Shown: positions 1 through 64,000 of the stretch, piece after piece | Position numbering within the stretch: the stretch's first letter is position 1 | Layout of the letters: each line of letters starts with the position of its first letter | The notes under the pieces: generated by a model | Databases searched by the model: none | What the model was told of the DNA's origin: nothing | The model's input: only the letters and a program-made list of their open reading frames with translations | Made by a program: the position numbers and the translations under genes | DNA from: a bacterium | GTDB taxonomy: Bacteria > Bacillota > Sulfobacillia > UBA995 | Assembly: GCA_031082145.1 (NCBI GenBank) | Contig: JAVHLP010000002.1 | Location: 95,214-159,213, forward strand | Length of the DNA: 64,000 nucleotides | Direction of reading: 5' to 3'

Positions 1-1
1 G

Positions 2-163
2 GCGGATCTCGAAGCGCTCGCAACCGGGGTCATCCGGGTCACCGTTGACGCGCTGGGCCTGGCGCCGGGTTCCCACCGGCTGCCGGTGAGGGTCGAATTG
101 CCGGCCGGTCTAACGCTGGAGGCGGTCAAGCCGGCGGAGGTGACGGTGGAGATACGGCCCTGA
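2..163 (+). CDS. cdaR: CdaR/YbbR-domain protein, C-terminal end (partial)
   Basis: Only the last 53 codons are present; the 5' part lies outside the window. The reading frame runs open from base 2 to the TGA at 161-163. The residues are beta-rich with alternating hydrophobic positions and end in VEIRP, which fits the closing strand of a YbbR repeat. CdaR regulates the membrane diadenylate cyclase CdaA. In Bacillota the order cdaA-cdaR-glmM is conserved, and glmM follows 40 bases downstream here, so the assignment rests mainly on position. With so little sequence the family call is an inference. Confidence 0.6.
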   Translation, partial: ADLEALATGVIRVTVDALGLAPGSHRLPVRVELPAGLTLEAVKPAEVTVEIRP

Positions 164-203
164 GGAAACAGGGGAGCATATACTGACCCATGGAGGCCGG
201 TAG

Positions 204-1553
204 ATGGCCAGACTGTTTGGGACCGACGGTGTCCGCGGCGTAGCCAACCTCGAGCTCACCGGAGAACTGGCCTACCGGCTGGGAAGAGCGGCCGGGCACC
301 ACCTCGCCACCGGTGTCGATCAACCCCGGGTCCTGGTGGGGCGAGACACCCGCATTTCCGGTGACCTGCTGGAAGCGGCGCTGGTTGCCGGTTTCCTCTC
401 CGTGGGCGTGGATGCTATCACGCTGGGGGTGGTGCCTACCCCCGGCGTAGCCTTTCTGACCCGCCATACCGGGGCCGCGGGGGGGGCGGTGATCTCTGCC
501 TCCCACAACCCCCCGCCCGATAACGGCATCAAGTTCCTGTCCGCTGAAGGCTACAAGCTGGCCGAACCAGGTGAGAGGACTATCGAGGAGTTCGCGCTGG
601 CCGATCCCGACGTGCTTCCGCGGCCCACGGGCACCGGGGTGGGACGTTGGCGCCAGGCGCCGGACCTGGTGAACGAGTACCTCGATCACCTCGTAGCCAC
701 GGCCGGCACAAGGCTGGATGGCCTCCGGCTGGTGGTCGACACTGCCCACGGAGCCACCTGCCGGCTGGCCCCCCTTCTACTGGAGCGACTGGGTGCTCGG
801 GTGACCGCTATCAACGCCAGCCCGGAAGGGGCCAACATCAACGTTGACTGCGGGGCGACCCACCCCCTCCTCCTGGGACGGTCGGTCGTGGAAGGCGGGG
901 CCGATGCGGGCGTGGCCTATGATGGTGACGGCGACCGCGCCATCGCCGTCGATGAGAAGGGCGAAGTGGTGGACGGAGACCAGATCATGGCCGCCTGCGG
1001 CCTCTATCTGGTGGAGCAGGGTCGTCTGCCCCGGCGGGGCATCGTGGCCACGGTCATGAGCAACATCGGGTTGGAGTTGGCCTTCCAGGCCCACGGGGGT
1101 CGGGTGGTGCGAACTCCGGTGGGCGACCGGCACGTGCTGGAGGCCATGCTCCGGGAAGGCATGATCCTGGGGGGCGAGCAGTCGGGGCACCTGATCTTCC
1201 TGGATGCCGCGACGACTGGGGACGGCTTGCTGACGACCATACGCCTGCTGGGAGTCATGGTCGCCACCGGCCAGCCCCTTTCCAAGTTAGCCGCCAGGAT
1301 GACCAAGTACCCGCAAGTGCTACTGAATGTCCGGGTCCGGCAGAAACCGGATCTGGAGGCGATCCCCGGGTTGCCCGACATGCTGGCCAAGACCAGCGAG
1401 ACCCTGGGTCCGAAGGGTCGGGTTGTTTTGCGCCCGTCGGGCACCGAGCCGCTGGTGCGGGTGATGGTTGAAGGAGAAGACGCTGATCTGGTCGAATCGT
1501 CGGCAAGGGAAGTGGCCGGGTTTATCGCCGGCCGCCTGGGCCAGGACGGCTGA
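204..1553 (+). CDS. glmM: Phosphoglucosamine mutase GlmM
   Basis: This enzyme interconverts glucosamine-6-phosphate and glucosamine-1-phosphate on the way to UDP-GlcNAc and peptidoglycan. The 449-residue product has the family's usual length and begins MARLFGTDGVRG, the standard N-terminus. The phosphoserine loop ISASHNP places the catalytic Ser at about residue 100. The metal-binding loop DGDGDR is at 240-245. The C-terminal phosphate-binding segment RPSGTEP is present near residue 412. A GGAGG motif lies about 9 bases before the ATG. It sits between cdaR and glmS, so both enzymes of amino-sugar synthesis are adjacent. Confidence 0.97.
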   Translation: MARLFGTDGVRGVANLELTGELAYRLGRAAGHHLATGVDQPRVLVGRDTRISGDLLEAALVAGFLSVGVDAITLGVVPTPGVAFLTRHTGAAGGAVISASHNPPPDNGIKFLSAEGYKLAEPGERTIEEFALADPDVLPRPTGTGVGRWRQAPDLVNEYLDHLVATAGTRLDGLRLVVDTAHGATCRLAPLLLERLGARVTAINASPEGANINVDCGATHPLLLGRSVVEGGADAGVAYDGDGDRAIAVDEKGEVVDGDQIMAACGLYLVEQGRLPRRGIVATVMSNIGLELAFQAHGGRVVRTPVGDRHVLEAMLREGMILGGEQSGHLIFLDAATTGDGLLTTIRLLGVMVATGQPLSKLAARMTKYPQVLLNVRVRQKPDLEAIPGLPDMLAKTSETLGPKGRVVLRPSGTEPLVRVMVEGEDADLVESSAREVAGFIAGRLGQDG

Positions 1554-1633
1554 AGGAGGTGGTCAGTAGGCTGACGCCATCGAGGGCGCCCCGGAACAGA
1601 CGCAGACGGCCGCGTTGCTGAACTGAAGACAAA

Positions 1634-1785
1634 GCGCCAGGACTCCCCCGGCGGGGAGTTGACGAGGACCGGGATCTCGGACCATCGGCGGGTGACCGGC
1701 GGTCTCCCACGACCGACAGAGGGTTCCACAAAACCCCAGGTGACTGAGGGTACAAAAGGACCCGGGTGGGTGCGCTGTCCGCTTG
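1634..1785 (+). ncRNA. glmS ribozyme (self-cleaving riboswitch)
   Basis: The untranslated stretch before glmS contains the glmS ribozyme core. The cleavage-site motif A-GCGCCAG starts at 1633/1634, with scission expected between A1633 and G1634. It is followed by a GC-rich P2 hairpin (ACTCCCC/GGGGAGT), then the invariant GTTGACGAGGA at 1658-1668, and ATCGGCGGGTGACC at 1682-1695, matching the conserved double-pseudoknot elements. The ribozyme binds glucosamine-6-phosphate as a cofactor and cleaves the glmS mRNA, giving feedback control. The 3' boundary is estimated. A further hairpin at about 1801-1829 (CCGCGC / GCGCGG) lies between the ribozyme and the start codon. Confidence 0.93.
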
Positions 1786-1880
1786 CGGGCTGTTCCCTGG
1801 CCGCGCTCTCCGGATATGGAGCCGCGCGGCTTCTGTTATGGACCTGGGGAACAGACTACCCGAGAGGAAGGTAGACGCCC

Positions 1881-3710
1881 ATGTGCGGCATTGTCGGCTA
1901 CGTGGGAAGGTACGCTGCCCTACCGGTCTTGCTGGACGGCCTGCGGCGGCTGGAATATCGCGGCTATGACTCGGCCGGGGTCGCGGTCGTTGAAGACGGG
2001 CGACTCGCCCTTACCTGGGCCGAGGGGAAGCTAGACCGGCTGGAAGCCAAGCTGGAAGCTCAGCCCCGGTTCGAAGGTACCACCGGCATCGGCCACACCC
2101 GCTGGGCCACTCACGGCCCACCATCGGAGACCAACGCCCATCCCCATGTCGACTGTCTCGGCAAGCTGGCGGTTGTGCACAACGGGATCATCGAGAACTA
2201 CCTGGCCCTCAAGGAGCAACTGGCGGCCAAGGGGCATCGCTTCCGGTCCGAGACGGATACCGAGGTGATCCCCCATCTTCTGGAAGAAGCTTACGACGGG
2301 TCCCTGGAGGCGGCGGTGCGCGAGGTAGCGGGGCTCCTCCAAGGCTCCTTCGCCATGGCGGCGACTTCCGTTCACGAACCCGGCACTATCGTGGGTGCCC
2401 GCAAGGGAAGCCCGTTGGTGGTGGGGCTTGGCCGGGGTGAGAACTACCTGGCCTCCGACATCCCGGCCATACTCACCCGCACCCGCGACACCATTATCCT
2501 GGAAGATGGCGAAATCGTCGTGCTTACCCCGGACGAGGTCCGGGTGCTGGATCGAGAAGGGCGCCCCGCCCCCAAGGAGCCCTTCCGTGTCCACTGGGAC
2601 CCGGATCGAGCCGAGCGCGGGGGCTACCCGCACTTCATGCTCAAGGAGATCCACGAGCAACCTCGGGCCCTTGCCGACACCCTGGCCGGCCGGACCGGTC
2701 CCGGTACCCGCATTGAGCTGGACGAGCTAAGGTTTGACGCGACCGGCGCCCGTGCCCTGGACCGGGTCTTCATCACTGCCTGCGGTACCGCCTACCACGC
2801 CGGCCTGGTGGGCAAGCATCTTCTGGAAGGGCTGGCCCGCCTGCGGGTCGAGATCGATGTGGCCTCCGAGTTCCGCTACCGTGACCCGGTCATCTGCCCG
2901 GGCGACTTGGCCATCGTGGTCAGCCAGTCCGGGGAGACCGCCGATACGCTGGAGGCCCTGCGCGAGTGCCGCCGCCGAGGGGCCCGGACCCTGGCCATCA
3001 CCAACGTGGTCGGCAATTCCATATCCCGCGAGGCGGACACGGTCATCTACACCCGGGCCGGACCGGAGATAGCGGTGGCTTCCACCAAGGCCTACACGAC
3101 TCAGATCCTGGTCCTGACCCTCATCGCTCTGAAGCTCGGTGAGCTCCGCGGCCACGTCTCAGCCCGCCAGCTGTCGCACTACCTTCGTGGCCTGAACGCG
3201 CTTCCCCGCCTGGCCGAGAACGTGCTGCAGACCTCCGGCCAACTTGCCGACCTGGCTCGGAACTGGACCGCGCTGGAGGACGTCTTCTTCATTGGCCGCG
3301 GCCTGGACCACGCGCTGGCCCTGGAGGGACAGCTCAAGCTGAAGGAGATCTCCTATATCCACGCAGAAGCCTACCCGGCCGGAGAGCTCAAGCACGGCAC
3401 CCTGGCCCTGATTGTGCCCGGCGTACCCGTCATAGCCCTCGTCACCCAGCCCGAACTCCGGGACAAGATGATGTCCAATATCACCGAAGTCAAGGCCCGC
3501 GGGGCCACCGTGATCGGTCTGGCCCTGGAGGGAGACGACGACATCACCCGGCACGCCGATCACCTGGTGACCCTGCCCCGGGTCGACGGCCTGCTGACGC
3601 CGGTTCTCGCCGCCATTCCCTTGCAGTTGCTGGCCTACCATGCTGCCGTGGCCCGGGGCTGTGACGTCGACCAACCCCGCAATCTTGCCAAGAGCGTGAC
3701 GGTGGAGTGA
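1881..3710 (+). CDS. glmS: Glutamine-fructose-6-phosphate aminotransferase GlmS
   Basis: GlmS makes glucosamine-6-phosphate from fructose-6-phosphate and glutamine. The 609-residue product has the family length. It starts MCGIVGYVG, so Cys2 becomes the N-terminal nucleophile of the glutaminase domain (about 1-230). Two SIS sugar-isomerase domains follow (about 285-420 and 455-590), with the motif SQSGETADT near residue 350. The C-terminus ends LAKSVTVE as in the family. It is preceded by its own ribozyme and so is presumably repressed by its product. A purine-rich AGAGGAAGG lies 8-10 bases before the ATG. Confidence 0.98.
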   Translation: MCGIVGYVGRYAALPVLLDGLRRLEYRGYDSAGVAVVEDGRLALTWAEGKLDRLEAKLEAQPRFEGTTGIGHTRWATHGPPSETNAHPHVDCLGKLAVVHNGIIENYLALKEQLAAKGHRFRSETDTEVIPHLLEEAYDGSLEAAVREVAGLLQGSFAMAATSVHEPGTIVGARKGSPLVVGLGRGENYLASDIPAILTRTRDTIILEDGEIVVLTPDEVRVLDREGRPAPKEPFRVHWDPDRAERGGYPHFMLKEIHEQPRALADTLAGRTGPGTRIELDELRFDATGARALDRVFITACGTAYHAGLVGKHLLEGLARLRVEIDVASEFRYRDPVICPGDLAIVVSQSGETADTLEALRECRRRGARTLAITNVVGNSISREADTVIYTRAGPEIAVASTKAYTTQILVLTLIALKLGELRGHVSARQLSHYLRGLNALPRLAENVLQTSGQLADLARNWTALEDVFFIGRGLDHALALEGQLKLKEISYIHAEAYPAGELKHGTLALIVPGVPVIALVTQPELRDKMMSNITEVKARGATVIGLALEGDDDITRHADHLVTLPRVDGLLTPVLAAIPLQLLAYHAAVARGCDVDQPRNLAKSVTVE

Positions 3711-3726
3711 GCGAGCGGGGGACCCC

Positions 3727-3743
3727 GGGTGGGTCGCCCACCC
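3727..3743 (+). terminator. GC-rich hairpin after glmS
   Basis: A perfect 7-bp stem GGGTGGG/CCCACCC with a TCG loop lies 17 bases after the glmS stop. There is no T-run, so it could be a weak terminator, an mRNA-end stabiliser or a structure before the next start codon. Confidence 0.3.
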
Positions 3744-3784
3744 GCCCATCACCCGGTGGGCGGAGAGGAATGGAGGAGCATGCT

Positions 3785-4528
3785 GTGGACGAACTCGTGG
3801 GCGGGCTGCGCCGTGCCGACTCGGTCACCGTTGACTACGACCCCGGACGTCTCTTACAGGGTGACGAGTGGGCCCGGCGGGCGGCTCTTCTCACGACGGT
3901 GCTGGGGAACGGCCCGTTCGGAGACGTCATCGACCTGGGTTCAGGTATCGGGCAGGTGTCGGCGTGGGCGGCAGCCCGGGCCGGCCAGGTGATCGCCTTC
4001 GATCTCTCCCACACCCACTGCCTCCTCTACACGTTCTTCATGTGGCACCGAAAGGTCGGCAACGCCCATGTCTTCCACGGCAGCCTGGCTGGATTGGGGG
4101 GCGAGCACGCCCCCCATCCGGTCGATCTGCTGATCTCCTTCAACGCGCTGTCCCGGGCCGCCGTACTGGACCAGTGGCCGCACGTTGGCCGTTACCTACG
4201 CCCCCGGGGCCAGGCCTTGCTGGCATATCCATTGCTTTACGGGGATGCCGATCCCACCTCGGAAGAGAGTCTGGCCCTGGGGGCCGGTCTTGGCGATGGA
4301 AGCGGCGAGTGGCAGCCCCCCACGCCTCCCGGTCTGGACCTGGTGGTCACCGGGAGAGCCGGCAAGACGCAGATCTCGCTTCCCTGCGCCGCCATCATGA
4401 CCGGGCGGAAAGAGCTCTTCGATTTCGCTACCGGCAGGCCGTCGCCCTGCTGGAAGGGCCTCCCCTATTTCCCCATCGAGCTTGAGTACCGGCTGTACCG
4501 GGCCGCCGAGGGATCCGGCGGCAACTGA
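3785..4528 (+). CDS. Class I SAM-dependent methyltransferase
   Basis: The 247-residue product carries motif I, VIDLGSGIGQ, near residues 40-50. It is followed by an acidic residue at the end of strand 2 (IAFDLSH) and the expected LLISFNAL strand 4. These are the SAM-binding features of a Rossmann-fold methyltransferase. The substrate is not evident. I chose GTG 3785 because a GGAGGA motif sits 7 bases upstream; ATG 3770 in the same frame is the alternative but has the purine run directly against it. It follows glmS by about 75 bases and may be co-transcribed with it. Confidence 0.7.
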   Translation: MDELVGGLRRADSVTVDYDPGRLLQGDEWARRAALLTTVLGNGPFGDVIDLGSGIGQVSAWAAARAGQVIAFDLSHTHCLLYTFFMWHRKVGNAHVFHGSLAGLGGEHAPHPVDLLISFNALSRAAVLDQWPHVGRYLRPRGQALLAYPLLYGDADPTSEESLALGAGLGDGSGEWQPPTPPGLDLVVTGRAGKTQISLPCAAIMTGRKELFDFATGRPSPCWKGLPYFPIELEYRLYRAAEGSGGN

Positions 4529-4545
4529 GAAGAGAACCGGCGTCC

Positions 4546-4833
4546 ATGACGGCCACGATGAGACGCTGGACGCTGGTCGCCCCCAACGGCGACTACGCGT
4601 CGTTCTGCACGGCGTGGGTGGATGCCCGCAACCGGTACGCCAACTATGAGCCGGTGGGGCCAGCACTCTGAGTACCGCCGCTTGGGACTGGCCCGGGAGC
4701 TCCTGCGGGACGGCTTCCGGCGCATGGCGCCACCGTGTCCTTCATGGACTCGGGCAACGAGTCCTACCGCAAGATCGGCTTCCGGGAGACGGCCTACGCG
4801 CATTCGTCCTGGATCAAGTACTTCCGGCAGTAG
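4546..4833 (+). pseudogene. GNAT-family acetyltransferase remnant, twice frameshifted
   Basis: The stretch reads as the C-terminal half of a GNAT acetyltransferase if the frame is changed twice. The first frame gives VAPNGDYASFCTAWVDARN and ends EPVG before a stop. The second gives HSEYRRLGLARELL, which is motif A with the acetyl-CoA-binding R-x-x-G-L-G/A. The first frame then returns to give ATVSFMDSGNESYRKIGF and a natural end at TAG 4831. One extra base near 4660 and one missing base near 4729 explain everything. The usual N-terminal half is also absent. It lies just after the methyltransferase and points at the convergent gene downstream. Confidence 0.75.
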
Positions 4834-6047
4834 ACCCCGGCGAATTTGTGGCCGACCCATGGCTGGGGAGAACACCGTTGTCGGGTGGAACGGGCCCGGA
4901 CTTCATGAGCCGGCGAATGAGCTGCAGCCGGAAGGTAATGTCGGCCATCCGGCTGTCGGGCTTTCTCCAGTCGGGGGCTAGCCTCACCCGCTCCGCGAAG
5001 GGACCGTGCCGGGAGCAGGCGGAGGCCGGCAGGTCGTATATCCCTGGCCGCACCTGCCGCTCTGCCAGCCAACGGAGCCACCCGGTGGTTGCCGGATAGC
5101 GACCGGCGGCTCCGAGCCGGGCCATCAACTCTAGCACAGTCAGGCCGTAGGCCCACATCCCACGGCACAGCATGGTGTCTGGCTGAGGGAGCGTGATCTT
5201 CCACCCCTTGACGAAGGACTTCCCCTCCAGGGCGATCAGGCCTATTCCCTGGCCCAATCGCAGGTAGTCAGGACCAAACACGTAGTCCAGGACCGGCAGC
5301 AGCCGGGGGTCGGAACGGGCGGCAGGCGAGTAGGCGAACAGCTCGAGCAGGTAGAGATCGGGAATGGCGGGGTAGCCGAGTTCCTCGTCATAGGCTTCGG
5401 GGCGGATGACGGGCGGGCTCCCGAGTACCGGTTCGGCCGCTGCGGGGCCGGTCACGAACCGGTAGCTGGCCGCCAGGAGAGCACGGGCGACGGCCGCGAC
5501 CGGCTCCTGCCCACCTAGCCCGGCGTGAGCTAGCAGCGAGGCGGCGATGGAGCGGCAGAACCAGATGATGTACCGAGTGCGCCGGCGGCCGCGCATGTAG
5601 GCCGCCAGGTCGTAATAGCCGGCGGCGCCGTCGCGGAGAAGCCCCAGGAGCATGGATATGCCCCGGTCCACGGCCGTGGTGCCCGGCTCCCAGCCGTACT
5701 CGAGCAGCCGGGGGAACTGGACCTCGGTGGTCTCACGGATATCGCCCCGGGAGTCGCCGGTGTGCAGCCGGCCTCCCCTCGTCTTGCTGCCGTGCGGCCA
5801 TCTGCCGGGCGGGCTCGTAGGCGAGGATCGCCTGCCGGGTCTTCCCGTCCGGCTGCCTGCCCAGGATGTCCCGGAGGGCGCGGTAGCGCACCGGTGGGCT
5901 GCCCGCTTCCAGCAACCAGTATGTAGCCGCCTGGTCGTCCACCCCGTCTATCCCCCCGGCGGCAGGATTTGTCTCCCCGGCGGGTGATCCCTTCCCGGCG
6001 GTTTCCGGCGCCATAGATCGGCGGCGAGTCCCGCCCGGCCTGCTCAA
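4814..6047 (-). pseudogene. Alpha/alpha-toroid (prenyltransferase/squalene-cyclase-like) protein, frameshifted
   Basis: Two minus-strand frames join into one protein of about 400 residues. The N-terminal part (about 6047 or ATG 6014 down to 5780) contains DDQAATYWLLEAGSPPVRYR. The C-terminal part (about 5778 to 4814) continues LHTGDSRGDIRETTEVQFPRL. Adding one base in the C-run at 5775-5778 restores a single frame. Helical repeats rich in L, W and Y, with GRYP...WLRWLAERQ, resemble the helical-toroid proteins of the terpene cyclase type, but no catalytic DxDD is visible, so the function is unknown. The break may be a homopolymer error rather than decay. Confidence 0.5.
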
Positions 6048-6150
6048 TCAACCCGCCTGGTTGCCGGTGAAGGTGAACAGGGGAAGGGAAAACCCCGCCG
6101 CTCAGGGAATCTCTAACCTTGTGACCAACCACCGGTGAAGGACTGGGTCC

Positions 6151-6534
6151 GTGAGAGCAACGGGGACGATCGTGGGCATAGGCTTCGATATGGTGGAGAT
6201 CGGCCGGGTGGACGCGGCGATCCGGCGCTGGGAGCGCCGTTTCCTGGACCGCCTGTACACCGTCGAGGAACAGGCCTGCTGCCGGGGACAGGCCAGCAGC
6301 CTTGCCGGCCGCCTGGCGGCCAAGGAGGCGGTGCTCAAGGCCATGGGCACCGGCCTCCGGTTCGGGAACTGGCGCGAGATCGCGGTGACCGGGGACGCCC
6401 TCGGAGCCCCGCGGGTCACCATCAGTGGCCGGCTGGCAGAAGAGGCCCGCTGCCGGGGGATCGAGGGTTTCCTGGTTAGCATCACCCACACCGGCGATCT
6501 GGCGGCGGCGGTGGCCCTGGCCCGGGGAGGCTAG
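6151..6534 (+). CDS. acpS: Holo-[acyl-carrier-protein] synthase AcpS
   Basis: AcpS transfers 4'-phosphopantetheine from CoA to acyl carrier protein. The 127-residue product has the family length. GIGFDMVEI near residues 9-17 holds the Mg-binding Asp, where most homologues read GxDIVE(I). LAAKEAVLKAMG near residue 55-66 holds the second metal ligand Glu and the CoA-binding Lys. VSITHT near the end is also typical. The start is GTG 6151, with a weak GAAGGA upstream. The next gene begins 4 bases after the stop, so the pair is probably translationally coupled. Confidence 0.95.
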   Translation: MRATGTIVGIGFDMVEIGRVDAAIRRWERRFLDRLYTVEEQACCRGQASSLAGRLAAKEAVLKAMGTGLRFGNWREIAVTGDALGAPRVTISGRLAEEARCRGIEGFLVSITHTGDLAAAVALARGG

Positions 6535-6538
6535 CGAG

Positions 6539-8074
6539 GTGTACCTGGCTACAGCGGAGGAGATGCGCCGGCTGGACCGGGCCGCGGCCGCGGAAGCCGG
6601 GATCGGCACTCTCTTACTGATGGAGAATGCCGGCGCCGGTGCGGCCCGGATCGCCCGGGAGATGCTGGGCGGCTCCGGACCGGTGGTCGTCCTCGCGGGA
6701 CCCGGCAATAACGGCGGCGATGGCTTGGTGCTGGCCCGCCACCTGAAATGCGCCGGCACTGAGGTTGAGGTCTTCCTGTTCGGCCGCCCCCGCGGCGTAG
6801 CCTTGGAGAACCTCCGGGCCGCCAGGGGGGCCGGGGTTGTCGTGCACGAGAACGGCCAGGAAACCGAGCGGGCAGTGAGCGAGGCCGATCTGGTAGTGGA
6901 TGCCCTGCTGGGCACCGGGCTCAAAGGTCCCCCGGGGAAGACGATGGCCCCCCTCATCTCCCTGGCCCGCGGCTGCGGGCACCCGGTGCTGGCCCTGGAT
7001 GTCCCCTCGGGGCTGGATGCCGACACCGGCCAGGTACCGGGGGTCTGTGTACGGGCTCAGGTCACGGCAACCTTCGGGCTGGCCAAGCCTGGTTTGTACC
7101 TCTACCCCGGGGCGGCCGAGTCGGGTCTGGTCCGGGTGGTCGATATGTCCCTTCCTCCCACGGTGATCGAACGGCACCCTCCCGTCACCCGGCTGCTGGA
7201 CCGGGAAGCCGCCGCCGCCATGGTCCCCCGGCGGCCGCCCTGGGGACACAAGGGTACCTTCGGGCATTCGGTGATCCTGGGCGGTTCGCGGGGTTTTCTC
7301 GGGGCCGCCGTCCTCGCCGGCCTGGGGGCCTTGCGAGCGGGCGCGGGACTGGTCACGGTTGGGACACCGGCGCCGCTGGACCTGGCCGTCAGCGCCGCCG
7401 CCCCGGAGTTGATGACCCTGGCGATCGGGGAAGGCGAGTGGCCGGCGGGCGCCGGCGACTGGCTGGCCACGGTGCTGGCCCGGCGGCCGGCCGCCCTGGC
7501 CCTGGGACCGGGCATGGGTGCCGACCCGAGGCTGACCGCTCTGGTGACCGAGCTCCTGGCCCGGGTTTCTTGTCCGGTAGTGGTTGATGCCGATGGCCTC
7601 AACGCCCTGGCCCGGCTGGAGCCTGACCAACTCGCGGCCGCCCTGGGGCCGGGCGCGGTTTTGACCCCCCACCCGGGTGAGATGGCGCGCCTGACCGGGC
7701 TGTCGCCGGAAGTGATCGCGGCGGATCGTATCGGCGTTGCTCGCAGTGCCGCCATGGGGTGGCGGGCCACCGTTGTGCTCAAGGGAGCCGGTACGGTGGT
7801 CGCCCTCGCCGATGGCCGGGCATGGCTGGATCCGGGCGGCAACCCGGCCCTGGCCACGGCGGGGAGTGGCGATGTTCTGACCGGCATCATCACCGGGCTG
7901 CTGGCCCAGGGGCTTCCTCCCGGCGAGGCGGCGCCCCTGGGTGTGCACCTGCACCGGCGGTCCGGCGACCTGGCCCGAGAGGAGTTGGGAGAGGCGGGGG
8001 TGATCGCCCGCGACATCCTGGCCCGGCTGCCGGTGGCCCGGGCGGGACTGGAGGTCGGGGATGAGGGGCTATAG
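6539..8074 (+). CDS. nnr: Bifunctional NAD(P)H-hydrate epimerase / ADP-dependent dehydratase
   Basis: This metabolite-repair enzyme epimerises and dehydrates damaged NAD(P)HX. The YjeF_N epimerase domain (about 1-215) includes GPGNNGGDGLVLARHL. The ribokinase-like dehydratase domain (about 225-500) includes GHKGTFGHSVILGGS, LTPHPGEMARLTG and TAGSGDVLTG, the last being the ATP/ADP-binding anion hole. At 511 residues the full fusion is present. The start is GTG 6539, because the protein then begins YLATAEEMRRLD as in homologues. It lies between acpS and a lipoprotein gene that overlaps its end by 14 bases. Confidence 0.95.
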   Translation: MYLATAEEMRRLDRAAAAEAGIGTLLLMENAGAGAARIAREMLGGSGPVVVLAGPGNNGGDGLVLARHLKCAGTEVEVFLFGRPRGVALENLRAARGAGVVVHENGQETERAVSEADLVVDALLGTGLKGPPGKTMAPLISLARGCGHPVLALDVPSGLDADTGQVPGVCVRAQVTATFGLAKPGLYLYPGAAESGLVRVVDMSLPPTVIERHPPVTRLLDREAAAAMVPRRPPWGHKGTFGHSVILGGSRGFLGAAVLAGLGALRAGAGLVTVGTPAPLDLAVSAAAPELMTLAIGEGEWPAGAGDWLATVLARRPAALALGPGMGADPRLTALVTELLARVSCPVVVDADGLNALARLEPDQLAAALGPGAVLTPHPGEMARLTGLSPEVIAADRIGVARSAAMGWRATVVLKGAGTVVALADGRAWLDPGGNPALATAGSGDVLTGIITGLLAQGLPPGEAAPLGVHLHRRSGDLAREELGEAGVIARDILARLPVARAGLEVGDEGL

Positions 8075-9068
8075 GAAGCTCCTGTTCCTGCTCCTGGTCC
8101 CTCTGCTTGGTTGCCGGCCCCCGGATTCTGCCGACGTGGTGCGGCGGCTAGTCGCGGCCCACGCCGAACTCCAGGATTACCAGGGCCGGGCCGAGATACA
8201 GAGCCCGGATGGGTCCACCCTGCAGGTCGCCTTCAAGTTCCTTCGCCCCGGCTACCACCTGACCCGCGTGAACGCTCCCGAGATCTTGGCCGGGCAGACG
8301 ACCCTGTTTGACGGCCAACGGGCCTGGTTCTGGGATCCTCACCGGGGCGCGGCCACCGCTTACGAGGGTCTTGGCCTGCCTGAAGGCGGTACCCCGGACG
8401 GCTTTGCCCAGGCCGTCGCCTCGCTACAGGCGGCGGGCCGGGTGCGGCTGGCAGGAGTCGAGCGGATCGCAGGTGTATCGCTGTATGGGCTGGAATGGGA
8501 AGAAGGGGGCGGGCGGCGCCGGCTGTGGGTGGCGGCGGATGCCTGGCTCCCGTCGCGGCTGGAGGCGGAGCAAGCGGACGGCTCCCGGTGGCAGGTGGTC
8601 TATCGGGAGCTTCGGACCAACACCGGCCTCACCCCGGAGGACTTCCGGCTGGACCTGCCACCGGCCGCCCGGCTGGTGGCCGGCGTGGCCGGGGCCCGGC
8701 CTATCACCGAGGAGCAGGCGGCGGGCATCCTGGGAACCGCCCCCGGAGTGCCCGGCCGGCTGCCTCCGGGTATGGCGCTCACCGGTGTCTTCCAGGCCGG
8801 AACTACGGTTGTTCTTCTCTACGGCCGGGAAGCGGCGGGGCCGGGTGCCCGAGCCATCTCCCTGGCCCAGCGGCGACACGAGGGGGAAGAGTTGGCTGCC
8901 CCGGTTGAGATGGCCCGAGCCGGTGAACGGGTGGTCGCCATCCTGCAAGCGGGGGAGTCGACGGTCCTGCGCTGGATCGAGCGGGGACTGGAGTTTACCC
9001 TGCTAGGCGAGGCGGCTCGGGAGGAACTGCTCGACATGGCGGCATCGCTGGACTTCCCGGAGAGGTGA
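8061..9068 (+). CDS. LolA-like / DUF4367-type lipoprotein
   Basis: The 335-residue product begins with a lipoprotein signal peptide: basic MRGYRK, a hydrophobic run, and the lipobox L-L-G-C with Cys18 as lipidation site. The mature part (VVRRLVAAHAELQDYQGRAEIQ...) resembles the LolA/LppX beta half-barrel, and the last ~100 residues resemble the DUF4367 sporulation-type domain. Such proteins in Bacillota sit between nnr and alr and are thought to act at the outer face of the membrane; the exact role is unknown. GGAGGT lies 6 bases before the ATG, inside the end of nnr. Confidence 0.75.
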   Translation: MRGYRKLLFLLLVPLLGCRPPDSADVVRRLVAAHAELQDYQGRAEIQSPDGSTLQVAFKFLRPGYHLTRVNAPEILAGQTTLFDGQRAWFWDPHRGAATAYEGLGLPEGGTPDGFAQAVASLQAAGRVRLAGVERIAGVSLYGLEWEEGGGRRRLWVAADAWLPSRLEAEQADGSRWQVVYRELRTNTGLTPEDFRLDLPPAARLVAGVAGARPITEEQAAGILGTAPGVPGRLPPGMALTGVFQAGTTVVLLYGREAAGPGARAISLAQRRHEGEELAAPVEMARAGERVVAILQAGESTVLRWIERGLEFTLLGEAAREELLDMAASLDFPER

Positions 9069-10195
9069 TGGCCATGGCACGGCGCGTGCGGCCCACGTGG
9101 GCCGAAGTGGACCTGGCGGCCATCGCCGGCAACGTGCGAGCCATGAAGTCCGCCTTACGCCCGGGGACCGGCCTCATGGCCGTGGTCAAGGCCGACGGTT
9201 ACGGACACGGGGCGGTGCAGGCGGCGCTGGCCGCGCGCGAGGGAGGGGCCGAATGGCTGGGTGTGGCCATCCCCGAAGAAGGCGTTAGCCTGCGCGAGGC
9301 GGGGGTCGGGGTCCGGATCCTGATCCTGGGCTGGACGCCGCCGGGCCAGGTGGCGACGGTGGTCGAGCACGACCTGGCGGCGGCCGTCTCCAGCCTGCAT
9401 GCCGCCCGCGAGTTCGCCCGGGCGGCCGGGCCGGTTGAGCCCCGGCTACACCTCAAGGTTGATACCGGCATGGGCCGGCTAGGCCTCCTACCTGACCTTG
9501 CCGGCCGGGAAGAAGCCCTGGCGATCTGCGCGCTGCCCGGGGTCCGGGTGGAGGGCATCTTCACCCACTTCGCCAGCGCCGACGCCGCCGACAAGTCCTT
9601 TGCCACCCAGCAACTGCGGAGCTTCCTGGCCTTCATCGACGAACTGGAGCGCCATGGAGTGACCTTCGGGCTGCGGCACGCCGCCAACACGGCCGCCATG
9701 CTGGACATGCCCGACAGCCATCTCGACCTGGTGCGCCCGGGACTGGGTGTTTACGGCTACCGGCCGTCCCCCCACGTATCGACGGCCGTCCCGCTGCGGC
9801 CGGCACTGGCGTGGAAGACCCGGGTAGCCCACTTGAAGCGTCTCGGACCAGGTTCTCCGGTCGGCTACGGGTGTACCTACCGAGCCATCCGGGAGACAAC
9901 CGTCGTCACCTTGCCGGTCGGCTATGCCGACGGCTACCCGCGGTCGCTCTCCAACAACGCCGACGTCCTGATCGGAGGACGGCGCTGCCCGGTCATCGGC
10001 CGGGTGTGCATGGACCAGCTGATGGTTGAACTCCCCCAGGGAACGGAGACCGGCCCCGGCGATGAGGTGGTCCTGCTGGGGACGCAGGGAGGCGAAGGCG
10101 TGAATGCCGACGAACTCGCCGGGAGGGCGGGGACCATCGCCCACGAGATACTGACCGGCATCAGTCCCCGCGTGCCCAGGGTGTACTTACACTGA
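9068..10195 (+). CDS. alr: Alanine racemase
   Basis: This PLP enzyme converts L- to D-alanine for peptidoglycan. AVVKADGYGHG holds the PLP lysine (about residue 41). The second-domain tyrosine lies in GYGCTYRA near residue 260. VGYADGYPR and the closing GRVCMDQLMVEL are family signatures, and the length of 375 residues is normal. Three starts are possible within ten bases (GTG 9065, ATG 9068, ATG 9074), all served by GGAGAGG at 9059. The first overlaps the stop of the preceding lipoprotein gene, which indicates coupling. Confidence 0.96.
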   Translation: MAMARRVRPTWAEVDLAAIAGNVRAMKSALRPGTGLMAVVKADGYGHGAVQAALAAREGGAEWLGVAIPEEGVSLREAGVGVRILILGWTPPGQVATVVEHDLAAAVSSLHAAREFARAAGPVEPRLHLKVDTGMGRLGLLPDLAGREEALAICALPGVRVEGIFTHFASADAADKSFATQQLRSFLAFIDELERHGVTFGLRHAANTAAMLDMPDSHLDLVRPGLGVYGYRPSPHVSTAVPLRPALAWKTRVAHLKRLGPGSPVGYGCTYRAIRETTVVTLPVGYADGYPRSLSNNADVLIGGRRCPVIGRVCMDQLMVELPQGTETGPGDEVVLLGTQGGEGVNADELAGRAGTIAHEILTGISPRVPRVYLH

Positions 10196-10198
10196 AGG

Positions 10199-11179
10199 GT
10201 GGATAAGGCAATGGCCGGACTCCCGCGAGTGAACCTGGCCCATCTGCCCACCCCGCTCGAGGAGGCTCCCCGGCTCAGCAAGGCCTTGGGCGGGCCGAGG
10301 ATCCTCGTCAAGCGGGACGACCAGACGGGACTCGCGACCGGAGGCAATAAGGCCCGGAAGCTGGAGTATCTGATGGCCGACGCGCTGGCCCAGGGCTGCA
10401 CGGCGGCGGTCACGGTGGGCGACCTCCAGTCCAACCACTGCCGGATGACCGCCGCCGCGTGCCGGCGGTTGGGTCTTGAACCCTACCTCCTGCTGACCGG
10501 GCCCCGGCCGCCGTCCCTGGACGGCAACCTCCTCCTGGACGCGGTGTTGGGCGCAGTCATTCACTACGTGACGCTAACCGATCAAGCGGATGAAGAGCAC
10601 GAACTCGCGGCCTTGGCCGACCGGGTCCGGGCGGCCGGCCACCGTCCCTACGTGATCCCCATGGGTGGATCAGGCGGCGTCGGCGCGGCCGGCTATGTCA
10701 CGGCCATGCGGGAGTTTCTCAGTCAGAGCGCCGGCGGGGTGGACCACGTGGTGGTCGCCAGTGCCTCGGGTGGGACCCAGGCCGGACTGGTGCTGGGGGC
10801 CCGCGGGCAGCCGGGGGCCCCGCGAGTGCACGGGATCAGCGCTTCCCGTTCCCGCGAGGTCCTGGTTGACCGGGTAATGCGGGTGGCGGTGGCGGCCGCC
10901 GGCCTGCAGGGGCTGGAGCCGCCGGCTCCCGAGGAGATCGCCGTGCACGACGAGTACGTGGGCCCCGGCTACGCCGTGATGACAGATGCTTGCCGGGAGG
11001 CCATCTTGCTGGCGGCGCGAACCGAGGGGCTCCTGTTGGACCCGGTCTACACCGGCAAGGCCATGGCCGGGCTGGTGGACCTCATCCGGCGCGGGTACTT
11101 CCGGCCGGGGGATACGGTCGTCTTCTGGCACACCGGGGGAGTGCCGGCCCTGCAGGCCTACCGCGAGTGGTTTGCGTAG
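10199..11179 (+). CDS. D-cysteine desulfhydrase / ACC-deaminase family PLP enzyme
   Basis: A fold-type-II PLP enzyme of about 326 residues. PTPLEEAPRLSKALGG and the PLP-lysine motif GGNKARKLEYL near residue 50 match DcyD and ACC deaminase, as do GDLQSNHCRMTAAACRRLG and the phosphate-binding GGSGGVGAAGY. DcyD releases pyruvate, ammonia and H2S from D-cysteine; ACC deaminase is a close relative. The position right after alr and before other amino-acid amide enzymes favours a D-amino-acid substrate, but that is inference. ATG 10211 is an alternative start. Confidence 0.82.
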   Translation: MDKAMAGLPRVNLAHLPTPLEEAPRLSKALGGPRILVKRDDQTGLATGGNKARKLEYLMADALAQGCTAAVTVGDLQSNHCRMTAAACRRLGLEPYLLLTGPRPPSLDGNLLLDAVLGAVIHYVTLTDQADEEHELAALADRVRAAGHRPYVIPMGGSGGVGAAGYVTAMREFLSQSAGGVDHVVVASASGGTQAGLVLGARGQPGAPRVHGISASRSREVLVDRVMRVAVAAAGLQGLEPPAPEEIAVHDEYVGPGYAVMTDACREAILLAARTEGLLLDPVYTGKAMAGLVDLIRRGYFRPGDTVVFWHTGGVPALQAYREWFA

Positions 11180-11192
11180 GGAGGGACAAACA

Positions 11193-11912
11193 CTGCGACC
11201 GTTGATCGGAATCACAACGGGACTGGAGGCGGACAAGGGAGGCTCCCTGCTGCCCCGGGGGTACAGCGACGGGGTGGCCCAGGCGGGCGGCAACCCGCTC
11301 CTGCTGCCGGTCCTCGACGATCCGGAAGTGCTGCTTGAAGCCCTGGAGTGCCTGCAGGGGCTGATCCTGTCCGGCGGTCCCGATCTGGATCCCCTCTTCT
11401 ACGGTGAGGAGCCCCTGCCCGGACTGGGTGAGGTGCAGCCGGAGCGCGACCGCGTGGAACTCGCCTTGGCCCGCCGGGCCCTTGCCGCCGACCTGCCGGT
11501 CCTGGGCATCTGCCGGGGATGCCAGGTGCTGGCAGTCGCAGGGGGAGGCGACCTCTTCCAGGACCTCGGACGGCAGCGGGCGGGAGTGCTCAAACACTAC
11601 CAGAAGGCCCCCCGGTGGTACCCCACCCATGCCGCGACGGTGGAGCCCGCCTCCCGCCTGGCCGCACTGCTAAAGGTGGAGGGACTCCGGGTCAACAGCT
11701 TCCACCACCAGGCCGTACGCCGGATCCCCGATGGGTTTGCCGCCTCGGCGTGGGCCCCGGATGGGGTAATCGAAGCCCTGGAGAGTGGTAGCCATCGTCT
11801 TGCGCTTGGGGTGCAATGGCACCCCGAGAACCTGTGGCACCGGGAACCCGCCGCCATGCGGCTGTTCGAGGGGATCGTCGAGGCGGCCCGCGCGGGAGGC
11901 GACCGGACGTGA
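11193..11912 (+). CDS. Gamma-glutamyl-gamma-aminobutyrate hydrolase family (peptidase C26)
   Basis: A class-I glutamine-amidotransferase-like hydrolase of about 239 residues. RPLIGITTG at the start, LSGGPDLDP, the nucleophile elbow GICRGCQ and the catalytic dyad in VQWHPENL are all in place, as in PuuD and related gamma-glutamyl hydrolases. There is no ATG before the conserved start. CTG 11193 has GGGAGGG 7 bases upstream; TTG 11202 and TTG 11172 are alternatives. The substrate is probably a gamma-glutamyl amide, judged from the family. The end overlaps the next gene by 4 bases (GTGA). Confidence 0.85.
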   Translation: MRPLIGITTGLEADKGGSLLPRGYSDGVAQAGGNPLLLPVLDDPEVLLEALECLQGLILSGGPDLDPLFYGEEPLPGLGEVQPERDRVELALARRALAADLPVLGICRGCQVLAVAGGGDLFQDLGRQRAGVLKHYQKAPRWYPTHAATVEPASRLAALLKVEGLRVNSFHHQAVRRIPDGFAASAWAPDGVIEALESGSHRLALGVQWHPENLWHREPAAMRLFEGIVEAARAGGDRT

Positions 11913-12994
11913 CCTTGCGAGAGCGGGGGCTGGCCACCGGCCGGCTGCCCCCGGGGCCGAATAACACCATAACCGACGTGGCCGGAGTCAGGGTCGGTCA
12001 CGTCACCCTGATCCGGGGCGAAGGCCCCCTGCGGCCGGGGATGGGGCCGGTCCGCACCGGTGTTACCGCCATCTGGCCCCACGCCGGTGACCCCTTCCGG
12101 GAGAAGGTTAAGGCCGGCCTGCACGTCATCAACGGCTTTGGCAAGACCGTCGGCTTGAGCCAGGTGGCGGAACTGGGCCGCCTGGAGACTCCGATCCTGC
12201 TCACCAACACCCTCAACGTCGGGCTGGTGGCCGATGCCCTAGTGAGCGAGATGATAGCCGCCAACCCGGAGATCGGGGTGACCACGGGGACGGTCAACCC
12301 GGTGGTCGGTGAGTGCAGCGACGCCTGGCTTAACGACATCCAGGGGAGGCACGTGGGGGCCGATCACGTGGCCCAGGCCCTCCGGGAGGCGGCCGGCGGC
12401 CCCGTGGCAGGGGGCTCGGTGGGGGCGGGCACGGGCATGACCGCTTTCGGCTACAAAGCAGGCATCGGTTGCTCCTCCCGCGAGGTTGCCGCCGAGGGAC
12501 TCAGCTTCACGCTGGGGACCTTGGTGCTGGCCAATTTCGGCGCCCGCGGCGACCTGGCTATCGCCGGTGTCCCGGTGGGGCGCCTGCTCGGTGGGGAGTC
12601 TGCGGTCGAGCCGGTCACCGGCGGCTCAGTCATGGTAGTGCTGGCCACCGATGCCCCCCTCGGCTCACGGCAGCTCGGCCGGCTGGCCCGCCGGGCCCAG
12701 GTGGGTCTGGCCCGGACCGGTTCCCATGCCTTCCACGGAAGCGGCGACTTCGTGCTGGCGTTCTCCACTGTCAATGGGGAGCCCCATCTACCCCATCCCT
12801 CCGTCCGGCAGGAGAGCCGTCTGCTGGATCACTCCCCTCTGTTTGATCACCTGCTGCGTGGCGTGGCCGAGGCCGTCGAGGAAGCTGTCTATAACGCGCT
12901 GGTCTTGGCCGGCGCCATGACCGGGCGCGACGGCCACCATGCCGCCGCTTTGCCGGTGGACCAAGTGCTGGAACTGATCGACCGGGAGGGCTGA
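11909..12994 (+). CDS. P1/S58-family aminopeptidase (DmpA-like, L-aminopeptidase/D-esterase)
   Basis: The 361-residue product belongs to the self-cleaving DmpA family. NTITDVAGVRVGHVTL, TGTVNPVVGECSDAWLND and VGAGTGMTAFGYKAGIG are characteristic. Autoproteolysis is expected at Gly239-Ser240, in TGGS-VMVVLATDAPL, freeing Ser240 as N-terminal nucleophile. DmpA enzymes release N-terminal D- or L-residues or beta-peptides. The start GTG 11909 overlaps the stop of the preceding gene, with GGAGG upstream. With alr, a D-cysteine desulfhydrase-like enzyme and two amidases next to it, the gene fits a role in degrading D-residue or gamma-linked peptides. Confidence 0.9.
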   Translation: MTLRERGLATGRLPPGPNNTITDVAGVRVGHVTLIRGEGPLRPGMGPVRTGVTAIWPHAGDPFREKVKAGLHVINGFGKTVGLSQVAELGRLETPILLTNTLNVGLVADALVSEMIAANPEIGVTTGTVNPVVGECSDAWLNDIQGRHVGADHVAQALREAAGGPVAGGSVGAGTGMTAFGYKAGIGCSSREVAAEGLSFTLGTLVLANFGARGDLAIAGVPVGRLLGGESAVEPVTGGSVMVVLATDAPLGSRQLGRLARRAQVGLARTGSHAFHGSGDFVLAFSTVNGEPHLPHPSVRQESRLLDHSPLFDHLLRGVAEAVEEAVYNALVLAGAMTGRDGHHAAALPVDQVLELIDREG

Positions 12995-12998
12995 ATTC

Positions 12999-14039
12999 GT
13001 GTTGACCCAGGAGGCGCCGGAGGTCGTCGAGGTTCTCCGTGACGGCAGGCGGGAGAGCGTTCACCGGGGCGATGCAGCCGTGGCCGACACCGGCGGCCGG
13101 GTGCTCTTCGCCCTTGGCGACCCGTGGCGGCTGGTCTTTGCCCGGTCAGCCGTCAAGCCCTTCCAGGCCATGGCGGTAGTCGAGACGGGGGCGGCCGATC
13201 GCTTCGGGTTCACCCCGCCTGAACTGGCGGTCATGTCGGCCTCCCATGGCGGGGAGAGTCACCACGTCCAGGCCGTGGCATCCATCCTGAAGCGACTCGG
13301 CCTGGGACCGGAGGCCCTTCAGTGCGGGCCCCATCCTCCCGCGAACCCCGATGCCGCTCGGGTCCTGGTGGTAGAGAGACGACCTCCAGGTCCGCTGCAC
13401 AACAACTGCTCCGGCAAACATGCGGGCATGCTGGCGATCTGCCGTCAGCTCGATCTACCGCTGCGGGGCTACCTGGATCCCGCCCACCCGGTCCAGGAGA
13501 TGAACCGGGCCAACCTGGCCTTAATGGCCGGTCTTGCCCCCAGCGACATCGTGCTGGCGGGAGACGGCTGTGGCGCCCCGGCCTACGCCCTGCCGTTGGC
13601 GGCCCTGGCCCGGGCCTATGCCCGGCTAGTCTGCCCGTCAGACTTGCCGGGACCGAAGCAGTCCGCGGCCATGGTGGTAGTCGCCGCCATGCGAGCCCAC
13701 CCGGAGATGGTGGGAGGGACGGGGCGGCTCTGCACCCGCCTGATGGTGGCGGCGGGTGACCGGCTGGTCGCCAAGTCGGGGGCCGAGGGAGTCTACTGCG
13801 TTGGCGCATCCCGCCCCGCCTGGGGTCTGGCCCTCAAGATCCAGGACGGAGCATCCCGGGCGGTGCCGCCCGCCGTCATCGAGTTCCTGCTGCAGCTGGG
13901 AGAACTGAGCGGTCCGGCCGTGTCGGGTCTGGCCGACCTTCACTCGCCGCCCCTGCGCGACCACCAGGGCCAGGTCTGTGGAGCTCTGCGCCCGGTGGCG
14001 CGATTGCGGCACTCGAGAGGAGAGGAGCGGGGACAGTGA
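12999..14039 (+). CDS. L-asparaginase II family protein
   Basis: The 346-residue product matches the thermolabile asparaginase II family typified by Rhizobium etli AnsA, not the classical E. coli type. RSAVKPFQAMAVVETGA, SASHGGESHHV, NCSGKHAGMLA and GDGCGAPAYALPL are its conserved blocks. It should hydrolyse asparagine or a related amide to the acid and ammonia. GTG 12999 follows the preceding stop by 4 bases, with GGGAGGG about 10 bases upstream. Its own stop overlaps the DUF4438 start. Confidence 0.9.
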   Translation: MLTQEAPEVVEVLRDGRRESVHRGDAAVADTGGRVLFALGDPWRLVFARSAVKPFQAMAVVETGAADRFGFTPPELAVMSASHGGESHHVQAVASILKRLGLGPEALQCGPHPPANPDAARVLVVERRPPGPLHNNCSGKHAGMLAICRQLDLPLRGYLDPAHPVQEMNRANLALMAGLAPSDIVLAGDGCGAPAYALPLAALARAYARLVCPSDLPGPKQSAAMVVVAAMRAHPEMVGGTGRLCTRLMVAAGDRLVAKSGAEGVYCVGASRPAWGLALKIQDGASRAVPPAVIEFLLQLGELSGPAVSGLADLHSPPLRDHQGQVCGALRPVARLRHSRGEERGQ

Positions 14040-14899
14040 GGAGCAACCGCGAGCGACTGGTCAGGGTGTCCGTTCTGGGGGAGGTATCGCCACCGCAGAT
14101 GCGGCCGGGTTACCGGGTAGGAGCCGATGGCGTGGCCCGGCTGCTGCCGGGGACCGGCGGCATCACCTACAACGTCCGGGTGGGAGATCCCGCCCTGGGG
14201 TGGGCGGCCGATCACGTTGAGCCCGGGGTCAGCATCCAAGTCAAGGATGAGCGGGCCAACGCGGCCCTGAACACCCTGGCCTGCGTGGGAAACGAGGCCC
14301 TGGTGGTGTCGGGCGAGGCCCGCGGCGAGCGTGGGGTGGTCACCGGCAAGCACGGGGGGATCGAGCATGTGCTGGTGGATTTCCCTCCGGCGGTGCTGGA
14401 GCGGTTAGCCGTGGGCGACAAGGTCCAGGTGAAGGCATGGGGTCAGGGCCTGGAACTCGCAGACTTCCCCGGCATCCGGTGCATGAACCTGGATCCCGGC
14501 CTGCTGGACAAGATCCCGCTGACCGCTGCCGGGGGGGTCTTGCGGATGCCGGTGGCCGCTGAGGTGCCGCCCCAGCTCATGGGTTCGGGAGTGGGTTCTC
14601 CTGCTTCCGAGCGGGGAGATTACGACATCACCACCCAGGACCGGGAAGTCCTCCGGGAGCACGGTCTGCTGGACCTCAGGCTTGGTGACCTGGTGGCCGT
14701 GCGCGACCGGTCGGGCCGGTTCGGCCGGAGCTACCGGCGAGGGGCCATTGAGATCGGGGTGGTGGTGCACACGGACTCTTATCTGGCGGGTCATGGTCCC
14801 GGGTTGACCACCCTGCTCACCGCAGAGAACGGTGAGATCCAGCCTGTCCGGGACGCGGGAGCGAACCTGGCCATCTACCTCGGGCTTGTGTCCGGGTAG
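14036..14899 (+). CDS. DUF4438 domain-containing protein
   Basis: The 287-residue product matches the DUF4438 family: ITYNVRVGDPALGWAADH, CVGNEALVVSGEARG, GVVTGKHGGIEHV and the C-terminal EIGVVVHTDSYLAGHGPG. The family has no assigned reaction. The glycine-rich conserved loops suggest a soluble enzyme. It starts at GTG 14036, overlapping the asparaginase stop by 4 bases, so it is probably made together with the amidase/peptidase genes. Confidence 0.85.
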   Translation: MRSNRERLVRVSVLGEVSPPQMRPGYRVGADGVARLLPGTGGITYNVRVGDPALGWAADHVEPGVSIQVKDERANAALNTLACVGNEALVVSGEARGERGVVTGKHGGIEHVLVDFPPAVLERLAVGDKVQVKAWGQGLELADFPGIRCMNLDPGLLDKIPLTAAGGVLRMPVAAEVPPQLMGSGVGSPASERGDYDITTQDREVLREHGLLDLRLGDLVAVRDRSGRFGRSYRRGAIEIGVVVHTDSYLAGHGPGLTTLLTAENGEIQPVRDAGANLAIYLGLVSG

Positions 14900-14941
14900 A
14901 GCCAGGCCGATCGCTAACCACATGCCGAGGGAGGTGACCGG

Positions 14942-16132
14942 GTGGCCCGGGTTGCCCTGGCGCGGTGTGAGAGCTACGGCCGGGAGGAGGTCGACCGGGC
15001 GGTCGGACGGGCGGTAGAAGCGGCCGGAGGCCTGGAGGGCCTGGTTCGCCCGGGCGCCACCGTGCTCCTGAAGGTCAACCTGCTCAGTCCCCAGCCGCCC
15101 GATCGAGCGGTGACCACCCACCCCGCCGTCGTGGAAGCGGTAGCCCGGCTGTTCTCGCGCATGGGCGCCAGGGTCTGGGTGGGCGACAGCTCGGGAGGGG
15201 TGACCGCCGGCCACAGCCGGACCGCCATTGCCTTCGAGGTCACAGGAGTGGCCAAGGCGGCCCGGGCCGCGGGGGCGGCACTGGTGAACCACGACCGGTC
15301 GGGGGTGGTGGAGGTCCAGAACCGCGGCCCCACCCGCGAATTGTTGCCCGTCTTCCATCTGGCCCGGCCGGTGACGGAGGCGGATGTCATCGTCAATCTG
15401 CCCAAGCTCAAGACGCATGCCCTCACCGTGCTCACCGGGGCGGTCAAGAACACCCTGGGGTGTGTCCCCGGCCTGGGCAAGATGGAATGCCACCGCCGGG
15501 CGCCCCGGCCCAGCGATCTGGCCCGGCTACTGGTAGATCTGCACCGTGCTGTCGCTCCCGCCCTCACCATCATGGACGGCGTGGTCGCCATGGAGGGAAA
15601 TGGACCGGCGGCGGGCCGCCCCCGCCACGTGGGGGCGATCATCGCCGGGAGGGATGGGGTCGCGGTGGACACGCTGGCGGCGATGATTGTGGGCGCCCCC
15701 CCGGCCGCCAACCTGACCACCGCGGCGGCGGTCGCCATGGGAGCGGGCCCGGCCCGCCTGGATCGGACCGACCTGGCCGGCGACTCACCGGCCGGACTCC
15801 GGGTGCAGGGGTTTCGCCTGCCTTCCGGAGCCTTTCTGCGGGCCCTGGCCGGCCGCTTGCCCCGGCCCCTGGCCCGGTGGGGAGTGGAGATGATCCGGGC
15901 CCGCCCCCACATCCATCCCGAACGCTGCACGGCCTGTGGCTTATGCGCGGCTAGCTGCCCGGTGGACGCGGTGGCGGAAGCCGGGGGCCGCCCCCGGATC
16001 GACCCGGCCCGTTGCGTGGGGTGCCTCTGTTGCCATGAACTCTGCCCGCAGGAAGCGGTCGAACTTCGTCACGACCGTTGGCTGGCCGGCCTGGCTCTCA
16101 GGGGGCGGCATAGCCGGCGAGGGGAGGCATAG
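14942..16132 (+). CDS. DUF362 protein fused to a 2[4Fe-4S] ferredoxin domain
   Basis: The 396-residue product has an N-terminal DUF362 domain (about 1-310; VLLKVNLLSPQPPDRAVTTHP, GDSSGG, NLPKLKTH, LGCVPGLGKMECHR). The C-terminal ferredoxin domain has two clusters of the C-x2-C-x2-C-x3-C type (CTACGLCAASCP and CVGCLCCHELCP). DUF362 proteins are iron-sulfur proteins of uncertain electron-transfer function. GGGAGGTGA lies 5-6 bases before GTG 14942. Confidence 0.9.
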   Translation: MARVALARCESYGREEVDRAVGRAVEAAGGLEGLVRPGATVLLKVNLLSPQPPDRAVTTHPAVVEAVARLFSRMGARVWVGDSSGGVTAGHSRTAIAFEVTGVAKAARAAGAALVNHDRSGVVEVQNRGPTRELLPVFHLARPVTEADVIVNLPKLKTHALTVLTGAVKNTLGCVPGLGKMECHRRAPRPSDLARLLVDLHRAVAPALTIMDGVVAMEGNGPAAGRPRHVGAIIAGRDGVAVDTLAAMIVGAPPAANLTTAAAVAMGAGPARLDRTDLAGDSPAGLRVQGFRLPSGAFLRALAGRLPRPLARWGVEMIRARPHIHPERCTACGLCAASCPVDAVAEAGGRPRIDPARCVGCLCCHELCPQEAVELRHDRWLAGLALRGRHSRRGEA

Positions 16133-16135
16133 ATC

Positions 16136-16606
16136 TTGAGCGCCGAGATGGACAGCGGGACGCGCGGGACCGAGTCTCTCGAGTGGCGGGCCCACCTGTT
16201 CGTGTCCCGGCCCGCCCGGAGCGCGGTGGTGGTGGCCGTGGTGGCGTCGGGAGTACTCGTTGTGCAACTGGCCTTCGGGCGCACCGCGCTAACCGTGCTC
16301 TCCTTGATCCTGGTGGTTGGGGCCCTCAGTCAGTTCTTCTTCCCCCTGAGCTACCGCCTGACCGACCGGGGGGTGACAATCCGGCACCTGGGGATCTTCA
16401 CCGACACTGTAAGCTGGGAGGACCTTACCGGCTACCGGCACCTCGGTGACTGCCTGCTGCTCCTCAGGCGCAGGCGCAAGAGGAAAGGCGGGATCCTTCT
16501 CTACTTCCGGGGCAACGGGGAGAACGTGATCGGCATGGTAAACAGGCATCTACCTCGCCTGGAGGGAGCATCACGGCAGAATGGTAATGCCGGCAGGAGG
16601 AGTTAG
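16136..16606 (+). CDS. Small membrane protein with PH-like domain
   Basis: The 156-residue product starts at TTG 16136, three bases after the DUF362 stop. Two hydrophobic segments (about 28-48 and 50-68) precede a basic soluble part containing YRLTDRGVTIRHLG and VSWEDLTGYRH, the pattern of bacterial PH-like (YdbT/bPH_2-type) domains. Such proteins are membrane-bound with a cytoplasmic PH fold; function unknown. It ends just before the large membrane cluster. Confidence 0.6.
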   Translation: MSAEMDSGTRGTESLEWRAHLFVSRPARSAVVVAVVASGVLVVQLAFGRTALTVLSLILVVGALSQFFFPLSYRLTDRGVTIRHLGIFTDTVSWEDLTGYRHLGDCLLLLRRRRKRKGGILLYFRGNGENVIGMVNRHLPRLEGASRQNGNAGRRS

Positions 16607-16666
16607 ACCGGCACTGCCGAATTGTGCTCTCGGCTCCATTTTCTGACGGGAGGAGGTGACAAGGAG

Positions 16667-17473
16667 ATGATGCTTGCGCAAGACGGACCCGCCCTGGGTA
16701 TCTTCACGGCCGGCAGCGTGGCTGCGTTCTTCGCCTTGCTGGTCATCTGTGGCCTGGTCTACATGATGATCCAGCGGGCCCGGGCCGGCCTGAAGATCCC
16801 CGAGATCCGCAAGATAGCCGGCCTGGAGGCCATTGACGAGGCCATCGGCCGGGCCACCGAGATGGGGCGTCCCGTGCACTTCACCCCCGGGCTCGGCGAT
16901 CCCTACAACATCCAGACCATCGCTTCCTATGCCATGCTGGGCCATGTGGCCAAGCGCTGCGCCCAGTACGACACCCGGCTGCTCCAGACCAACGTGGACC
17001 CCTTCGTCCTGGCCATCAACAACGAGGTGATCCGCCAGGCCTACCTGGAGGCGGGGCGGCCGGATGCCTTCAACCCCGATGACATCACCTTCCACTCCAC
17101 CGAGCAGTTCGCCTACGCCGCTTCGGTGCTTGGCCTGTATGAGCGCGAGCGGCCGGCGGCCAACATCATGTTCGGCGCCTTCTGGGCCGAGTCCATGCTG
17201 TTCGCCGAGGGCGGAGCTTACCTCGGGTCCATCCAGATCGGGGCGACCGCCAACACCCACCAGATCGCGTTCTTCGTGGCCGCCTGCGACTACACCCTGA
17301 TCGGCGAGGAGATGTTCGCCGCCAGCGCTTACCTGTCCAAGGAGCCGGTCCTAACCGGCACCGTGGTGGGGCAGGACTGGGCGCGCATCGGGGTCTTCGC
17401 CCTGATCATCCTGGGTACGATCCTGGCGCAGATAGGCGACACCAACTGGCTCGCGACGATCCTGAAGAAGTAG
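16667..17473 (+). CDS. DUF6754-like membrane-anchored protein (cluster gene 1)
   Basis: The 268-residue product has an N-terminal membrane helix (about 11-33), a soluble central domain, and a C-terminal helix (about 244-262). The core contains FTPGLGDPYNIQTIASYAML, HSTEQFAYAASVLGLYERE and GAYLGSIQIGATANTHQIAFF, which resemble DUF6754; the function is unknown. GGAGGAGGTG lies 8 bases before ATG 16667, one of the strongest ribosome sites here. It opens a same-strand cluster of membrane proteins and GlmL-type ATPases, presumably one functional unit. Confidence 0.7.
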   Translation: MMLAQDGPALGIFTAGSVAAFFALLVICGLVYMMIQRARAGLKIPEIRKIAGLEAIDEAIGRATEMGRPVHFTPGLGDPYNIQTIASYAMLGHVAKRCAQYDTRLLQTNVDPFVLAINNEVIRQAYLEAGRPDAFNPDDITFHSTEQFAYAASVLGLYERERPAANIMFGAFWAESMLFAEGGAYLGSIQIGATANTHQIAFFVAACDYTLIGEEMFAASAYLSKEPVLTGTVVGQDWARIGVFALIILGTILAQIGDTNWLATILKK

Positions 17474-17537
17474 GACGAGTCCCCGGCTGCCCGCCGGCAA
17501 CAGCGGGCCGCCCCTGCCAGACCTGGGCAGTGAGGAG

Positions 17538-18176
17538 GTGTCTAGCGAGATGCGTAAGGAATTCCCGATGCTGCTGACCGTAGTGGCCGCCCTGACCGTC
17601 ATCCTCTCCCAGTTCTTCTTCCACATAGCCGAGTGGAACCTCATGGACGTTCTCGACAAGTGGCTCAACGTGATGTGGGGGATCGCCATCGGTCTCGGCA
17701 TCGTGAACCTGAGCGTCGTCCACGGCAAGAAGATCATGCGGCGAGCGCCCGGGTTCTACAACAGCGTGGTGCTGCTCGCCATCCTGTACGTCTATGCCAT
17801 CCTGGGCCTCTGGACAACGACCCAGGGCTATTACCACGCCTGGATTTTCGACAACGTATATGCCCCGCTGGATTCAACGGTCTTCGGACTGGTCGCCTTC
17901 TTCATCACCACCGCCGCCTACCGGGCCTTCAAGGTCCGTACCTGGGAGGCCACGGTGATGCTGCTGGCGGGCATGATACTGCTTCTGGGTTCGGCGCCCA
18001 TCGGCGAGGCCATCTGGGCCGATTGGGCCCACCTGCGGCAGTGGTTCCTTGACATACCCAATGCCGCCGGTATGCGCGGCATAGTGCTGGGGATCTATCT
18101 CGGCGGCTTCGCCACCGCCCTGCGGGTCATGCTCGGGCTTGAGCGAGCGTGGATGGGCGCGATGGGAGGCCGGTAG
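17538..18176 (+). CDS. Six-helix membrane protein (cluster gene 2)
   Basis: About 212 residues with six predicted membrane helices, roughly at 10-30, 42-62, 75-97, 112-132, 140-162 and 178-198. No family motif is recognised. ATG 17550 is an alternative start; GAGGAGGTG lies about 11 bases before it. It is spaced 64 bases after the DUF6754-like gene and 30 bases before the next, which supports co-expression. Confidence 0.7.
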   Translation: MSSEMRKEFPMLLTVVAALTVILSQFFFHIAEWNLMDVLDKWLNVMWGIAIGLGIVNLSVVHGKKIMRRAPGFYNSVVLLAILYVYAILGLWTTTQGYYHAWIFDNVYAPLDSTVFGLVAFFITTAAYRAFKVRTWEATVMLLAGMILLLGSAPIGEAIWADWAHLRQWFLDIPNAAGMRGIVLGIYLGGFATALRVMLGLERAWMGAMGGR

Positions 18177-18206
18177 AAGGCCTGACCGGGAAGGAGGTGT
18201 GAGTTC

Positions 18207-19028
18207 GTGCAGAAGCTGCAGGCGATAGGCCGCCGTCCGATTTATGTGCTGGTGTTCCTGGTGGGTATCATAGCGTTCCTCTGGCCGCTGGGCTTGCCGG
18301 TCAGTGTCCAGCCGGACACCCTGACCGTGTACAAGGCTCTGGACGCCCTACCGGCCGGTTCGCTGGTGTGGTTCGGGGCCGAGTATGACGTGTCCACCAA
18401 GCCGGAACTGGACCCGCAGGTCGTCGCGGTGTTCCACCATCTCTTCCAGAAGAACCTGAAGCCCGTGATCTACGGCATGTGGCTCCGGGGCCCGACTATC
18501 GTGCAGGGCTTGGTGGAGCCGATCGCCGAGGAATATGGGAAGCAGTACGGCGTGGACTGGATCAACCTCGGGCACAAGCCGGGGACCAGCACCAACCTTC
18601 GCCTCATGACCTCCAACATCACGGAGGGCGCGGCGGGGGTCGACCACTTCGGGAAACCCCTTGCGAACTACCCGATCATGAGGAACGTCACCGCCCTGGA
18701 TAAGGCCAGCGGTTTCCGCCACGTCGTCATCGCCGAGGCGGGGACCCCCGGCAACCGGGAGTACCTCGGTATCGTGGTCAAGGAGAAGGCCATTCCCATG
18801 AGCGTGGCCACCCTTACCATGTCCATCGCCGAGAACAAGCCCTTCGTGGTGGCGGGCGACTTCACCGGCCAGATCCCCGGGCTGCGGGGTGCGGCCGAAT
18901 ACGAGTACCTGGTGGGCAAGGCGGGCAAGGGTGCCTCGGGCACCGATGCCCAATCGCTGGCCGCCCTCCTGGTGTTCGGACTGGTGGTGCTCGGGAATAT
19001 CGGATACCTGACCAGCCCCCGGCGATGA
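18207..19028 (+). CDS. Membrane-anchored extracytoplasmic protein (cluster gene 3)
   Basis: The 273-residue product has an N-terminal helix (about 12-32), a soluble domain of about 200 residues and a C-terminal helix (about 250-268), so the domain is probably displayed on one face of the membrane. The domain has an alternating alpha/beta pattern (SLVWFGAEYD, HLFQKNLKPVIYGMW, INLGHKPGTSTNLRLM). No family is recognised. GGAAGGAGGTGTGAG precedes the GTG start. The two-helix plus domain layout mirrors cluster gene 1. Confidence 0.7.
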   Translation: MQKLQAIGRRPIYVLVFLVGIIAFLWPLGLPVSVQPDTLTVYKALDALPAGSLVWFGAEYDVSTKPELDPQVVAVFHHLFQKNLKPVIYGMWLRGPTIVQGLVEPIAEEYGKQYGVDWINLGHKPGTSTNLRLMTSNITEGAAGVDHFGKPLANYPIMRNVTALDKASGFRHVVIAEAGTPGNREYLGIVVKEKAIPMSVATLTMSIAENKPFVVAGDFTGQIPGLRGAAEYEYLVGKAGKGASGTDAQSLAALLVFGLVVLGNIGYLTSPRR

Positions 19029-19080
19029 GCCGGGAGTCCATCCTTCACGCGTCCGGTAGCGGACGGGGAGGTGAGAGATC

Positions 19081-19728
19081 GTGAGCTTTGATTTTCCGAG
19101 CTTGCTGAGTGCGGACGGTGCACCGGTGTGGGCGGCCGCCCTCTGCACCTTGGCCATCTGGACTTTCCTGATCCGGGACAACCCCATCTACCGCCTTGCC
19201 GAGCACGTGATGGTGGCCCTGGCCGCCGGGTGGGGAGTCGGCTACTACTACTACAGCTACATCCACCCGGTCATCACGGAAGAGCTGATCGGCCAGGGGC
19301 GCTGGTTCTACATCATCCCGATCATCCTGGGCCTGTTCCTGTACACCCGGTTCATCCCGTCGGTGTCGTGGCTGGCCCGCTATCCCATGTCGGCCTACAT
19401 CGGCTACGGCGCCGGCTACTACCTGGCCTTCAACGCGAAGCCCTTCCTGAGCCAGGTAACCGCCAGCTTCGTCTCGTTCAGCCAGCCCGCCTTCACCGGC
19501 ACTCTCAACCAGATCGTCTTCTTCATCTGCATCCTGGCGTCGCTGGTGTACTTCTTCTTCACGATCAGCAAGGAACGCCCGGCCATGGGCTATGCCTCGC
19601 AACTGGGGAAGATCGTCATCCTGATAGCCCTGGGCGCGCACTTCGGCAACACCGTGCTCTACCGGTACAACCTGTTCCTGGGCCGGCTCTCCTATGTCCT
19701 GGGCGAATGGATGGGGCTACTCCAGTAG
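19081..19728 (+). CDS. Six-helix membrane protein (cluster gene 4)
   Basis: The 215-residue product has about six predicted membrane helices with aromatic-rich ends (GYYYYSYIHP, RWFYIIPIILGLFLYTRF, VYFFFTI). No known transporter motif is seen. GGGGAGGTGAG precedes GTG 19081. It is the last of four membrane proteins before a hairpin and the first GlmL-type ATPase gene. Confidence 0.7.
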   Translation: MSFDFPSLLSADGAPVWAAALCTLAIWTFLIRDNPIYRLAEHVMVALAAGWGVGYYYYSYIHPVITEELIGQGRWFYIIPIILGLFLYTRFIPSVSWLARYPMSAYIGYGAGYYLAFNAKPFLSQVTASFVSFSQPAFTGTLNQIVFFICILASLVYFFFTISKERPAMGYASQLGKIVILIALGAHFGNTVLYRYNLFLGRLSYVLGEWMGLLQ

Positions 19729-19755
19729 CCTCCGCCGGCCTGAGCGCTTGAGCAA

Positions 19756-19784
19756 GGAAGCCCACCCCTTCCGGGTGGGCTTCC
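19756..19784 (+). terminator. Strong hairpin between membrane genes and first GlmL-type gene
   Basis: A perfect 12-bp stem (GGAAGCCCACCC/GGGTGGGCTTCC) with a 5-base loop starts 28 bases after the membrane gene stop. No T-run follows, only C-rich sequence, so it may act as a partial terminator or RNA-processing site that sets different levels for the two halves of the cluster. Confidence 0.55.
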
Positions 19785-19817
19785 CCCACAACCTGGAGTC
19801 GAGGGGGAGAGCCGCTG

Positions 19818-21647
19818 GTGGACGACCGGCAGCCACGGACCATCCTGGCCACCGACGTGGGCAGCACCACGACCAAGGCCTTACTCATCGAGAAACAGGG
19901 TGAGGAGTACCGGTTGAGCTTCCGCGGCGAGATGCCCACCACGGTGGAGGCGCCCTGGGAGAACGTGATGGTCGGCGTGCGCAAGGCCATACGCCGGCTG
20001 GAGGAGCTCAGCGGCAGGCGGTTCCTGACCCCGGAGGGAGTGCTCCTCAGACCCCGCCGGGGTGACGACGGCGTCGACTACTATGTGTCTACCTCCAGCG
20101 CCGGCGGGGGTCTGCAGATGATGGTGGCCGGGCTGGTGAGCACCGTCTCGGCCTCCAGCGCCAACCGGGCGGCGCTCGGCGCCGGGGCGGTGGTGCTGGA
20201 TGTCATAGCCGTCGACGACGGGCGCGCCACTTCGGAGCAGATCACCCGCATAACCGAGCTCCGGCCGGACATCATCCTCATGTCGGGTGGCGTGGACGGC
20301 GGCTCGGTGACCCACCTGGCGGCCATCGCCGAGACGATCGTGCAGGCGAGCCCCCAGCCCCGGTTCGGCGCCACCTACAAGCTCCCGCTGGTCTACGCGG
20401 GCAACCGCGATGCCGCCGATCTGGTGGAGGCGGTGGCCGGCGAGGTGATGGACGTGCACGCGGTCGAGAACCTTCGCCCCCGGCACGACCTGGAAAACCT
20501 GGGCCCGGCCCGCGAGACCATCCATGACCTCTTCATGAACCACGTCATGGCCCAGGCGCCGGGCTACGGCGAGCTCATGGGGTGGGTGGACGTCACCATC
20601 ATGCCCACCCCCGGCGCGGTGGGGCGCATCATCATGGTGATGGCCGAGCGCTACCGGGCCAACATTATCGGGGTCGACATCGGCGGGGCCACCACCGACG
20701 TGTTCTCCGACTTCGGCGGCACCTTCACCCGCACCGTAAGCGCCAACCTGGGCATGAGTTACAGCATCTGCAATGTCCTGGAGGAAGCCGGCTTTGAGAA
20801 CATCCGGCGCTGGGTGCCCTTCGAGGTCGACCAGCGCACCCTCTCCGACTGGGTGGCCAGCAAGATGGTGCGGCCGACGACCTTGCCCCAGACCCTGGAC
20901 AATCTCATGTTGGAGCAGGCGCTGGCCCGGGAAGCCCTCCGCCTCTCCTTCGAGCATCACCGTAGCCTGGCCCGCAAGGTGGAGAAGGAGGAGATCGTGG
21001 CCGGCTGGCGTTCCCAGCAGAAGATCTTCAGGTCGGTGGGCGAGGAGGTCATCGACCTCAAGCGCCTGGGCATGCTGGTGGGCAGCGGCGGGGCCCTGTC
21101 CCACGCCCCGCGGCGGGCCCAGGCTGCCCTGATGCTGCTGGATAGCTTCCAGCCGGAAGGGGTTACCCAGCTCGCGGTGGACAGCATATTCATGATGCCT
21201 CACCTGGGGGTGCTATCCAGCACCCACCCCGACATCGCCGCCCAGGTTTTCGACCTTGACTGCTTGGTTCGTCTGGGTACCTGCATCGCGCCGGCAGGAA
21301 GAGGACGGGACGGACAGCCCGCGGTCACCGTGCGCCTGCATCCCGCCGGTGGGAAGGTCGAGGACACACGGGTGGCCTTTGGCGAGTTGGTCCGGCTGCC
21401 CCTCGCCGTCGGGCAGACCGCACGGGCGGAGATCCTGCCCGCGGGGGGCTTCGACGTGGGGGCCGGCCGGGGACGTCCGGTTACCGCCGAGGTAGAGGGA
21501 GGCCTGGTGGGGGTCATCGTGGATGCCCGCGGCCGCCCGCTGGAGCTGCCCGCCGATGACCGCAAGCGCCGGGCGAAACTCCTGGCCTGGATGGAACAGC
21601 TTGACGCCTATCCCCCGGAAGCCCTCCGGGGTCTGAAGGGGGGTTAG
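19818..21647 (+). CDS. GlmL/MutL-family actin-fold ATPase, copy 1
   Basis: The 609-residue product matches the family typified by glutamate mutase accessory protein GlmL (MutL). The first phosphate motif ATDVGSTTTKA is at about 11-21. The second, GVDIGGATTDVFS, is near residue 290. STSSAGGGLQMMVAG and MSGGVDGGSVTH are further family blocks. In known GlmL systems the protein repairs or activates adenosylcobalamin mutases. No mutase gene lies in this window, and the partners here are membrane proteins and a beta-rich protein, so the real client is unknown. The start is GTG 19818, with GAGGGGGAGA upstream. Copy 2 lies at 23.8-25.7 kb. Confidence 0.88.
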   Translation: MDDRQPRTILATDVGSTTTKALLIEKQGEEYRLSFRGEMPTTVEAPWENVMVGVRKAIRRLEELSGRRFLTPEGVLLRPRRGDDGVDYYVSTSSAGGGLQMMVAGLVSTVSASSANRAALGAGAVVLDVIAVDDGRATSEQITRITELRPDIILMSGGVDGGSVTHLAAIAETIVQASPQPRFGATYKLPLVYAGNRDAADLVEAVAGEVMDVHAVENLRPRHDLENLGPARETIHDLFMNHVMAQAPGYGELMGWVDVTIMPTPGAVGRIIMVMAERYRANIIGVDIGGATTDVFSDFGGTFTRTVSANLGMSYSICNVLEEAGFENIRRWVPFEVDQRTLSDWVASKMVRPTTLPQTLDNLMLEQALAREALRLSFEHHRSLARKVEKEEIVAGWRSQQKIFRSVGEEVIDLKRLGMLVGSGGALSHAPRRAQAALMLLDSFQPEGVTQLAVDSIFMMPHLGVLSSTHPDIAAQVFDLDCLVRLGTCIAPAGRGRDGQPAVTVRLHPAGGKVEDTRVAFGELVRLPLAVGQTARAEILPAGGFDVGAGRGRPVTAEVEGGLVGVIVDARGRPLELPADDRKRRAKLLAWMEQLDAYPPEALRGLKGG

Positions 21648-21651
21648 AGCC

Positions 21652-22974
21652 ATGAACAGCGGCTACCAGGTGACGATGGTCCGAAAGGTGCGCAAGCTGC
21701 CCCTGCCGGGAGAAGTCCTGGTACAACCGGGCCAGCGGGTGGAACCGGAGACGCCGGTGGCCCGCATCGACCTGCGGCCCGGCATTCCCTGGGTGCTGCC
21801 GGTCGGCCGCCTCCTGGGCATCGAGTCCGACCTGCTCCCCGCGGCCATGTTACGGCAGGTGGGTGACCGGGTGCGGCTTCGGGAGGTCATCGCCGTCGCT
21901 CAGAAAGGCATCTACGGCCGCAAGGAGTACGAGTCCCCCACCGACGGGGTGATCGAGGACATCTCCCACCGTTCGGGCCGGGTGGTCATCCGCGAGGAGT
22001 TCGGCCGCGAGGAACCGCCGATAAGCTTCGACGTGGCCTTTGAGATCGGCTGCAAGCCCCGTGACCTTCCCCGGAACATGATGAAGAAGGTGGGCGACGA
22101 GATAAAGCGGGGACAGGTGGTGGCCAAGAAAGGGGAGACCCAGGCTTTCTTCACCAAGACGGCGCTGGCCCCCATATCCGGCGTGATCACCGAGGTCAAC
22201 GCCCAGACCGGCTACGTCACCATCTCCCGTCCTTTCAAGGAGGTGATCGTCCGCGCCTACGTCAGCGGCGCGGTCGCGACCCTCCTCCCCGGGCGGGGGG
22301 CCGTCGTTGAGACACCGGCGGCGAGGATCATAGGAGCCTTCGGGGTGGGCCGCGAGGGCCACGGGCGGCTCCGGGTGGCGACAGCGGATGTCCTGGAGCC
22401 GAACGCGATCACTCCCGAAGACGAGGGGGCCATCCTGGTGGCCGGAGGCCCGGTCAGCCGGGAGACTCTTCGCCGGGCCCTGGAATGCGGGGTCAGGGGA
22501 ATCATCGCCTCAACTGCGGGCTACCTGGACATCGTCGAGGCCCTCGGCATCAAGGTGGGGGTAGGGATTACCGGTCAGGAGGATATCCCACTGACGCTCA
22601 TCCTCACCGAGGGCTTCGGCCGCCTGTCCATGCGGGAGAACTCCTTCGCCGCCCTGCGCGGCCTGGAGGGGAGACTGGCTTGCGTCAACGGCGCCACCCA
22701 GATCCGGGCCGGCGCCATCCGTCCGGAGGTCGTGGTCCCGTTCCCCGGCTGGGATGGTCCCCTGGCGGAGGAGACGGGACCCGAAGAGGACCTCGCTCTC
22801 GGCCAGCGGGTGCGGATCATAAGCGAACCCTACTTCGGCCAGATGGGCGTGGTGGCCGAGTTGCCGCGGCAACCCGAGGTCCTGCCCACCGAGGCGCGAG
22901 TGCCGGTGGTGGTGGTGGCTCTCGCCGACGGCACCCCGGCCAGGATCCCTCGGGCCAACGTGGAGGTGTTCTGA
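21652..22974 (+). CDS. Barrel-sandwich/KOW-like partner protein, copy 1
   Basis: A 440-residue protein starting 4 bases after the GlmL-type gene. The N-terminus KLPLPGEVLVQPGQRVEPET has the look of a biotinyl/lipoyl-like barrel-sandwich hybrid, and a second such segment occurs near 135-185 (KVGDEIKRGQVVAKKGET). No biotinylation or lipoylation lysine motif (MKM or DK) is visible. A Rossmann-like middle contains GVGITGQEDIPLTLILTEGFG and LACVNGATQIRAG. The C-terminus (LGQRVRIISEPYFGQMGVV ... RIPRANVEVF) resembles a KOW-type SH3 fold. It pairs with copy 2 at 25.7-26.8 kb. Function unknown. Confidence 0.75.
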   Translation: MNSGYQVTMVRKVRKLPLPGEVLVQPGQRVEPETPVARIDLRPGIPWVLPVGRLLGIESDLLPAAMLRQVGDRVRLREVIAVAQKGIYGRKEYESPTDGVIEDISHRSGRVVIREEFGREEPPISFDVAFEIGCKPRDLPRNMMKKVGDEIKRGQVVAKKGETQAFFTKTALAPISGVITEVNAQTGYVTISRPFKEVIVRAYVSGAVATLLPGRGAVVETPAARIIGAFGVGREGHGRLRVATADVLEPNAITPEDEGAILVAGGPVSRETLRRALECGVRGIIASTAGYLDIVEALGIKVGVGITGQEDIPLTLILTEGFGRLSMRENSFAALRGLEGRLACVNGATQIRAGAIRPEVVVPFPGWDGPLAEETGPEEDLALGQRVRIISEPYFGQMGVVAELPRQPEVLPTEARVPVVVVALADGTPARIPRANVEVF

Positions 22975-23017
22975 CCCGTCCGGCTGGGAATACTCGGAGC
23001 CGGGGGGTCGAGAGCCC

Positions 23018-23308
23018 TTGCTGGACTCCGAGCGGGCCGAACGCCTGGTGAGGGAGATGGCCCGGGCCATACAGGCCCGGGGGTTGACCGTCCCCGCCCT
23101 GCTCCTGGGAGAGGCCTGCCGCCCTCTCACTTTCCTGGCCAGCCAGTGGCTCCATGCCTTCGGCCCCTTCGTGGCAGGCGCGCTGAACCTGGCCATGCCC
23201 GGTCTGGACGAGAACCGGGTGGCCGAGTACGCTTACCTCCTGGAGAACCGCTCTAACCTGGACGCCTTGCTTGACCGCCTGGAGGAGACGGCCAACGCGG
23301 GAGGATAA
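23018..23308 (+). CDS. Small helical protein, copy 1
   Basis: The 96-residue product is mostly helical: an N-terminal amphipathic helix, then LTVPALLLGEACRPLTFLASQWLHAFGPF and an LLENRSNLDALLDRLEE end. It shares a clear pattern with the next gene (x-TPA-LL-EA-RPL-F-SQ-H-F-P and ENR-N-D-L-DRL-E), so the two are paralogues. TTG 23018 or CTG 23021 could be the start. It sits between the two GlmL-type units. Confidence 0.65.
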   Translation: MLDSERAERLVREMARAIQARGLTVPALLLGEACRPLTFLASQWLHAFGPFVAGALNLAMPGLDENRVAEYAYLLENRSNLDALLDRLEETANAGG

Positions 23309-23364
23309 CACCCGACCGCCGCCGAAGTCGGGAGGGCACCGGGCCGGTGGCGGAGGTGGGGTAG

Positions 23365-23778
23365 GTGGCGGGTTCGGTTCCCCCGGCAGGGGATGAACTC
23401 ACCCCGGAGCGACGGGACGAGATCATCGACTGGATCGTGGAGCGGGCCGCCCGGGGGGGCCTGATCACGCCCGCCATGCTCCTCATTGAGGCTCACCGCC
23501 CCTTGAGCTTCATCGGCAGCCAGGCGGTCCATTTCTTCTCGCCTGTCATCGGCGCCATCGTGGACCCCCGGCGGGTTGACGAGTTGGCCCTGTTGATGGA
23601 GAACCGGGATAACATTGACCTCCTGGTGGACCGCCTGCAGGAACGCCTTGACCAGGATCAGGCCCGTCGGCCCCCTAGACCCCGCCAAACCCGCGGCTGG
23701 CGGGGGTTCTTGGCTCGTCTCCTTGGCTCCTCGAGTCGAGATCCCGGCGGCGATCCGCCAACCCCCCCTGCCCCCTGA
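23365..23778 (+). CDS. Small helical protein, copy 2
   Basis: A 137-residue paralogue of the preceding gene (LITPAMLLIEAHRPLSFIGSQ, LMENRDNIDLLVDRLQERL) with an added basic, proline-rich C-terminal tail (about 95-137) that looks disordered. GGAGGTGG lies 7 bases before GTG 23365. The conserved hydrophobic helix could peripherally associate with membrane; unproven. It directly precedes the second GlmL-type gene. Confidence 0.65.
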   Translation: MAGSVPPAGDELTPERRDEIIDWIVERAARGGLITPAMLLIEAHRPLSFIGSQAVHFFSPVIGAIVDPRRVDELALLMENRDNIDLLVDRLQERLDQDQARRPPRPRQTRGWRGFLARLLGSSSRDPGGDPPTPPAP

Positions 23779-23845
23779 CGGGGGAGGGTTTCCCTTCCCC
23801 CGAGGCGAAGCATGGCTCAAGACCGTAGCCAAGGGGGAGCGCTTC

Positions 23846-25690
23846 TTGGCCAACGATAGCAGCCCCGGGTCCATCCTGGCCACCGACTGCGGCAGTACTA
23901 CCACCAAAGCGATCTTGATCGACCGCGACGCTACCGGCTACCGGCTGGTCGCCCGGGGCGAGGCCCCCACCACCGTGGAAGCCCCGTTCGAAGATGTTAC
24001 CCTGGGTGTTCGCAACGCCGTCGGGGAACTTGAGGAACTCACCGGCCGGTCTCTCCTGGGCCCTGACGGTCTGCCCAGTCCCGGCCGTCCCGGATCACCC
24101 GGTCTGTTCCTGTCCACCTCCAGTGCCGGGGGCGGCCTGCAGATGATGGTGGCCGGTGTCATCAAGTCCATGACTGCCGAGAGCGCCCAGCGGGCGGCCT
24201 TGGGGGCGGGGGCCATTGTCATGGACACGATAGCCATTGATGACGGCCGGCGGCCCCATGAGAAGATCCGCCGCATCCGCGACCTCCGTCCCGATATGAT
24301 CGTCCTCTCTGGAGGCGTCGACGGGGGGACGGTCACCCATGTGGCCCAGGTCGCCGAGCTGATCGCCGCCGCCCGCCCCCGGCCCCGGCTGGGGAGTTCC
24401 TTCCGGTTGCCCGTCATCTACGCCGGGAACGTCAAGGCCAGGGAGCACATCCGCAAGGTCTTGGGCGAGTTGGTCGACCTCCGGGTAGTGGCCAACCTGC
24501 GCCCGGTCATGGAGAGGGAGGAGCTGGGGCCGGCCCGGGAGGAGATTCACCACCTGTTTATGGAGCATGTCATGGCCCAGGCTCCTGGCTATGCCACGCT
24601 CAGCGGATGGACGCCGGTCCCCATCATGCCCACCCCCGGGGCAGTAGGCCTGGCCATGCAGAGCGTGGCCCGGCTGCATGGCACCAGCGTCATAGGGGTG
24701 GATATCGGCGGGGCCACCACTGATGTGTTCTCGGTGTTCGGAGCCGACCAGGAGCTGTTCGTCCGGACGGTAAGTGCCAACCTGGGCATGAGCTATAGTG
24801 TCTCCAACGTCCTCCTGGAGGCGGGGGCCGACAACGTTCTCCGCTGGCTGCCGCTGCCGGTCAGCCCCGCCGATTTGACAAACCGGATTCGCAACAAGAT
24901 GATCCGTCCGACCACCATTCCCCAGACCCTCGAGGAACTACTCATAGAGCAAGCCTTAGCCCGCGAGGCGTTGAGGCTGGCCCTGGAGCACCACCGTACC
25001 CTGGCCCGGGGCCTGAAGGGGATCCAGCGGCTGCGGCACGTGGGAGAGACGTTCAGCCAGGAAGCGACCGGGCAGACCCATATCAACCTCATGGAACTGG
25101 GCTTCCTGGTCGGGTCGGGCGGCGCCCTCTCCCATGCCCCTCGCCGCATGCAGGCCGCTCTCATGCTCCTCGATGCTTTCCAGCCGGAAGGGGTTACCCG
25201 GCTGGCCGTTGACAGCATCTTCATGATGCCGCAACTGGGGGTCTTGTGGGCGGTTCACCCCGAGCCGGCGGCCCAGGTGTTCGAGCGGGATTGCCTCGTT
25301 CACCTGGGCACCGCCGTGGCCCCGGTCGGGGTGGGCCGCCCGGGAGAGCGGGTACTCACCGTCCGTGGCGTTCTTCCCACGGCCGGAGAGGTAGAAGAGG
25401 AACTGCTCGCAGGTCAACTGCGGGTGCTCCCGCTGGCCCCCGGGGAGCGGGCTGACCTCGAACTCTCCCCCGCCTGGGGGTTCGACGTCGGAGCCGGAAA
25501 AGGCCGCAGGGCGAGGGTCGGAGTCCAGGGCGGCGTCTGCGGGCTGATCCTGGACGGGCGGGGGCGTCCCCTCATCCTCCCCCCGGATCCGCCGGAGCGC
25601 CGCCGCAAACTGGTGGAGTGGTTCCTGAGTGTTGATGCCTATCCCGCGGACCTGCTCAAGCGCCAGGCGGGGCCGCCCATCAGGGGGTGA
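23846..25690 (+). CDS. GlmL/MutL-family actin-fold ATPase, copy 2
   Basis: The 614-residue paralogue of copy 1 has the same landmarks: ATDCGSTTTKAILID at about 12-26, STSSAGGGLQMMVAG, LSGGVDGGTVTHVAQ, MPTPGAVG, GVDIGGATTDVFSVFG and GGALSHAPRRMQAALMLLDAFQPEGVTRLAVDSIFMMP. I chose TTG 23846 because GGGGGAG lies 6 bases upstream and the protein then begins close to the phosphate-1 strand as copy 1 does. The two copies align over their whole length, so this is a duplicated gene, not a fragment. Confidence 0.86.
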   Translation: MANDSSPGSILATDCGSTTTKAILIDRDATGYRLVARGEAPTTVEAPFEDVTLGVRNAVGELEELTGRSLLGPDGLPSPGRPGSPGLFLSTSSAGGGLQMMVAGVIKSMTAESAQRAALGAGAIVMDTIAIDDGRRPHEKIRRIRDLRPDMIVLSGGVDGGTVTHVAQVAELIAAARPRPRLGSSFRLPVIYAGNVKAREHIRKVLGELVDLRVVANLRPVMEREELGPAREEIHHLFMEHVMAQAPGYATLSGWTPVPIMPTPGAVGLAMQSVARLHGTSVIGVDIGGATTDVFSVFGADQELFVRTVSANLGMSYSVSNVLLEAGADNVLRWLPLPVSPADLTNRIRNKMIRPTTIPQTLEELLIEQALAREALRLALEHHRTLARGLKGIQRLRHVGETFSQEATGQTHINLMELGFLVGSGGALSHAPRRMQAALMLLDAFQPEGVTRLAVDSIFMMPQLGVLWAVHPEPAAQVFERDCLVHLGTAVAPVGVGRPGERVLTVRGVLPTAGEVEEELLAGQLRVLPLAPGERADLELSPAWGFDVGAGKGRRARVGVQGGVCGLILDGRGRPLILPPDPPERRRKLVEWFLSVDAYPADLLKRQAGPPIRG

Positions 25691-26823
25691 CCGGGGTGGC
25701 TCACGCGTACACTCCCGGCCTCAAGGTCAGCCGGGAGACCACACTGCGCAAGGTGCGCCGCCTGCCTCTGGCCGGCGAGGTCCTGGTACACCTGGGGCAG
25801 CGGGTGGCTCCGGCCACCATCGTGGCCCGGACCGAGGTACCGGGAGATCCTCACACGGTCAACGTGGCCAATATCCTGGGGATCGAACCGGGTGAGGTTC
25901 CCGCCCGGATGACCGTGGCCGCCGGCGAGGTCGTGACCCGCGGGCAGCTCATCGCCAGTTCTCGCGGGTTTCTGGGCTTGAGCCGGCGAGAGGCTCGTTC
26001 ACCCGTGGACGGGCGGGTGGAGATGGTCTCGGGGATCACCGGGCAGGTGACCCTGCGCGAGCACCCCGTCCCAGTGGAGATCAACGCCTACCTATCCGGG
26101 GTGGTAGGGGAGGTCTTGCCCGGAGAGGGAGTGGTCGTCGAGTCCACTGGAGCCCTGGTTCAGGGCATCTTTGGGGTCGGTGGCGAGACCCACGGCCCCC
26201 TCCGGGTGGCGGTCGATGACCCCGGTCAGCCGCTCGAGGCCCACCACGTCCGGGACGACGACCGGGGGCGAGTCCTGGTGGGCGGATCGCTGGTGTCCCA
26301 GGAGGCGATCAGGAAGGCCATCGCGGTGGAGGTAGCCGCCCTGGTGGCCGGCGGTGTGGTGGACCAGGATCTGACCGACCTCCTGGGACGCAGCATTGGC
26401 GTGGCCATCACCGGCCACGAGGACATCCCGCTGACCCTTCTGGTGACCGAGGGGTTCGGGCCCATGCCCATGGCCCCGCGCACTCTCCAGCTACTGCAGG
26501 CCCTGGATGGCCAGACTGCCTGCGTCAACGGCGCCACCCAGATCCGGGCGGGGGTGCTGCGGCCGGAGATCATCATTCCCTATCCCGACCGGCCGGCCGG
26601 CGGCGAGCCCAGCGTTTGCCAAGCCACCGGTTTGGCCCCCGGCACGCTGGTCCGGATCATCAGGGAACCCGCCTTCGGCAAGCTTGCCCGGGTGCGGGAG
26701 CTCCCGCCGGAACTGGTCGCCATTGAGACCGAGGCCAGGGTGAGAGTCCTCCGGGCCCGGCTTGAGGATGGCGCTGTCCTGACCGTCCCTCGAGCCAACG
26801 TTGAGATCATGGAAGTAGACTGA
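25687..26823 (+). CDS. Barrel-sandwich/KOW-like partner protein, copy 2
   Basis: A 378-residue paralogue of copy 1, overlapping the end of the GlmL-type gene by 4 bases. Shared blocks are LRKVRRLPLAGEVLVHLGQRV, GVAITGHEDIPLTLLVTEGFG, ACVNGATQIRAGVLRPEIIIPYP and the closing VPRANVEIMEVD. It is about 60 residues shorter than copy 1, missing part of the second barrel-sandwich region. Tight coupling of each such gene to a GlmL-type gene suggests that the products act as a pair. Confidence 0.75.
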   Translation: MTGVAHAYTPGLKVSRETTLRKVRRLPLAGEVLVHLGQRVAPATIVARTEVPGDPHTVNVANILGIEPGEVPARMTVAAGEVVTRGQLIASSRGFLGLSRREARSPVDGRVEMVSGITGQVTLREHPVPVEINAYLSGVVGEVLPGEGVVVESTGALVQGIFGVGGETHGPLRVAVDDPGQPLEAHHVRDDDRGRVLVGGSLVSQEAIRKAIAVEVAALVAGGVVDQDLTDLLGRSIGVAITGHEDIPLTLLVTEGFGPMPMAPRTLQLLQALDGQTACVNGATQIRAGVLRPEIIIPYPDRPAGGEPSVCQATGLAPGTLVRIIREPAFGKLARVRELPPELVAIETEARVRVLRARLEDGAVLTVPRANVEIMEVD

Positions 26824-26837
26824 GGAGGGGAAGCCTG

Positions 26838-28010
26838 GTGGGGGAGCTTCTTATCAGGGGGGCAGCCGTCTACACGGTTGGCGGCGAGGTCCTGGAGCGG
26901 GGAGACGTCCTCATCCGGGAGGGCCGGATAGCCGCCGTCGGCACGGGGCTCCAGGCCGGCCCCGGGGCGGCGATCCGGGAGGCCGGGGGACTGACGCTGA
27001 CCCCGGGCCTTATCGATGCCCATGCCCACGTGGGGATCTGGGAGGACGGGCTGGGCTGGGAGGGCAATGACACCAACGAGATCACCGACCCGCTCACTCC
27101 TCACCTGAGGGCCATCGACGGCGTCAACCATGAAGATCAGGGCTTGCGGGACGCCGTGGCGGGCGGGGTCACCGCCGTGTGGTGCGCCCCGGGGAGCGCC
27201 AACGTCATCGGGGGCGAGGGGGCGACCATTCGCACCCACGGCTGCTCCCTCGACGACCTGATCTTGAAAGCGCCCTCCGGGCTGAAGGCGGCCCTGGGGG
27301 AAAACCCCAAGCGGGTCTACAGCCAGCAGAAGAAGATGCCTTCCACCCGCATGGCTTCGGCCGCCCTGCTCAGGGATGTTCTGGTCAAGGCTCAGAACTA
27401 CCTGGCCAAGCAGCAGCGGGGAAACGCCGATCCCGACAAGGCGCCGGAGCGCGACCTCCGGCTGGAAGCCGTGGCCCGGGTGCTGAAGGGCGAGATTCCC
27501 CTGCGCATGCACGCTCACCGCGCCGATGACATCTTCACCGCCCTCCGGATCGCAGCCGAATTCGGCCTGACGCTCAGCATCGAGCATTGCACCGAAGGCC
27601 ATAAGATCGCCGACCATCTGGCCCGCCGGAACGTTCCCGCCGTGGTGGGGCCGACCCTGACGGCCCGGATGAAGGTCGAACTGAAGGATCGGAGCCTGGC
27701 GACGCCCGGCATCCTGGCCCGGGCCGGGGTGAAGGTAGCCCTCTGCACCGATCACCCGGTCATGCCCGTTCATCATCTGCCCCTTGTTGCCGCCATGGCC
27801 ATACGGGAGGGAATGGACGAGACCGACGCCCTCCGGGCGGTTACCATCAACGCCGCCGAGATCGCGGGCGTGGACGATCGGCTGGGGACCGTGGAGCCGG
27901 GCAAGGATGCCGATCTGGTCCTCTGGACCGGCCCTCCGTTCGGTTTCCGGACCCGGGTGGCCGCCACCATAATGCGGGGCGAGGTGGTATTCGAGGCGGG
28001 AGGGGGTTGA
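26838..28010 (+). CDS. Amidohydrolase (imidazolonepropionase-like)
   Basis: The 390-residue product is a metal-dependent amidohydrolase with a TIM barrel flanked by a beta-sandwich. The first metal site is DAHAHVG near residues 60-66. Further ligands are in RMHAHRADD, EHCTEGH and the aspartate of CTDHPV. The substrate is not evident. It starts at GTG 26838, 15 bases after the partner protein gene, with GAGGGGAAG upstream, so it may be a downstream member of the GlmL-type cluster. Homologues are often listed as imidazolonepropionase-related. Confidence 0.87.
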   Translation: MGELLIRGAAVYTVGGEVLERGDVLIREGRIAAVGTGLQAGPGAAIREAGGLTLTPGLIDAHAHVGIWEDGLGWEGNDTNEITDPLTPHLRAIDGVNHEDQGLRDAVAGGVTAVWCAPGSANVIGGEGATIRTHGCSLDDLILKAPSGLKAALGENPKRVYSQQKKMPSTRMASAALLRDVLVKAQNYLAKQQRGNADPDKAPERDLRLEAVARVLKGEIPLRMHAHRADDIFTALRIAAEFGLTLSIEHCTEGHKIADHLARRNVPAVVGPTLTARMKVELKDRSLATPGILARAGVKVALCTDHPVMPVHHLPLVAAMAIREGMDETDALRAVTINAAEIAGVDDRLGTVEPGKDADLVLWTGPPFGFRTRVAATIMRGEVVFEAGGG

Positions 28011-28013
28011 GCG

Positions 28014-28907
28014 ATGCCCGATCAAGGCCAGGTGACCGGTTTTCTGGAGGAAGCGGGACTCTCGGAACGGACCAAGCTTGAGGACTACCTTCTGGTGGCG
28101 CTCGGTGTCCGGCCACTCGGCCTGCTCACCTACCCGGCCGAGTTCCCCGACGCTGCCGAGCTTGGCCGCAGGATAGACGCCCGCTTCGCCGGCCGCTACT
28201 TCGGAGCGGGCGATCCCGAACTGCCGGTATGGACCAACTTCGGCAACCGCCTCCGCTATAGCCTGCTGCGGGCCGTCCGAAGCCCGGTGGAGTACAAGAC
28301 GGTACTCCTGCGGGAGGTGGTAAACGCCGTGCTGGCGGGGTCGGCCGCCTACCAGGCCAGCCGGGAGTGGGCTCGGCGGTGGGGGCTACACACCCGGGAG
28401 GAAGAGGTCCGGCCCAGTATCCGGGAGCTTTACCTGGTGGCTCCTGGCCCGACTGCCGAACGACTCGCCTCCCTGATGGAACTGAGGGAGCGGATCCGGC
28501 AGGAGGCCCGGGCGGCCTTCTCGCCGGGGATACCCCCTGTCCTCTACATCTATCCCGAGGAGCGGTCGGCCGACTACGTCCGGGGGATGGGGGCTCTCCT
28601 GGGCTATCCGGAGTGCTGTGTCGAAGCATACTACCGGGCCAGGATGAGGCCGCCGGGAGATCCCGGAGCCGTCGCGTCCGAGCAGTTGAGCGAAGCCGGG
28701 GACGGGGTTGACCCCCTGGCTTACTTCGTACGCGACTTCTACCCCTGCCGGCCCGCTTGCCCGGAGGCGATCGAGGTGGGCCGCCGGGCGTTGACTCGCC
28801 TGAGCGGCCTCGATCCCCGACTGCCGGATCGATATCTCTCCCTGGCCGGGTCCAACCGGGATCGCCTGCGCGCTTACCCCTCGGGCCCGCCTGGCGGCCT
28901 GCCCTGA
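28014..28907 (+). CDS. DUF483-like cysteine-motif protein
   Basis: A 297-residue soluble protein. The only strong motifs are near the C-terminus: LLGYPECCVEAYYRAR near residue 195-210 and YFVRDFYPCRPACPEAIEVG near 240-258. This Cys-Cys plus C-x3-C arrangement resembles the DUF483 family and could bind metal or an iron-sulfur cluster. The reaction is unknown. The start codon is 4 bases after the amidohydrolase stop; the end abuts the uracil glycosylase gene. Confidence 0.6.
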   Translation: MPDQGQVTGFLEEAGLSERTKLEDYLLVALGVRPLGLLTYPAEFPDAAELGRRIDARFAGRYFGAGDPELPVWTNFGNRLRYSLLRAVRSPVEYKTVLLREVVNAVLAGSAAYQASREWARRWGLHTREEEVRPSIRELYLVAPGPTAERLASLMELRERIRQEARAAFSPGIPPVLYIYPEERSADYVRGMGALLGYPECCVEAYYRARMRPPGDPGAVASEQLSEAGDGVDPLAYFVRDFYPCRPACPEAIEVGRRALTRLSGLDPRLPDRYLSLAGSNRDRLRAYPSGPPGGLP

Positions 28908-29599
28908 TGGGAGGGCAACTAGCGTTCTTCGATGGTGGGCCCGCTCCCCCCGCCCCGGCGGAGGATCTGCGGCCCCCCGCGCCGGAGGCGGTGACCCCGG
29001 GGCAACAGTCTCTGTGGCCCGGCTTGGCCGATGATCGGCCCGGCCGCTTGACGGACCTCGCCCGGCGGGCAGGGGATTGCCGCGCCTGCTCGCTCCGCGA
29101 GGGCTGCCGGGGAGTGGTCTTCGGCGAGGGCGACCCGTCCGCCCGGCTGGTCCTGGTCGGGGAGGGTCCGGGCCGGCTGGAGGACGAGGAGGGCCGTCCC
29201 TTCGTCGGCCCCGCCGGCCAGCTCTTGGACCGCATCCTGGCCGCCGCAGGATTCCTCCGCCGGGAGGTGTACATCACCAACGTGGTGATGTGCCGGCCGC
29301 CGGCCAACCGGGTACCGCAGCCGGACGAGGTAGCCGCCTGTCTACCCTGGCTGCGCGATAAGCTGGCCGTGATCCGCCCCCGGATTGTGCTTTGCCTGGG
29401 GGCTTTGGCCGCCCAGACCCTGCTAGAGCCCGGGCTCAGCATAACCCGGGCCCGTGGCCGCTGGCACGAGCGAGAAGGAGTCCTGTTCATGGCGACCTTC
29501 CACCCCGCCGCCGTGCTCCGCGATCCGGGCAAGAAGCGTCCGGTGTGGGAAGACTTCAGCCAGATTCGCTCTCGTTACCTGGCTGTCGCCGGGGACTAG
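28907..29599 (+). CDS. Uracil-DNA glycosylase, family 4 ([4Fe-4S])
   Basis: It removes uracil from DNA in base excision repair. The 230-residue product has the four cluster cysteines of family 4 and 5 enzymes (Cys58, Cys61, Cys129, Cys145). The active-site loop reads GEGPGRLEDEEGRPFVGPAG where most family-4 members have GEAPG. The second motif is FHPAAVLRDP. The first 45 residues are a proline-rich extension outside the fold. ATG 28907 overlaps the last base of the preceding stop. Confidence 0.93.
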   Translation: MGGQLAFFDGGPAPPAPAEDLRPPAPEAVTPGQQSLWPGLADDRPGRLTDLARRAGDCRACSLREGCRGVVFGEGDPSARLVLVGEGPGRLEDEEGRPFVGPAGQLLDRILAAAGFLRREVYITNVVMCRPPANRVPQPDEVAACLPWLRDKLAVIRPRIVLCLGALAAQTLLEPGLSITRARGRWHEREGVLFMATFHPAAVLRDPGKKRPVWEDFSQIRSRYLAVAGD

Positions 29600-29613
29600 G
29601 GGGGGGGAAGGCC

Positions 29614-30609
29614 GTGGCCGGGGAGTTCGATCTGATCTCCCGGCTGGCCCGCATCGCCGCCCCCGTGGGACCGAGTCCGGGCCTGGTTCTCGGAATAGGC
29701 GACGACGCGGCCGTCCTCGACCCCGGGGGACCCCGTCACTGGCTGGTTAGCTGTGACCTCCTGGTGGAAGGAGTCCACTTCCGGCCGGAGTGGTTTCCCC
29801 CCCGTGATCTGGGCTGGAAAGCACTGGCGGTGAGCCTCAGCGACATTGCCGCCATGGGCGGGCTGCCTCGCTACGCACTGGTTTCCCTTACCGTACCCCG
29901 CTGGGGGAACGAGTTCTGGCCGGAAGAGTTCTACCATGGCCTGGCCGATGCGGCCCGCGTCTATGGTGTCGACCTGATCGGAGGCGACACCGCCGGCGGA
30001 CCGGTGGCTGTGGCCGACGTCTTCCTGCTGGGCGAGGTCGAGCCGGGTCAAGCGGTGACCCGGGCCGGCGCCCGACCCGGAGACCTGCTTCTGGTTACCG
30101 GCGACCTGGGGAAGGGGGCCGCCGCGCTGGCCGTTCTGGTGAGGCCAGGCACCAACCCGGCCCTGGCACCCGCGGCTGGGGCTCTCCTCCGGCCAGAGCC
30201 GAGGGTAAGCCAAGGCCGCGCCCTGGCCCAGGCCGGGGCCACCGCCATGATCGACGTCAGTGACGGCCTGGCCGGCGACCTCGGTCACCTCCTGGAGCGG
30301 AGCGGGCCGGGGGTGGCCGCCCGACTCTGGCGGGATAGCCTCCCCGTCAGCGAGATGACCGCCGCCGTGGCGCGGGACTGCGGCCAGGACCCGCTGGCAT
30401 GGGTTCTGACGGGGGGCGAGGACTACGAACTGCTGGCCGCCGTGCCGCCCGGCCGGGCGGCCGAGGCGCTGAAGGCCTGCGGCGGCATGGTAGTGGGGGA
30501 GATCGTGCCGGGCGGCGGCGAGATCGAGCTCGAGGACGCCGCCGGGCATAGAGAGGTCATTGCCGCCAAGGGGTTTGACCACTTCCGGAGAGACCGGCCG
30601 TGCTCCTAG
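29614..30609 (+). CDS. thiL: Thiamine-monophosphate kinase ThiL
   Basis: ThiL phosphorylates thiamine monophosphate to the active diphosphate. The 331-residue product has the family blocks EFDLISRLAR, LVLGIGDDAAVLD (metal/ATP), LLVEGVHFRPEW, AVSLSDIAAMGG and GGDTAGGP. GTG 29614 is chosen because GGGGGGGAAGG precedes it and the protein then begins AGEFDLI as in homologues. Its stop lies 9 bases inside the tsaE gene, which starts at 30600. Confidence 0.95.
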   Translation: MAGEFDLISRLARIAAPVGPSPGLVLGIGDDAAVLDPGGPRHWLVSCDLLVEGVHFRPEWFPPRDLGWKALAVSLSDIAAMGGLPRYALVSLTVPRWGNEFWPEEFYHGLADAARVYGVDLIGGDTAGGPVAVADVFLLGEVEPGQAVTRAGARPGDLLLVTGDLGKGAAALAVLVRPGTNPALAPAAGALLRPEPRVSQGRALAQAGATAMIDVSDGLAGDLGHLLERSGPGVAARLWRDSLPVSEMTAAVARDCGQDPLAWVLTGGEDYELLAAVPPGRAAEALKACGGMVVGEIVPGGGEIELEDAAGHREVIAAKGFDHFRRDRPCS

Positions 30610-31076
30610 AGAGCCGGTCGCCGGGCCGGACCCAGGCCCTCGGCAGAGCCCTGGGCCGCCTGCTGAGAGCGGGCGACTTCGTGGCCCTGGCCGGCCCCTT
30701 GGGTAGTGGCAAGACCTGTTTCGCGCAAGGTGTGCTGGCCGGCCTGGGGGTGCCAGGACCGGTTCGCAGCCCCACTTTCACCCTGGTGCACCAACACCGG
30801 GGCCGATGGCCGGTCTACCATGTGGACGCTTACCGCCTAGCCGGGCCGGGTGAACTGCAGGACCTGGGTCCGGAGGAGTTCTTCTACGGTCCGGGCGTGG
30901 TGGTGCTGGAGTGGGCCGATCAGGTGGCTGCCTGGCTTCCCGAGGACCATCTGCGGGTGGATCTCGAACTCCCTCCAGAGAACGATGCCGACCACCGGTT
31001 CATCCGGCTGACGGCGCATGGGGCACGCTACCGCAGGCTGCTCCGGCGGTTGACCGGTACCCTGGACCCGTGCTAG
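30600..31076 (+). CDS. tsaE: tRNA t6A synthesis ATPase TsaE
   Basis: TsaE is the small ATPase needed with TsaB and TsaD to make N6-threonylcarbamoyladenosine in tRNAs reading ANN codons. The 158-residue product has the Walker A motif GPLGSGKTCF, SPTFTLVHQH, HVDAYRL and the C-terminal LEWADQVAAWLP typical of the family. The start GTG 30600 overlaps thiL, so the two are translationally linked. It opens the tsaE-tsaB-rimI-tsaD run. Confidence 0.96.
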   Translation: MLLESRSPGRTQALGRALGRLLRAGDFVALAGPLGSGKTCFAQGVLAGLGVPGPVRSPTFTLVHQHRGRWPVYHVDAYRLAGPGELQDLGPEEFFYGPGVVVLEWADQVAAWLPEDHLRVDLELPPENDADHRFIRLTAHGARYRRLLRRLTGTLDPC

Positions 31077-31111
31077 CATAGGCTGACCTCGCCGGGGAGG
31101 CGGGTGATAGC

Positions 31112-31795
31112 TTGATCTTACTGGCCGTGGACTCCGCCACCGCGTTCCTCAGCCTGGCCCTTGACGGGGGCGACGGTACGGGGGCGGAGTTCTGCCTGAA
31201 GGGACCAGGGGCCCACGCCGAGGCGGTGGTGGGCGCCATGCGCTCGCTGCTCGGGGACGCCCGCGTCCGTCCCTCCCAGCTCGGTGCCGTCGTGGCCGGC
31301 ATCGGTCCCGGCTCCTTCACCGGCATCCGGGTGGCGGTGGCCGCCGCCAAGGGGCTGGCCTACGCCCTGGGGATCCCCGCCGTGGGTGTACCCACCCTGG
31401 ACGCCATGGCGGCCGGCCTCCCTTGTCCCGAGGGCCTTGTCTGCCCCATCCTGGACGCCCGCCGGGGGGAGGTATACGGGGCCGTCTACCAGAATTCTCC
31501 CCCGGCCCCCCTCACGGGGTATCTCAACTTGCCGCTGGAGGACTTCCTGGAGCGGCTGGAAGCCGGCCGCCCCGTCCTCTTCCTGGGCGACGGCGCCCTG
31601 CGCTATCGCCAGATCATCCAGAGGCGGTTGGCCGGCCGGGCCCAGGTGGCCCCGGAGGCGTTCGCCTATCCGAGGGGTCTCGTCCTGGCCCGAATGGGGC
31701 GTGAGCGGCTGGCGGCGGGAGACGGTGGCGACCCGCTGCAACTGGCCCCGCTTTACCTCAGGCGTTCGGAGGCGGAGACCCGTTGCCCACAGTAG
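31112..31795 (+). CDS. tsaB: tRNA t6A synthesis protein TsaB
   Basis: TsaB is the inactive TsaD paralogue that forms the TsaBD heterodimer. The 227-residue product starts LAVDSATAFLSLAL and contains the family block GIGPGSFTGIRVAVAAAKGLA. The catalytic metal histidines of TsaD are absent, as expected. It starts at TTG 31112, with a GGGGAGGCGGGTG upstream, and its stop overlaps the rimI start by 13 bases. Confidence 0.95.
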   Translation: MILLAVDSATAFLSLALDGGDGTGAEFCLKGPGAHAEAVVGAMRSLLGDARVRPSQLGAVVAGIGPGSFTGIRVAVAAAKGLAYALGIPAVGVPTLDAMAAGLPCPEGLVCPILDARRGEVYGAVYQNSPPAPLTGYLNLPLEDFLERLEAGRPVLFLGDGALRYRQIIQRRLAGRAQVAPEAFAYPRGLVLARMGRERLAAGDGGDPLQLAPLYLRRSEAETRCPQ

Positions 31796-32253
31796 ATGGA
31801 GAGCTTGAGATCGGCCGCATGCGGCCCGACGACCTGGATCAAGTCCTAGCGATTGAGCAGGTCTCCTTTCCCACTCCGTGGTCGCGGGCGGCCTATCGCC
31901 GCGAGGTGACCGAGAACAGCTACGCCCACTACCTGGTTATGCGGCTAGAGGGCAGCATCGTGGCTTACGGCGGCATGTGGGTGGTACTGGACGAGGCACA
32001 CATCACCACCCTGGCCGTAACCCCGGCCCTGCGCTGCCAGGGTCTGGGCCGCCGGGTGCTAGAGGCCCTGGGCGAGCTGGCGGCGAGCCTGGGCGCCAGC
32101 AGGATCTCCCTGGAGGTCCGCCGCTCCAACCTGACCGCCCAGCGGCTCTACAACCGGTTCGGGTTCTCGGCCTGCGGGATCCGCCGCCGCTACTACACCG
32201 ATACCAACGAGGACGCCCTGATCATGGTGAAAGAGGGAATCCGCCCTGGTTGA
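31783..32253 (+). CDS. rimI: Ribosomal-protein-alanine N-acetyltransferase RimI
   Basis: A 156-residue GNAT enzyme that acetylates the N-terminal alanine of ribosomal protein S18 in other bacteria. IEQVSFPTPWSRAAY, ITTLAVTPALRCQGLGRRVLEAL (acetyl-CoA-binding R/Q-x-x-G-x-G), SLEVRRSNLTAQRLYNRFGF and RRRYYTDTNEDALIM are classic RimI blocks. It starts at TTG 31783 inside the tsaB end, and tsaD begins before its stop. Confidence 0.95.
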   Translation: MPTVDGELEIGRMRPDDLDQVLAIEQVSFPTPWSRAAYRREVTENSYAHYLVMRLEGSIVAYGGMWVVLDEAHITTLAVTPALRCQGLGRRVLEALGELAASLGASRISLEVRRSNLTAQRLYNRFGFSACGIRRRYYTDTNEDALIMVKEGIRPG

Positions 32254-33319
32254 GCCGGGCACCATCCTCGCCCTGGAGACCAGTTGCGATGAGACCGCAG
32301 CCGCGGTTATGGGCCGGGGCTCTCGCCTGCTGGCCAACGTGATCGCTTCCCAGGCGGCCCTTCACCGCCGCTTTGGCGGGGTGGTGCCCGAGGTTGCCTC
32401 CCGCCGCCATCTGGAGACAGTTCTGCCCGTGGTCGACCAGGCTCTGAGCGAAGCGGGCACTTCCCTTGCCGGGCTGGATGCGGTGGCCGTGACCGCCGGA
32501 CCCGGCCTGGTTGGCTCGCTGTTGGTGGGAGTCACGGTGGCCCGGGTTCTCGCCCTCGCCCTCGAGTTGCCGCTGGTGGGAGTGAACCACCTGGAGGCGC
32601 ACCTCTATGCTCACCTGCTCCCCTCCGAGGGTGCCCAGGGCTTCGCCCTGCCCGCGGTCTGCCTGGTGGTGTCCGGTGGCCATAGCGATCTCATCTACTG
32701 GCGGGACCACGGAGATCTCGAGGTTCTGGGCCGCACCCGCGACGATGCGGCCGGAGAGGCTTTTGACAAGGTGGCCCGGCTTCTGGGGCTCGGCTATCCC
32801 GGCGGTCCGGCCCTGGACCGCCTTGCCCGGCGGGGAAACGCTCACGCCGTCTCCTTTCCCCGGGCCTACCTGGAGGAGGGGAGTCATGACTTCAGCTTCT
32901 CCGGCCTCAAGACGGCGGTAGCCTCCTATCTCCGGCGGGTGGAGCGGGAAGGGCGAGCCGTCGAGCATGCCGACGTGGCCGCCTCCTTCGAGCAGGCCTG
33001 TGTTGAGGTTCTGGCCGAGAAGCTGACCCGGGCCGCCGCTCAGAGGGGGGTCCGGGGGGTGGGGGTCTGCGGTGGCGTGGCCGCTAACACGGCGCTCCGC
33101 CGCGAGGTCCGGGCCCGGGCAGTGGCCCGAGGGCTGGCGGCCTGGATCCCCGACCCCGGCTTCTGCACCGACAACGCGGCGATGGTGGCGGCGGCCGCGT
33201 GGCATGCCCTGGCCCGCGGCACCGCCCGGCTAGATCCCATTGTGGACCCGAATCTCCCTGTGGATGGCGTGGACAGTGGTGCCGGGGGCACTGGGGACAA
33301 GCCGAGAAACCCGAGCTAA
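32246..33319 (+). CDS. tsaD: tRNA t6A transferase TsaD (CTG start)
   Basis: TsaD transfers the threonylcarbamoyl group to A37 of tRNA. ILALETSCDETAAAV near the start, GVNHLEAHLYAH (metal histidines), VSGGHSDL and the C-terminal CGGVAANTALR and DNAAMVA are all present; about 357 residues. No ATG, GTG or TTG exists between the in-frame stop at 32228 and the essential ETSCDET block; the first ATG (32309) would remove that block. CTG 32246 has AGAGGGA 8 bases upstream, so a CTG start is inferred. It overlaps rimI by 8 bases. Confidence 0.92.
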   Translation: MVEPGTILALETSCDETAAAVMGRGSRLLANVIASQAALHRRFGGVVPEVASRRHLETVLPVVDQALSEAGTSLAGLDAVAVTAGPGLVGSLLVGVTVARVLALALELPLVGVNHLEAHLYAHLLPSEGAQGFALPAVCLVVSGGHSDLIYWRDHGDLEVLGRTRDDAAGEAFDKVARLLGLGYPGGPALDRLARRGNAHAVSFPRAYLEEGSHDFSFSGLKTAVASYLRRVEREGRAVEHADVAASFEQACVEVLAEKLTRAAAQRGVRGVGVCGGVAANTALRREVRARAVARGLAAWIPDPGFCTDNAAMVAAAAWHALARGTARLDPIVDPNLPVDGVDSGAGGTGDKPRNPS

Positions 33320-33332
33320 CATCGGTTTTGCC

Positions 33333-33362
33333 TGGGGATAAACCTGTGGATAATGTGGATAT
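33333..33362 (+). promoter_or_regulatory. Three tandem DnaA-box-like 9-mers
   Basis: TGGGGATAA (33333-33341), TGTGGATAA (33345-33353) and TGTGGATAT (33354-33362) follow one another in the same orientation in the 78-base gap after tsaD. The middle one is the exact reverse complement of the E. coli consensus TTATCCACA; the others differ by one base. This could be a DnaA-binding regulatory or titration site. No dnaA, dnaN or AT-rich unwinding region is nearby, so an origin is unlikely. Confidence 0.55.
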
Positions 33363-33397
33363 CCCGATGGTAGCGCGGTTCTGAAGGAGCGGAAGTC

Positions 33398-33886
33398 ATG
33401 CCTGAACGCGACCCTCGCCGCCTGGACATCACTGCCACGCCGGGGCCGAACGCCCTCCGTCACTGGCGGCAGGCCGTTCCCTGGTGGCGGGCGCTCCGTA
33501 ACGCCGCGATCATCTACGTGGCTCGCCTGGTGCCCTCCATGAGGTTGAAGAACACGCTTTACCGAGCCACGGGGATGCGGGTGGCCCCCGGGGTTTCGGT
33601 TGGCCTCATGGCAATGTTCGACGTCTTCTTCCCCGAACTCATAGCGATAGGGGAGAATAGTATAGTCGGGTACGGCGCTCTCGTACTGGCCCACGAGTTC
33701 CTCATCGAGGAATACCGGACGGGCAAGGTGTCGATCGGCCGGAACGTGGTGATCGGAGCCAACGCCACTGTTCTGCCGGGCGTGAGGATCGGCGACGGGA
33801 CCATTGTCTCCGCCGGTTCACTGGTAAACCGGGATCTGCCCGGGGGAGTGCTGGCCGGAGGGGTTCCCGCGCGGGTGATCCGGTGA
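33398..33886 (+). CDS. Left-handed beta-helix acetyltransferase (hexapeptide family)
   Basis: The 162-residue product has a helical N-terminal part with a hydrophobic stretch (NAAIIYVARLVPS) and a C-terminal hexapeptide-repeat region (IGENSIVGYGALVLAHEF, VSIGRNVVIGANATVLPGVRIGDGTIVSAGSLVNRDLPGG). This is the CysE/LacA/WbbJ-type fold, an O- or N-acetyltransferase of unknown acceptor. AAGGAGCGGAAG precedes ATG 33398. It lies between tsaD and murC, so a cell-surface substrate is possible but unproven. Confidence 0.8.
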   Translation: MPERDPRRLDITATPGPNALRHWRQAVPWWRALRNAAIIYVARLVPSMRLKNTLYRATGMRVAPGVSVGLMAMFDVFFPELIAIGENSIVGYGALVLAHEFLIEEYRTGKVSIGRNVVIGANATVLPGVRIGDGTIVSAGSLVNRDLPGGVLAGGVPARVIR

Positions 33887-33949
33887 TCGGAAGCCCGGAA
33901 AACGGCGCCGTCGGCCGGGCAAACTACCCGTGACCGGCAGACTGCTCCG

Positions 33950-35476
33950 ATGGGGGGAACCGACTTGGCCGAACTCCAGCAGGTGCCAGGGGCTGTGCCC
34001 GGCGTAGTCCCCGCCGGGTTCCTTGACCCCCAGGCCGGTCGGCGCATACACTTCGTGGGAGTGGGTGGCTACGGCATGAGCGCCGTGGCCCATGTCCTGG
34101 CCGAGTTGGGCTGCCGGGTCACCGGGTCCGATGTTCACGCCTCCGAGCGCACGCGCCGGCTCGCCGACCGCGGGGTCGCCATCACCCTGGGCCATTCGCC
34201 GGCCAACGTCGAAGGCGCCGATCTGGTGATCTACAGCACCGATGTCCCCGATGGCAACCCGGAACTCAATGCCGCCCGTAAGGCACAGGTTCCGATCTGG
34301 CACCGGTCGGAGATGCTGTCGCATCTCATGGACTCCCGTTTCAGCATCGCGGTGACAGGTACCCACGGTAAGACCACCACCACCGCCATGATCGCGTTCT
34401 TGCTCGCGCGCCTCGGCCTCGACCCCACCGTCCTGGTGGGCGCCGACTTCGACCCCATCGGCGGGACCGCCCGTCTGGGGCGAAGTGAGTACCTGGTAGC
34501 CGAGGCCGACGAGAGCGATCAGTCTTTCCTACGCTATCACCCGTCGGTGGCCGTGATCACCAACGTGGAGCCCGAACACCTGGAGTACTATGATGGCGAC
34601 TTCAGCCGGGTGGTCGAGGCCTATCGCCAGTTCATCCGGAACGTCCGCCCGGGCGGTCTCGTGGTTCTCTGCACCGACAACTCCTCCCTGCGCGAACTGG
34701 CCGCTTCGGCCCGGGTCCGTGTCATCGGCTACGGATTGGAGGAAAGACGTGGCCTCAGGGCCGAGGACCTCCGGCCGGACAGGCAGGGAACCTGGTTCCA
34801 GGCTACCTGGAACACTCGGGTGCTAGGCCAGGCCCGGCTGGAGATCCCCGGCCGCCACAACGTCCTCAACGCCCTGGCTGCCCTCGCCGTCGGCATGGAC
34901 CGGGGACTTGACTTCGCAGTGCTGGCCCAGACCTTGAGGGGTTTCCGGGGACCCCGCCGTCGCTTCGAGATCTGCGGGGTGGGAGCGGGGATCACGGTGG
35001 TGGATGACTACGCGCACCACCCCACGGAGATCCGGGAGACGCTGGCCGCGGCACGCCAGCGGGCCTCCGGGCGGGTCCTGGCGGTGTTCCAGCCCCAGCG
35101 CTACGTGCGTACCCGGAACCTCATGGGAGACTTCGCCCGGGCCTTCTCCGGGGCCGATCACCTGGTGCTGGCCCCGATCTACTCGCCGCCCGGAGAAAAC
35201 CCCATTCCCGGCATCAACTCCCGCTTCCTGGCCCGGCTGGTAGAGGAGTACGAGGGAAGATCGGTGGTCTACCTCGAAGACCACGATGACATGGTTGAGC
35301 ACCTGCTCAGCGTGTCTGCTCCCGGCGACCTCATTATCACCATGGGCGCGGGCGACATCTGGAAAGTGGCTCACGCCACGGTTGAGCGACTCGCCCGGCC
35401 GACCAAGACCGGCGCTCCTCCCCGGCCCCGCTCGCCGCGTCGCCCAACGTTGATCTCCCCCCCCAACATGTGCTAA
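33950..35476 (+). CDS. murC: UDP-N-acetylmuramate-L-alanine ligase MurC
   Basis: MurC adds L-alanine to UDP-MurNAc, the first peptide step of peptidoglycan. RIHFVGVGGYGMSAVAHVLAELG is the UDP-binding motif, GTHGKTTTTAMIA the ATP loop, and DYAHHPTEI the central-to-C-terminal landmark. At 508 residues it is about 45 longer than usual, from an N-terminal extension of some 30 residues and a basic proline-rich tail after residue 480. TTG 33965 with GGGGGG 7 bases upstream is an alternative start. guaB follows after 54 bases. Confidence 0.95.
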   Translation: MGGTDLAELQQVPGAVPGVVPAGFLDPQAGRRIHFVGVGGYGMSAVAHVLAELGCRVTGSDVHASERTRRLADRGVAITLGHSPANVEGADLVIYSTDVPDGNPELNAARKAQVPIWHRSEMLSHLMDSRFSIAVTGTHGKTTTTAMIAFLLARLGLDPTVLVGADFDPIGGTARLGRSEYLVAEADESDQSFLRYHPSVAVITNVEPEHLEYYDGDFSRVVEAYRQFIRNVRPGGLVVLCTDNSSLRELAASARVRVIGYGLEERRGLRAEDLRPDRQGTWFQATWNTRVLGQARLEIPGRHNVLNALAALAVGMDRGLDFAVLAQTLRGFRGPRRRFEICGVGAGITVVDDYAHHPTEIRETLAAARQRASGRVLAVFQPQRYVRTRNLMGDFARAFSGADHLVLAPIYSPPGENPIPGINSRFLARLVEEYEGRSVVYLEDHDDMVEHLLSVSAPGDLIITMGAGDIWKVAHATVERLARPTKTGAPPRPRSPRRPTLISPPNMC

Positions 35477-35482
35477 CCTTAG

Positions 35483-37003
<1,521 letters not shown>

Positions 37004-37032
37004 ATGGCACGGCTTTCTTCCCCTTTTCCCCC

Positions 37033-37061
37033 TTGACAGGCGGCCACCCCCGGGGTAGAAT
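37033..37061 (+). promoter_or_regulatory. Sigma-A-type promoter of small-RNA-like unit A
   Basis: TTGACA at 37033-37038 and TAGAAT at 37056-37061 are separated by 17 bases, a near-perfect housekeeping promoter. The same arrangement recurs at unit B (45081-45110). Confidence 0.8.
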
Positions 37062-37067
37062 CTTCTC

Positions 37068-37199
37068 AGGAAGCAATTAGATGGTTAGCCAACCAGCTAA
37101 CCGGATGACCGAGAAGACCCGGGCTCGCCCGGTGAGTGTAAATCCACAACCCAATCCTCCTTGGAAGGCCCTGAACACCCCGTCAGGGCTTCTTTCTTT
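37068..37199 (+). ncRNA. Small-RNA-like transcription unit, copy A
   Basis: Downstream of a consensus promoter the sequence holds the inverted repeat GGTTAGCCAACCAGCTAACC (37083-37102), a CCGGGC/GCCCGG hairpin (about 37118-37131), a block from about 37144 to 37175 that is near-identical in copy B, and a terminator hairpin GCCCTGA/TCAGGGC (37168-37189) with a TTCTTTCTTT tail. The predicted transcript is about 130 nt. The conserved block contains TCCTCCTT, complementary to Shine-Dalgarno sequences, directly before the terminator. No known RNA family is recognised. The genes beyond it are on the other strand, so it is not a leader of a downstream gene. Confidence 0.65.
37167..37199 (+). terminator. 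Rho-independent terminator of unit A
   Basis: Stem GCCCTGA/TCAGGGC extended by G-T and A-T pairs, 8-base loop, then TTCTTTCTTT. The stem is conserved in copy B, where it is one A-T pair longer. Confidence 0.8.
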
Positions 37200-37344
37200 G
37201 GCCACCAAGACTTGACACATCGCCAATGTCAGGTCGGGGGACCATCGCAAGAAGGCTAGGGCTGCTGTCAAGAGGGTTGCCGGGAACCCACGGCTCGGGC
37301 TGTGGATCATGGGATTGGCCTAACACGCCTACGGCCGCCCGTTT

Positions 37345-37995
37345 CTACCCGAGCTTCGGATTCGGGTTCTTCGCCCGCCGGGCTCCCACTACTACCACAT
37401 CAAACGACGACTTCGGTCTCACTTGCGAGAAGAAGTAGTCCTCTGCCTCGTCCCACCGGGCATGCCACGAACTCAGGAATACGGCATCCTCTCGGGCCGA
37501 CACTCTTCTGTGACGAGCATCCTGCGGCGACTCGACCAGGACCGACAGGTCAACAAGGTGGACGATCTCCGGCTGGCTGGAGTAGGATCCCTCCAGAACT
37601 ACTACGGGTGCAGGAAGACATCGGACGGGTTCTTTGCAGAGGGGGTAGGTGCCGTCGGGCCGAACTCCCGCGAAGTCAAACGGATGCCAGTTGGCCGGCT
37701 CCCCGCGAAGGAGTGGGCCGAGGGCTTCCGCATGCAGGCGTCGCCGGTCAATCACGTCTGCCACTTTCTCGGCGGCGCTCATGCTGTCCCACTCAGCGTC
37801 CGGGATATGCGCGGCGTAGAAGTCATCGCTCCGGACCAGCGCCGCACCTAGGGCTTCAGCCACCATCGACCCCAGGACTGACTTCCCGGTCCCACTCCTC
37901 CCATTGATGGCAACGACTACCGGACTGCATCGATCGGCCCGGAGTTCCCTTATTCGGGACGCGATCAGGTCTCGCGCTTCTCTCAGTGACGACAT
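37345..37995 (-). CDS. Uridine-kinase-like P-loop kinase
   Basis: The product of about 216 residues has a Walker A motif VVVAINGRSGTGKSVLG near residue 30, SDDFYAAH where uridine kinases have DxFY, and VVVLEGSYSS at the Walker B position, followed by arginine-rich RHRRVSARE (lid). These place it with small nucleoside or pantothenate-type kinases; the substrate is unknown. ATG 37995 is chosen; an in-frame GTG lies at 38013. It is the first gene inside the segment bracketed by the two small-RNA-like units, and lies opposite to guaB. Confidence 0.75.
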   Translation of the reverse strand: MSSLREARDLIASRIRELRADRCSPVVVAINGRSGTGKSVLGSMVAEALGAALVRSDDFYAAHIPDAEWDSMSAAEKVADVIDRRRLHAEALGPLLRGEPANWHPFDFAGVRPDGTYPLCKEPVRCLPAPVVVLEGSYSSQPEIVHLVDLSVLVESPQDARHRRVSAREDAVFLSSWHARWDEAEDYFFSQVRPKSSFDVVVVGARRAKNPNPKLG

Positions 37996-38168
37996 CGAGC
38001 CTGGCGATGGCACCGAACCTGACGCCTCCGTAACTGATAGTGTGCCATAATCCTAAGGCTCGCGGCTCCCCTTCTGGCCCCATCAGCACCGGAGCCGTCC
38101 CGTTCGGACGGTGCCAGGACGACGGTCAGATCCAGCCGGTCTGCCGGTCGCCCCTCGGATGGGACGGA

Positions 38169-39014
38169 CTACCACTCGCCACCTGATTCCTCATACACGC
38201 GAGTGACGTATCTAACGAACTCAAGCGTACTCCTGAGGTCGGCAGGGTCGGCAGGCCGCCGGACTGAGTGAGCGGGGTTCGGTCGTCCAAGCCACGCCCG
38301 ATCGATCAGCCCGGCCCAAGACGGGGTTAACGTGGCTTTCGCCCACTCCGCCCCGGCACGCTTGGAGCCGGGGAATCCGTTGTGCAGGTCATGTAACATG
38401 CGGCAGTAACTCAGGACGACAAACGTCTGGTAGAAGTGATTGGCATAACGTTCGGGTTGAGCCGAGATCTCTTGCCCCCACCAGTGGATGACCTCCCTGA
38501 TCTCCTGGCGCAGCGCCGCAACGGGTATTGGGTCGACCAACTGGGTCGGACTTGGCCCGGCCAAGGCGAGCCCATGCTCACGTACTACCCACCGGACAAC
38601 CACCGTATTGCAGTGAGCCGACCGCTCGAGGGAGCGGCTGCCGTTGTCTATATACCAGAGCGGCTGCCCACGCCGTGAGTAGTCTCGCAGGACATTCTCG
38701 GGAAAGTAAGAGCCTTCCAGATGCTGCGCCCACTCACAGTCGAGGTCATAGATCCGCTCGTGCATGGCCCGCAGCGCCTGGACCTGAGTGTCCGACAGTT
38801 CATCGCTGACGGCTACCACGAAGTCCACATCGCTGTGCGGATCAAAGTCGCCCACGGCGAACGACCCCTGCAAGCAGGCGCCAACAAAGCTGCTGCCCAG
38901 GGCGGCCTGCATGCCCTGAACCAACTCCTGCAAGACAGCATTGAGTTCGGGATACGGGGTAGGAACCACGTGCTGTCTTTCCTCCGCTCGGCGGCCTAAC
39001 GCATGGGGGCTCAT
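38169..39014 (-). CDS. Aminoglycoside-adenylyltransferase-like nucleotidyltransferase
   Basis: The product of about 281 residues has the nucleotidyltransferase signature GSFAVGDFDPHSDVDFVVAV (G-S then D-x-D) and an AadA-type helical C-terminal domain. It could modify an aminoglycoside or another small molecule; no specific drug can be inferred. ATG 39014 gives a natural N-terminus. A longer frame to TTG 39101 exists, but its first residues fall in a short repeat also found at 40.32 kb, so it is less likely. AadA-type genes are typical integron cassettes, and an attC-like site lies 107 bases upstream. Confidence 0.75.
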   Translation of the reverse strand: MSPHALGRRAEERQHVVPTPYPELNAVLQELVQGMQAALGSSFVGACLQGSFAVGDFDPHSDVDFVVAVSDELSDTQVQALRAMHERIYDLDCEWAQHLEGSYFPENVLRDYSRRGQPLWYIDNGSRSLERSAHCNTVVVRWVVREHGLALAGPSPTQLVDPIPVAALRQEIREVIHWWGQEISAQPERYANHFYQTFVVLSYCRMLHDLHNGFPGSKRAGAEWAKATLTPSWAGLIDRAWLGRPNPAHSVRRPADPADLRSTLEFVRYVTRVYEESGGEW

Positions 39015-39080
39015 CGGGCGGACCGACCATTCGCTGCCATTGCCGCCGGATCCTCCCAAGGACTGCCGTCCTTGTCTGTG

Positions 39081-39110
39081 GGCCAGCGGGATGACGCGCA
39101 ATACGAAACG
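39081..39110 (+). repeat. Short direct repeat, copy 1
   Basis: GGCCAGCGGGATGACGCGCA and the following ATACGAAA recur at 40319-40349 with two base changes and the same orientation. Together the two copies bracket the attC-like site and the YdeI-type gene. Confidence 0.6.
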
Positions 39111-39121
39111 ACGAGCACGCG

Positions 39122-39211
39122 GGCTAACGGTTAGCCGTTAACCTGCACCGGCCGCACCGCAACTTGAGCGAGTCTCGCGAGGCCGGTGTCAGGTTGAGCG
39201 GCTCGTTAGCC
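39122..39211 (-). repeat. attC-like integron recombination site
   Basis: The ends are GGCTAAC (39122-39128) and GTTAGCC (39205-39211), perfect complements that fit the R'' RYYYAAC and R' GTTRRRY boxes. Inside them AACCTGCACCGGCC (39140-39153) pairs with GGCCGGTGTCAGGTT (39181-39195), leaving one unpaired base, as the extrahelical base in attC stems. Total length 90 bases is within the attC range. Read on the minus strand it follows the YdeI-type and small genes, as an attC follows a cassette gene. No integrase is in the window. Confidence 0.5.
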
Positions 39212-39304
39212 GGTGAAGCAGTTGTCATCCCTACCGAGGTCTTCAACGAGGCAAAAGTAGAACGGCTTGTACTGACCGACCCAACCAAACCGACTTGGTC
39301 ACAT

Positions 39305-39526
39305 TCACGCTGTCCGCAGTAATCTCAATGCTCTCTTGTACAATGGATCAGATCCGAAACCGCAACTCCCGCATTCCTTGTCTGCCTGCTCAACGGCATT
39401 CAGCAATCCGTCCACCGTTTCGGCCGACCCACTGGCCGCCAACCACTTCTTCGAGGGTGCAACGATCAAGTCCCACCCCGACTCGGCGAACTGCTCAACG
39501 ATTCTTACCAGCTCTTCGCTTGCCAT
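39305..39526 (-). CDS. Small hypothetical protein
   Basis: A 73-residue acidic protein starting at ATG 39526 with GGAGGG 7 bases upstream, a good ribosome site. The sequence (ELVRIVEQFAESGWDLIVAP ... KECGSCGFGSDPLYKRALRLL) has a helical start and a C-x2-C pair. No family is recognised. It lies just downstream of the YdeI-type gene, 27 bases away, and just before the attC-like site, so it may belong to the same cassette. Confidence 0.6.
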   Translation of the reverse strand: MASEELVRIVEQFAESGWDLIVAPSKKWLAASGSAETVDGLLNAVEQADKECGSCGFGSDPLYKRALRLLRTA

Positions 39527-39553
39527 CGGACATCCCTCCGTCTTCAACTCCCC

Positions 39554-40114
39554 TTACATGGGCTTCAGATTCCTGTTCAGTCTGTCTACGATTCTCTCAA
39601 AATCCCGCTGTCGGGCCTCCTCGGTCTTGAATGAAAGGTATCTTCTTGTGTATGTGAACCGAACAGATGGCGGCATGTTGTTGAAGTTCCGATATGCAGG
39701 TGATATGCCGGCTAGTCTTCCCGCGAATGCTTCAACCTGCTCGTCGGTAACCGGGGCACGTTTCGGAGCGTCCCACATGCCGTTCTGTTTGGCGGCTTCC
39801 ACTGCTTTTTCGCCCAATTCTGTCATTAACCCTCTTTCCCGCAGCGCTTCCGCCGTTCTCCTGTTCTTCTCAGACCAGTGACTCTTGGGGCGGCGTTGGG
39901 CAAAGTACTTCACATATCTTGTGTTGTCGACGCTCTTCATCTGTCCGTCTATCCACCCAAAACAAAGGGCTTCTTCCAAGGCGTCGTCGGCAGACAAAGT
40001 AACTACCTCCTCTGTCTTGCCGAACACGAGCCATACACCGTCGCTTTTCTCCGCGTTTTCACGCAGCCAGGTGCGGAAATCATCGCGCGAAGCAAACAGC
40101 AATCCAAGTTCCAT
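39554..40114 (-). CDS. YdeI/OmdA family protein
   Basis: The 186-residue product matches the YdeI (OmpD-associated) family: FRTWLRENAEKSDGVWLVFGK, DDALEEALCFGWIDGQMKSVD and KYFAQRRPKSHWSEKN are its hallmarks. The C-terminal part is a YdeI-type helical region ending NRLNRNLKPM. The family is common in integron cassettes; its biochemical role is not settled. ATG 40114 has AAGGAG 11 bases upstream. Base composition is visibly lower in GC than the surrounding core genes, which supports transfer. Confidence 0.85.
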   Translation of the reverse strand: MELGLLFASRDDFRTWLRENAEKSDGVWLVFGKTEEVVTLSADDALEEALCFGWIDGQMKSVDNTRYVKYFAQRRPKSHWSEKNRRTAEALRERGLMTELGEKAVEAAKQNGMWDAPKRAPVTDEQVEAFAGRLAGISPAYRNFNNMPPSVRFTYTRRYLSFKTEEARQRDFERIVDRLNRNLKPM

Positions 40115-40318
40115 AATCAGAACAACTCCTTGATGTCGAACGCTCCGGACGATCAAGCCGTTGCTTGCTCTGTGCTACACGCGGGGAAGCGGCACCGGAG
40201 TGGAGCCTCCCGGCTCAGATGCGAAACCTTACAGCAACCCGCGTATCCGTTTGCCCCTAACCCCTCGAAATCCTGCCAGGGCCGAGTCGCCGTCAGCCAC
40301 CTAAGCGAGGATCACGGG

Positions 40319-40349
40319 GGGCCAGCGGGACGACACGCAATACGAAAAC
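40319..40349 (+). repeat. Short direct repeat, copy 2
   Basis: This is the second copy of the 30-base element at 39081. On the minus strand both copies read FVLRV(I/V)PLA in one frame, so the repeat could be a fragment of a lost coding sequence. Confidence 0.55.
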
Positions 40350-40453
40350 GGGCTGTGGGTGGAGAGGGTGGTTCACCGGCCGGCAAGAGGACCCAGAGTC
40401 AAGCTCGGGCTCTCTCATGGATCCCGCTTCCGGACCTCCCGAAAGGTCTGCCC

Positions 40454-40516
40454 ATGACTGAGATAAGCCGGTTTTTCGGTATTGTCTTGGACCTTGCATT
40501 GACGGAATTGGGGTGA
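40454..40516 (+). pseudogene. Truncated DUF4160 N-terminus
   Basis: MTEISRFFGIV is the stereotyped start of DUF4160 proteins, which normally continue for about 80 residues with a histidine-rich NPPHFH motif. Here homology stops after 11 residues and a TGA follows at 40514. The -35 box of the tetR promoter falls inside it, so this looks like a junction where incoming DNA replaced the rest of the gene. Confidence 0.5.
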
Positions 40517-40550
40517 CGGACTACAATGAACGCAATGACGCCGCATTCAT
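40499..40550 (+). promoter_or_regulatory. Promoter and operator of the tetR-ABC operon
   Basis: TTGACG (40499-40504), 17 bases, TACAAT (40522-40527) form a good promoter. It overlaps an inverted repeat ATGAACGC (40526-40533) / GCATTCAT (40543-40550) with one mismatch, a likely site for self-repression by the TetR-type product starting 25 bases later. Confidence 0.6.
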
Positions 40551-40574
40551 ACGTCATCAGGAAGGTGCCGCTAA

Positions 40575-41195
40575 GTGTCGCGAGCCTTCACCCCCGACGA
40601 AAAGGAGAGGATACGCCGGGCCCTCATAGACAGGGGCAGGGAGATCTTCAGCACTAGAGGGATAAGGGGAACCACCATTCGCCAGTTGTGCCGGGCGACG
40701 GGAATCTCATCTGGAGCCTACTATTCCTTCTTTCCCTCCAAGGAACACCTCCTCTTTGACATCCTCGAGGAGGAGGAAGAGGCCATCCGTCGGGATTTCA
40801 CGGCTTGCCTGGAGTCGGGAGTAATAACACCGGAATCCTTCGCACGCTGGCTCAAAGAGGCCGTCAGCTCGGCAAAGGACAACCCCCTGATCAGATGTCT
40901 GCTTGACGAGGAGGAATACCAGGTGCTGGCCCGCCGGATCCCAGCGGGGCGGCTCGAAGCCCACCTTAGCGGAGACATCGCTTTCGCCAGGCCTCTCATT
41001 GAACGTCTCCAGGAGCAGGGGCTCATGGCCCGGTATCCCCCGGCGGTGATCACGGGGCTCTTGCGGGCCGTGCTGCTTCTGACAATGCACAGTAGGGACG
41101 TGGGTGAAGATGTCCACGATGAGGTGATGGACCTGCTCATCACGTTCGTCTCGCGTGGGTTGATAGAGGGAGGGCGAGAGGGTGATAGCGGTTGA
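40575..41195 (+). CDS. TetR/AcrR family transcriptional regulator
   Basis: The 206-residue product has an N-terminal TetR helix-turn-helix (RGREIFSTRGIRGTTIRQLCRATGISSGAYYSFFPSKEHLL, about 20-62) and an all-helical ligand-binding domain. The start is GTG 40575, with AGGAAGG upstream. Its coding end overlaps the ABC ATPase start by 14 bases, so it regulates and is co-transcribed with the exporter. The effector is unknown. Confidence 0.9.
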   Translation: MSRAFTPDEKERIRRALIDRGREIFSTRGIRGTTIRQLCRATGISSGAYYSFFPSKEHLLFDILEEEEEAIRRDFTACLESGVITPESFARWLKEAVSSAKDNPLIRCLLDEEEYQVLARRIPAGRLEAHLSGDIAFARPLIERLQEQGLMARYPPAVITGLLRAVLLLTMHSRDVGEDVHDEVMDLLITFVSRGLIEGGREGDSG

Positions 41196-42036
41196 AGGCC
41201 TGCGCTTCCGGTATCCCGGAAGCGAGAACTATGCAGTTGATGGGGTAGACTTCGAAGTGGCTCCTGGAGAGGTCTTTGGCCTACTGGGCCCCTCAGGCGT
41301 CGGCAAGACGACGACCCAGAGGATCCTAGTCGGCCTGATGAGGAGCTACGAGGGGAGTGCCAGGGTCGGCGGCCTTGAGGTCCGGGACGCCGGGGCCGAC
41401 TACTATGAGCAGATAGGGGTGGCATTTGAGTTCCCCACTCTTTACGGTAAGTTCACAGCTCTTGAGAACCTGGTGTTCTTTGCGTCGCTGTACGGGGGTG
41501 AGACGGAAGACCCCCACAAGCTCCTGGCCCTGGTCGGCCTGGAGGATGTGGCCCACACCCGTGTGTCCTCCTTCTCCCATGGCATGAAGATGCGGCTGCG
41601 ACTATGCCGCGCCTTCATTAACCGGCCCGAGATCGTCTTCCTGGATGAACCCACTGCTGCTCTCGACCCGGTGAACGCCAGGGCGGTAAGGAGTATCATC
41701 ACCACGCAGCGGGAGACGGGAGCGACTGCGGTGATATCGACCCACGACATGGTCACCGCCGATGAGGTTTGTGACCGAGTGGCCTGCATCGTCAACGGCA
41801 CGATCACGGCTGTGGACTCCCCGCGTCGCCTGAAGATGAGGCGTGGGCGCCGGACACTGAGAGCTGAATACATCAAGGACGGCCAGCTGAAGACACGGGA
41901 CCTGCCCTTGGAGGGGCTGGGCGAGAACGAGGAGTTCAGCCGGATTCTCAGGGAGACCCGCGTCGAAACGCTCCATACCTACGAACCCACTCTGGAGGAC
42001 GTGTTCGTAGAGGTAACGGGGAGGAGGCTCCAGTGA
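41182..42036 (+). CDS. ABC transporter ATP-binding protein
   Basis: The 284-residue ATPase has Walker A GPSGVGKTTTQRIL (about 38-51), signature SFSHGMKMRLRLCRAF (a variant with S-H-G-M in place of SGGQ), Walker B IVFLDEPTAALDPV and the switch STHDMVTADEV. The C-terminal extension with TLEDVFVEVTGRRL is typical of drug or lipid exporters (DrrA/YadG-like). It overlaps the permease start by 4 bases. Confidence 0.92.
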   Translation: MIAVEGLRFRYPGSENYAVDGVDFEVAPGEVFGLLGPSGVGKTTTQRILVGLMRSYEGSARVGGLEVRDAGADYYEQIGVAFEFPTLYGKFTALENLVFFASLYGGETEDPHKLLALVGLEDVAHTRVSSFSHGMKMRLRLCRAFINRPEIVFLDEPTAALDPVNARAVRSIITTQRETGATAVISTHDMVTADEVCDRVACIVNGTITAVDSPRRLKMRRGRRTLRAEYIKDGQLKTRDLPLEGLGENEEFSRILRETRVETLHTYEPTLEDVFVEVTGRRLQ

Positions 42037-43562
42037 GGCTCCTAGCCGCACTGAGACAGGACCTAGCCTTCCAGTACAGGCACGGGTTCCTCTATGCGTA
42101 CGGCATGGTAACGCTCCTGCTCATAGTCGTTCTCGTGAACGTGCCACAGCAGCTCAAACCCATGGTGGCCACCCTTCTCATATTCTCCGAACTGACCAGC
42201 ATGGGAACCTTCTTTGTCTGTGGCATCGTCCTGCTGGAGCGGGGACAGGGCACACTGGACCACCTGGCGGTGACCCCGCTGAGGCTCTGGGAGTACCTGT
42301 CCGCCAGGGGTCTGGCCCTCACGATCCTGGGAGTCATCGCCGCAACAGCGGTGGCCATGTCCGCCTTCGGTCCGGAGTTTTCACTGCCACTCCTCATCCT
42401 GGGCGTGGGCCTGACGTCACTGGCGTTCACCATCCTGGGACTCATGGCATCATCACGCATAACAAGCATGAGCCAGCTGTTCACCACCGGCATCCCCATC
42501 CTGATCCCTGTGGTGCTGCTGCTTGGCATGGCCCCGGGGGTGCACTATGCCCTGCGAGAAGGGGCGGCCGCCCATCCCCTGATGGAGGTGGTCCCCGGTA
42601 CCGCTGCACTTACGCTTATCGGGGGGGCATTCAGAGGAGTTGAGCCCTTGAGGGCCGCCCTGGCCACCCTGGTACTGTGTGCCTGGACTGGCGCGGCGTT
42701 CGCCGCTGCCCACACCTGGTTCTGCCGCCACGCCATCGCGGGGGCACCCGCCGGCGCGGAACCTCCCCCCGTCAGCATCGCGCCTCGGCGGGCAGGAGTG
42801 TCTGTGGGCCGCCGGCGGCGCCCTACGTCGACATCCCGGGTTATATCCCTCCTACGAGTCGACATGCGGAGCGCTCTGCGCGATCCGTTCCTCCTCTTGT
42901 GTCTCCTCATTCCACTGATGCTGGCAGCCGCGATCAGGTTCGGCGTCCCCGCGCTCCGGGAGCAGCTGGTGACAATGTGGGCAATCGACATCACACCCTA
43001 CTACGACCTCATCACGGCTTTTCAGGTGCTCCTGGTGCCGCTCACGGTGGGAGGGTTGGTGGGGTTCATAGTGCTTGACGAGCGGGACGAGGGGGCGATG
43101 CTGCAGCTGGCCGTCAGCCCGCTGGGACACGCGGGCTACCTGGCCTACAGGGTCGCTCTCCCTGCAGTCGTCGGCTTCACCGGCGGCACTGCGGGTCTGG
43201 CGCTCAGCTGCCTTCTGCCTCTGCCCCACCTGAGGCTGGTGATGCTGATGGCGGTAGCATCGCTGGGAGCACCTCTGCTGACTCTCATCTTGGCGTCTTT
43301 CGCCCCTAGCAAGGTGGAGGGGCTGGCGCTGAACAAAGTGGCAGGCTCGATACTGGTGGTTCCCGTGGCCGCCTACTTTCTCCCCAAGTCATGGGAAGCA
43401 GTTATGCTACCCCTGGCTCCCTACTGGGTCATGCGAGCAGTCCAGACTGCGCCGGGACCGATCCTTCCTTTCGTGACGTACACCGCCCTTGCCGCAGCAG
43501 CAAACTTCCTGTGGCTTGCGCTCGTGTTCCGGGTCTTCACGATGCGCCTGCATCATCGGTGA
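42033..43562 (+). CDS. ABC exporter permease, tandem-duplicated
   Basis: The 509-residue product has about twelve hydrophobic helices in two halves. Each half contains an E-x-G-x-L/M-x-x-LAV-(T/S)-PL motif (RGQGTLDHLAVTPLRLWEYL and DEGAMLQLAVSPLGHAGYL), so the gene is a fusion of two ABC-2 type permease units. Between them lies a basic cytoplasmic linker around residues 245-270. The layout resembles fluoroquinolone-export permeases, though the substrate cannot be read from sequence. Together with the ATPase it forms an exporter, likely as a homodimer of ATPase on one permease. Confidence 0.85.
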   Translation: MRLLAALRQDLAFQYRHGFLYAYGMVTLLLIVVLVNVPQQLKPMVATLLIFSELTSMGTFFVCGIVLLERGQGTLDHLAVTPLRLWEYLSARGLALTILGVIAATAVAMSAFGPEFSLPLLILGVGLTSLAFTILGLMASSRITSMSQLFTTGIPILIPVVLLLGMAPGVHYALREGAAAHPLMEVVPGTAALTLIGGAFRGVEPLRAALATLVLCAWTGAAFAAAHTWFCRHAIAGAPAGAEPPPVSIAPRRAGVSVGRRRRPTSTSRVISLLRVDMRSALRDPFLLLCLLIPLMLAAAIRFGVPALREQLVTMWAIDITPYYDLITAFQVLLVPLTVGGLVGFIVLDERDEGAMLQLAVSPLGHAGYLAYRVALPAVVGFTGGTAGLALSCLLPLPHLRLVMLMAVASLGAPLLTLILASFAPSKVEGLALNKVAGSILVVPVAAYFLPKSWEAVMLPLAPYWVMRAVQTAPGPILPFVTYTALAAAANFLWLALVFRVFTMRLHHR

Positions 43563-44027
43563 AATCCGACTCAGCCGCGACCGCGGCGCACGTTCTGGAC
43601 TGTGACGTGGACCTGGTCGTACACCCCCATCCGGTCAGGAGGGAATAGGCTCAAGAGGTTGGAGCTGTACTCAATCATGCTTGGAGTAGCTGTCGGCGTG
43701 GGCAAGCAAGATCGGAGTCTTGCGGGATGACAAGGTCACGAGCTGATCGAGGTTTCGGGCCTCAAAAGAGCGGCCTGTCAACGGCCTGTGATTCACACCC
43801 CTTTGGGGTCTCAAGTGGACCGTGATTCTGTCATCCAGGATGCTGACCTCGCTCCTGGGCGGGAGGGACGCCACATTGCCCTTTGCGATCCCGGTACGGC
43901 CCAAGTAGGAGATGGTTGAGTCACTGGAGGCCCTGGAGGTAACGGGGCAGGTAGACAGCGGGATGACAACATCACGCGCCCGACATCAACATCGCTCACC
44001 TTGAGGATCTCAAACCGGTGGGGTATC
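43563..44027 (+). other. Gap with one uncertain minus-strand frame
   Basis: No convincing gene is seen between the permease and the nucleotidyltransferase. A minus-strand open frame (43904-43671, 77 codons) includes LDDRITVHLRPQRG and PILLAHADSYSKH, which read like real protein, and the frame continues upstream without a good start, so it may be the end of a degraded gene. CCCCTTTGGGGT near 43799-43810 is a short hairpin. Confidence 0.35.
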
Positions 44028-44597
44028 ATGGAATCGGATACTGGCAGTAGCTCAGAATCCCTGAACGGCCCCGGAGGCGAGCCTTTGGGCGACCTCGGAG
44101 AGAAGCGTAACCTGTTACTAGCCGGGTTTGACCTGCTGCTGTCCGAGCTGGTCGAGTCGGTCAAAGGTCATTACGGCCCCCGACTTGTCTCCATTGCCGC
44201 TTTTGGCTCTGTCGCTCGACGCACTCCCGGGCCCCTGTCCGACCTGGACGTCTTGGTGGTTGCCGACGAGCTCCCTAGCGGCCGCCTCCGTCGAGTAGAG
44301 CAGTTCGAGCCGGTGGAGGCCGCCCTCGCCGGCCGGCTGGAGAGCCTCAAGGAAGCGGGCCTGCATACACGCTTGTCCCCCGTACTACGGACCCCGAACG
44401 AAATTGAGCAGTACGGTGGGCCGATCTTCCTGGACATGACCGAGCACGTCCTCATTCTCCACGATAGAGGCCGCTTTCTCTCCAACTACCTGGGCCGCCT
44501 GAGGAGCCGGTTGGCAGCCCAGGGGGCCCGCCGACTCACGTACCGGGGGGCCTGCTACTGGGATCTCGGGTCCGGAGGGGGGGATCATGACCGGTGA
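44028..44597 (+). CDS. MNT-type minimal nucleotidyltransferase (antitoxin-like)
   Basis: The 189-residue product has the nucleotidyltransferase core VSIAAFGSVARRTPGPLSDLDVLVVAD: G-S then D-x-D (the DLD), typical of MNT proteins. It overlaps a HEPN-domain gene by 4 bases. MNT enzymes paired with HEPN proteins neutralise them, in studied pairs by adenylylating the HEPN toxin. The order MNT then HEPN, translationally coupled, fits a type VII toxin-antitoxin module. ATG 44028 is chosen; a TTG lies at 44001. Confidence 0.8.
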   Translation: MESDTGSSSESLNGPGGEPLGDLGEKRNLLLAGFDLLLSELVESVKGHYGPRLVSIAAFGSVARRTPGPLSDLDVLVVADELPSGRLRRVEQFEPVEAALAGRLESLKEAGLHTRLSPVLRTPNEIEQYGGPIFLDMTEHVLILHDRGRFLSNYLGRLRSRLAAQGARRLTYRGACYWDLGSGGGDHDR

Positions 44598-45007
44598 ACA
44601 AGGGGACGACTCTTGCCCAAGCCTATGTCTTCAAGGCCACCAAGCGGCTGAGGGTGCTCGCCGTCCTCCTCGAGGAGGAGTCGTACTCCGACGTCGTGCG
44701 GGAGGCTCAGGAGTTGGTGGAACTCGCCCTGAAGGGCTTGCTGAGGGAATTCGGCATTGACCCGCCCCGGCAGCATGATGTCGGGGGACTGGTCGTCGAG
44801 TACGCCCACCGTCTACCGTCAAGTGTAGCTCCTGAGGCGGAGCGGCTCGCGGCCATCTCACGAAGGCTGCGGAAGGAGAGAGAGCTGGCCTTCTACGGCG
44901 ACGTGGACTTCATACCAACGCTCGAGTATTCGGAGGCCGACGGCCGGCAAGCGTTGGCCGACGCGGAGTATGTGGTGGCGGCGGTCCGCCGCGCCGTCCG
45001 CGTATAG
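44594..45007 (+). CDS. HEPN-domain protein (toxin-like partner)
   Basis: The 137-residue helical product resembles the HEPN family: AYVFKATKRLRVLAVLLEEESYSDVVREAQELVELALKGLL followed by LRKERELAFYGD, the position where canonical RNase HEPN proteins carry R-x4-6-H. Here the region has R-x3-E and YGD and the histidine is missing, so RNase activity is uncertain. The start GTG 44594 overlaps the MNT stop. Confidence 0.75.
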   Translation: MNKGTTLAQAYVFKATKRLRVLAVLLEEESYSDVVREAQELVELALKGLLREFGIDPPRQHDVGGLVVEYAHRLPSSVAPEAERLAAISRRLRKERELAFYGDVDFIPTLEYSEADGRQALADAEYVVAAVRRAVRV

Positions 45008-45080
45008 ACCTCCCGCCGGAGTGCGCCAGCCTTCGGCCCGGCCATGCCACAGAGTTGCCCGCCCAAGTTACCCTCCCCCC

Positions 45081-45110
45081 TTGACAGACGCTGAGCCTCC
45101 GGGGTAGAAT
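45081..45110 (+). promoter_or_regulatory. Sigma-A-type promoter of small-RNA-like unit B
   Basis: TTGACA (45081-45086), 18 bases, TAGAAT (45105-45110). The CCGGGGTAGAAT context is shared with the promoter of unit A. Confidence 0.8.
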
Positions 45111-45116
45111 GACCTT

Positions 45117-45248
45117 AGTAAACAGTTAGGCGGTTAGCCAACCAGCTAACCGTGAGAGCCGAGAAGGCCCGGGCAGAGCCCGGTGGCTGTGAATCCACAA
45201 CCCAATCCTCCTTGGAAGGCCCTGAATACCCGTTCAGGGCTTCTTTCT
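45117..45248 (+). ncRNA. Small-RNA-like transcription unit, copy B
   Basis: Second copy of the element at 37.07-37.20 kb in the same orientation. It has the identical 20-base inverted repeat GGTTAGCCAACCAGCTAACC (45132-45151), a CCGGGC/GCCCGG hairpin with AGA loop, the same conserved block with TCCTCCTT (about 45193-45226), and the terminator GCCCTGAA/TTCAGGGC (45219-45240) followed by TTCTTTCT. The stretches between these elements differ, so conservation tracks structure and not the whole sequence. The end touches the stop codon of the convergent dehydrogenase gene. Confidence 0.65.
45219..45248 (+). terminator. Rho-independent terminator of unit B, possibly bidirectional
   Basis: Perfect 8-bp stem, 6-base loop and T-rich tail. 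The upstream arm is preceded by AAGG, so read from the other strand the hairpin may also end transcription of the convergent gene at 45247-47079. Confidence 0.75.
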
Positions 45249-47079
45249 ACTCCGGGACCACCCGCCAGAGCACCCCGGTACGGGGGATGGCGTTGGGGGC
45301 CAGATCGGTCATCTCCAGATGGCCGAAGTCCAGGACGTAGAGGGCTTCTCCTCCCGGGGCGAAGGCGACTCCGACGGCCCGCTTGAGCCCTCCACCGTAC
45401 CTCCCCGCCCGGGCCCGGCCGCCCCGGTTCTCCAGGAAGGTCCTGTACTCGCCGGTCAGGGGGTCCACGCGCACCACCCGGGTGGCCAGGGCCGAACCCA
45501 AGTCCTCCGTCAAGGGCTGGGCATCGCCAAAGAGGGCTACGTAAATGCCCCCCTGGTCGCCGAAGGCGCCACCGGGAGACACCGCGAGCTTCATGGGCGA
45601 GGCGTGGGGCGGGAATTCGGCCAGGGGTGGCTCGACCGCAGGGGGGTTGGCGATTAGGGGCCGGAGGTCGACCCCGCGGCGGGAGGCGAACCGGGCATCG
45701 GTTAGCGATAGCTGGCCGGCGAAGTCCGGCCAGCCGTACCAGGCCCCTCGGTGCACCCGGACCAGCCAGTCGGGACTCTGGCGGACGGCGCGGACCCCCC
45801 GGTCGTCATAGCCCAGATTCGTCGCATAGAGTGAGCCGTCCGGGGCCAGGGCCAGCCCGTAGGGGTTCCGCAGGCCGTCGGCATACACCGTCGTCTGCCC
45901 TGTCTCCGGGTCGATCCGGAGAATCGCCCCGCTCGGCTTGTCACCCGGCTCAACGGTCGTGCCCTCGTCGCGGGTGGTCCCGAAAGGAGCGAACGGGCCG
46001 GTCTCGGTACGGTCGGCTGGCCGGGCGGTTCGCAGGTCGAGGTCGGGGTAGTTCCGGCCGGTGAGCGTCCAGCCACGGGAGGGTACGTCGTGGAAGCCGG
46101 GGTGGCGGTCGGCCCAGGCATAGACGAAGTTGTCGGAGCCGACCACGCCGGTGTTGGTGGCCGTGCCCTGGCCGAGGAAGAGCGAGCCGTCGGGTCCGAA
46201 GACCAGGTCGTTGTTGTGGTGATCGCCGAGTGAAGGCAGCCCGGAGACCAGGTCCCGGCGACCGGCAACCGTGATCTGCCCCTGCTCCCGGCTCAGAGTC
46301 AGCACGCTGACCTTGCCCCGGTGGGACACGTACAGCTCGTCATCTCGAAGAGCGAGGCCGTTGAGGGGGCCCTCAAACCCCCGGGCGATCTCGCGAAGGG
46401 CACCCCCCGCGCCAATGGTGACCACCCGGGCTATCGCTTCCTTGGGGCCGTAAGCGAAGCCGGCTTCACCGACAAACACGGTGCCGTCGGGGGCGATGGC
46501 CAGGCTGGTGGGATAGGTCAGACCGGTGGCGACCACCTCCGCCCGGTAACCCCGGGGCAAGACCAGGGCAGCAGGGTCGGTACTGCTGGCGCTGCGCAAG
46601 AGAAAGAGGGCTGCGGTGGCGGAAAGGGCGAGGATGGCGGCCGGAACCCCCACCAGCCGGCCGCGCCTGGCCACCCAGGCTCCCAGCACGAACGAGGTGA
46701 CGACTCCGTAGGCCAGGAAGGCTCCCAGCGAAGCCAGTTGATCCAGGGGGGCGGCCGGAAACGGTGGAAAGCCCAGGACGGCCGGGACAAGTGCCAGAGG
46801 TCCGGCGACCCACGTGACCAGGCCCAGGACCAGGCCACCGGCGGCCAGAGCGGCAGGCCCCGGTCTCTTTGGCGCCCACAGCGGGTAGACGAGCCCGTAG
46901 ATGGCGCCGCCAAGGGCTCCCAACAGGCCCACGGCCAGACCTCCCAGCACCGGGTTGGCCCGGGTGAAGAGAAGACCTAGCACGGGCAGCATCCACGCTC
47001 CCCAGAGAACCAGGGCGCCGGCCAGGGCTCCGATCAGGCCGCCGGCCGCGCCGAGAGCAGCCAGTCGGTAGCGTTTCAT
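45247..47079 (-). CDS. Membrane-anchored PQQ-type glucose/sorbosone dehydrogenase-like protein
   Basis: The 610-residue product has an N-terminal membrane region of about five helices (roughly 5-165). A six-bladed beta-propeller domain follows (YRAEVVATGLTYPTSLAIAPDGTVFVGEAG, GDHHNNDLVFGPDGSLFLGQG, GLRNPYGLALAPDGSLYATNLGYDDRG). The propeller matches soluble glucose/sorbosone dehydrogenases, which oxidise sugars with PQQ. HHNNDL and RNPYGLA contain typical active-site residues, but the cofactor cannot be confirmed. ATG 47079 has GGGAGGTGG 5-6 bases upstream. The lone gene is convergent with unit B. Confidence 0.82.
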   Translation of the reverse strand: MKRYRLAALGAAGGLIGALAGALVLWGAWMLPVLGLLFTRANPVLGGLAVGLLGALGGAIYGLVYPLWAPKRPGPAALAAGGLVLGLVTWVAGPLALVPAVLGFPPFPAAPLDQLASLGAFLAYGVVTSFVLGAWVARRGRLVGVPAAILALSATAALFLLRSASSTDPAALVLPRGYRAEVVATGLTYPTSLAIAPDGTVFVGEAGFAYGPKEAIARVVTIGAGGALREIARGFEGPLNGLALRDDELYVSHRGKVSVLTLSREQGQITVAGRRDLVSGLPSLGDHHNNDLVFGPDGSLFLGQGTATNTGVVGSDNFVYAWADRHPGFHDVPSRGWTLTGRNYPDLDLRTARPADRTETGPFAPFGTTRDEGTTVEPGDKPSGAILRIDPETGQTTVYADGLRNPYGLALAPDGSLYATNLGYDDRGVRAVRQSPDWLVRVHRGAWYGWPDFAGQLSLTDARFASRRGVDLRPLIANPPAVEPPLAEFPPHASPMKLAVSPGGAFGDQGGIYVALFGDAQPLTEDLGSALATRVVRVDPLTGEYRTFLENRGGRARAGRYGGGLKRAVGVAFAPGGEALYVLDFGHLEMTDLAPNAIPRTGVLWRVVPE

Positions 47080-47192
47080 GACTTCCACCTCCCATACCAG
47101 GATCCCCCGTAAGGGAGACGGCTTATGAGTGGGCAGGCAAGGGCGCCAAGGCCGTGGAAAACAACTGAGAGTTCACGAGAGGAGTGCTGCCC

Positions 47193-47393
47193 GTGCCAAC
47201 CATCTTCTTCTACGGCCCCAGACTGGACATGGCGAAGAAGCGGGAGTTGGTCCGGTCCTTCACCCGGACGGCCAGCGAGTTGACGGGGATCCCCGAATCC
47301 GCCTTCGTTGTGCACCTGAAGCCATGCGATCCAGAAGACGTAGGGGTAGGCGGGGAGCTGTTGATCGACCGCCGGCAGCGCTCGCCGGAGTAG
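47193..47393 (+). CDS. 4-oxalocrotonate tautomerase family protein
   Basis: The 66-residue product begins M-PTIFFYGP, so removal of Met exposes Pro1, the catalytic base of tautomerases. DMAKKRELVRSFTRTASELTGIPESAFVVHLK fits the beta-alpha-beta fold. The start GTG 47193 is fixed by this proline, with GAGGAG 8 bases upstream. The substrate is unknown; such small tautomerases occur beside many catabolic genes. Confidence 0.88.
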   Translation: MPTIFFYGPRLDMAKKRELVRSFTRTASELTGIPESAFVVHLKPCDPEDVGVGGELLIDRRQRSPE

Positions 47394-47441
47394 TTGCCTG
47401 GGCTACCCGGCACGCTCGCAGGCGCTCCCGCGGCTGCTCGG

Positions 47442-47509
47442 TTGACATGCGCAGATCGAGCGGGTTACAATGGCGCCAGGAGTTGCGCGGTTGGCTAACT
47501 GACTAAGTT
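47442..47509 (+). promoter_or_regulatory. Promoter and GTTAGCCAAC-type element before the ArsR regulator
   Basis: TTGACA (47442-47447), 18 bases, TACAAT (47466-47471). Downstream lies GGTTGGCTAACTGACTAAG (47489-47507), whose core is the reverse complement of GTTAGCCAACC, the first half of the inverted repeat in units A and B. In all three the element starts 17-21 bases after the -10 box. Confidence 0.6.
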
Positions 47510-47531
47510 CCCCCGGAGAGAAGGGCTTCCG

Positions 47532-48623
47532 TTGCCCGAAGACCAGGCAGAACTGCTCCGGCCGAAGATCGCCTTCTTCTACTCGCCGCTGGTGGAGATG
47601 CTGCTCAGCCTCCATGTCCTGCACGACCCGGAGCGACACGGGGTGCTTCTCCCCTGGATGGTCCGCTTTCGCGAGAAGATCAGCCCGGAGACCATGCGCG
47701 AGCTCCGGTTCTTCGGTGACCATGGCGATCGCTGGATCAACGTGGCCGGGGCGGTCCTGAACCTCGAGGGAGTTCAGGAACTCGGGGTGCCGGGCATGAT
47801 CAGATGGCTCCATAGCCTGGACGAGCCGTCGTTCCTGGCCCGGCTGCTTGGGGGTCGGGTGGAGACGGCTGAGGTCCGGGCGGTGCTGGGCGGAGAGGAG
47901 TCGGCGGACGCTCTCCTGGTCCGGTTGGGCCGGGAGTCGGATGAGAGCCGGGAGGCGTTGGAGGAGTTTCTGGGCGACGTGGCGGGAACCAGGGCCCGGC
48001 TGGCCACCCTGCTCTCCGGCTACTGGGACCAGTACTTCGGCGAGGAGTTCTACTGGATTGAACTGCTGCTCATCCGTAGCATCAAGGAGGCCTCCATAGA
48101 GTTGGAGCGGAGTGCCCCCCGGGAGTTCCTGGCCCGGTTATCGACCGGAGCCCTGGCCTGGGATGGCGAAGGGAGACTGCTCCCCCGGGCGGGAGGGCGG
48201 GCAGGCCCCCGGGAGATGGCCGGGTTGGACCGGATCCAGCTGTTCCCGTCGGTCTTCGTGTACCCGGAGACCCTGGTGGTGAACCAGCCCCGTCGGGTAC
48301 TGAGTTCATACCCGGTGTCACCAGGGGTTTACCTGCGGCGGGATAGCCTGAACCCTCCCGAGAACCTATCCCTCCTGCTGAAAGTGCTGGCCGACGACAC
48401 CCGGCTCAAGATCCTGAAGCTGATGGCGGAGAAGCGGCGCTTCACCCAGGAGCTCGCCAGCGAACTCGACCTGGCCGAGCCAACCGTCTCCCGCCACATC
48501 AAGCTCCTCCGCGAGGCGGAGCTCATCACCAGCGAGAAGGAAGGCAACTACATCTACTACAGCCTCCGCCTGGAGCGGGTGGCCGAGGTTCAGACCAGGC
48601 TCCTGGACTTCTTCCGCTCCTGA
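47532..48623 (+). CDS. ArsR-family transcriptional regulator with long N-terminal domain
   Basis: The 363-residue product ends in an ArsR winged helix (about 275-360: LKVLADDTRLKILKLMAEKRRFTQELASELDLAEPTVSRHIKLLREAELI). The first ~270 residues have no recognised motif and resemble the long N-terminal regions of DUF5937-type ArsR proteins. No metal-binding ELCVCDL motif is present, so it is probably not a metal sensor. GGAGAGAAGGG precedes TTG 47532. Its own promoter carries the shared GTTAGCCAAC element, consistent with autoregulation and control of units A and B. Confidence 0.82.
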   Translation: MPEDQAELLRPKIAFFYSPLVEMLLSLHVLHDPERHGVLLPWMVRFREKISPETMRELRFFGDHGDRWINVAGAVLNLEGVQELGVPGMIRWLHSLDEPSFLARLLGGRVETAEVRAVLGGEESADALLVRLGRESDESREALEEFLGDVAGTRARLATLLSGYWDQYFGEEFYWIELLLIRSIKEASIELERSAPREFLARLSTGALAWDGEGRLLPRAGGRAGPREMAGLDRIQLFPSVFVYPETLVVNQPRRVLSSYPVSPGVYLRRDSLNPPENLSLLLKVLADDTRLKILKLMAEKRRFTQELASELDLAEPTVSRHIKLLREAELITSEKEGNYIYYSLRLERVAEVQTRLLDFFRS

Positions 48624-48626
48624 TGG

Positions 48627-49958
48627 TCAGGCCTTCGTGCTGATGGCCACGTCATCCAGGGCGATGTACGGCAGCCGGTAGTTCATGGACCAGCCTGTCT
48701 CCCGGCTGAGCCCCCGGAGCCCCCGGTTCAGGGCATCAAAGGCGTTGACCGACAGCATGCAGTCCTTGACCCGGCCCACGATCGCCCCATCCTCGATCCG
48801 GTAGCCCAGGACCACGTTCCCGTTGACCTCGCCGGCCAGGAGGTTGCCGGCCCAGGCGCCCATCAGGTGCACCACGAAGAGACCGAGCTTGATGCCCCCG
48901 ATCAGGTCGAGGTAGGAGTCCTGCCCCGGGGCCATGAGGACGTTGGACAGGCTGGGGGAGGGGATGGACTCCAGCCCGGGGCGGGTACCGTTGCCGGTGG
49001 AGGTTCTCCCCAGCCCGGCCGCCGATTTGAGGTCCAGGTAGAAGCCTTCCAGCATTCCCGCCCGGACCAGCGGGCTGGGTTGGGCGGGCCAGCCCTCGTC
49101 ATCGAAGGGGGCCGAGAGTGGTCCCCCGGCCAGGAGCGGGTTATCCTCAAGGTGAACGGCCGGATCGAACAGGGTCTCGCCCAGCCGGTTGCCCCAGGGG
49201 GAGATGCCCCTCTCAACCGCCTGGCCGTTCAGGCAGTCGCGGAACGGGCCCAGCAGATCGCGGCCGGCGTGGGGAGCCAGGATCACCGGGTAGCGGCCCG
49301 TGGTCAGGGCGACGTTCTTGCGACCCAGGCGGAACTGCTCCAGCGCGTTCTCCTGGAGTTCGGCGATCTCAGCGGCGGGATAGTCGCTGGAGGCGCGGAA
49401 CTCCCAGACGTTGAGCAGGTTTTCCCCCTCGATCAACTCGATGCCGAAACCGGCCATGAACCCCGTCCGGCGGTAGGTGAGATCAAGGCCCGAGGAGTTG
49501 ACTATGCGGACCTCCCGCACCTCCTTCTCGAGGCGGGCCCCGGCCAGGGCGGCCGGCTCCACAGCAACGGTGCGTTGCAGGAAATCTCGCCCCGTCTCGA
49601 TCATGGCTGCCAGGCCGAGCTCCGCAACCTCGGCGTGGTGAAAGCGATCGGCATCGACGGCCAGTCTTGACGGTCCCGGGAAACTGAACCGGGCCTCACC
49701 GCCACCGGCGGCGGCGGACAGCGCCCGATCCACGAGGCCCTCCTCGTCACCCGGCTTGGTGGTGGTGGAGAACCCCACCCTCCCGGCGGCGATCACCCGG
49801 AGCGCCAGCCCGTCCGAATAGGCGGTACGCACCTGTTTGAGCCGGTTGTTCTCGAACTCCACCGGGGTGCGGACAGAACGCCGGTGGAACACCTCGGCCG
49901 CCTGGCACCGGGCCAGGGCCTTCTCCAGGACCCGCTCCGGCCGGAAGTCCCCGGTCAT
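48627..49958 (-). CDS. pmbA: TldE/PmbA metalloprotease-family protein
   Basis: The 443-residue product is the PmbA/TldE partner of TldD: VEFENNRLKQVRTAYSDGLALRVI, ALTTGRYPVILAPHAG, and GIKLGLFVVHLMGAWAGNLLAGEVNGNVVLGYRIEDG. The TldD/TldE complex is a protease that processes small peptides such as modified peptides and antitoxins. The HExxxH motif is in the partner. The start overlaps the TldD stop by 4 bases. Confidence 0.93.
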   Translation of the reverse strand: MTGDFRPERVLEKALARCQAAEVFHRRSVRTPVEFENNRLKQVRTAYSDGLALRVIAAGRVGFSTTTKPGDEEGLVDRALSAAAGGGEARFSFPGPSRLAVDADRFHHAEVAELGLAAMIETGRDFLQRTVAVEPAALAGARLEKEVREVRIVNSSGLDLTYRRTGFMAGFGIELIEGENLLNVWEFRASSDYPAAEIAELQENALEQFRLGRKNVALTTGRYPVILAPHAGRDLLGPFRDCLNGQAVERGISPWGNRLGETLFDPAVHLEDNPLLAGGPLSAPFDDEGWPAQPSPLVRAGMLEGFYLDLKSAAGLGRTSTGNGTRPGLESIPSPSLSNVLMAPGQDSYLDLIGGIKLGLFVVHLMGAWAGNLLAGEVNGNVVLGYRIEDGAIVGRVKDCMLSVNAFDALNRGLRGLSRETGWSMNYRLPYIALDDVAISTKA

Positions 49959-51334
49959 GATCCCTTACCTCCCACGATGACCTTCTGAATGCGGATGTGA
50001 GGGGAGCCGGATGAGCACGGCAGGGGATTCTGCTCGCCCTTGCCGCAACCTCCCGCCGAGCCCTCGACGGTGTAGTCCCGGCCTGTCCGGTCGATGTTCT
50101 TGAGCGTCGCAAAAACGTTGCCGGTCAGCGTGACGTCGCGCACTCGCTCGGCCAGCCTGCCCCCACGGATCATGAAGCCCTCGGTGGCCGTGAAGGTGAA
50201 CATCTCGCCGGCGGTCTGCCCGCCGTAGGCCCCCTTGGCGTACACACCCAGCTCCACTCCCTCAAGCATCTCGTCGAAGCTGGCATCGCCCGCCTCTATG
50301 GCGGTGGTCCGCATGCGGGGAATGGGCGGGAACCGGTAGTCCAGGGCCCGGGCGCTGCCGGTCACCGGCTCGCCCATCCGGCCCGCCGTCTCCCGGGAGT
50401 GAAGGCGGCCGACCAGCAAGCCGTCCCGGATCAGGTAGGTCTTGCGGGTGGGCACACCCTCGTCGTCGTACTTGAGGTAACCCTGGAGCCCTTCCTCCCG
50501 ACCGGAGTCATAGATGTTCAGCAGGGGCTCGCCGAACCGCCGGCCCAAGGTCATTATCTCGCCCAGGCGAGGGTTCTCGTAGACATTGTCGGCTTCCGAG
50601 AGGTGACCGAACGCCTCGTGGGCGAATACCCCGGCCAGCCGGGGGTCCAGGATGACCGTATACTCGCCGCCCCTGACCACCGGGGCGGCCAAGCTATCCC
50701 GGGCCGTCTCGCAGATCTGGGTGACCTCGTCAGCCCGGTCTTGGAGCACCCCGTAGCCTGCCTTGCCGCCCATCCCGAAGAATCCGATCTGGGTGAGCCC
50801 GTTCCGGCGGGCGACGGCCACGAGGTTGGCCGCCACGTCCAACCGTTCCTGTTCGAGACACGTCCCGTCGCTGTTGGCATAGAGGATCCGGCTGTGAATG
50901 TCCCGGTAACGGATTTGCGAGCTGACCACCGGGGGGCCAAAGGCGAGAATGGCCGCGTTGTAGCTCTCCAGCAGGTCCTTCTTGGCCTGCAGGCTGAGCG
51001 CCCCGGGGTCCACACCCGGTGGGAGGGGGACCGTGTCCTCGATCGGATCCACCGGGGCCAAAGTGGCCCCGCTCTCGATGGCTGCAGCTACCTGGCGCGC
51101 CTGGGCGATGGCCAGGTCGACCTGACGATCGAGATCCTCCAGGCGGTTGAACGAGACAAACCCCCAGCCCCCCTTGACCAGGGCGCGGACATTGCCGCCG
51201 AAGGCCACCGACTCGGCAAGATTCTGGAGGGCGGGTCCCATGAACTGGATGTGGGTGAGGTGCGTCTCTTCCAGCCGCACCTCCAGGTAATCGGCCGGCT
51301 TGTTCCTGACCAGGGCCCGCAGCATCGCCTTCAT
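49955..51334 (-). CDS. tldD: TldD metalloprotease
   Basis: The 459-residue catalytic subunit contains the zinc motif FAHEAFGHLSEAD (HExxxH) at about residue 236-241. Other hallmarks are VRLEETHLTHIQFMG, DSGREEGLQGYLKYDDEGVPTRKTYLIRDG and the C-terminal GSAGGCGKGEQNPLPCSSGSPHIRI. It is coupled to the TldE gene. ATG 51334 and ATG 51325 are both possible, with GAGGTCCG upstream. Confidence 0.96.
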   Translation of the reverse strand: MKAMLRALVRNKPADYLEVRLEETHLTHIQFMGPALQNLAESVAFGGNVRALVKGGWGFVSFNRLEDLDRQVDLAIAQARQVAAAIESGATLAPVDPIEDTVPLPPGVDPGALSLQAKKDLLESYNAAILAFGPPVVSSQIRYRDIHSRILYANSDGTCLEQERLDVAANLVAVARRNGLTQIGFFGMGGKAGYGVLQDRADEVTQICETARDSLAAPVVRGGEYTVILDPRLAGVFAHEAFGHLSEADNVYENPRLGEIMTLGRRFGEPLLNIYDSGREEGLQGYLKYDDEGVPTRKTYLIRDGLLVGRLHSRETAGRMGEPVTGSARALDYRFPPIPRMRTTAIEAGDASFDEMLEGVELGVYAKGAYGGQTAGEMFTFTATEGFMIRGGRLAERVRDVTLTGNVFATLKNIDRTGRDYTVEGSAGGCGKGEQNPLPCSSGSPHIRIQKVIVGGKGS

Positions 51335-51392
51335 CGGACCTCATTCCCCTCTTGGTCTTCTCGACCCGTCAGGTATTCCGCCCGGGTTGGGG

Positions 51393-53486
51393 TCACTCCT
51401 CTTCTCCCCGGCGAACTCGGGCGTCCACGGTGACACACCCCTGACTGAAGACCAGCACCGGGTTGAGATCGATCTCGGCGATCGGCGGGTGGTCGGCGAT
51501 CAGCCGGGACAACCGGAGCAGCGTGTCCAGAAGGGCCCCCTGGTCGCCGGGGGACTGCCCCCGGGTGCCGGCCAGTATTCGCGAGAAGCGAGTCTCCTCC
51601 AGCAGACGCCTTCCCTCCGCCACGGAGAGCGGGGCCAGCCCCAGGCTCACGTCGGCCAGGATCTCGGTGTGCACACCGCCGGCACCGTAGAGGACCACCG
51701 GGCCGAACTGGGGATCCTGCTTGCCCCCCAGGATCACCTCGTGACCGCCCGCGAAGTACTTCTGGACCAGCAGCCCCTCGGCGGGGGTCCGCCCCAACAG
51801 ATCGGCGGCGGCCCGCTCGACTTCCCGGCGGGTGGTGAGGCCGAGGATGACCGCTCCCCGTTCAGTCTTGTGGACGAGGCCGGCCCCGTATCCCTTGACC
51901 GCCACCGGGTAGCCTATGACCCCCGCCAGCCGGCCGGCTTCCGCCGGGGACGCGGTTGCCGCCCAGGGAGCCACTGCTATGCCGTAGGCGGCCAGCAGGT
52001 CGAAGACCGCGGGCCCGAGGTAGCCGGCTTCCCTCCGGAGCAACTCCCGGGCCTTCAGGGCATCGATGCCCTCCAGGGTGGCGGGTGGCTCCGGCCGCCG
52101 CCCCCGGATGGCCGAGTAGTAACGGTGCAGCAGGGCCAGGGCCCGCACGGCCCGGTCGGGCGACGGGTAGACGGCGACCTTGCGGCTTTTCTCCACCCGG
52201 GCCGCGATCCGGGGCGCGTCCTGACCCTGAACCCACCAGACCACCGGCTTGTCACGTTGCAGGGCGGCGGCCGCCTCGATGAAGTCGGCCAGGTCGGTAC
52301 CGGTGGAGACAACGGCTCCCCCTATGCACAACACGGCGTCCACGTTGGGGTCGTTCAGAATGCGGGTGAAGATCTCGGCAAAGACCAGCGGATAGGGTTT
52401 GCCGATGGCGGCGGGCCACACGTCCATCGGGTTGCCCGGTTCGAACCAGGGAGGGCCGATGGCCTTGAGCGCCGCCAGGGTGTCCCCGCTGAGACGGGCC
52501 ACCTCGATGCCGTGGCCAGCGCAGGCGTCCACCGCCATGATCCCCCCGCCCCCGGTGGCGGTCACTATCGCCAGCCGGTTTCCCCGGAGCGGCGGCAGGT
52601 GCAGGAAAGCCTTCACCACGTCGTCCAGCTCGTCGACGCCGCTCAGGCGGAGCACTCCCGCCTGCCGGAAGGCGGCGTCATAGACCGCATCCTCTCCCGC
52701 CAGCGATCCGGTGTGCGAGCCGGCGGCCGCAGCCCCGGCGGCACTGCGGCCCGTCTTCAAGGCCAGCACCGGCTTGTGTCGGGTCACCTCGCTCGCCACC
52801 TCGCAGAAGCGGCGGCCGTCACCCAGTCCCTCCAGGTGGAGGGCGATCACCTCCACCCGATCGTCTCCGCCCAGGTAGTCCAGGAACTCCACCACTCCCA
52901 GGTCCACGGCGTTGCCGACGTCCACCCCGAGGCCCAGTCCCACCGATGGGGCCAGGTTCACCGCCAGGAAGAACCCGGTCTGGCAGATCATGCCGGTGGG
53001 CAGCGGATCGGCCCGCCGCATGGGGGTGAAGGAACTGGAGAAGCCGTCGAACGCGTTCACCGTGCCCAGTGTGTTGGGTCCCAGTAGCCGGGTGCCGGAG
53101 GAGGCCAGGGCGGCCAGAAACTCCTCCTGCAAGCGGATCCCCTCGGCGTCGGTCTCGGCGAAACCCTGGGTGACCAGGATAACGGCCTTTATGCCCTTAC
53201 GCGCGCAATCCCCAACCACCCCTGGCACCAGGTGGCGGGGCAGGGTGATGATGGCCAGGTCGGGTGTTACCGGCAGTTCGTCCACGCACGGGTAACAGGG
53301 AACCCCCAGGATCTCGGCGGCGTGGGGGTTGACCGGGTAGACCTGGCCCGGGTAGCCGTAGTTCAAGAGATTCTCCAGGATGTTGAAGGAGCCTTCGCCG
53401 GTGGTCCGGGACAGGCCGATGATGGCTACCGAGCGGGGCCGGAAAAAGCGGTCCATGAGATCACGGTGCGGGCAGGTCCCCGGCAA
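51393..53486 (-). CDS. ADP-forming acyl-CoA synthetase (fused alpha-beta)
   Basis: The 697-residue product fuses both subunits of ADP-forming acetate-CoA ligase. The N-terminal CoA-binding domain is about 10-140 (SVAIIGLSRTTGEGSF, LAIITLPRHLVPGVV). The ligase domain follows with the phosphohistidine loop AGSHTGSLAGEDAVYDAAF (His near 257). The ATP-grasp part (about 480-690) has HKTERGAVILGL and GPVVLYGAGGVHTEILADVS. It converts acyl-CoA, ADP and phosphate to acid, CoA and ATP, usual in anaerobic fermenters. The start is TTG 53486, with AAAGGAGGT 7 bases upstream. Confidence 0.92.
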   Translation of the reverse strand: MPGTCPHRDLMDRFFRPRSVAIIGLSRTTGEGSFNILENLLNYGYPGQVYPVNPHAAEILGVPCYPCVDELPVTPDLAIITLPRHLVPGVVGDCARKGIKAVILVTQGFAETDAEGIRLQEEFLAALASSGTRLLGPNTLGTVNAFDGFSSSFTPMRRADPLPTGMICQTGFFLAVNLAPSVGLGLGVDVGNAVDLGVVEFLDYLGGDDRVEVIALHLEGLGDGRRFCEVASEVTRHKPVLALKTGRSAAGAAAAGSHTGSLAGEDAVYDAAFRQAGVLRLSGVDELDDVVKAFLHLPPLRGNRLAIVTATGGGGIMAVDACAGHGIEVARLSGDTLAALKAIGPPWFEPGNPMDVWPAAIGKPYPLVFAEIFTRILNDPNVDAVLCIGGAVVSTGTDLADFIEAAAALQRDKPVVWWVQGQDAPRIAARVEKSRKVAVYPSPDRAVRALALLHRYYSAIRGRRPEPPATLEGIDALKARELLRREAGYLGPAVFDLLAAYGIAVAPWAATASPAEAGRLAGVIGYPVAVKGYGAGLVHKTERGAVILGLTTRREVERAAADLLGRTPAEGLLVQKYFAGGHEVILGGKQDPQFGPVVLYGAGGVHTEILADVSLGLAPLSVAEGRRLLEETRFSRILAGTRGQSPGDQGALLDTLLRLSRLIADHPPIAEIDLNPVLVFSQGCVTVDARVRRGEEE

Positions 53487-53591
53487 GGCTGGACCTCCTT
53501 TCCGGTGTCAATTCGGCCCCGATCCGCCTTCGTCCTGCCGTTTGGTAGATCCCGGGCAGCGGGGGAAGACTGGGAAGCGGAGGTGTAAGCC

Positions 53592-54101
53592 ATGGGACGC
53601 AGGCGATGGCCATTGGTCGTGGTGGCGGTGGTTCTCCTCGCCCTGCTGGTCGGAGGCTGCCGGCTATGGCCCGGCCGCCGGCCGGCGACGACCGAACTGG
53701 TCCTCTACTTCCCCGACAACCAGGCCGAATACTTGGTGCGGGAGCGGAGGACGGTGGATACCGGTGGGAAGAGCTACGAGGAACTGGCCCTGCGGGAGCT
53801 GATCGCCGGCCCCCGGGCTCCCGGACTGACCCCTAGTCTGCCCGCGGGCACGCGACTGCTCGGGGTGACCATCCGGGACGGGGTGGCCCAGGCCGATTTC
53901 TCCCGGGAGCTCAAGACCGAACACCCCGGCGGAACGGCGGGAGAGACCTTCACCGTCTTCTCCATCGTCAACACGCTCACCGAGATCAGGGGGGTCCGGT
54001 CGGCGCTGATCCTCATCGAGGGGCGGCGTCAGGAGACCCTGGCTGGCCACCTGGACATCTCCGAGCCGCTGGAGCGGGAGGGGACCCTCATCCGGGACTA
54101 G
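53592..54101 (+). CDS. GerMN-domain lipoprotein
   Basis: The 169-residue product has a lipoprotein signal: basic MGRRRW, hydrophobic core and the lipobox V-G-G-C with Cys23. The rest is a GerMN domain (TELVLYFPDNQAEYLVRERRTV, LIAGP, FSIVNTLTEI). GerM proteins in spore formers act in sporulation and germination, so this is one of the few hints that the organism may sporulate. GGAGGTGTAAGCC precedes ATG 53592. It runs opposite to the acyl-CoA synthetase. Confidence 0.9.
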   Translation: MGRRRWPLVVVAVVLLALLVGGCRLWPGRRPATTELVLYFPDNQAEYLVRERRTVDTGGKSYEELALRELIAGPRAPGLTPSLPAGTRLLGVTIRDGVAQADFSRELKTEHPGGTAGETFTVFSIVNTLTEIRGVRSALILIEGRRQETLAGHLDISEPLEREGTLIRD

Positions 54102-54213
54102 ACCGTTTCCTCTGCCTTATCGTTCGGATGGTCTCTGCGGGGAGGGAAAGCACGGCTGCCCGGGGAATTGGGAGGCGCCGATGCTGAGAATCCTGGAGAG
54201 GCGGTAAGACGCG

Positions 54214-55014
54214 TTGCCTGGAGACAGGCCGGCTACCTCCGTCCGCCCGGTCACCCGGTGGCAGGGGGGAGAAGCCAGCGAGGTCCAGGACGTCGTGGCC
54301 GCGGAAGCCCCACTCACCATTTACCTTAACGGGCACGAACTGGTCACCCTGCTGGCGACCCCGGAGAACCTGGACGAGTTGGCGGTGGGGTTCCTCCGGA
54401 CCGAGGGGTTCGTAGAATCCCGTGAGGACCTGCGATCGCTGGAGGTTGATCCCGGCCGGGGCGTGGCCGAGGTGACTACGAGCGAGCATCCCGACTTCAC
54501 CCACCGCTTCTACGGCCGGCGGGTGGTGAGTTCGGGCTGCGCCGGGCCGTTGAGCCTGGCCGAGTTGGCCCGGCTACGGCCACTGGACGATGCTCAGAGC
54601 CGGGCCCGGGTCACGGTCGGACGCCTGCTGGAACTCACCGCCGGGCTCAAGCACTCGCCATTGTTCCAGTTGACCGGGGGTACCCACTGCGCCCTGGCGG
54701 ACCTGATCGCCGGGGAAAGCGCGCCCCTCCTGCGTGAGGACATCGGGCGCCACAACGCGGTGGACAAGATCATCGGCCGGCTGACTCTGGACGGAGCTCG
54801 CCCCGATCAGCGGCTACTGGCGACCTCCGGCCGCATATCGTCGGACTTGGTTCGCAAGGCGGTGGGTGTCGGCATCCCCATCGTCGTGTCCCGCTCGGCT
54901 CCCACCGGACTGGCGGTGGAGATGGCGGGTCGGCTCGGGCTCACCCTGGCCGGCTTCGCCCGGGGCAACCGGCTCAACGTGTACACGGGTCATGACAGAC
55001 TTGGGGGAGGTTGA
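54214..55014 (+). CDS. fdhD: FdhD sulfurtransferase for formate dehydrogenase
   Basis: FdhD sulfurates the molybdenum or tungsten cofactor of formate dehydrogenase. The 266-residue product has VDDxxxAEAPLTIYLNGHELVTLL-type N-terminus (VAAEAPLTIYLNGHELVTLL), LAVGFLRTEGFV, LLREDIGRHNAVDKIIG and the closing LAGFARGNRLNVYTG. The usual C-x2-C is represented here by a single cysteine in VVSSGCAGPLSL. It starts at TTG 54214. No formate dehydrogenase gene is in the window. Confidence 0.92.
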   Translation: MPGDRPATSVRPVTRWQGGEASEVQDVVAAEAPLTIYLNGHELVTLLATPENLDELAVGFLRTEGFVESREDLRSLEVDPGRGVAEVTTSEHPDFTHRFYGRRVVSSGCAGPLSLAELARLRPLDDAQSRARVTVGRLLELTAGLKHSPLFQLTGGTHCALADLIAGESAPLLREDIGRHNAVDKIIGRLTLDGARPDQRLLATSGRISSDLVRKAVGVGIPIVVSRSAPTGLAVEMAGRLGLTLAGFARGNRLNVYTGHDRLGGG

Positions 55015-55020
55015 GGCTTC

Positions 55021-56214
55021 TTGAAGCGGAGTGGCAGGGATACGGTGATCGTGGCTGCAGCCCGGACGCCATTCGGGTCCTTCGGGGGCGTCTTCAAGGA
55101 TCTCACGGCGGTGGACCTGGGGGCAAAGGCCATTGAGGCGGCGCTGGAACGCGCCGGCCGGCCGGACGAAGTGGACTACGTGTTCATGGGCCTGGTCGTC
55201 GGGGCCGGGGCCGGCCAGGTGGCGTCCCGCCAGGCCGCTCTCAAGGCGGGTCTTCCGGTGCAGGTCCCCAGTGATACCATCAACAAGGTCTGCGCCTCCA
55301 GCCTGAGAGCCGTCAACATGGCCGAAGGCTTCATCCGGGTGGGCGAGATGGACACCGTCGTGGCCGGTGGCATGGAGAGCATGAGCCAGGGGCCCTATCT
55401 CCTGCCGCAGGGACGCTGGGGTCACCGCCTGGGCCATGGCAAGCTCTTGGACGCAACCGTCCATGACGGCCTGTGGTGCCCGGTCAAGGACGTACACATG
55501 GGCGTCCATGGCGACACCATGGCCCGTGAGTTCAAGGTGAGCCGGGAAGAGCAGGACGCCTGGGCCTACCAGAGCCACCGCCGGGCCCTGGCGGCCATGG
55601 ACGAAGGGCGTTTCGACCAGGAGATCGTGCCGGTGGAGATACCCCAGCGGAAAGGCCCGCCGGTGAAGGTCGATCGGGACGAGCCCCCCCGGCCCGACAC
55701 CAGCCCCGAGAAGCTGGCCGCCTTGCGCCCCGCTTTCTCACCGGACGGCAGTGTGACCGCCGGCAACGCGCCGAGCCTCAACGACGGGGCGGGGGCCCTG
55801 ATCCTGATGTCCCGGGACCGTGCGGAGAGACTGGGCGTCTCCCCCCTGGCCACCATCATCGCCAAGGGAGCCGTCTCCGCGGAGGCCCCTTACCTGGCCA
55901 CCGTACCGTGGCTGTCGGCCAAGCAAGCCCTGGACCGGGTGGGCCTGGCCCCCGGGGACATGCACCTGGTGGAGATCAACGAGGCGTTCGCGGTGGTGGC
56001 CCTGGTTAGCGCCAGGCTGGGCGGGTGGTCGCATGACCGGGTGAACGTCGACGGCGGGGCCGTGGCCCTCGGCCACCCCATCGGCGCCAGCGGGGCCCGC
56101 ATCTTGATGCACCTGGTGTTCGAGCTCCGGCGACGGGGGCTGGAGCACGGGGTGGCCTGCATCTGCAGCGGCGGCGGCCAGGGCGAAGCCACCGTCGTTA
56201 GGATCGAGGAGTAG
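55021..56214 (+). CDS. Acetyl-CoA acetyltransferase (thiolase)
   Basis: The 397-residue product is a full-length thiolase. The acyl-carrying cysteine is Cys91 in TINKVCASSLRAV. The second cysteine and histidine lie in VACICSGGGQG and GHPIGASGAR. It condenses or cleaves acetoacetyl-CoA or longer 3-ketoacyl-CoA. It begins at TTG 55021, 7 bases after fdhD, with GGGAGG upstream. It opens a four-gene beta-oxidation run. Confidence 0.95.
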   Translation: MKRSGRDTVIVAAARTPFGSFGGVFKDLTAVDLGAKAIEAALERAGRPDEVDYVFMGLVVGAGAGQVASRQAALKAGLPVQVPSDTINKVCASSLRAVNMAEGFIRVGEMDTVVAGGMESMSQGPYLLPQGRWGHRLGHGKLLDATVHDGLWCPVKDVHMGVHGDTMAREFKVSREEQDAWAYQSHRRALAAMDEGRFDQEIVPVEIPQRKGPPVKVDRDEPPRPDTSPEKLAALRPAFSPDGSVTAGNAPSLNDGAGALILMSRDRAERLGVSPLATIIAKGAVSAEAPYLATVPWLSAKQALDRVGLAPGDMHLVEINEAFAVVALVSARLGGWSHDRVNVDGGAVALGHPIGASGARILMHLVFELRRRGLEHGVACICSGGGQGEATVVRIEE

Positions 56215-56230
56215 GAGAGGAGGGGGAGCC

Positions 56231-58639
56231 GTGAAGCGCGGGATCAACCGGGTCGCGGTTCTCGGGGCGGGAGTCATGGGTGCCGCCATTGCCGCCCACC
56301 TGGCCAACGTGGGCATACCGTGCTACCTTCTGGACATAGTCCCCCGAGAGCCGACCCCCGAGGAGCGAGCCCGGGGTCTCACCCTGGAGAGCCGGGAGGT
56401 GCGGGATCGGTTGGTCGTCCAGGGCATCCAGAACTGCCTCAAGGCTCGACCGGCGGCGTTCTTCCGTCCCGATCGGGCCGAACTGGTGACCCCGGGCAAC
56501 CTGGAGGACAACCTGGATTGGCTGGCCGGGGTGGACTGGGTCATCGAGGCGGTGGTGGAGCGGCTGGACATCAAGCAGGAGCTCTTTCGCAAGGTGGCAG
56601 CCCACCGGCAGCCGGGGACCATCGTCAGCTCCAACACCTCCGGCATCTCCGTTAACCGTATGGTGGAGGGCTTGCCCCTGGAGTTCCGGCAGCACTTCCT
56701 GGGCACTCACTTCTTTAACCCGCCGCGGTACCTGAAACTGCTCGAGATCATCGCCACCGCCGACACGCTACCGGAACTGGTCTCTTTCATGTCTGCTTTC
56801 GCCGAGCAGACCCTGGGCAAGGGGGTGGTGCTGGCCAAGGACACCCCTAACTTCATCGCCAACCGGATCGGCGTTTTCGGGATGATGCAGACAATGCGGG
56901 TCATGGAAGAGAAGGATTACCAGGTGGACGAGATCGACGCCGTCACCGGGCCGGCCATGGGCCGGCCCAAGAGCGCTTCCTTCCGCACGGCCGACATCGT
57001 GGGCCTGGACACCTTCCTGCATGTGGCCAAGAACGTACGCGAGAACGTCGCACCGGCCGAGCGACCCTTCTTTGAGCCCGCCGGCTTTCTCAAGGCACTG
57101 GCGGAGCGGGGTTGGACCGGCGAGAAAGCGGGCCAGGGGTTTTACAAGAAGGTCCAGGGTCCGGAGGGAAGCGAGATCCTCACCCTGGACTGGAGAACGC
57201 TGGAGTACCGGCCTCGGCTCAAGCCGTCGTATCCCTCCCTCTCGGCCACGCGGCGGATCAGCGATCCGGCCGAGCGGGTAAAGGCCCTGGTGCAGGCGGA
57301 CGACCGTGGCGGGGAGCTGGCCTGGGAACTCACCAAGCGGACCCTGTCCTATACTGCCAGCCTGCTGCCGGAGATCGCCGACGATGTGATAAGCGTGGAC
57401 AATGCTATGAAGTGGGGGTTCGGCCAGGAAGCGGGACCTTTTGAGACCTGGGACGTCCTGGGCGTTGAGGCCACCGTGGCCCGGATGGAGGCGGAGGGAG
57501 CACCGGTGGCCGCCTGGGTCAAGGAGATGCTGGCTACGGGGCATCCTACCTTCTACGGCCGGGTCAACGGCCGGAAAGCCCACTACTGTTTCCGAGCCCG
57601 GGAGTACGTCCCCTTGCCCCGCCGGCCCGAGTTCATAGTGCTCCGGGACGTCAGATCGGAGCGCCCGGTCATCCGTGGCAACACCGACGCCAGCCTGCTG
57701 GATCTGGGGGACGGTGTTGCCGGCCTGGAGTTTCACTCGCCCAACCAGGCGATCACGCCCGACCTCATCCGGATGATGGGCGAGAGCCTGGAGGAGGTAG
57801 ACCGGAATTTCACCGGCCTGGTTATCGGCAACCAGGCCCGCCACTTCTGTGTGGGGGCCAACCTGCTGCTCGTAGTGATGGAGGCCGCCAATCAGAACTG
57901 GGCCGGCATCGGGGCGGCGGTGGAAGCCCTCCAGGAGACGCTGCAAGCCGTGAAGCACTTCCACCGGCCGGTGGTGGCCGCTCCCCACGGCATGGCCCTT
58001 GGTGGCGGGGCCGAGATCGTCATGGCCGCTCACCGGGTGGTCGCCAGCGCCGAGCTATACTCAGGATTGGTCGAGTTCGCGGTGGGCATCTTGCCGGCCG
58101 GCGGTGGCTGCAAGGAGCTCCTGTTGCGCCACCTCGAAGGAGTGCCCCCGGACACCCCTGTCCCCCTGGACTTGCTGCCCCTGGTTGCCCGGGCTTTTCA
58201 GACCATCGCCATGGCCAAGGTCTCCACCAGCGCCCGCGAGGCGCAGGCGCTGGGCTTCCTGCGCGAGAGCGACCGGGTGGTGGCCAACGGGGATCTCCTG
58301 CTCTACCAGGCCAAGAACGAGGTCCTGGCCATGGCCGCCGCCGGATTCCGCCCCTCGCCGCCGCGCAAGATCCGGGTCATCGGCGAGACCGGCCTGGCCG
58401 CCCTCGAGGCGCAAACATACAACATGCTCAAGGGTGGGCACATAAGCGAGCACGACAAGTATATAGCCGACAGGATAGCCTACGTGCTTGCCGGGGGCCG
58501 GGTGGCGGCCAACACCGAGGTGACCGAGCAGTACCTGCTGGACCTGGAGCGGGAGGCTTTCCTGGACCTCTGCCGCCAGGAGAAGTCCCAGGAGCGGATG
58601 AGGCACATGCTGTCGACGGGCAAGCCCCTCAGGAATTAG
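56231..58639 (+). CDS. FadN-like 3-hydroxyacyl-CoA dehydrogenase / enoyl-CoA hydratase
   Basis: The 802-residue bifunctional protein has an N-terminal dehydrogenase: NAD motif VAVLGAGVMGAAIAAHL, SNTSGISV and HFFNPPRYLKLLEII. A central C-terminal dehydrogenase region follows (FIANRIGVFG). The C-terminal enoyl-CoA hydratase part (about 490-700) has HFCVGANL and ALGGGAEIVMAAHRVVAS. The order (dehydrogenase then hydratase) is that of FadN of Bacillus, reverse of FadB. It hydrates and oxidises trans-enoyl-CoA during fatty-acid breakdown. Confidence 0.93.
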   Translation: MKRGINRVAVLGAGVMGAAIAAHLANVGIPCYLLDIVPREPTPEERARGLTLESREVRDRLVVQGIQNCLKARPAAFFRPDRAELVTPGNLEDNLDWLAGVDWVIEAVVERLDIKQELFRKVAAHRQPGTIVSSNTSGISVNRMVEGLPLEFRQHFLGTHFFNPPRYLKLLEIIATADTLPELVSFMSAFAEQTLGKGVVLAKDTPNFIANRIGVFGMMQTMRVMEEKDYQVDEIDAVTGPAMGRPKSASFRTADIVGLDTFLHVAKNVRENVAPAERPFFEPAGFLKALAERGWTGEKAGQGFYKKVQGPEGSEILTLDWRTLEYRPRLKPSYPSLSATRRISDPAERVKALVQADDRGGELAWELTKRTLSYTASLLPEIADDVISVDNAMKWGFGQEAGPFETWDVLGVEATVARMEAEGAPVAAWVKEMLATGHPTFYGRVNGRKAHYCFRAREYVPLPRRPEFIVLRDVRSERPVIRGNTDASLLDLGDGVAGLEFHSPNQAITPDLIRMMGESLEEVDRNFTGLVIGNQARHFCVGANLLLVVMEAANQNWAGIGAAVEALQETLQAVKHFHRPVVAAPHGMALGGGAEIVMAAHRVVASAELYSGLVEFAVGILPAGGGCKELLLRHLEGVPPDTPVPLDLLPLVARAFQTIAMAKVSTSAREAQALGFLRESDRVVANGDLLLYQAKNEVLAMAAAGFRPSPPRKIRVIGETGLAALEAQTYNMLKGGHISEHDKYIADRIAYVLAGGRVAANTEVTEQYLLDLEREAFLDLCRQEKSQERMRHMLSTGKPLRN

Positions 58640-58647
58640 GAGGTTGG

Positions 58648-59835
58648 ATGAGCATGCGTGAAGCCGTGATCGTCTCGGCAGCAAGGACGGCGGTGGGCCG
58701 GGCGGGGCGGGGAACCCTTCGCCAGACCCGGCCGGACGAACTGGGCGCCGCAGCTGTCAGGGAGGCGGTGCGCAGGGCCGGCGGGCTGGACCCGGCCGAC
58801 ATCCAGGACCTGATCATGGGCTGTGCCTTCCCCGAGGCGGAACAGGGGATGAACGTGGCCCGGATCATCGGCCTGCGGGCGGGCTTGCCGGCATCAGTGC
58901 CGGCCCAGACCGTTAACCGCTTCTGTTCCTCCGGACTGCAGGCTATCGCCACCGGGGCGGCCCAGATCATGAACGGCTGGGCGGATGTGGTCGTCGCCGG
59001 CGGAGTGGAGAGTATGAGCCTGGTTCCCATGGGAGGGCAGAAGATGTCCCCCAACCCCCAGTTGGTGGCCAACTGGCCCGAGGTTTACCTGGGGATGGGC
59101 CTCACGGCGGAAGAGGTCGCCACCCGCTTCGAGGTCACCCGCGAGGACCAGGACCGGTTTGCCGTGGGCAGCCATCACAAGGCCCATGCCGCCATGAGTG
59201 GCGGCCTCTTCCAGGAGGAGATAGTCCCCGTGGACGTCACTCTCACCGTCACGGGGCCCGACGGGAAGGTGGACACCCGGACGGCGCCGTTTTCCACCGA
59301 CGAGGGAGTTCGCCCCGACACCTCGGAGGAGGCCCTGGCCCGGTTGAGGCCCGCTTTCGCCGCCCGGGGAACCGTCACCGCCGGCAACTCATCGCAGACC
59401 AGCGACGGGGCCGCCGCCGTGGTCCTCCTCTCGGCCGAGCGGGCATCGGCCCAGGGGCTCAGGCCGATGGCCACCTTCCGCTCCTATGCCGTCGGGGGAG
59501 TGGATCCCGATATCATGGGCATCGGCCCCGTGGAGGCCATCCCCAAGGCCCTGAAGCTGGCCGGTATATCCGCCGGGGACGTGGACTTCTTTGAGCTCAA
59601 CGAGGCCTTCGCGGCTCAAGCGGTGGCCGTGGTCAGACTGCTGGAACTGGACCCCCAGCGGGTCAACCCGCACGGCGGGGCGATCGCCCTCGGCCATCCC
59701 CTCGGCTGCACGGGGGCCAAGTTGACGGTCACCGCCCTGCACGCCATGTCCAGGCGGAAGGCCAAGTACGCGGTGGTCAGCATGTGCATCGGTGGCGGCA
59801 TGGGAGCCGCCGCGGTGCTGGAAAAGGCGAGCTGA
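58648..59835 (+). CDS. 3-ketoacyl-CoA thiolase (FadA-like)
   Basis: The 395-residue product is a second thiolase, with Cys93 in [41 protein letters not shown] and the closing [10 protein letters not shown]. It sits right after the FadN-like gene, as fadA does in Bacillus, so it probably handles 3-ketoacyl-CoA from that enzyme. ATG 58654 is an alternative start; GGAGG lies 4 or 10 bases before the two. Confidence 0.95.
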
Positions 59836-59854
59836 AGGCAGGGGAGTGAGGCTC

Positions 59855-60706
59855 ATGGCGCTAGAGAGGATCTTCGTGGCGGGGGCGGGCCAGATGGGAA
59901 GCGGCATCGCCCAGGTGGCAGCCCAGGCGGGTTACCAGGTCGTGCTCCGTGACGTCACCGCCGACCTCGTGAACAAGGGGCTCGGCGCTATCGGCCGGTT
60001 CCTGGCCCGCAGCGTGGAAAAAGGCAAGCTGGCTCCGGAGGAGAGGGAGGCCATTCTGGGCCGGATCACGGGGACGGTCGACCTGACCCCCGCAGCCGAG
60101 GCTGATCTGGTCATCGAGGCGGTGGTGGAGAACCTGGCGGTCAAGCGGGATCTCTTCACCCAACTGGATGGCCGGTGTCCCCCGGGGACCATCCTGGCCT
60201 CCAACACATCCTCGCTCCCCATCACCGAACTGGCTGCCGCCACCGGGCGGCCGGATCGCTTCATTGGCATGCACTTCATGAACCCGGTACCGCTCATGCA
60301 ACTGGTGGAGATCATCCGCGGCATCGCCACCTCCGACCAGACCTACCGGGAGGTGGAGGCCGTCGCCACCAGGATGGGCAAGACGCCGGTCGAGGTCCGG
60401 GACGGCCCCGGGTTTGTGTCCAACCGGGTGCTCATACCGATGGTCAACGAGGCCATCTTCTGCCTGCAAGAAGGGATGGCCACCGCCGAGGGCATCGACA
60501 CCGTCATGAAGCTGGGTATGAACCATCCCCTGGGCCCGCTGGCCCTGGCCGACCTGATCGGTCTGGACACCGTGCTCTCCATCCTGGACGTCCTGTACAC
60601 CGAGTTCCAGGACTCCAAGTACCGGGCCTGCCCCCTGCTCCGCAAGATGGTCCGGGCGGGCTGGCTAGGACGGAAGACCGGGCGGGGCTTCTACACCTAC
60701 CAGTGA
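59855..60706 (+). CDS. 3-hydroxybutyryl-CoA dehydrogenase
   Basis: The 283-residue product is a single-domain enzyme: NAD motif [60 protein letters not shown] with the catalytic His, and [15 protein letters not shown]. It oxidises 3-hydroxybutyryl-CoA or runs in reverse. ATG 59855 is preceded by GGGGAG. As the last gene of the run, it is followed by a strong palindrome. Confidence 0.95.
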
Positions 60707-60714
60707 TACGGTTA

Positions 60715-60750
60715 CCTCCGGCCCGCCCGGGATCCCGGGCGGGCCGGAGG
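60715..60750. terminator. Perfect 36-base palindrome after the beta-oxidation genes
   Basis: CCTCCGGCCCGCCCGGGATC and its mirror form a perfect palindrome that would fold into an 18-bp hairpin with a minimal loop. No T-run follows. It lies 8 bases after the last gene and is a likely terminator or mRNA 3'-end. Confidence 0.6.
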
Positions 60751-61176
60751 CTCCCTTCCCAACGCAGCTGAATCCAGTCTGCCGATCCGGGAGCCGGCCC
60801 GCCTCGCCTTCTCCGGCCCGGCATTCTACCACGCGTCGTTCCCCGGGTCAGGAGTCTGACCGCCCCCTGCAGCCCTGGTGCCGGGCCTGCTGACCCAACT
60901 GACGGTGATTGTGGCTGCCGTCGCCCCTGTCATCCGTCGTGGCCGGGCGGTACCGGCCGGCGGCGACCACGGCCGGGTCGTGCGGCGGTAGACACCTCGC
61001 CCTGACTTACTGCCGGGCCGGGACCTTAGCCGCCGTGCGGGCGCAGGCGCAGATCACCGGCTCCACCCGCTTACCTCGAAGGGGGTTTGACCCCGGCGCG
61101 TGACCTGTCCTCGCGGAGCCTGTGGCTAACGTACCGGGGATCTTGAGGGGGCCCGCCAATCCGGGAGAGCAAGACT
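60751..61176. other. Gene-free stretch
   Basis: No gene is supported here. A 64-codon frame at 60909-61103 has no ribosome site or recognisable motif. GC content is like that of its neighbours. The stretch separates two convergent transcription units. Confidence 0.5.
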
Positions 61177-61202
61177 GAGCCCGCGCCGGCCGGCGCGGGC
61201 TC
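61177..61202. terminator. Perfect 26-base palindrome, terminator of the cstA-like gene
   Basis: GAGCCCGCGCCGG and its mirror image form a perfect 26-base palindrome. It lies 23 bases beyond the cstA-like stop on the minus strand, and the following minus-strand sequence CAGTCTTGCTCTC is mildly T-rich. Confidence 0.6.
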
Positions 61203-61224
61203 TCCCCGGCGGTGGCCGGAGAAC

Positions 61225-62870
61225 TCAGGCCCCCGTGCTAACCCGCGTCTGCTTGGCCTGCCAGGTCTGGATGGCGATGATGACCACGCCTAGGCCGCAG
61301 AGGAACACGATGGCGCCGATAGCGACCAGGAGCCAGTTTCTTGCCGGGAGGTACTGGTAGATCACGCTCCAAGCCAGGGCCGTCATGGAGCTTACGATCA
61401 TGATCGCAAAGGGGATCAGATAGTGGATGAACGGGCGCCGTAAGCTCACCAGGAAGACCGAGGCGGCCAGCAAGGCGAGTCCGGCCAGGATCTGGTTGGT
61501 GGCTCCGAATAACGGCCACAAGCGCATGCCGTACCCCGAGAGAGCCAGCCAGACGATGATGGCGAAGCCGGGCACCAGCGAAACCGTCTTGTCGTGGAGG
61601 ACGGCCGGCAGCCGGAAGGTGGTCACGCTCTCGGCGAAGGCGATCCGGGTGAACCGCATGGCCGAGTCCAGGGTGGTCATGGCGAAGCTCTTGGCCACCA
61701 CAGCCAGGAATGCCGCCCCCAGGACTGCCGGGATGCCCATCGGCAAGAGCAGGTTGGCGCCACCCTCAGCCCAGATCGCCGGCCAGGCGGCCTTGCCCCA
61801 CGCGGCGTAGAAACTCTCGTACCCCGCCGCGCCCAGGCCGACCACTGCGGTCAGCAGGGCGATCACGCCGAGGTAGCCCTCGGCCAGCATGGAGCCGTAA
61901 CCAACGAACTTGGCGTCCTTCTCGCTCGTGATCTGCTTGGGGGTGGTGCCGCTGCCCACGATGGAGTGCCATCCGGATATGGCGCCGCAAGCCACCGTCA
62001 CCATGAGGAAGGGCCAGATGGGCGGCGCTCCTGCCGGGGCCAGGCGGACGGCGGGGGCGACGATCTGTCCGCCTCCGGACAAGGCCAAGGCCAATACGCC
62101 TACGGTGCAGATCACCAGGGCGATGATGAGCTGGATGCCGTTGATGATGTCCCTGGGCTGCACCAATAGCCAGACCGGCAGCCGGGCGGCGACGACCATG
62201 TAGGCGAGCAGGATGTATATCCAGGTCTGCTTGGTGAAGGTCAGCGGGTAGAGGGTGCCGACCCAGATCATGAGGTACATGATGGCCACGGCGATGATCG
62301 AAGCCAGGAACAGGTTGAACTTCCACCGGCGCCGGATCAGCAGGCCGATGATGACGGCCAGTGGGATCTCCACCCAGACCGAGTAGACCGCGGCAGGGAA
62401 CCTCGCGGCCAGGGTGGCGATGACGTCGACGAAGACGGCTGAGACCAGCACCAGCAGGAAGAAGACCACCACGTACATGAGCTGCATGGCCCACTTGCCC
62501 AGCAAGTCCTTCAGGTAATCGGCGATCCCCCGGCCGTCATGGCGCAACGAGACGACCAGAGCGCCGAAGTCGTGAACGGCCCCCAGGAAGATGGTGCCGA
62601 GCACTACCCATAGCAGGCCCGGGAGCCAACCCCAGATAGCTGCGACGACCGGCCCGACGATGGGGGCCGCCCCGGCGATCGAGGTGAAGTGGTGTCCCGC
62701 AACCACTTCCCTCTGGGTAGGCACGAACTCGAAGCCGTCATCGTACTTCACCGCCGGAGTCACGCGGCCCGGATCCAGTTGCCAGATCTTGTCGGCAGGA
62801 AGGTTGCGTAGACGCGATAGGCGAGCAAGTAGAGGATGATAGCGGCCACTACAAATAATAGGGCTTGCAC
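61225..62870 (-). pseudogene. cstA: CstA-family transporter with N-terminal frameshift
   Basis: The main frame encodes about 535 residues of a CstA (carbon starvation protein) transporter, with DPGRVTPAVKYDDGFEFVPT, VAGHHFTSIAGAAPIVGPVVAA and SGWHSIVGSGTTPKQI. CstA proteins move peptides or pyruvate across the membrane. The first helix (ALLFVVAAIILYLLAYRVYATFL) lies in another frame, and one missing base near 62796 (TTCCTG-CCGACAAG where TTCCTGGCCGAC is expected) joins the two. I place the start at GTG 62870. A sequencing error is as likely as a real mutation. Confidence 0.85.
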
Positions 62871-63030
62871 CTCGGCAATCGCTCCCTTCTTGAGGTAACT
62901 CCATTCGTGGTGAACCCCCCCGGTTGTCCGGCCGGCATCACTCCCTTCCCAAGGCACTACCTTAGATTACGCCGGCCCGGGTCCATAATCCTCCAATTAC
63001 GGGAAAGGCTGGCTTGGGAGTGAGGTCCCG

Positions 63031-63059
63031 TTGACACCTCGCCGGTGCCGAGTTACGTT
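63031..63059 (+). promoter_or_regulatory. Possible promoter of the two-component operon
   Basis: TTGACA (63031-63036), 17 bases, TACGTT (63054-63059). The -35 is perfect, the -10 has two mismatches. It lies 22 bases before the response-regulator start. Confidence 0.45.
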
Positions 63060-63080
63060 AACAAAGGGGGATTGCCTGCC

Positions 63081-63767
63081 GTGACCCCGCTCATCCTGGT
63101 GGTCGACGACCAGGAAGCCATCGTTCGCCTGGTCACCTACAATCTGGAGCAAGCGGGCTACCGCACCATCTCCGCTGCCGACGGAGAGGAAGCACTGGCC
63201 ATGGTACGGAGCCACCGTCCGGACCTGGTGATCCTCGACCTCATGCTGCCGGTGGTGGACGGGCTGGAGGTCTGCCGCCGCTTGCGCCGCCAGGGCAATG
63301 CCCTTCCTATCATCATGCTGACGGCGAAGGGGGCCGAAGTTGACCGGGTGGTCGGCCTGGAACTCGGAGCTGATGACTACCTGGCCAAACCCTTCAGCCC
63401 CCGCGAACTGGTGGCCAGGATCGGGGCCGTGCTGCGGCGGGCTGTCCACGTCGCCCCGCCGGTAGAGGTGAGTTGCGGGGCTATCGTTCTCAACCCGGAG
63501 ACCTACCGCGCCACCGTGGACGGGAAGCCGGTCGACTTGACCCGGCGCGAGTTTGAACTCCTGGCCTGCCTGGCCCGCCACCCCGGGCGGGTTTTCACCC
63601 GCGAGCAACTGCTCGATCTGGTCTGGGGGTACGAATTCGCCGGGGGGACCCGCTTGGTGGACATGCACGTCAGCAACCTCCGGGATAAGATCGAGACCGA
63701 CCGATCGCGGCCGCGCCGCCTGCTGACCGTCCGCGGCGTGGGCTATAAACTGGAGGCGGATCGATGA
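63081..63767 (+). CDS. OmpR/PhoB-type response regulator
   Basis: The 228-residue product has an N-terminal receiver (VVDDQE acidic pocket, phosphoacceptor Asp53 in LVILDLMLP, conserved Thr/Lys in TAKGAE and LAKPFSPREL). The C-terminal winged helix (about 140-228) has LTRREFELLACLARHPGRVFTREQLLDLVWG. It would bind DNA when phosphorylated by the downstream kinase. GTG 63081 is chosen since GGGGGA lies 8-9 bases upstream and the first strand begins right after. Confidence 0.93.
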   Translation: MTPLILVVDDQEAIVRLVTYNLEQAGYRTISAADGEEALAMVRSHRPDLVILDLMLPVVDGLEVCRRLRRQGNALPIIMLTAKGAEVDRVVGLELGADDYLAKPFSPRELVARIGAVLRRAVHVAPPVEVSCGAIVLNPETYRATVDGKPVDLTRREFELLACLARHPGRVFTREQLLDLVWGYEFAGGTRLVDMHVSNLRDKIETDRSRPRRLLTVRGVGYKLEADR

Positions 63768-64000
63768 GCCTGCGGCGGCGCCTGCTGGCGAGCTACCTGG
63801 CGCTGGTTCTGTTCGCCGGCGGCTCGCTGGTCCTAGTGCTGTCCTGGTCCCTCCGCCGTCAAGCCATGGCCGACCTGGTGGACCGTTATACCTCGGAAGC
63901 GGAGTTGATCGCCAGGTTGGTGGCCCCGGACGTGGCCCGGCAGGGAGATCTCGTCTCCATTCACCAGGTGGCCGCCGAGCGAGACACCCGCATCACCGTC
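63764..64000 (+). CDS. Sensor histidine kinase, N-terminal end (partial)
   Basis: ATG 63764 overlaps the response-regulator stop by 4 bases (ATGA). The visible 79 residues show a basic start MSLRRRLL, a membrane helix (about 8-29, ASYLALVLFAGGSLVLVLSW) and the beginning of an extracytoplasmic domain (SEAELIARLVAPDVARQGD). This is the usual layout of a PhoR-type sensor. The window ends before the kinase domain. Confidence 0.8.
   Translation, partial: MSLRRRLLASYLALVLFAGGSLVLVLSWSLRRQAMADLVDRYTSEAELIARLVAPDVARQGDLVSIHQVAAERDTRITV

Follow-up and report, generated by a model that had tools for sequence, protein, structure and literature searches.

The ten genes at positions 16667 to 26823 of the window (the whole stretch of DNA analysed, 64,000 nucleotides) raise the question of what two GlmL/MutL-type ATPases do beside four membrane proteins of unrecognised function. 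All ten are open frames on one strand, the forward strand, as in the preliminary description of this DNA, and their order is M1-M2-M3-M4-GlmL-P-H-H-GlmL-P. The first gene, M1 (16667..17473), starts at the ATG at 16667, preceded by GGAGGAGGTGA. Its product has an N-terminal transmembrane helix, a predicted cytoplasmic alpha/beta domain and a C-terminal transmembrane helix, and matches PF20539 (DUF6754) with an E value of 2.3e-96 and 322 bits, at a gathering cut-off of 27 bits. M2 (17538..18176), always located after M1 in complete cassettes, and M4 (19081..19728) are polytopic membrane subunits, while M3 (18207..19028) is a double-anchored protein whose alpha/beta domain is placed outside the cytoplasm by the positive-inside rule. 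M2, M3 and M4 have zero matches in Pfam or NCBIfam. The hairpin noticed earlier at 19756, a possible operon border, is indeed present between M4 and the first ATPase gene (19756..19784, forward strand), with a perfect stem of 12 bp; it is devoid of a T tract and absent from the terminator-scan listing.

The second half of the locus encodes the ATPases and their companions. Both GlmL-a (19818..21647) and GlmL-b (23816..25690, also aligned) carry the PF13941 MutL domain expected of them (E values of 4.5e-117 and 1.9e-123); the start of GlmL-b is approximate, and its longest open frame opens at 23615. Each GlmL gene is followed by a gene for a partner protein, P. P-a (21652..22974) is the longer copy, with about 75 extra residues in the alignment and an RnfC_N match at 7.7e-06, and P-b (25687..26823), recognised by alignment and family search, is the shorter one. 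The partners had been called lipoyl-like and KOW-like, a description borne out by the family, in which an RnfC_N barrel-sandwich domain is matched in 11 of 13 members and KOW, weakly, in two of 13. The P architecture consists of the barrel-sandwich domain, a middle domain of its own and a KOW-like end. A PDB sequence search with the GlmL, P and M3 profiles returned only weak matches, those of P to the KOW domains of NusG/Spt5. P shares its type of barrel-sandwich domain with the N-terminal domains of RnfC and NqrA (PF13375, PF05896), but no further Rnf/Nqr domain or subunit, and no Fe-S, flavin or redox subunit, was matched. The two small helical proteins, H1 (23018..23308) and its paralogue H2 (23365..23778), group into one family.

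The locus is part of a longer run of forward-strand genes. Directly upstream of M1 lies PHm (16136..16606), a small membrane protein of 156 aa, which is the usual first gene of a GlmL-P cluster and belongs with the module on neighbourhood grounds. It is preceded in the same run by a gene for a DUF362 and 4Fe-4S ferredoxin-like protein (14942..16132), conserved near the module in some relatives only (loci L072 and L052), and by a set of associated catabolic genes (9002..14899) encoding alanine racemase, a PALP enzyme, peptidase C26, peptidase S58, asparaginase II and DUF4438, the like of which also adjoin GlmL-P clusters elsewhere. An amidohydrolase gene (26838..28010) is located directly 3' of P-b, and in an archaeon a close relative immediately follows an M1-M4 cassette (L032).

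Are these ATPases accessory proteins of an adenosylcobalamin mutase? Like the mutase GlmL/Or-4 proteins (PF13941, NF040745, NF040744, TIGR01319), the GlmL proteins of the locus possess the MutL domain and both conserved nucleotide-binding motifs. They differ in being about 150 residues longer, in being followed by P, in adjoining no mutase and in forming a separate clade. In the midpoint-rooted tree, P-associated GlmL (66 sequences) and mutase-type GlmL (31 sequences) are each monophyletic, with support of 0.97 and 1.0, and P was found beside the mutase type at none of its 31 loci. The NCBIfam cut-offs are missed as well: 210 against 475 bits for NF040745, 202-206 against 600 for NF040744 and 148-154 against 204 for TIGR01319. 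No B12 mutase or B12 gene occurs among the examined neighbours of the ten-gene locus, in agreement with the preliminary description. A control comes from the same genome, whose ornithine degradation operon (contig C22, about 55-63 kb) combines genes for 2,4-diaminopentanoate dehydrogenase and ornithine aminomutase with a separate GlmL and is devoid of P. The scores, the separate clade and the lack of an adjoining mutase rule out a mutase accessory role and establish that the GlmL of this locus is distinct from the mutase type. BadF/BcrA-type and hydantoinase/oxoprolinase ATPases (PF01869, PF01968) are distant actin-fold relatives by weak Pfam matches, but the GlmL proteins of the locus score below the curated cut-offs and no reductase or hydantoinase partner subunit is encoded in the cluster.

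P follows GlmL directly in 66 of the 67 genes of the P-associated clade with a readable neighbour (a count that leaves out the mutase GlmL of the source genome). The GlmL copies of this clade are not the mutase type, a point on which the idea of a single system could have failed. Of 34 main-type GlmL clusters, 32 include H, 24 include PHm (immediately ahead of M1 or GlmL), 18 have two GlmL genes and 13 include M1.

The membrane genes form a cassette in their own right. A complete M1-M2-M3-M4 run on one strand was found at 89 of 96 distinct M1 loci read at length, most of the others being truncated by the ends of the region or contig; the exceptions in order are L200 and one copy in L076, where M1 adjoins M4. 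Genes at these loci were called by a simple script based on codon usage, which suffices to establish gene order but not exact starts. Recurrence in 89 distinct loci places the order of the four genes beyond chance and demonstrates the integrity of the cassette. Pairwise subunit distances among 88 complete cassettes correlate at 0.73-0.81, which indicates that each cassette diverges as a whole. Conservation is highest in M1, with a mean identity of 0.44 compared to 0.34-0.35 for the others, also among the paralogues within one genome. Several cassettes are encoded in many of the genomes; G217 (2.3 Mb in one contig) has 14 and G219 (1.5 Mb) has 15. Most cassettes stand apart from GlmL-P, and the many cassettes of a genome share one or a few GlmL-P pairs as counterparts. 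The notion that GlmL always adjoins the membrane genes is thereby ruled out, the association at the detached cassettes being one of genome content alone. No redox motif was found in M1-M4, a plasmid search revealed no relative of M1, and open-access literature searches returned nothing for DUF6754 or PF20539 and nothing relevant for GlmL.

Whether the two parts belong together was examined genome by genome. DUF6754 was detected in 16 of 199 genomes of the phylum draw, in 49 of 154 of the class and in 7 of 250 of the archaeal phylum draw. In the class, P is present in all 49 DUF6754 genomes and in 56 of 154 overall. In the phylum draw, at a P threshold of E < 1e-50, P occurs in 15 genomes and both families in 14. 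In the archaeal draw, strong DUF6754 and P matches fall in the identical seven genomes. The respective Fisher values of 5e-33 (class), 2e-18 (phylum draw) and 9e-14 (archaeal draw) are overstated, because the genomes are related. The gene order recurs in archaea too. A Bathyarchaeote (L169) has M1-M2-M3-M4-x-H-GlmL-P, all on one strand, and another archaeal contig (L190) has M1-M4, H, GlmL-P and a second M1-M4, interrupted between H and GlmL by a single gene on the other strand. The co-occurrence and order data from archaea and bacteria indicate an association that spans two domains of life and is independent of linkage. The case that M1-M4 and GlmL-P-H are one system is strong, and we hold it with high confidence. 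The idea of a single system put forward earlier thus stands as regards its families, which are not scattered and accompany each other genome by genome even when unlinked. It needs one correction, in that the membrane genes and the ATPase genes are modules that can stand apart.

What the membrane part may look like is suggested by structure prediction. AlphaFold2 models both M1 (pLDDT 92) and M3 (pLDDT 94) with confidence, and the two are alike: a transmembrane helix, six strands alternating with helices, and a C-terminal transmembrane helix. According to the positive-inside rule, the M1 domain is cytoplasmic in 85 of 88 cassettes and the M3 domain extracytoplasmic in 79 of 88, and prediction thus supports that the membrane separates the two domains. 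Homology between M1 and M3, or between M2 and M4, is undetectable by profile comparison. In the models, M1 and M3 are alike only in how their secondary-structure elements follow one another, and that they are old duplicates is only a suggestion.

The cassette neighbours point to nutrient uptake, a role absent from the preliminary description. C-N bond hydrolases account for approximately 27 of 129 genes directly beside cassettes, compared to about 4 of 131 distant genes of the same loci, at least six genes away (Fisher 5e-6), an approximate count restricted to families that the tallies list with at least two members: M20, M24, M28, S9, TldD/PmbA, DUF885, amidohydrolases, creatininase and AAT-type. 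Kinases of the ThiD/ThiM type, families seen in the Pfam neighbour tallies, were placed by sequence reading next to a cassette in each of three genomes, one of them archaeal (L061, L082, L185). Some cassette neighbours are housekeeping genes.

These observations lead us to a tentative reading, held with slightly less than even confidence, in which M1-M4 would be substrate-specific membrane units for nutrient uptake, driven with ATP by a shared GlmL-P-H actin-fold ATPase module. It derives from the varied catabolic neighbours, the many diverged paralogues and the one shared ATPase module, together with the fact that the most conserved membrane subunit, M1, is predicted to face the cytoplasm. 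The membrane unit would be heteromeric, built of the polytopic M2 and M4 and the double-anchored alpha/beta proteins M1 (inside) and M3 (outside). M3 would recognise and bind the substrate outside, and M2 together with M4 may form its path. GlmL, its obligate partner P and H would act as a shared cytoplasmic module docking on the conserved, inward-facing side of M1; ATP use by this module would drive or reset the membrane unit, and M1 would relay the change. Duplication and diversification may have given each version of the unit a different small nutrient, such as peptides, amino-acid derivatives, amides or thiamin precursors. The physical complex, the uptake direction, the substrates and the ATP coupling are the parts that we infer.

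A parallel in logic is offered by the ECF transporters, in which many substrate-specific membrane units share one ATP-hydrolysing module (PMC4820897, PMC7755397). The genomic pattern of few GlmL-P pairs for many cassettes would fit such a shared energising module. In contrast to ECF transporters, a domain search of the ten proteins revealed no ABC ATPase, EcfT or S-component; the locus has instead a four-subunit membrane part and an actin-fold ATPase. The best reading by analogy is that the proposed system would work like ECF transporters while being unrelated to them. Several observations count against this reading. Neither M1 nor M3 looks like a transporter or binding protein of known structure, Foldseek against the PDB yielding no match at E <= 1e-3 and just generic alpha/beta matches. 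Two further tests gave no support: Rfam riboswitches were absent near 40 cassette loci and from the window stretch, and ABC permease counts showed no clear depletion in cassette-rich genomes. Moreover, to our knowledge all characterised GlmL relatives serve soluble enzymes.

The main rival explanation keeps the two modules together and changes the role of ATP: GlmL-P may, like its mutase relatives, be an ATP-dependent chaperone or reactivase which assembles, repairs or remodels M1-M4, while M1-M4 would themselves need no ATP and might, for instance, be secondary transporters. Those members of the MutL family that go with mutases carry the annotation of accessory proteins, the few GlmL-P pairs per many cassettes fit this role too, and second-type GlmL-P pairs stand alone, adjoining housekeeping genes. 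Set against it are the lack of any equivalent of P at the 31 loci of mutase-type GlmL and the linkage of the module to cassettes in both bacteria and archaea, although both are compatible with a chaperone. We regard this explanation as rather unlikely. Less probable again, and in our view improbable, is that M1-M4 are membrane sensors or enzymes (hydrolases, or regulators of the nearby catabolic genes) and GlmL-P a regulatory or phospho-relay module. Histidine kinases and response regulators adjoin some cassettes, M1 has many invariant polar residues (G61, R62, E65, D208, E215), and alpha/beta domains on opposite membrane sides could conceivably relay a signal; yet no known signalling or catalytic domain is present in M1-M4 according to Pfam and NCBIfam, no solved fold is matched by M1 or M3 at the above threshold, and the commonest neighbours are hydrolases of many kinds. 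Independence of M1-M4 and GlmL-P, with co-occurrence due to shared ancestry or a common lifestyle as amino-acid fermenting anaerobes, is very improbable: it could draw on the relatedness that inflates the Fisher values, on seven class genomes with P and no DUF6754 and on two of 199 phylum-draw genomes with the reverse (G019, a 78%-complete genome, and G095, with a divergent copy), but it is opposed by the exact match in the archaeal phylum, by the gene order common to archaea and bacteria and by the 13 of 34 main-type clusters that enclose M1-M4.

The proposed uptake system with its actin-type ATPase would have wider implications. A four-protein membrane unit common to bacteria and archaea has gone undescribed, and it is almost never present without GlmL-P genes. 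Three of its four subunits match no family in Pfam or NCBIfam and the fourth, M1, is a DUF for which the open-access literature gave no match. Since genomes of 1.5-2.3 Mb encode up to about 15 paralogues of it, this conserved membrane machine is likely to be central to the organisms concerned. The likely substrate of a cassette may be guessed from its neighbours, be they thiamin salvage genes, amidohydrolases or peptidases. More speculatively than uptake itself, bacteria and archaea may here share primary active transporters of a new class, whose many interchangeable four-subunit membrane units would be powered by an actin-type ATPase and its barrel-sandwich partner. We know of no ATP-driven transport that employs the actin-type ATPase fold. 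If GlmL-P does power M1-M4, ATP-driven transport would gain a new ATPase fold, and an entire clade would carry a misleading annotation as "MutL/GlmL".

Within the double module of the window (GlmL-P-H-H-GlmL-P), the longer partner copy, P-a (window 21652-22974), carries an additional stretch of about 75 residues that resembles a second barrel-sandwich unit. This stretch is missing from the shorter copy, P-b, and from the single P protein of loci L052, L053 and L054, which indicates that divergence between the double module's two P proteins has followed a fixed pattern. GlmL-P modules of several genomes are repeatedly adjoined by DUF4438 and DUF483 genes, located in the window at 14036-14899 and 28014-28907, respectively.

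The genome of the window, G000, possesses a third GlmL-P pair (contig C28, 146469-149622; locus L126, 7425-10629). It represents a more distant type, scoring 811 and 368 bits against the window profiles, and is isolated, not near the membrane genes M1-M4. Similar pairs, likewise isolated, adjoin housekeeping genes at L128, L131, L133 and L134. The same genome encodes an ornithine degradation operon that looks complete (contig C22, 55383-63281; locus L146); its ornithine aminomutase is fused, with the alpha and B12-binding parts within a single 867-aa frame, and the operon includes an Or-4-type GlmL of its own.

Archaeal M1-M4 cassettes or H genes are recurrently adjoined by a small membrane protein, some 130-160 aa long (L169, 10559-10957; L190, 957-1370; L196, 8439-8909), which may stand in for PHm, the usual first gene of the GlmL-P cluster. 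The cassettes themselves are arranged in tandem at L207, L056 and L068 and tail to tail at L203, which suggests that their number has grown via local duplication.
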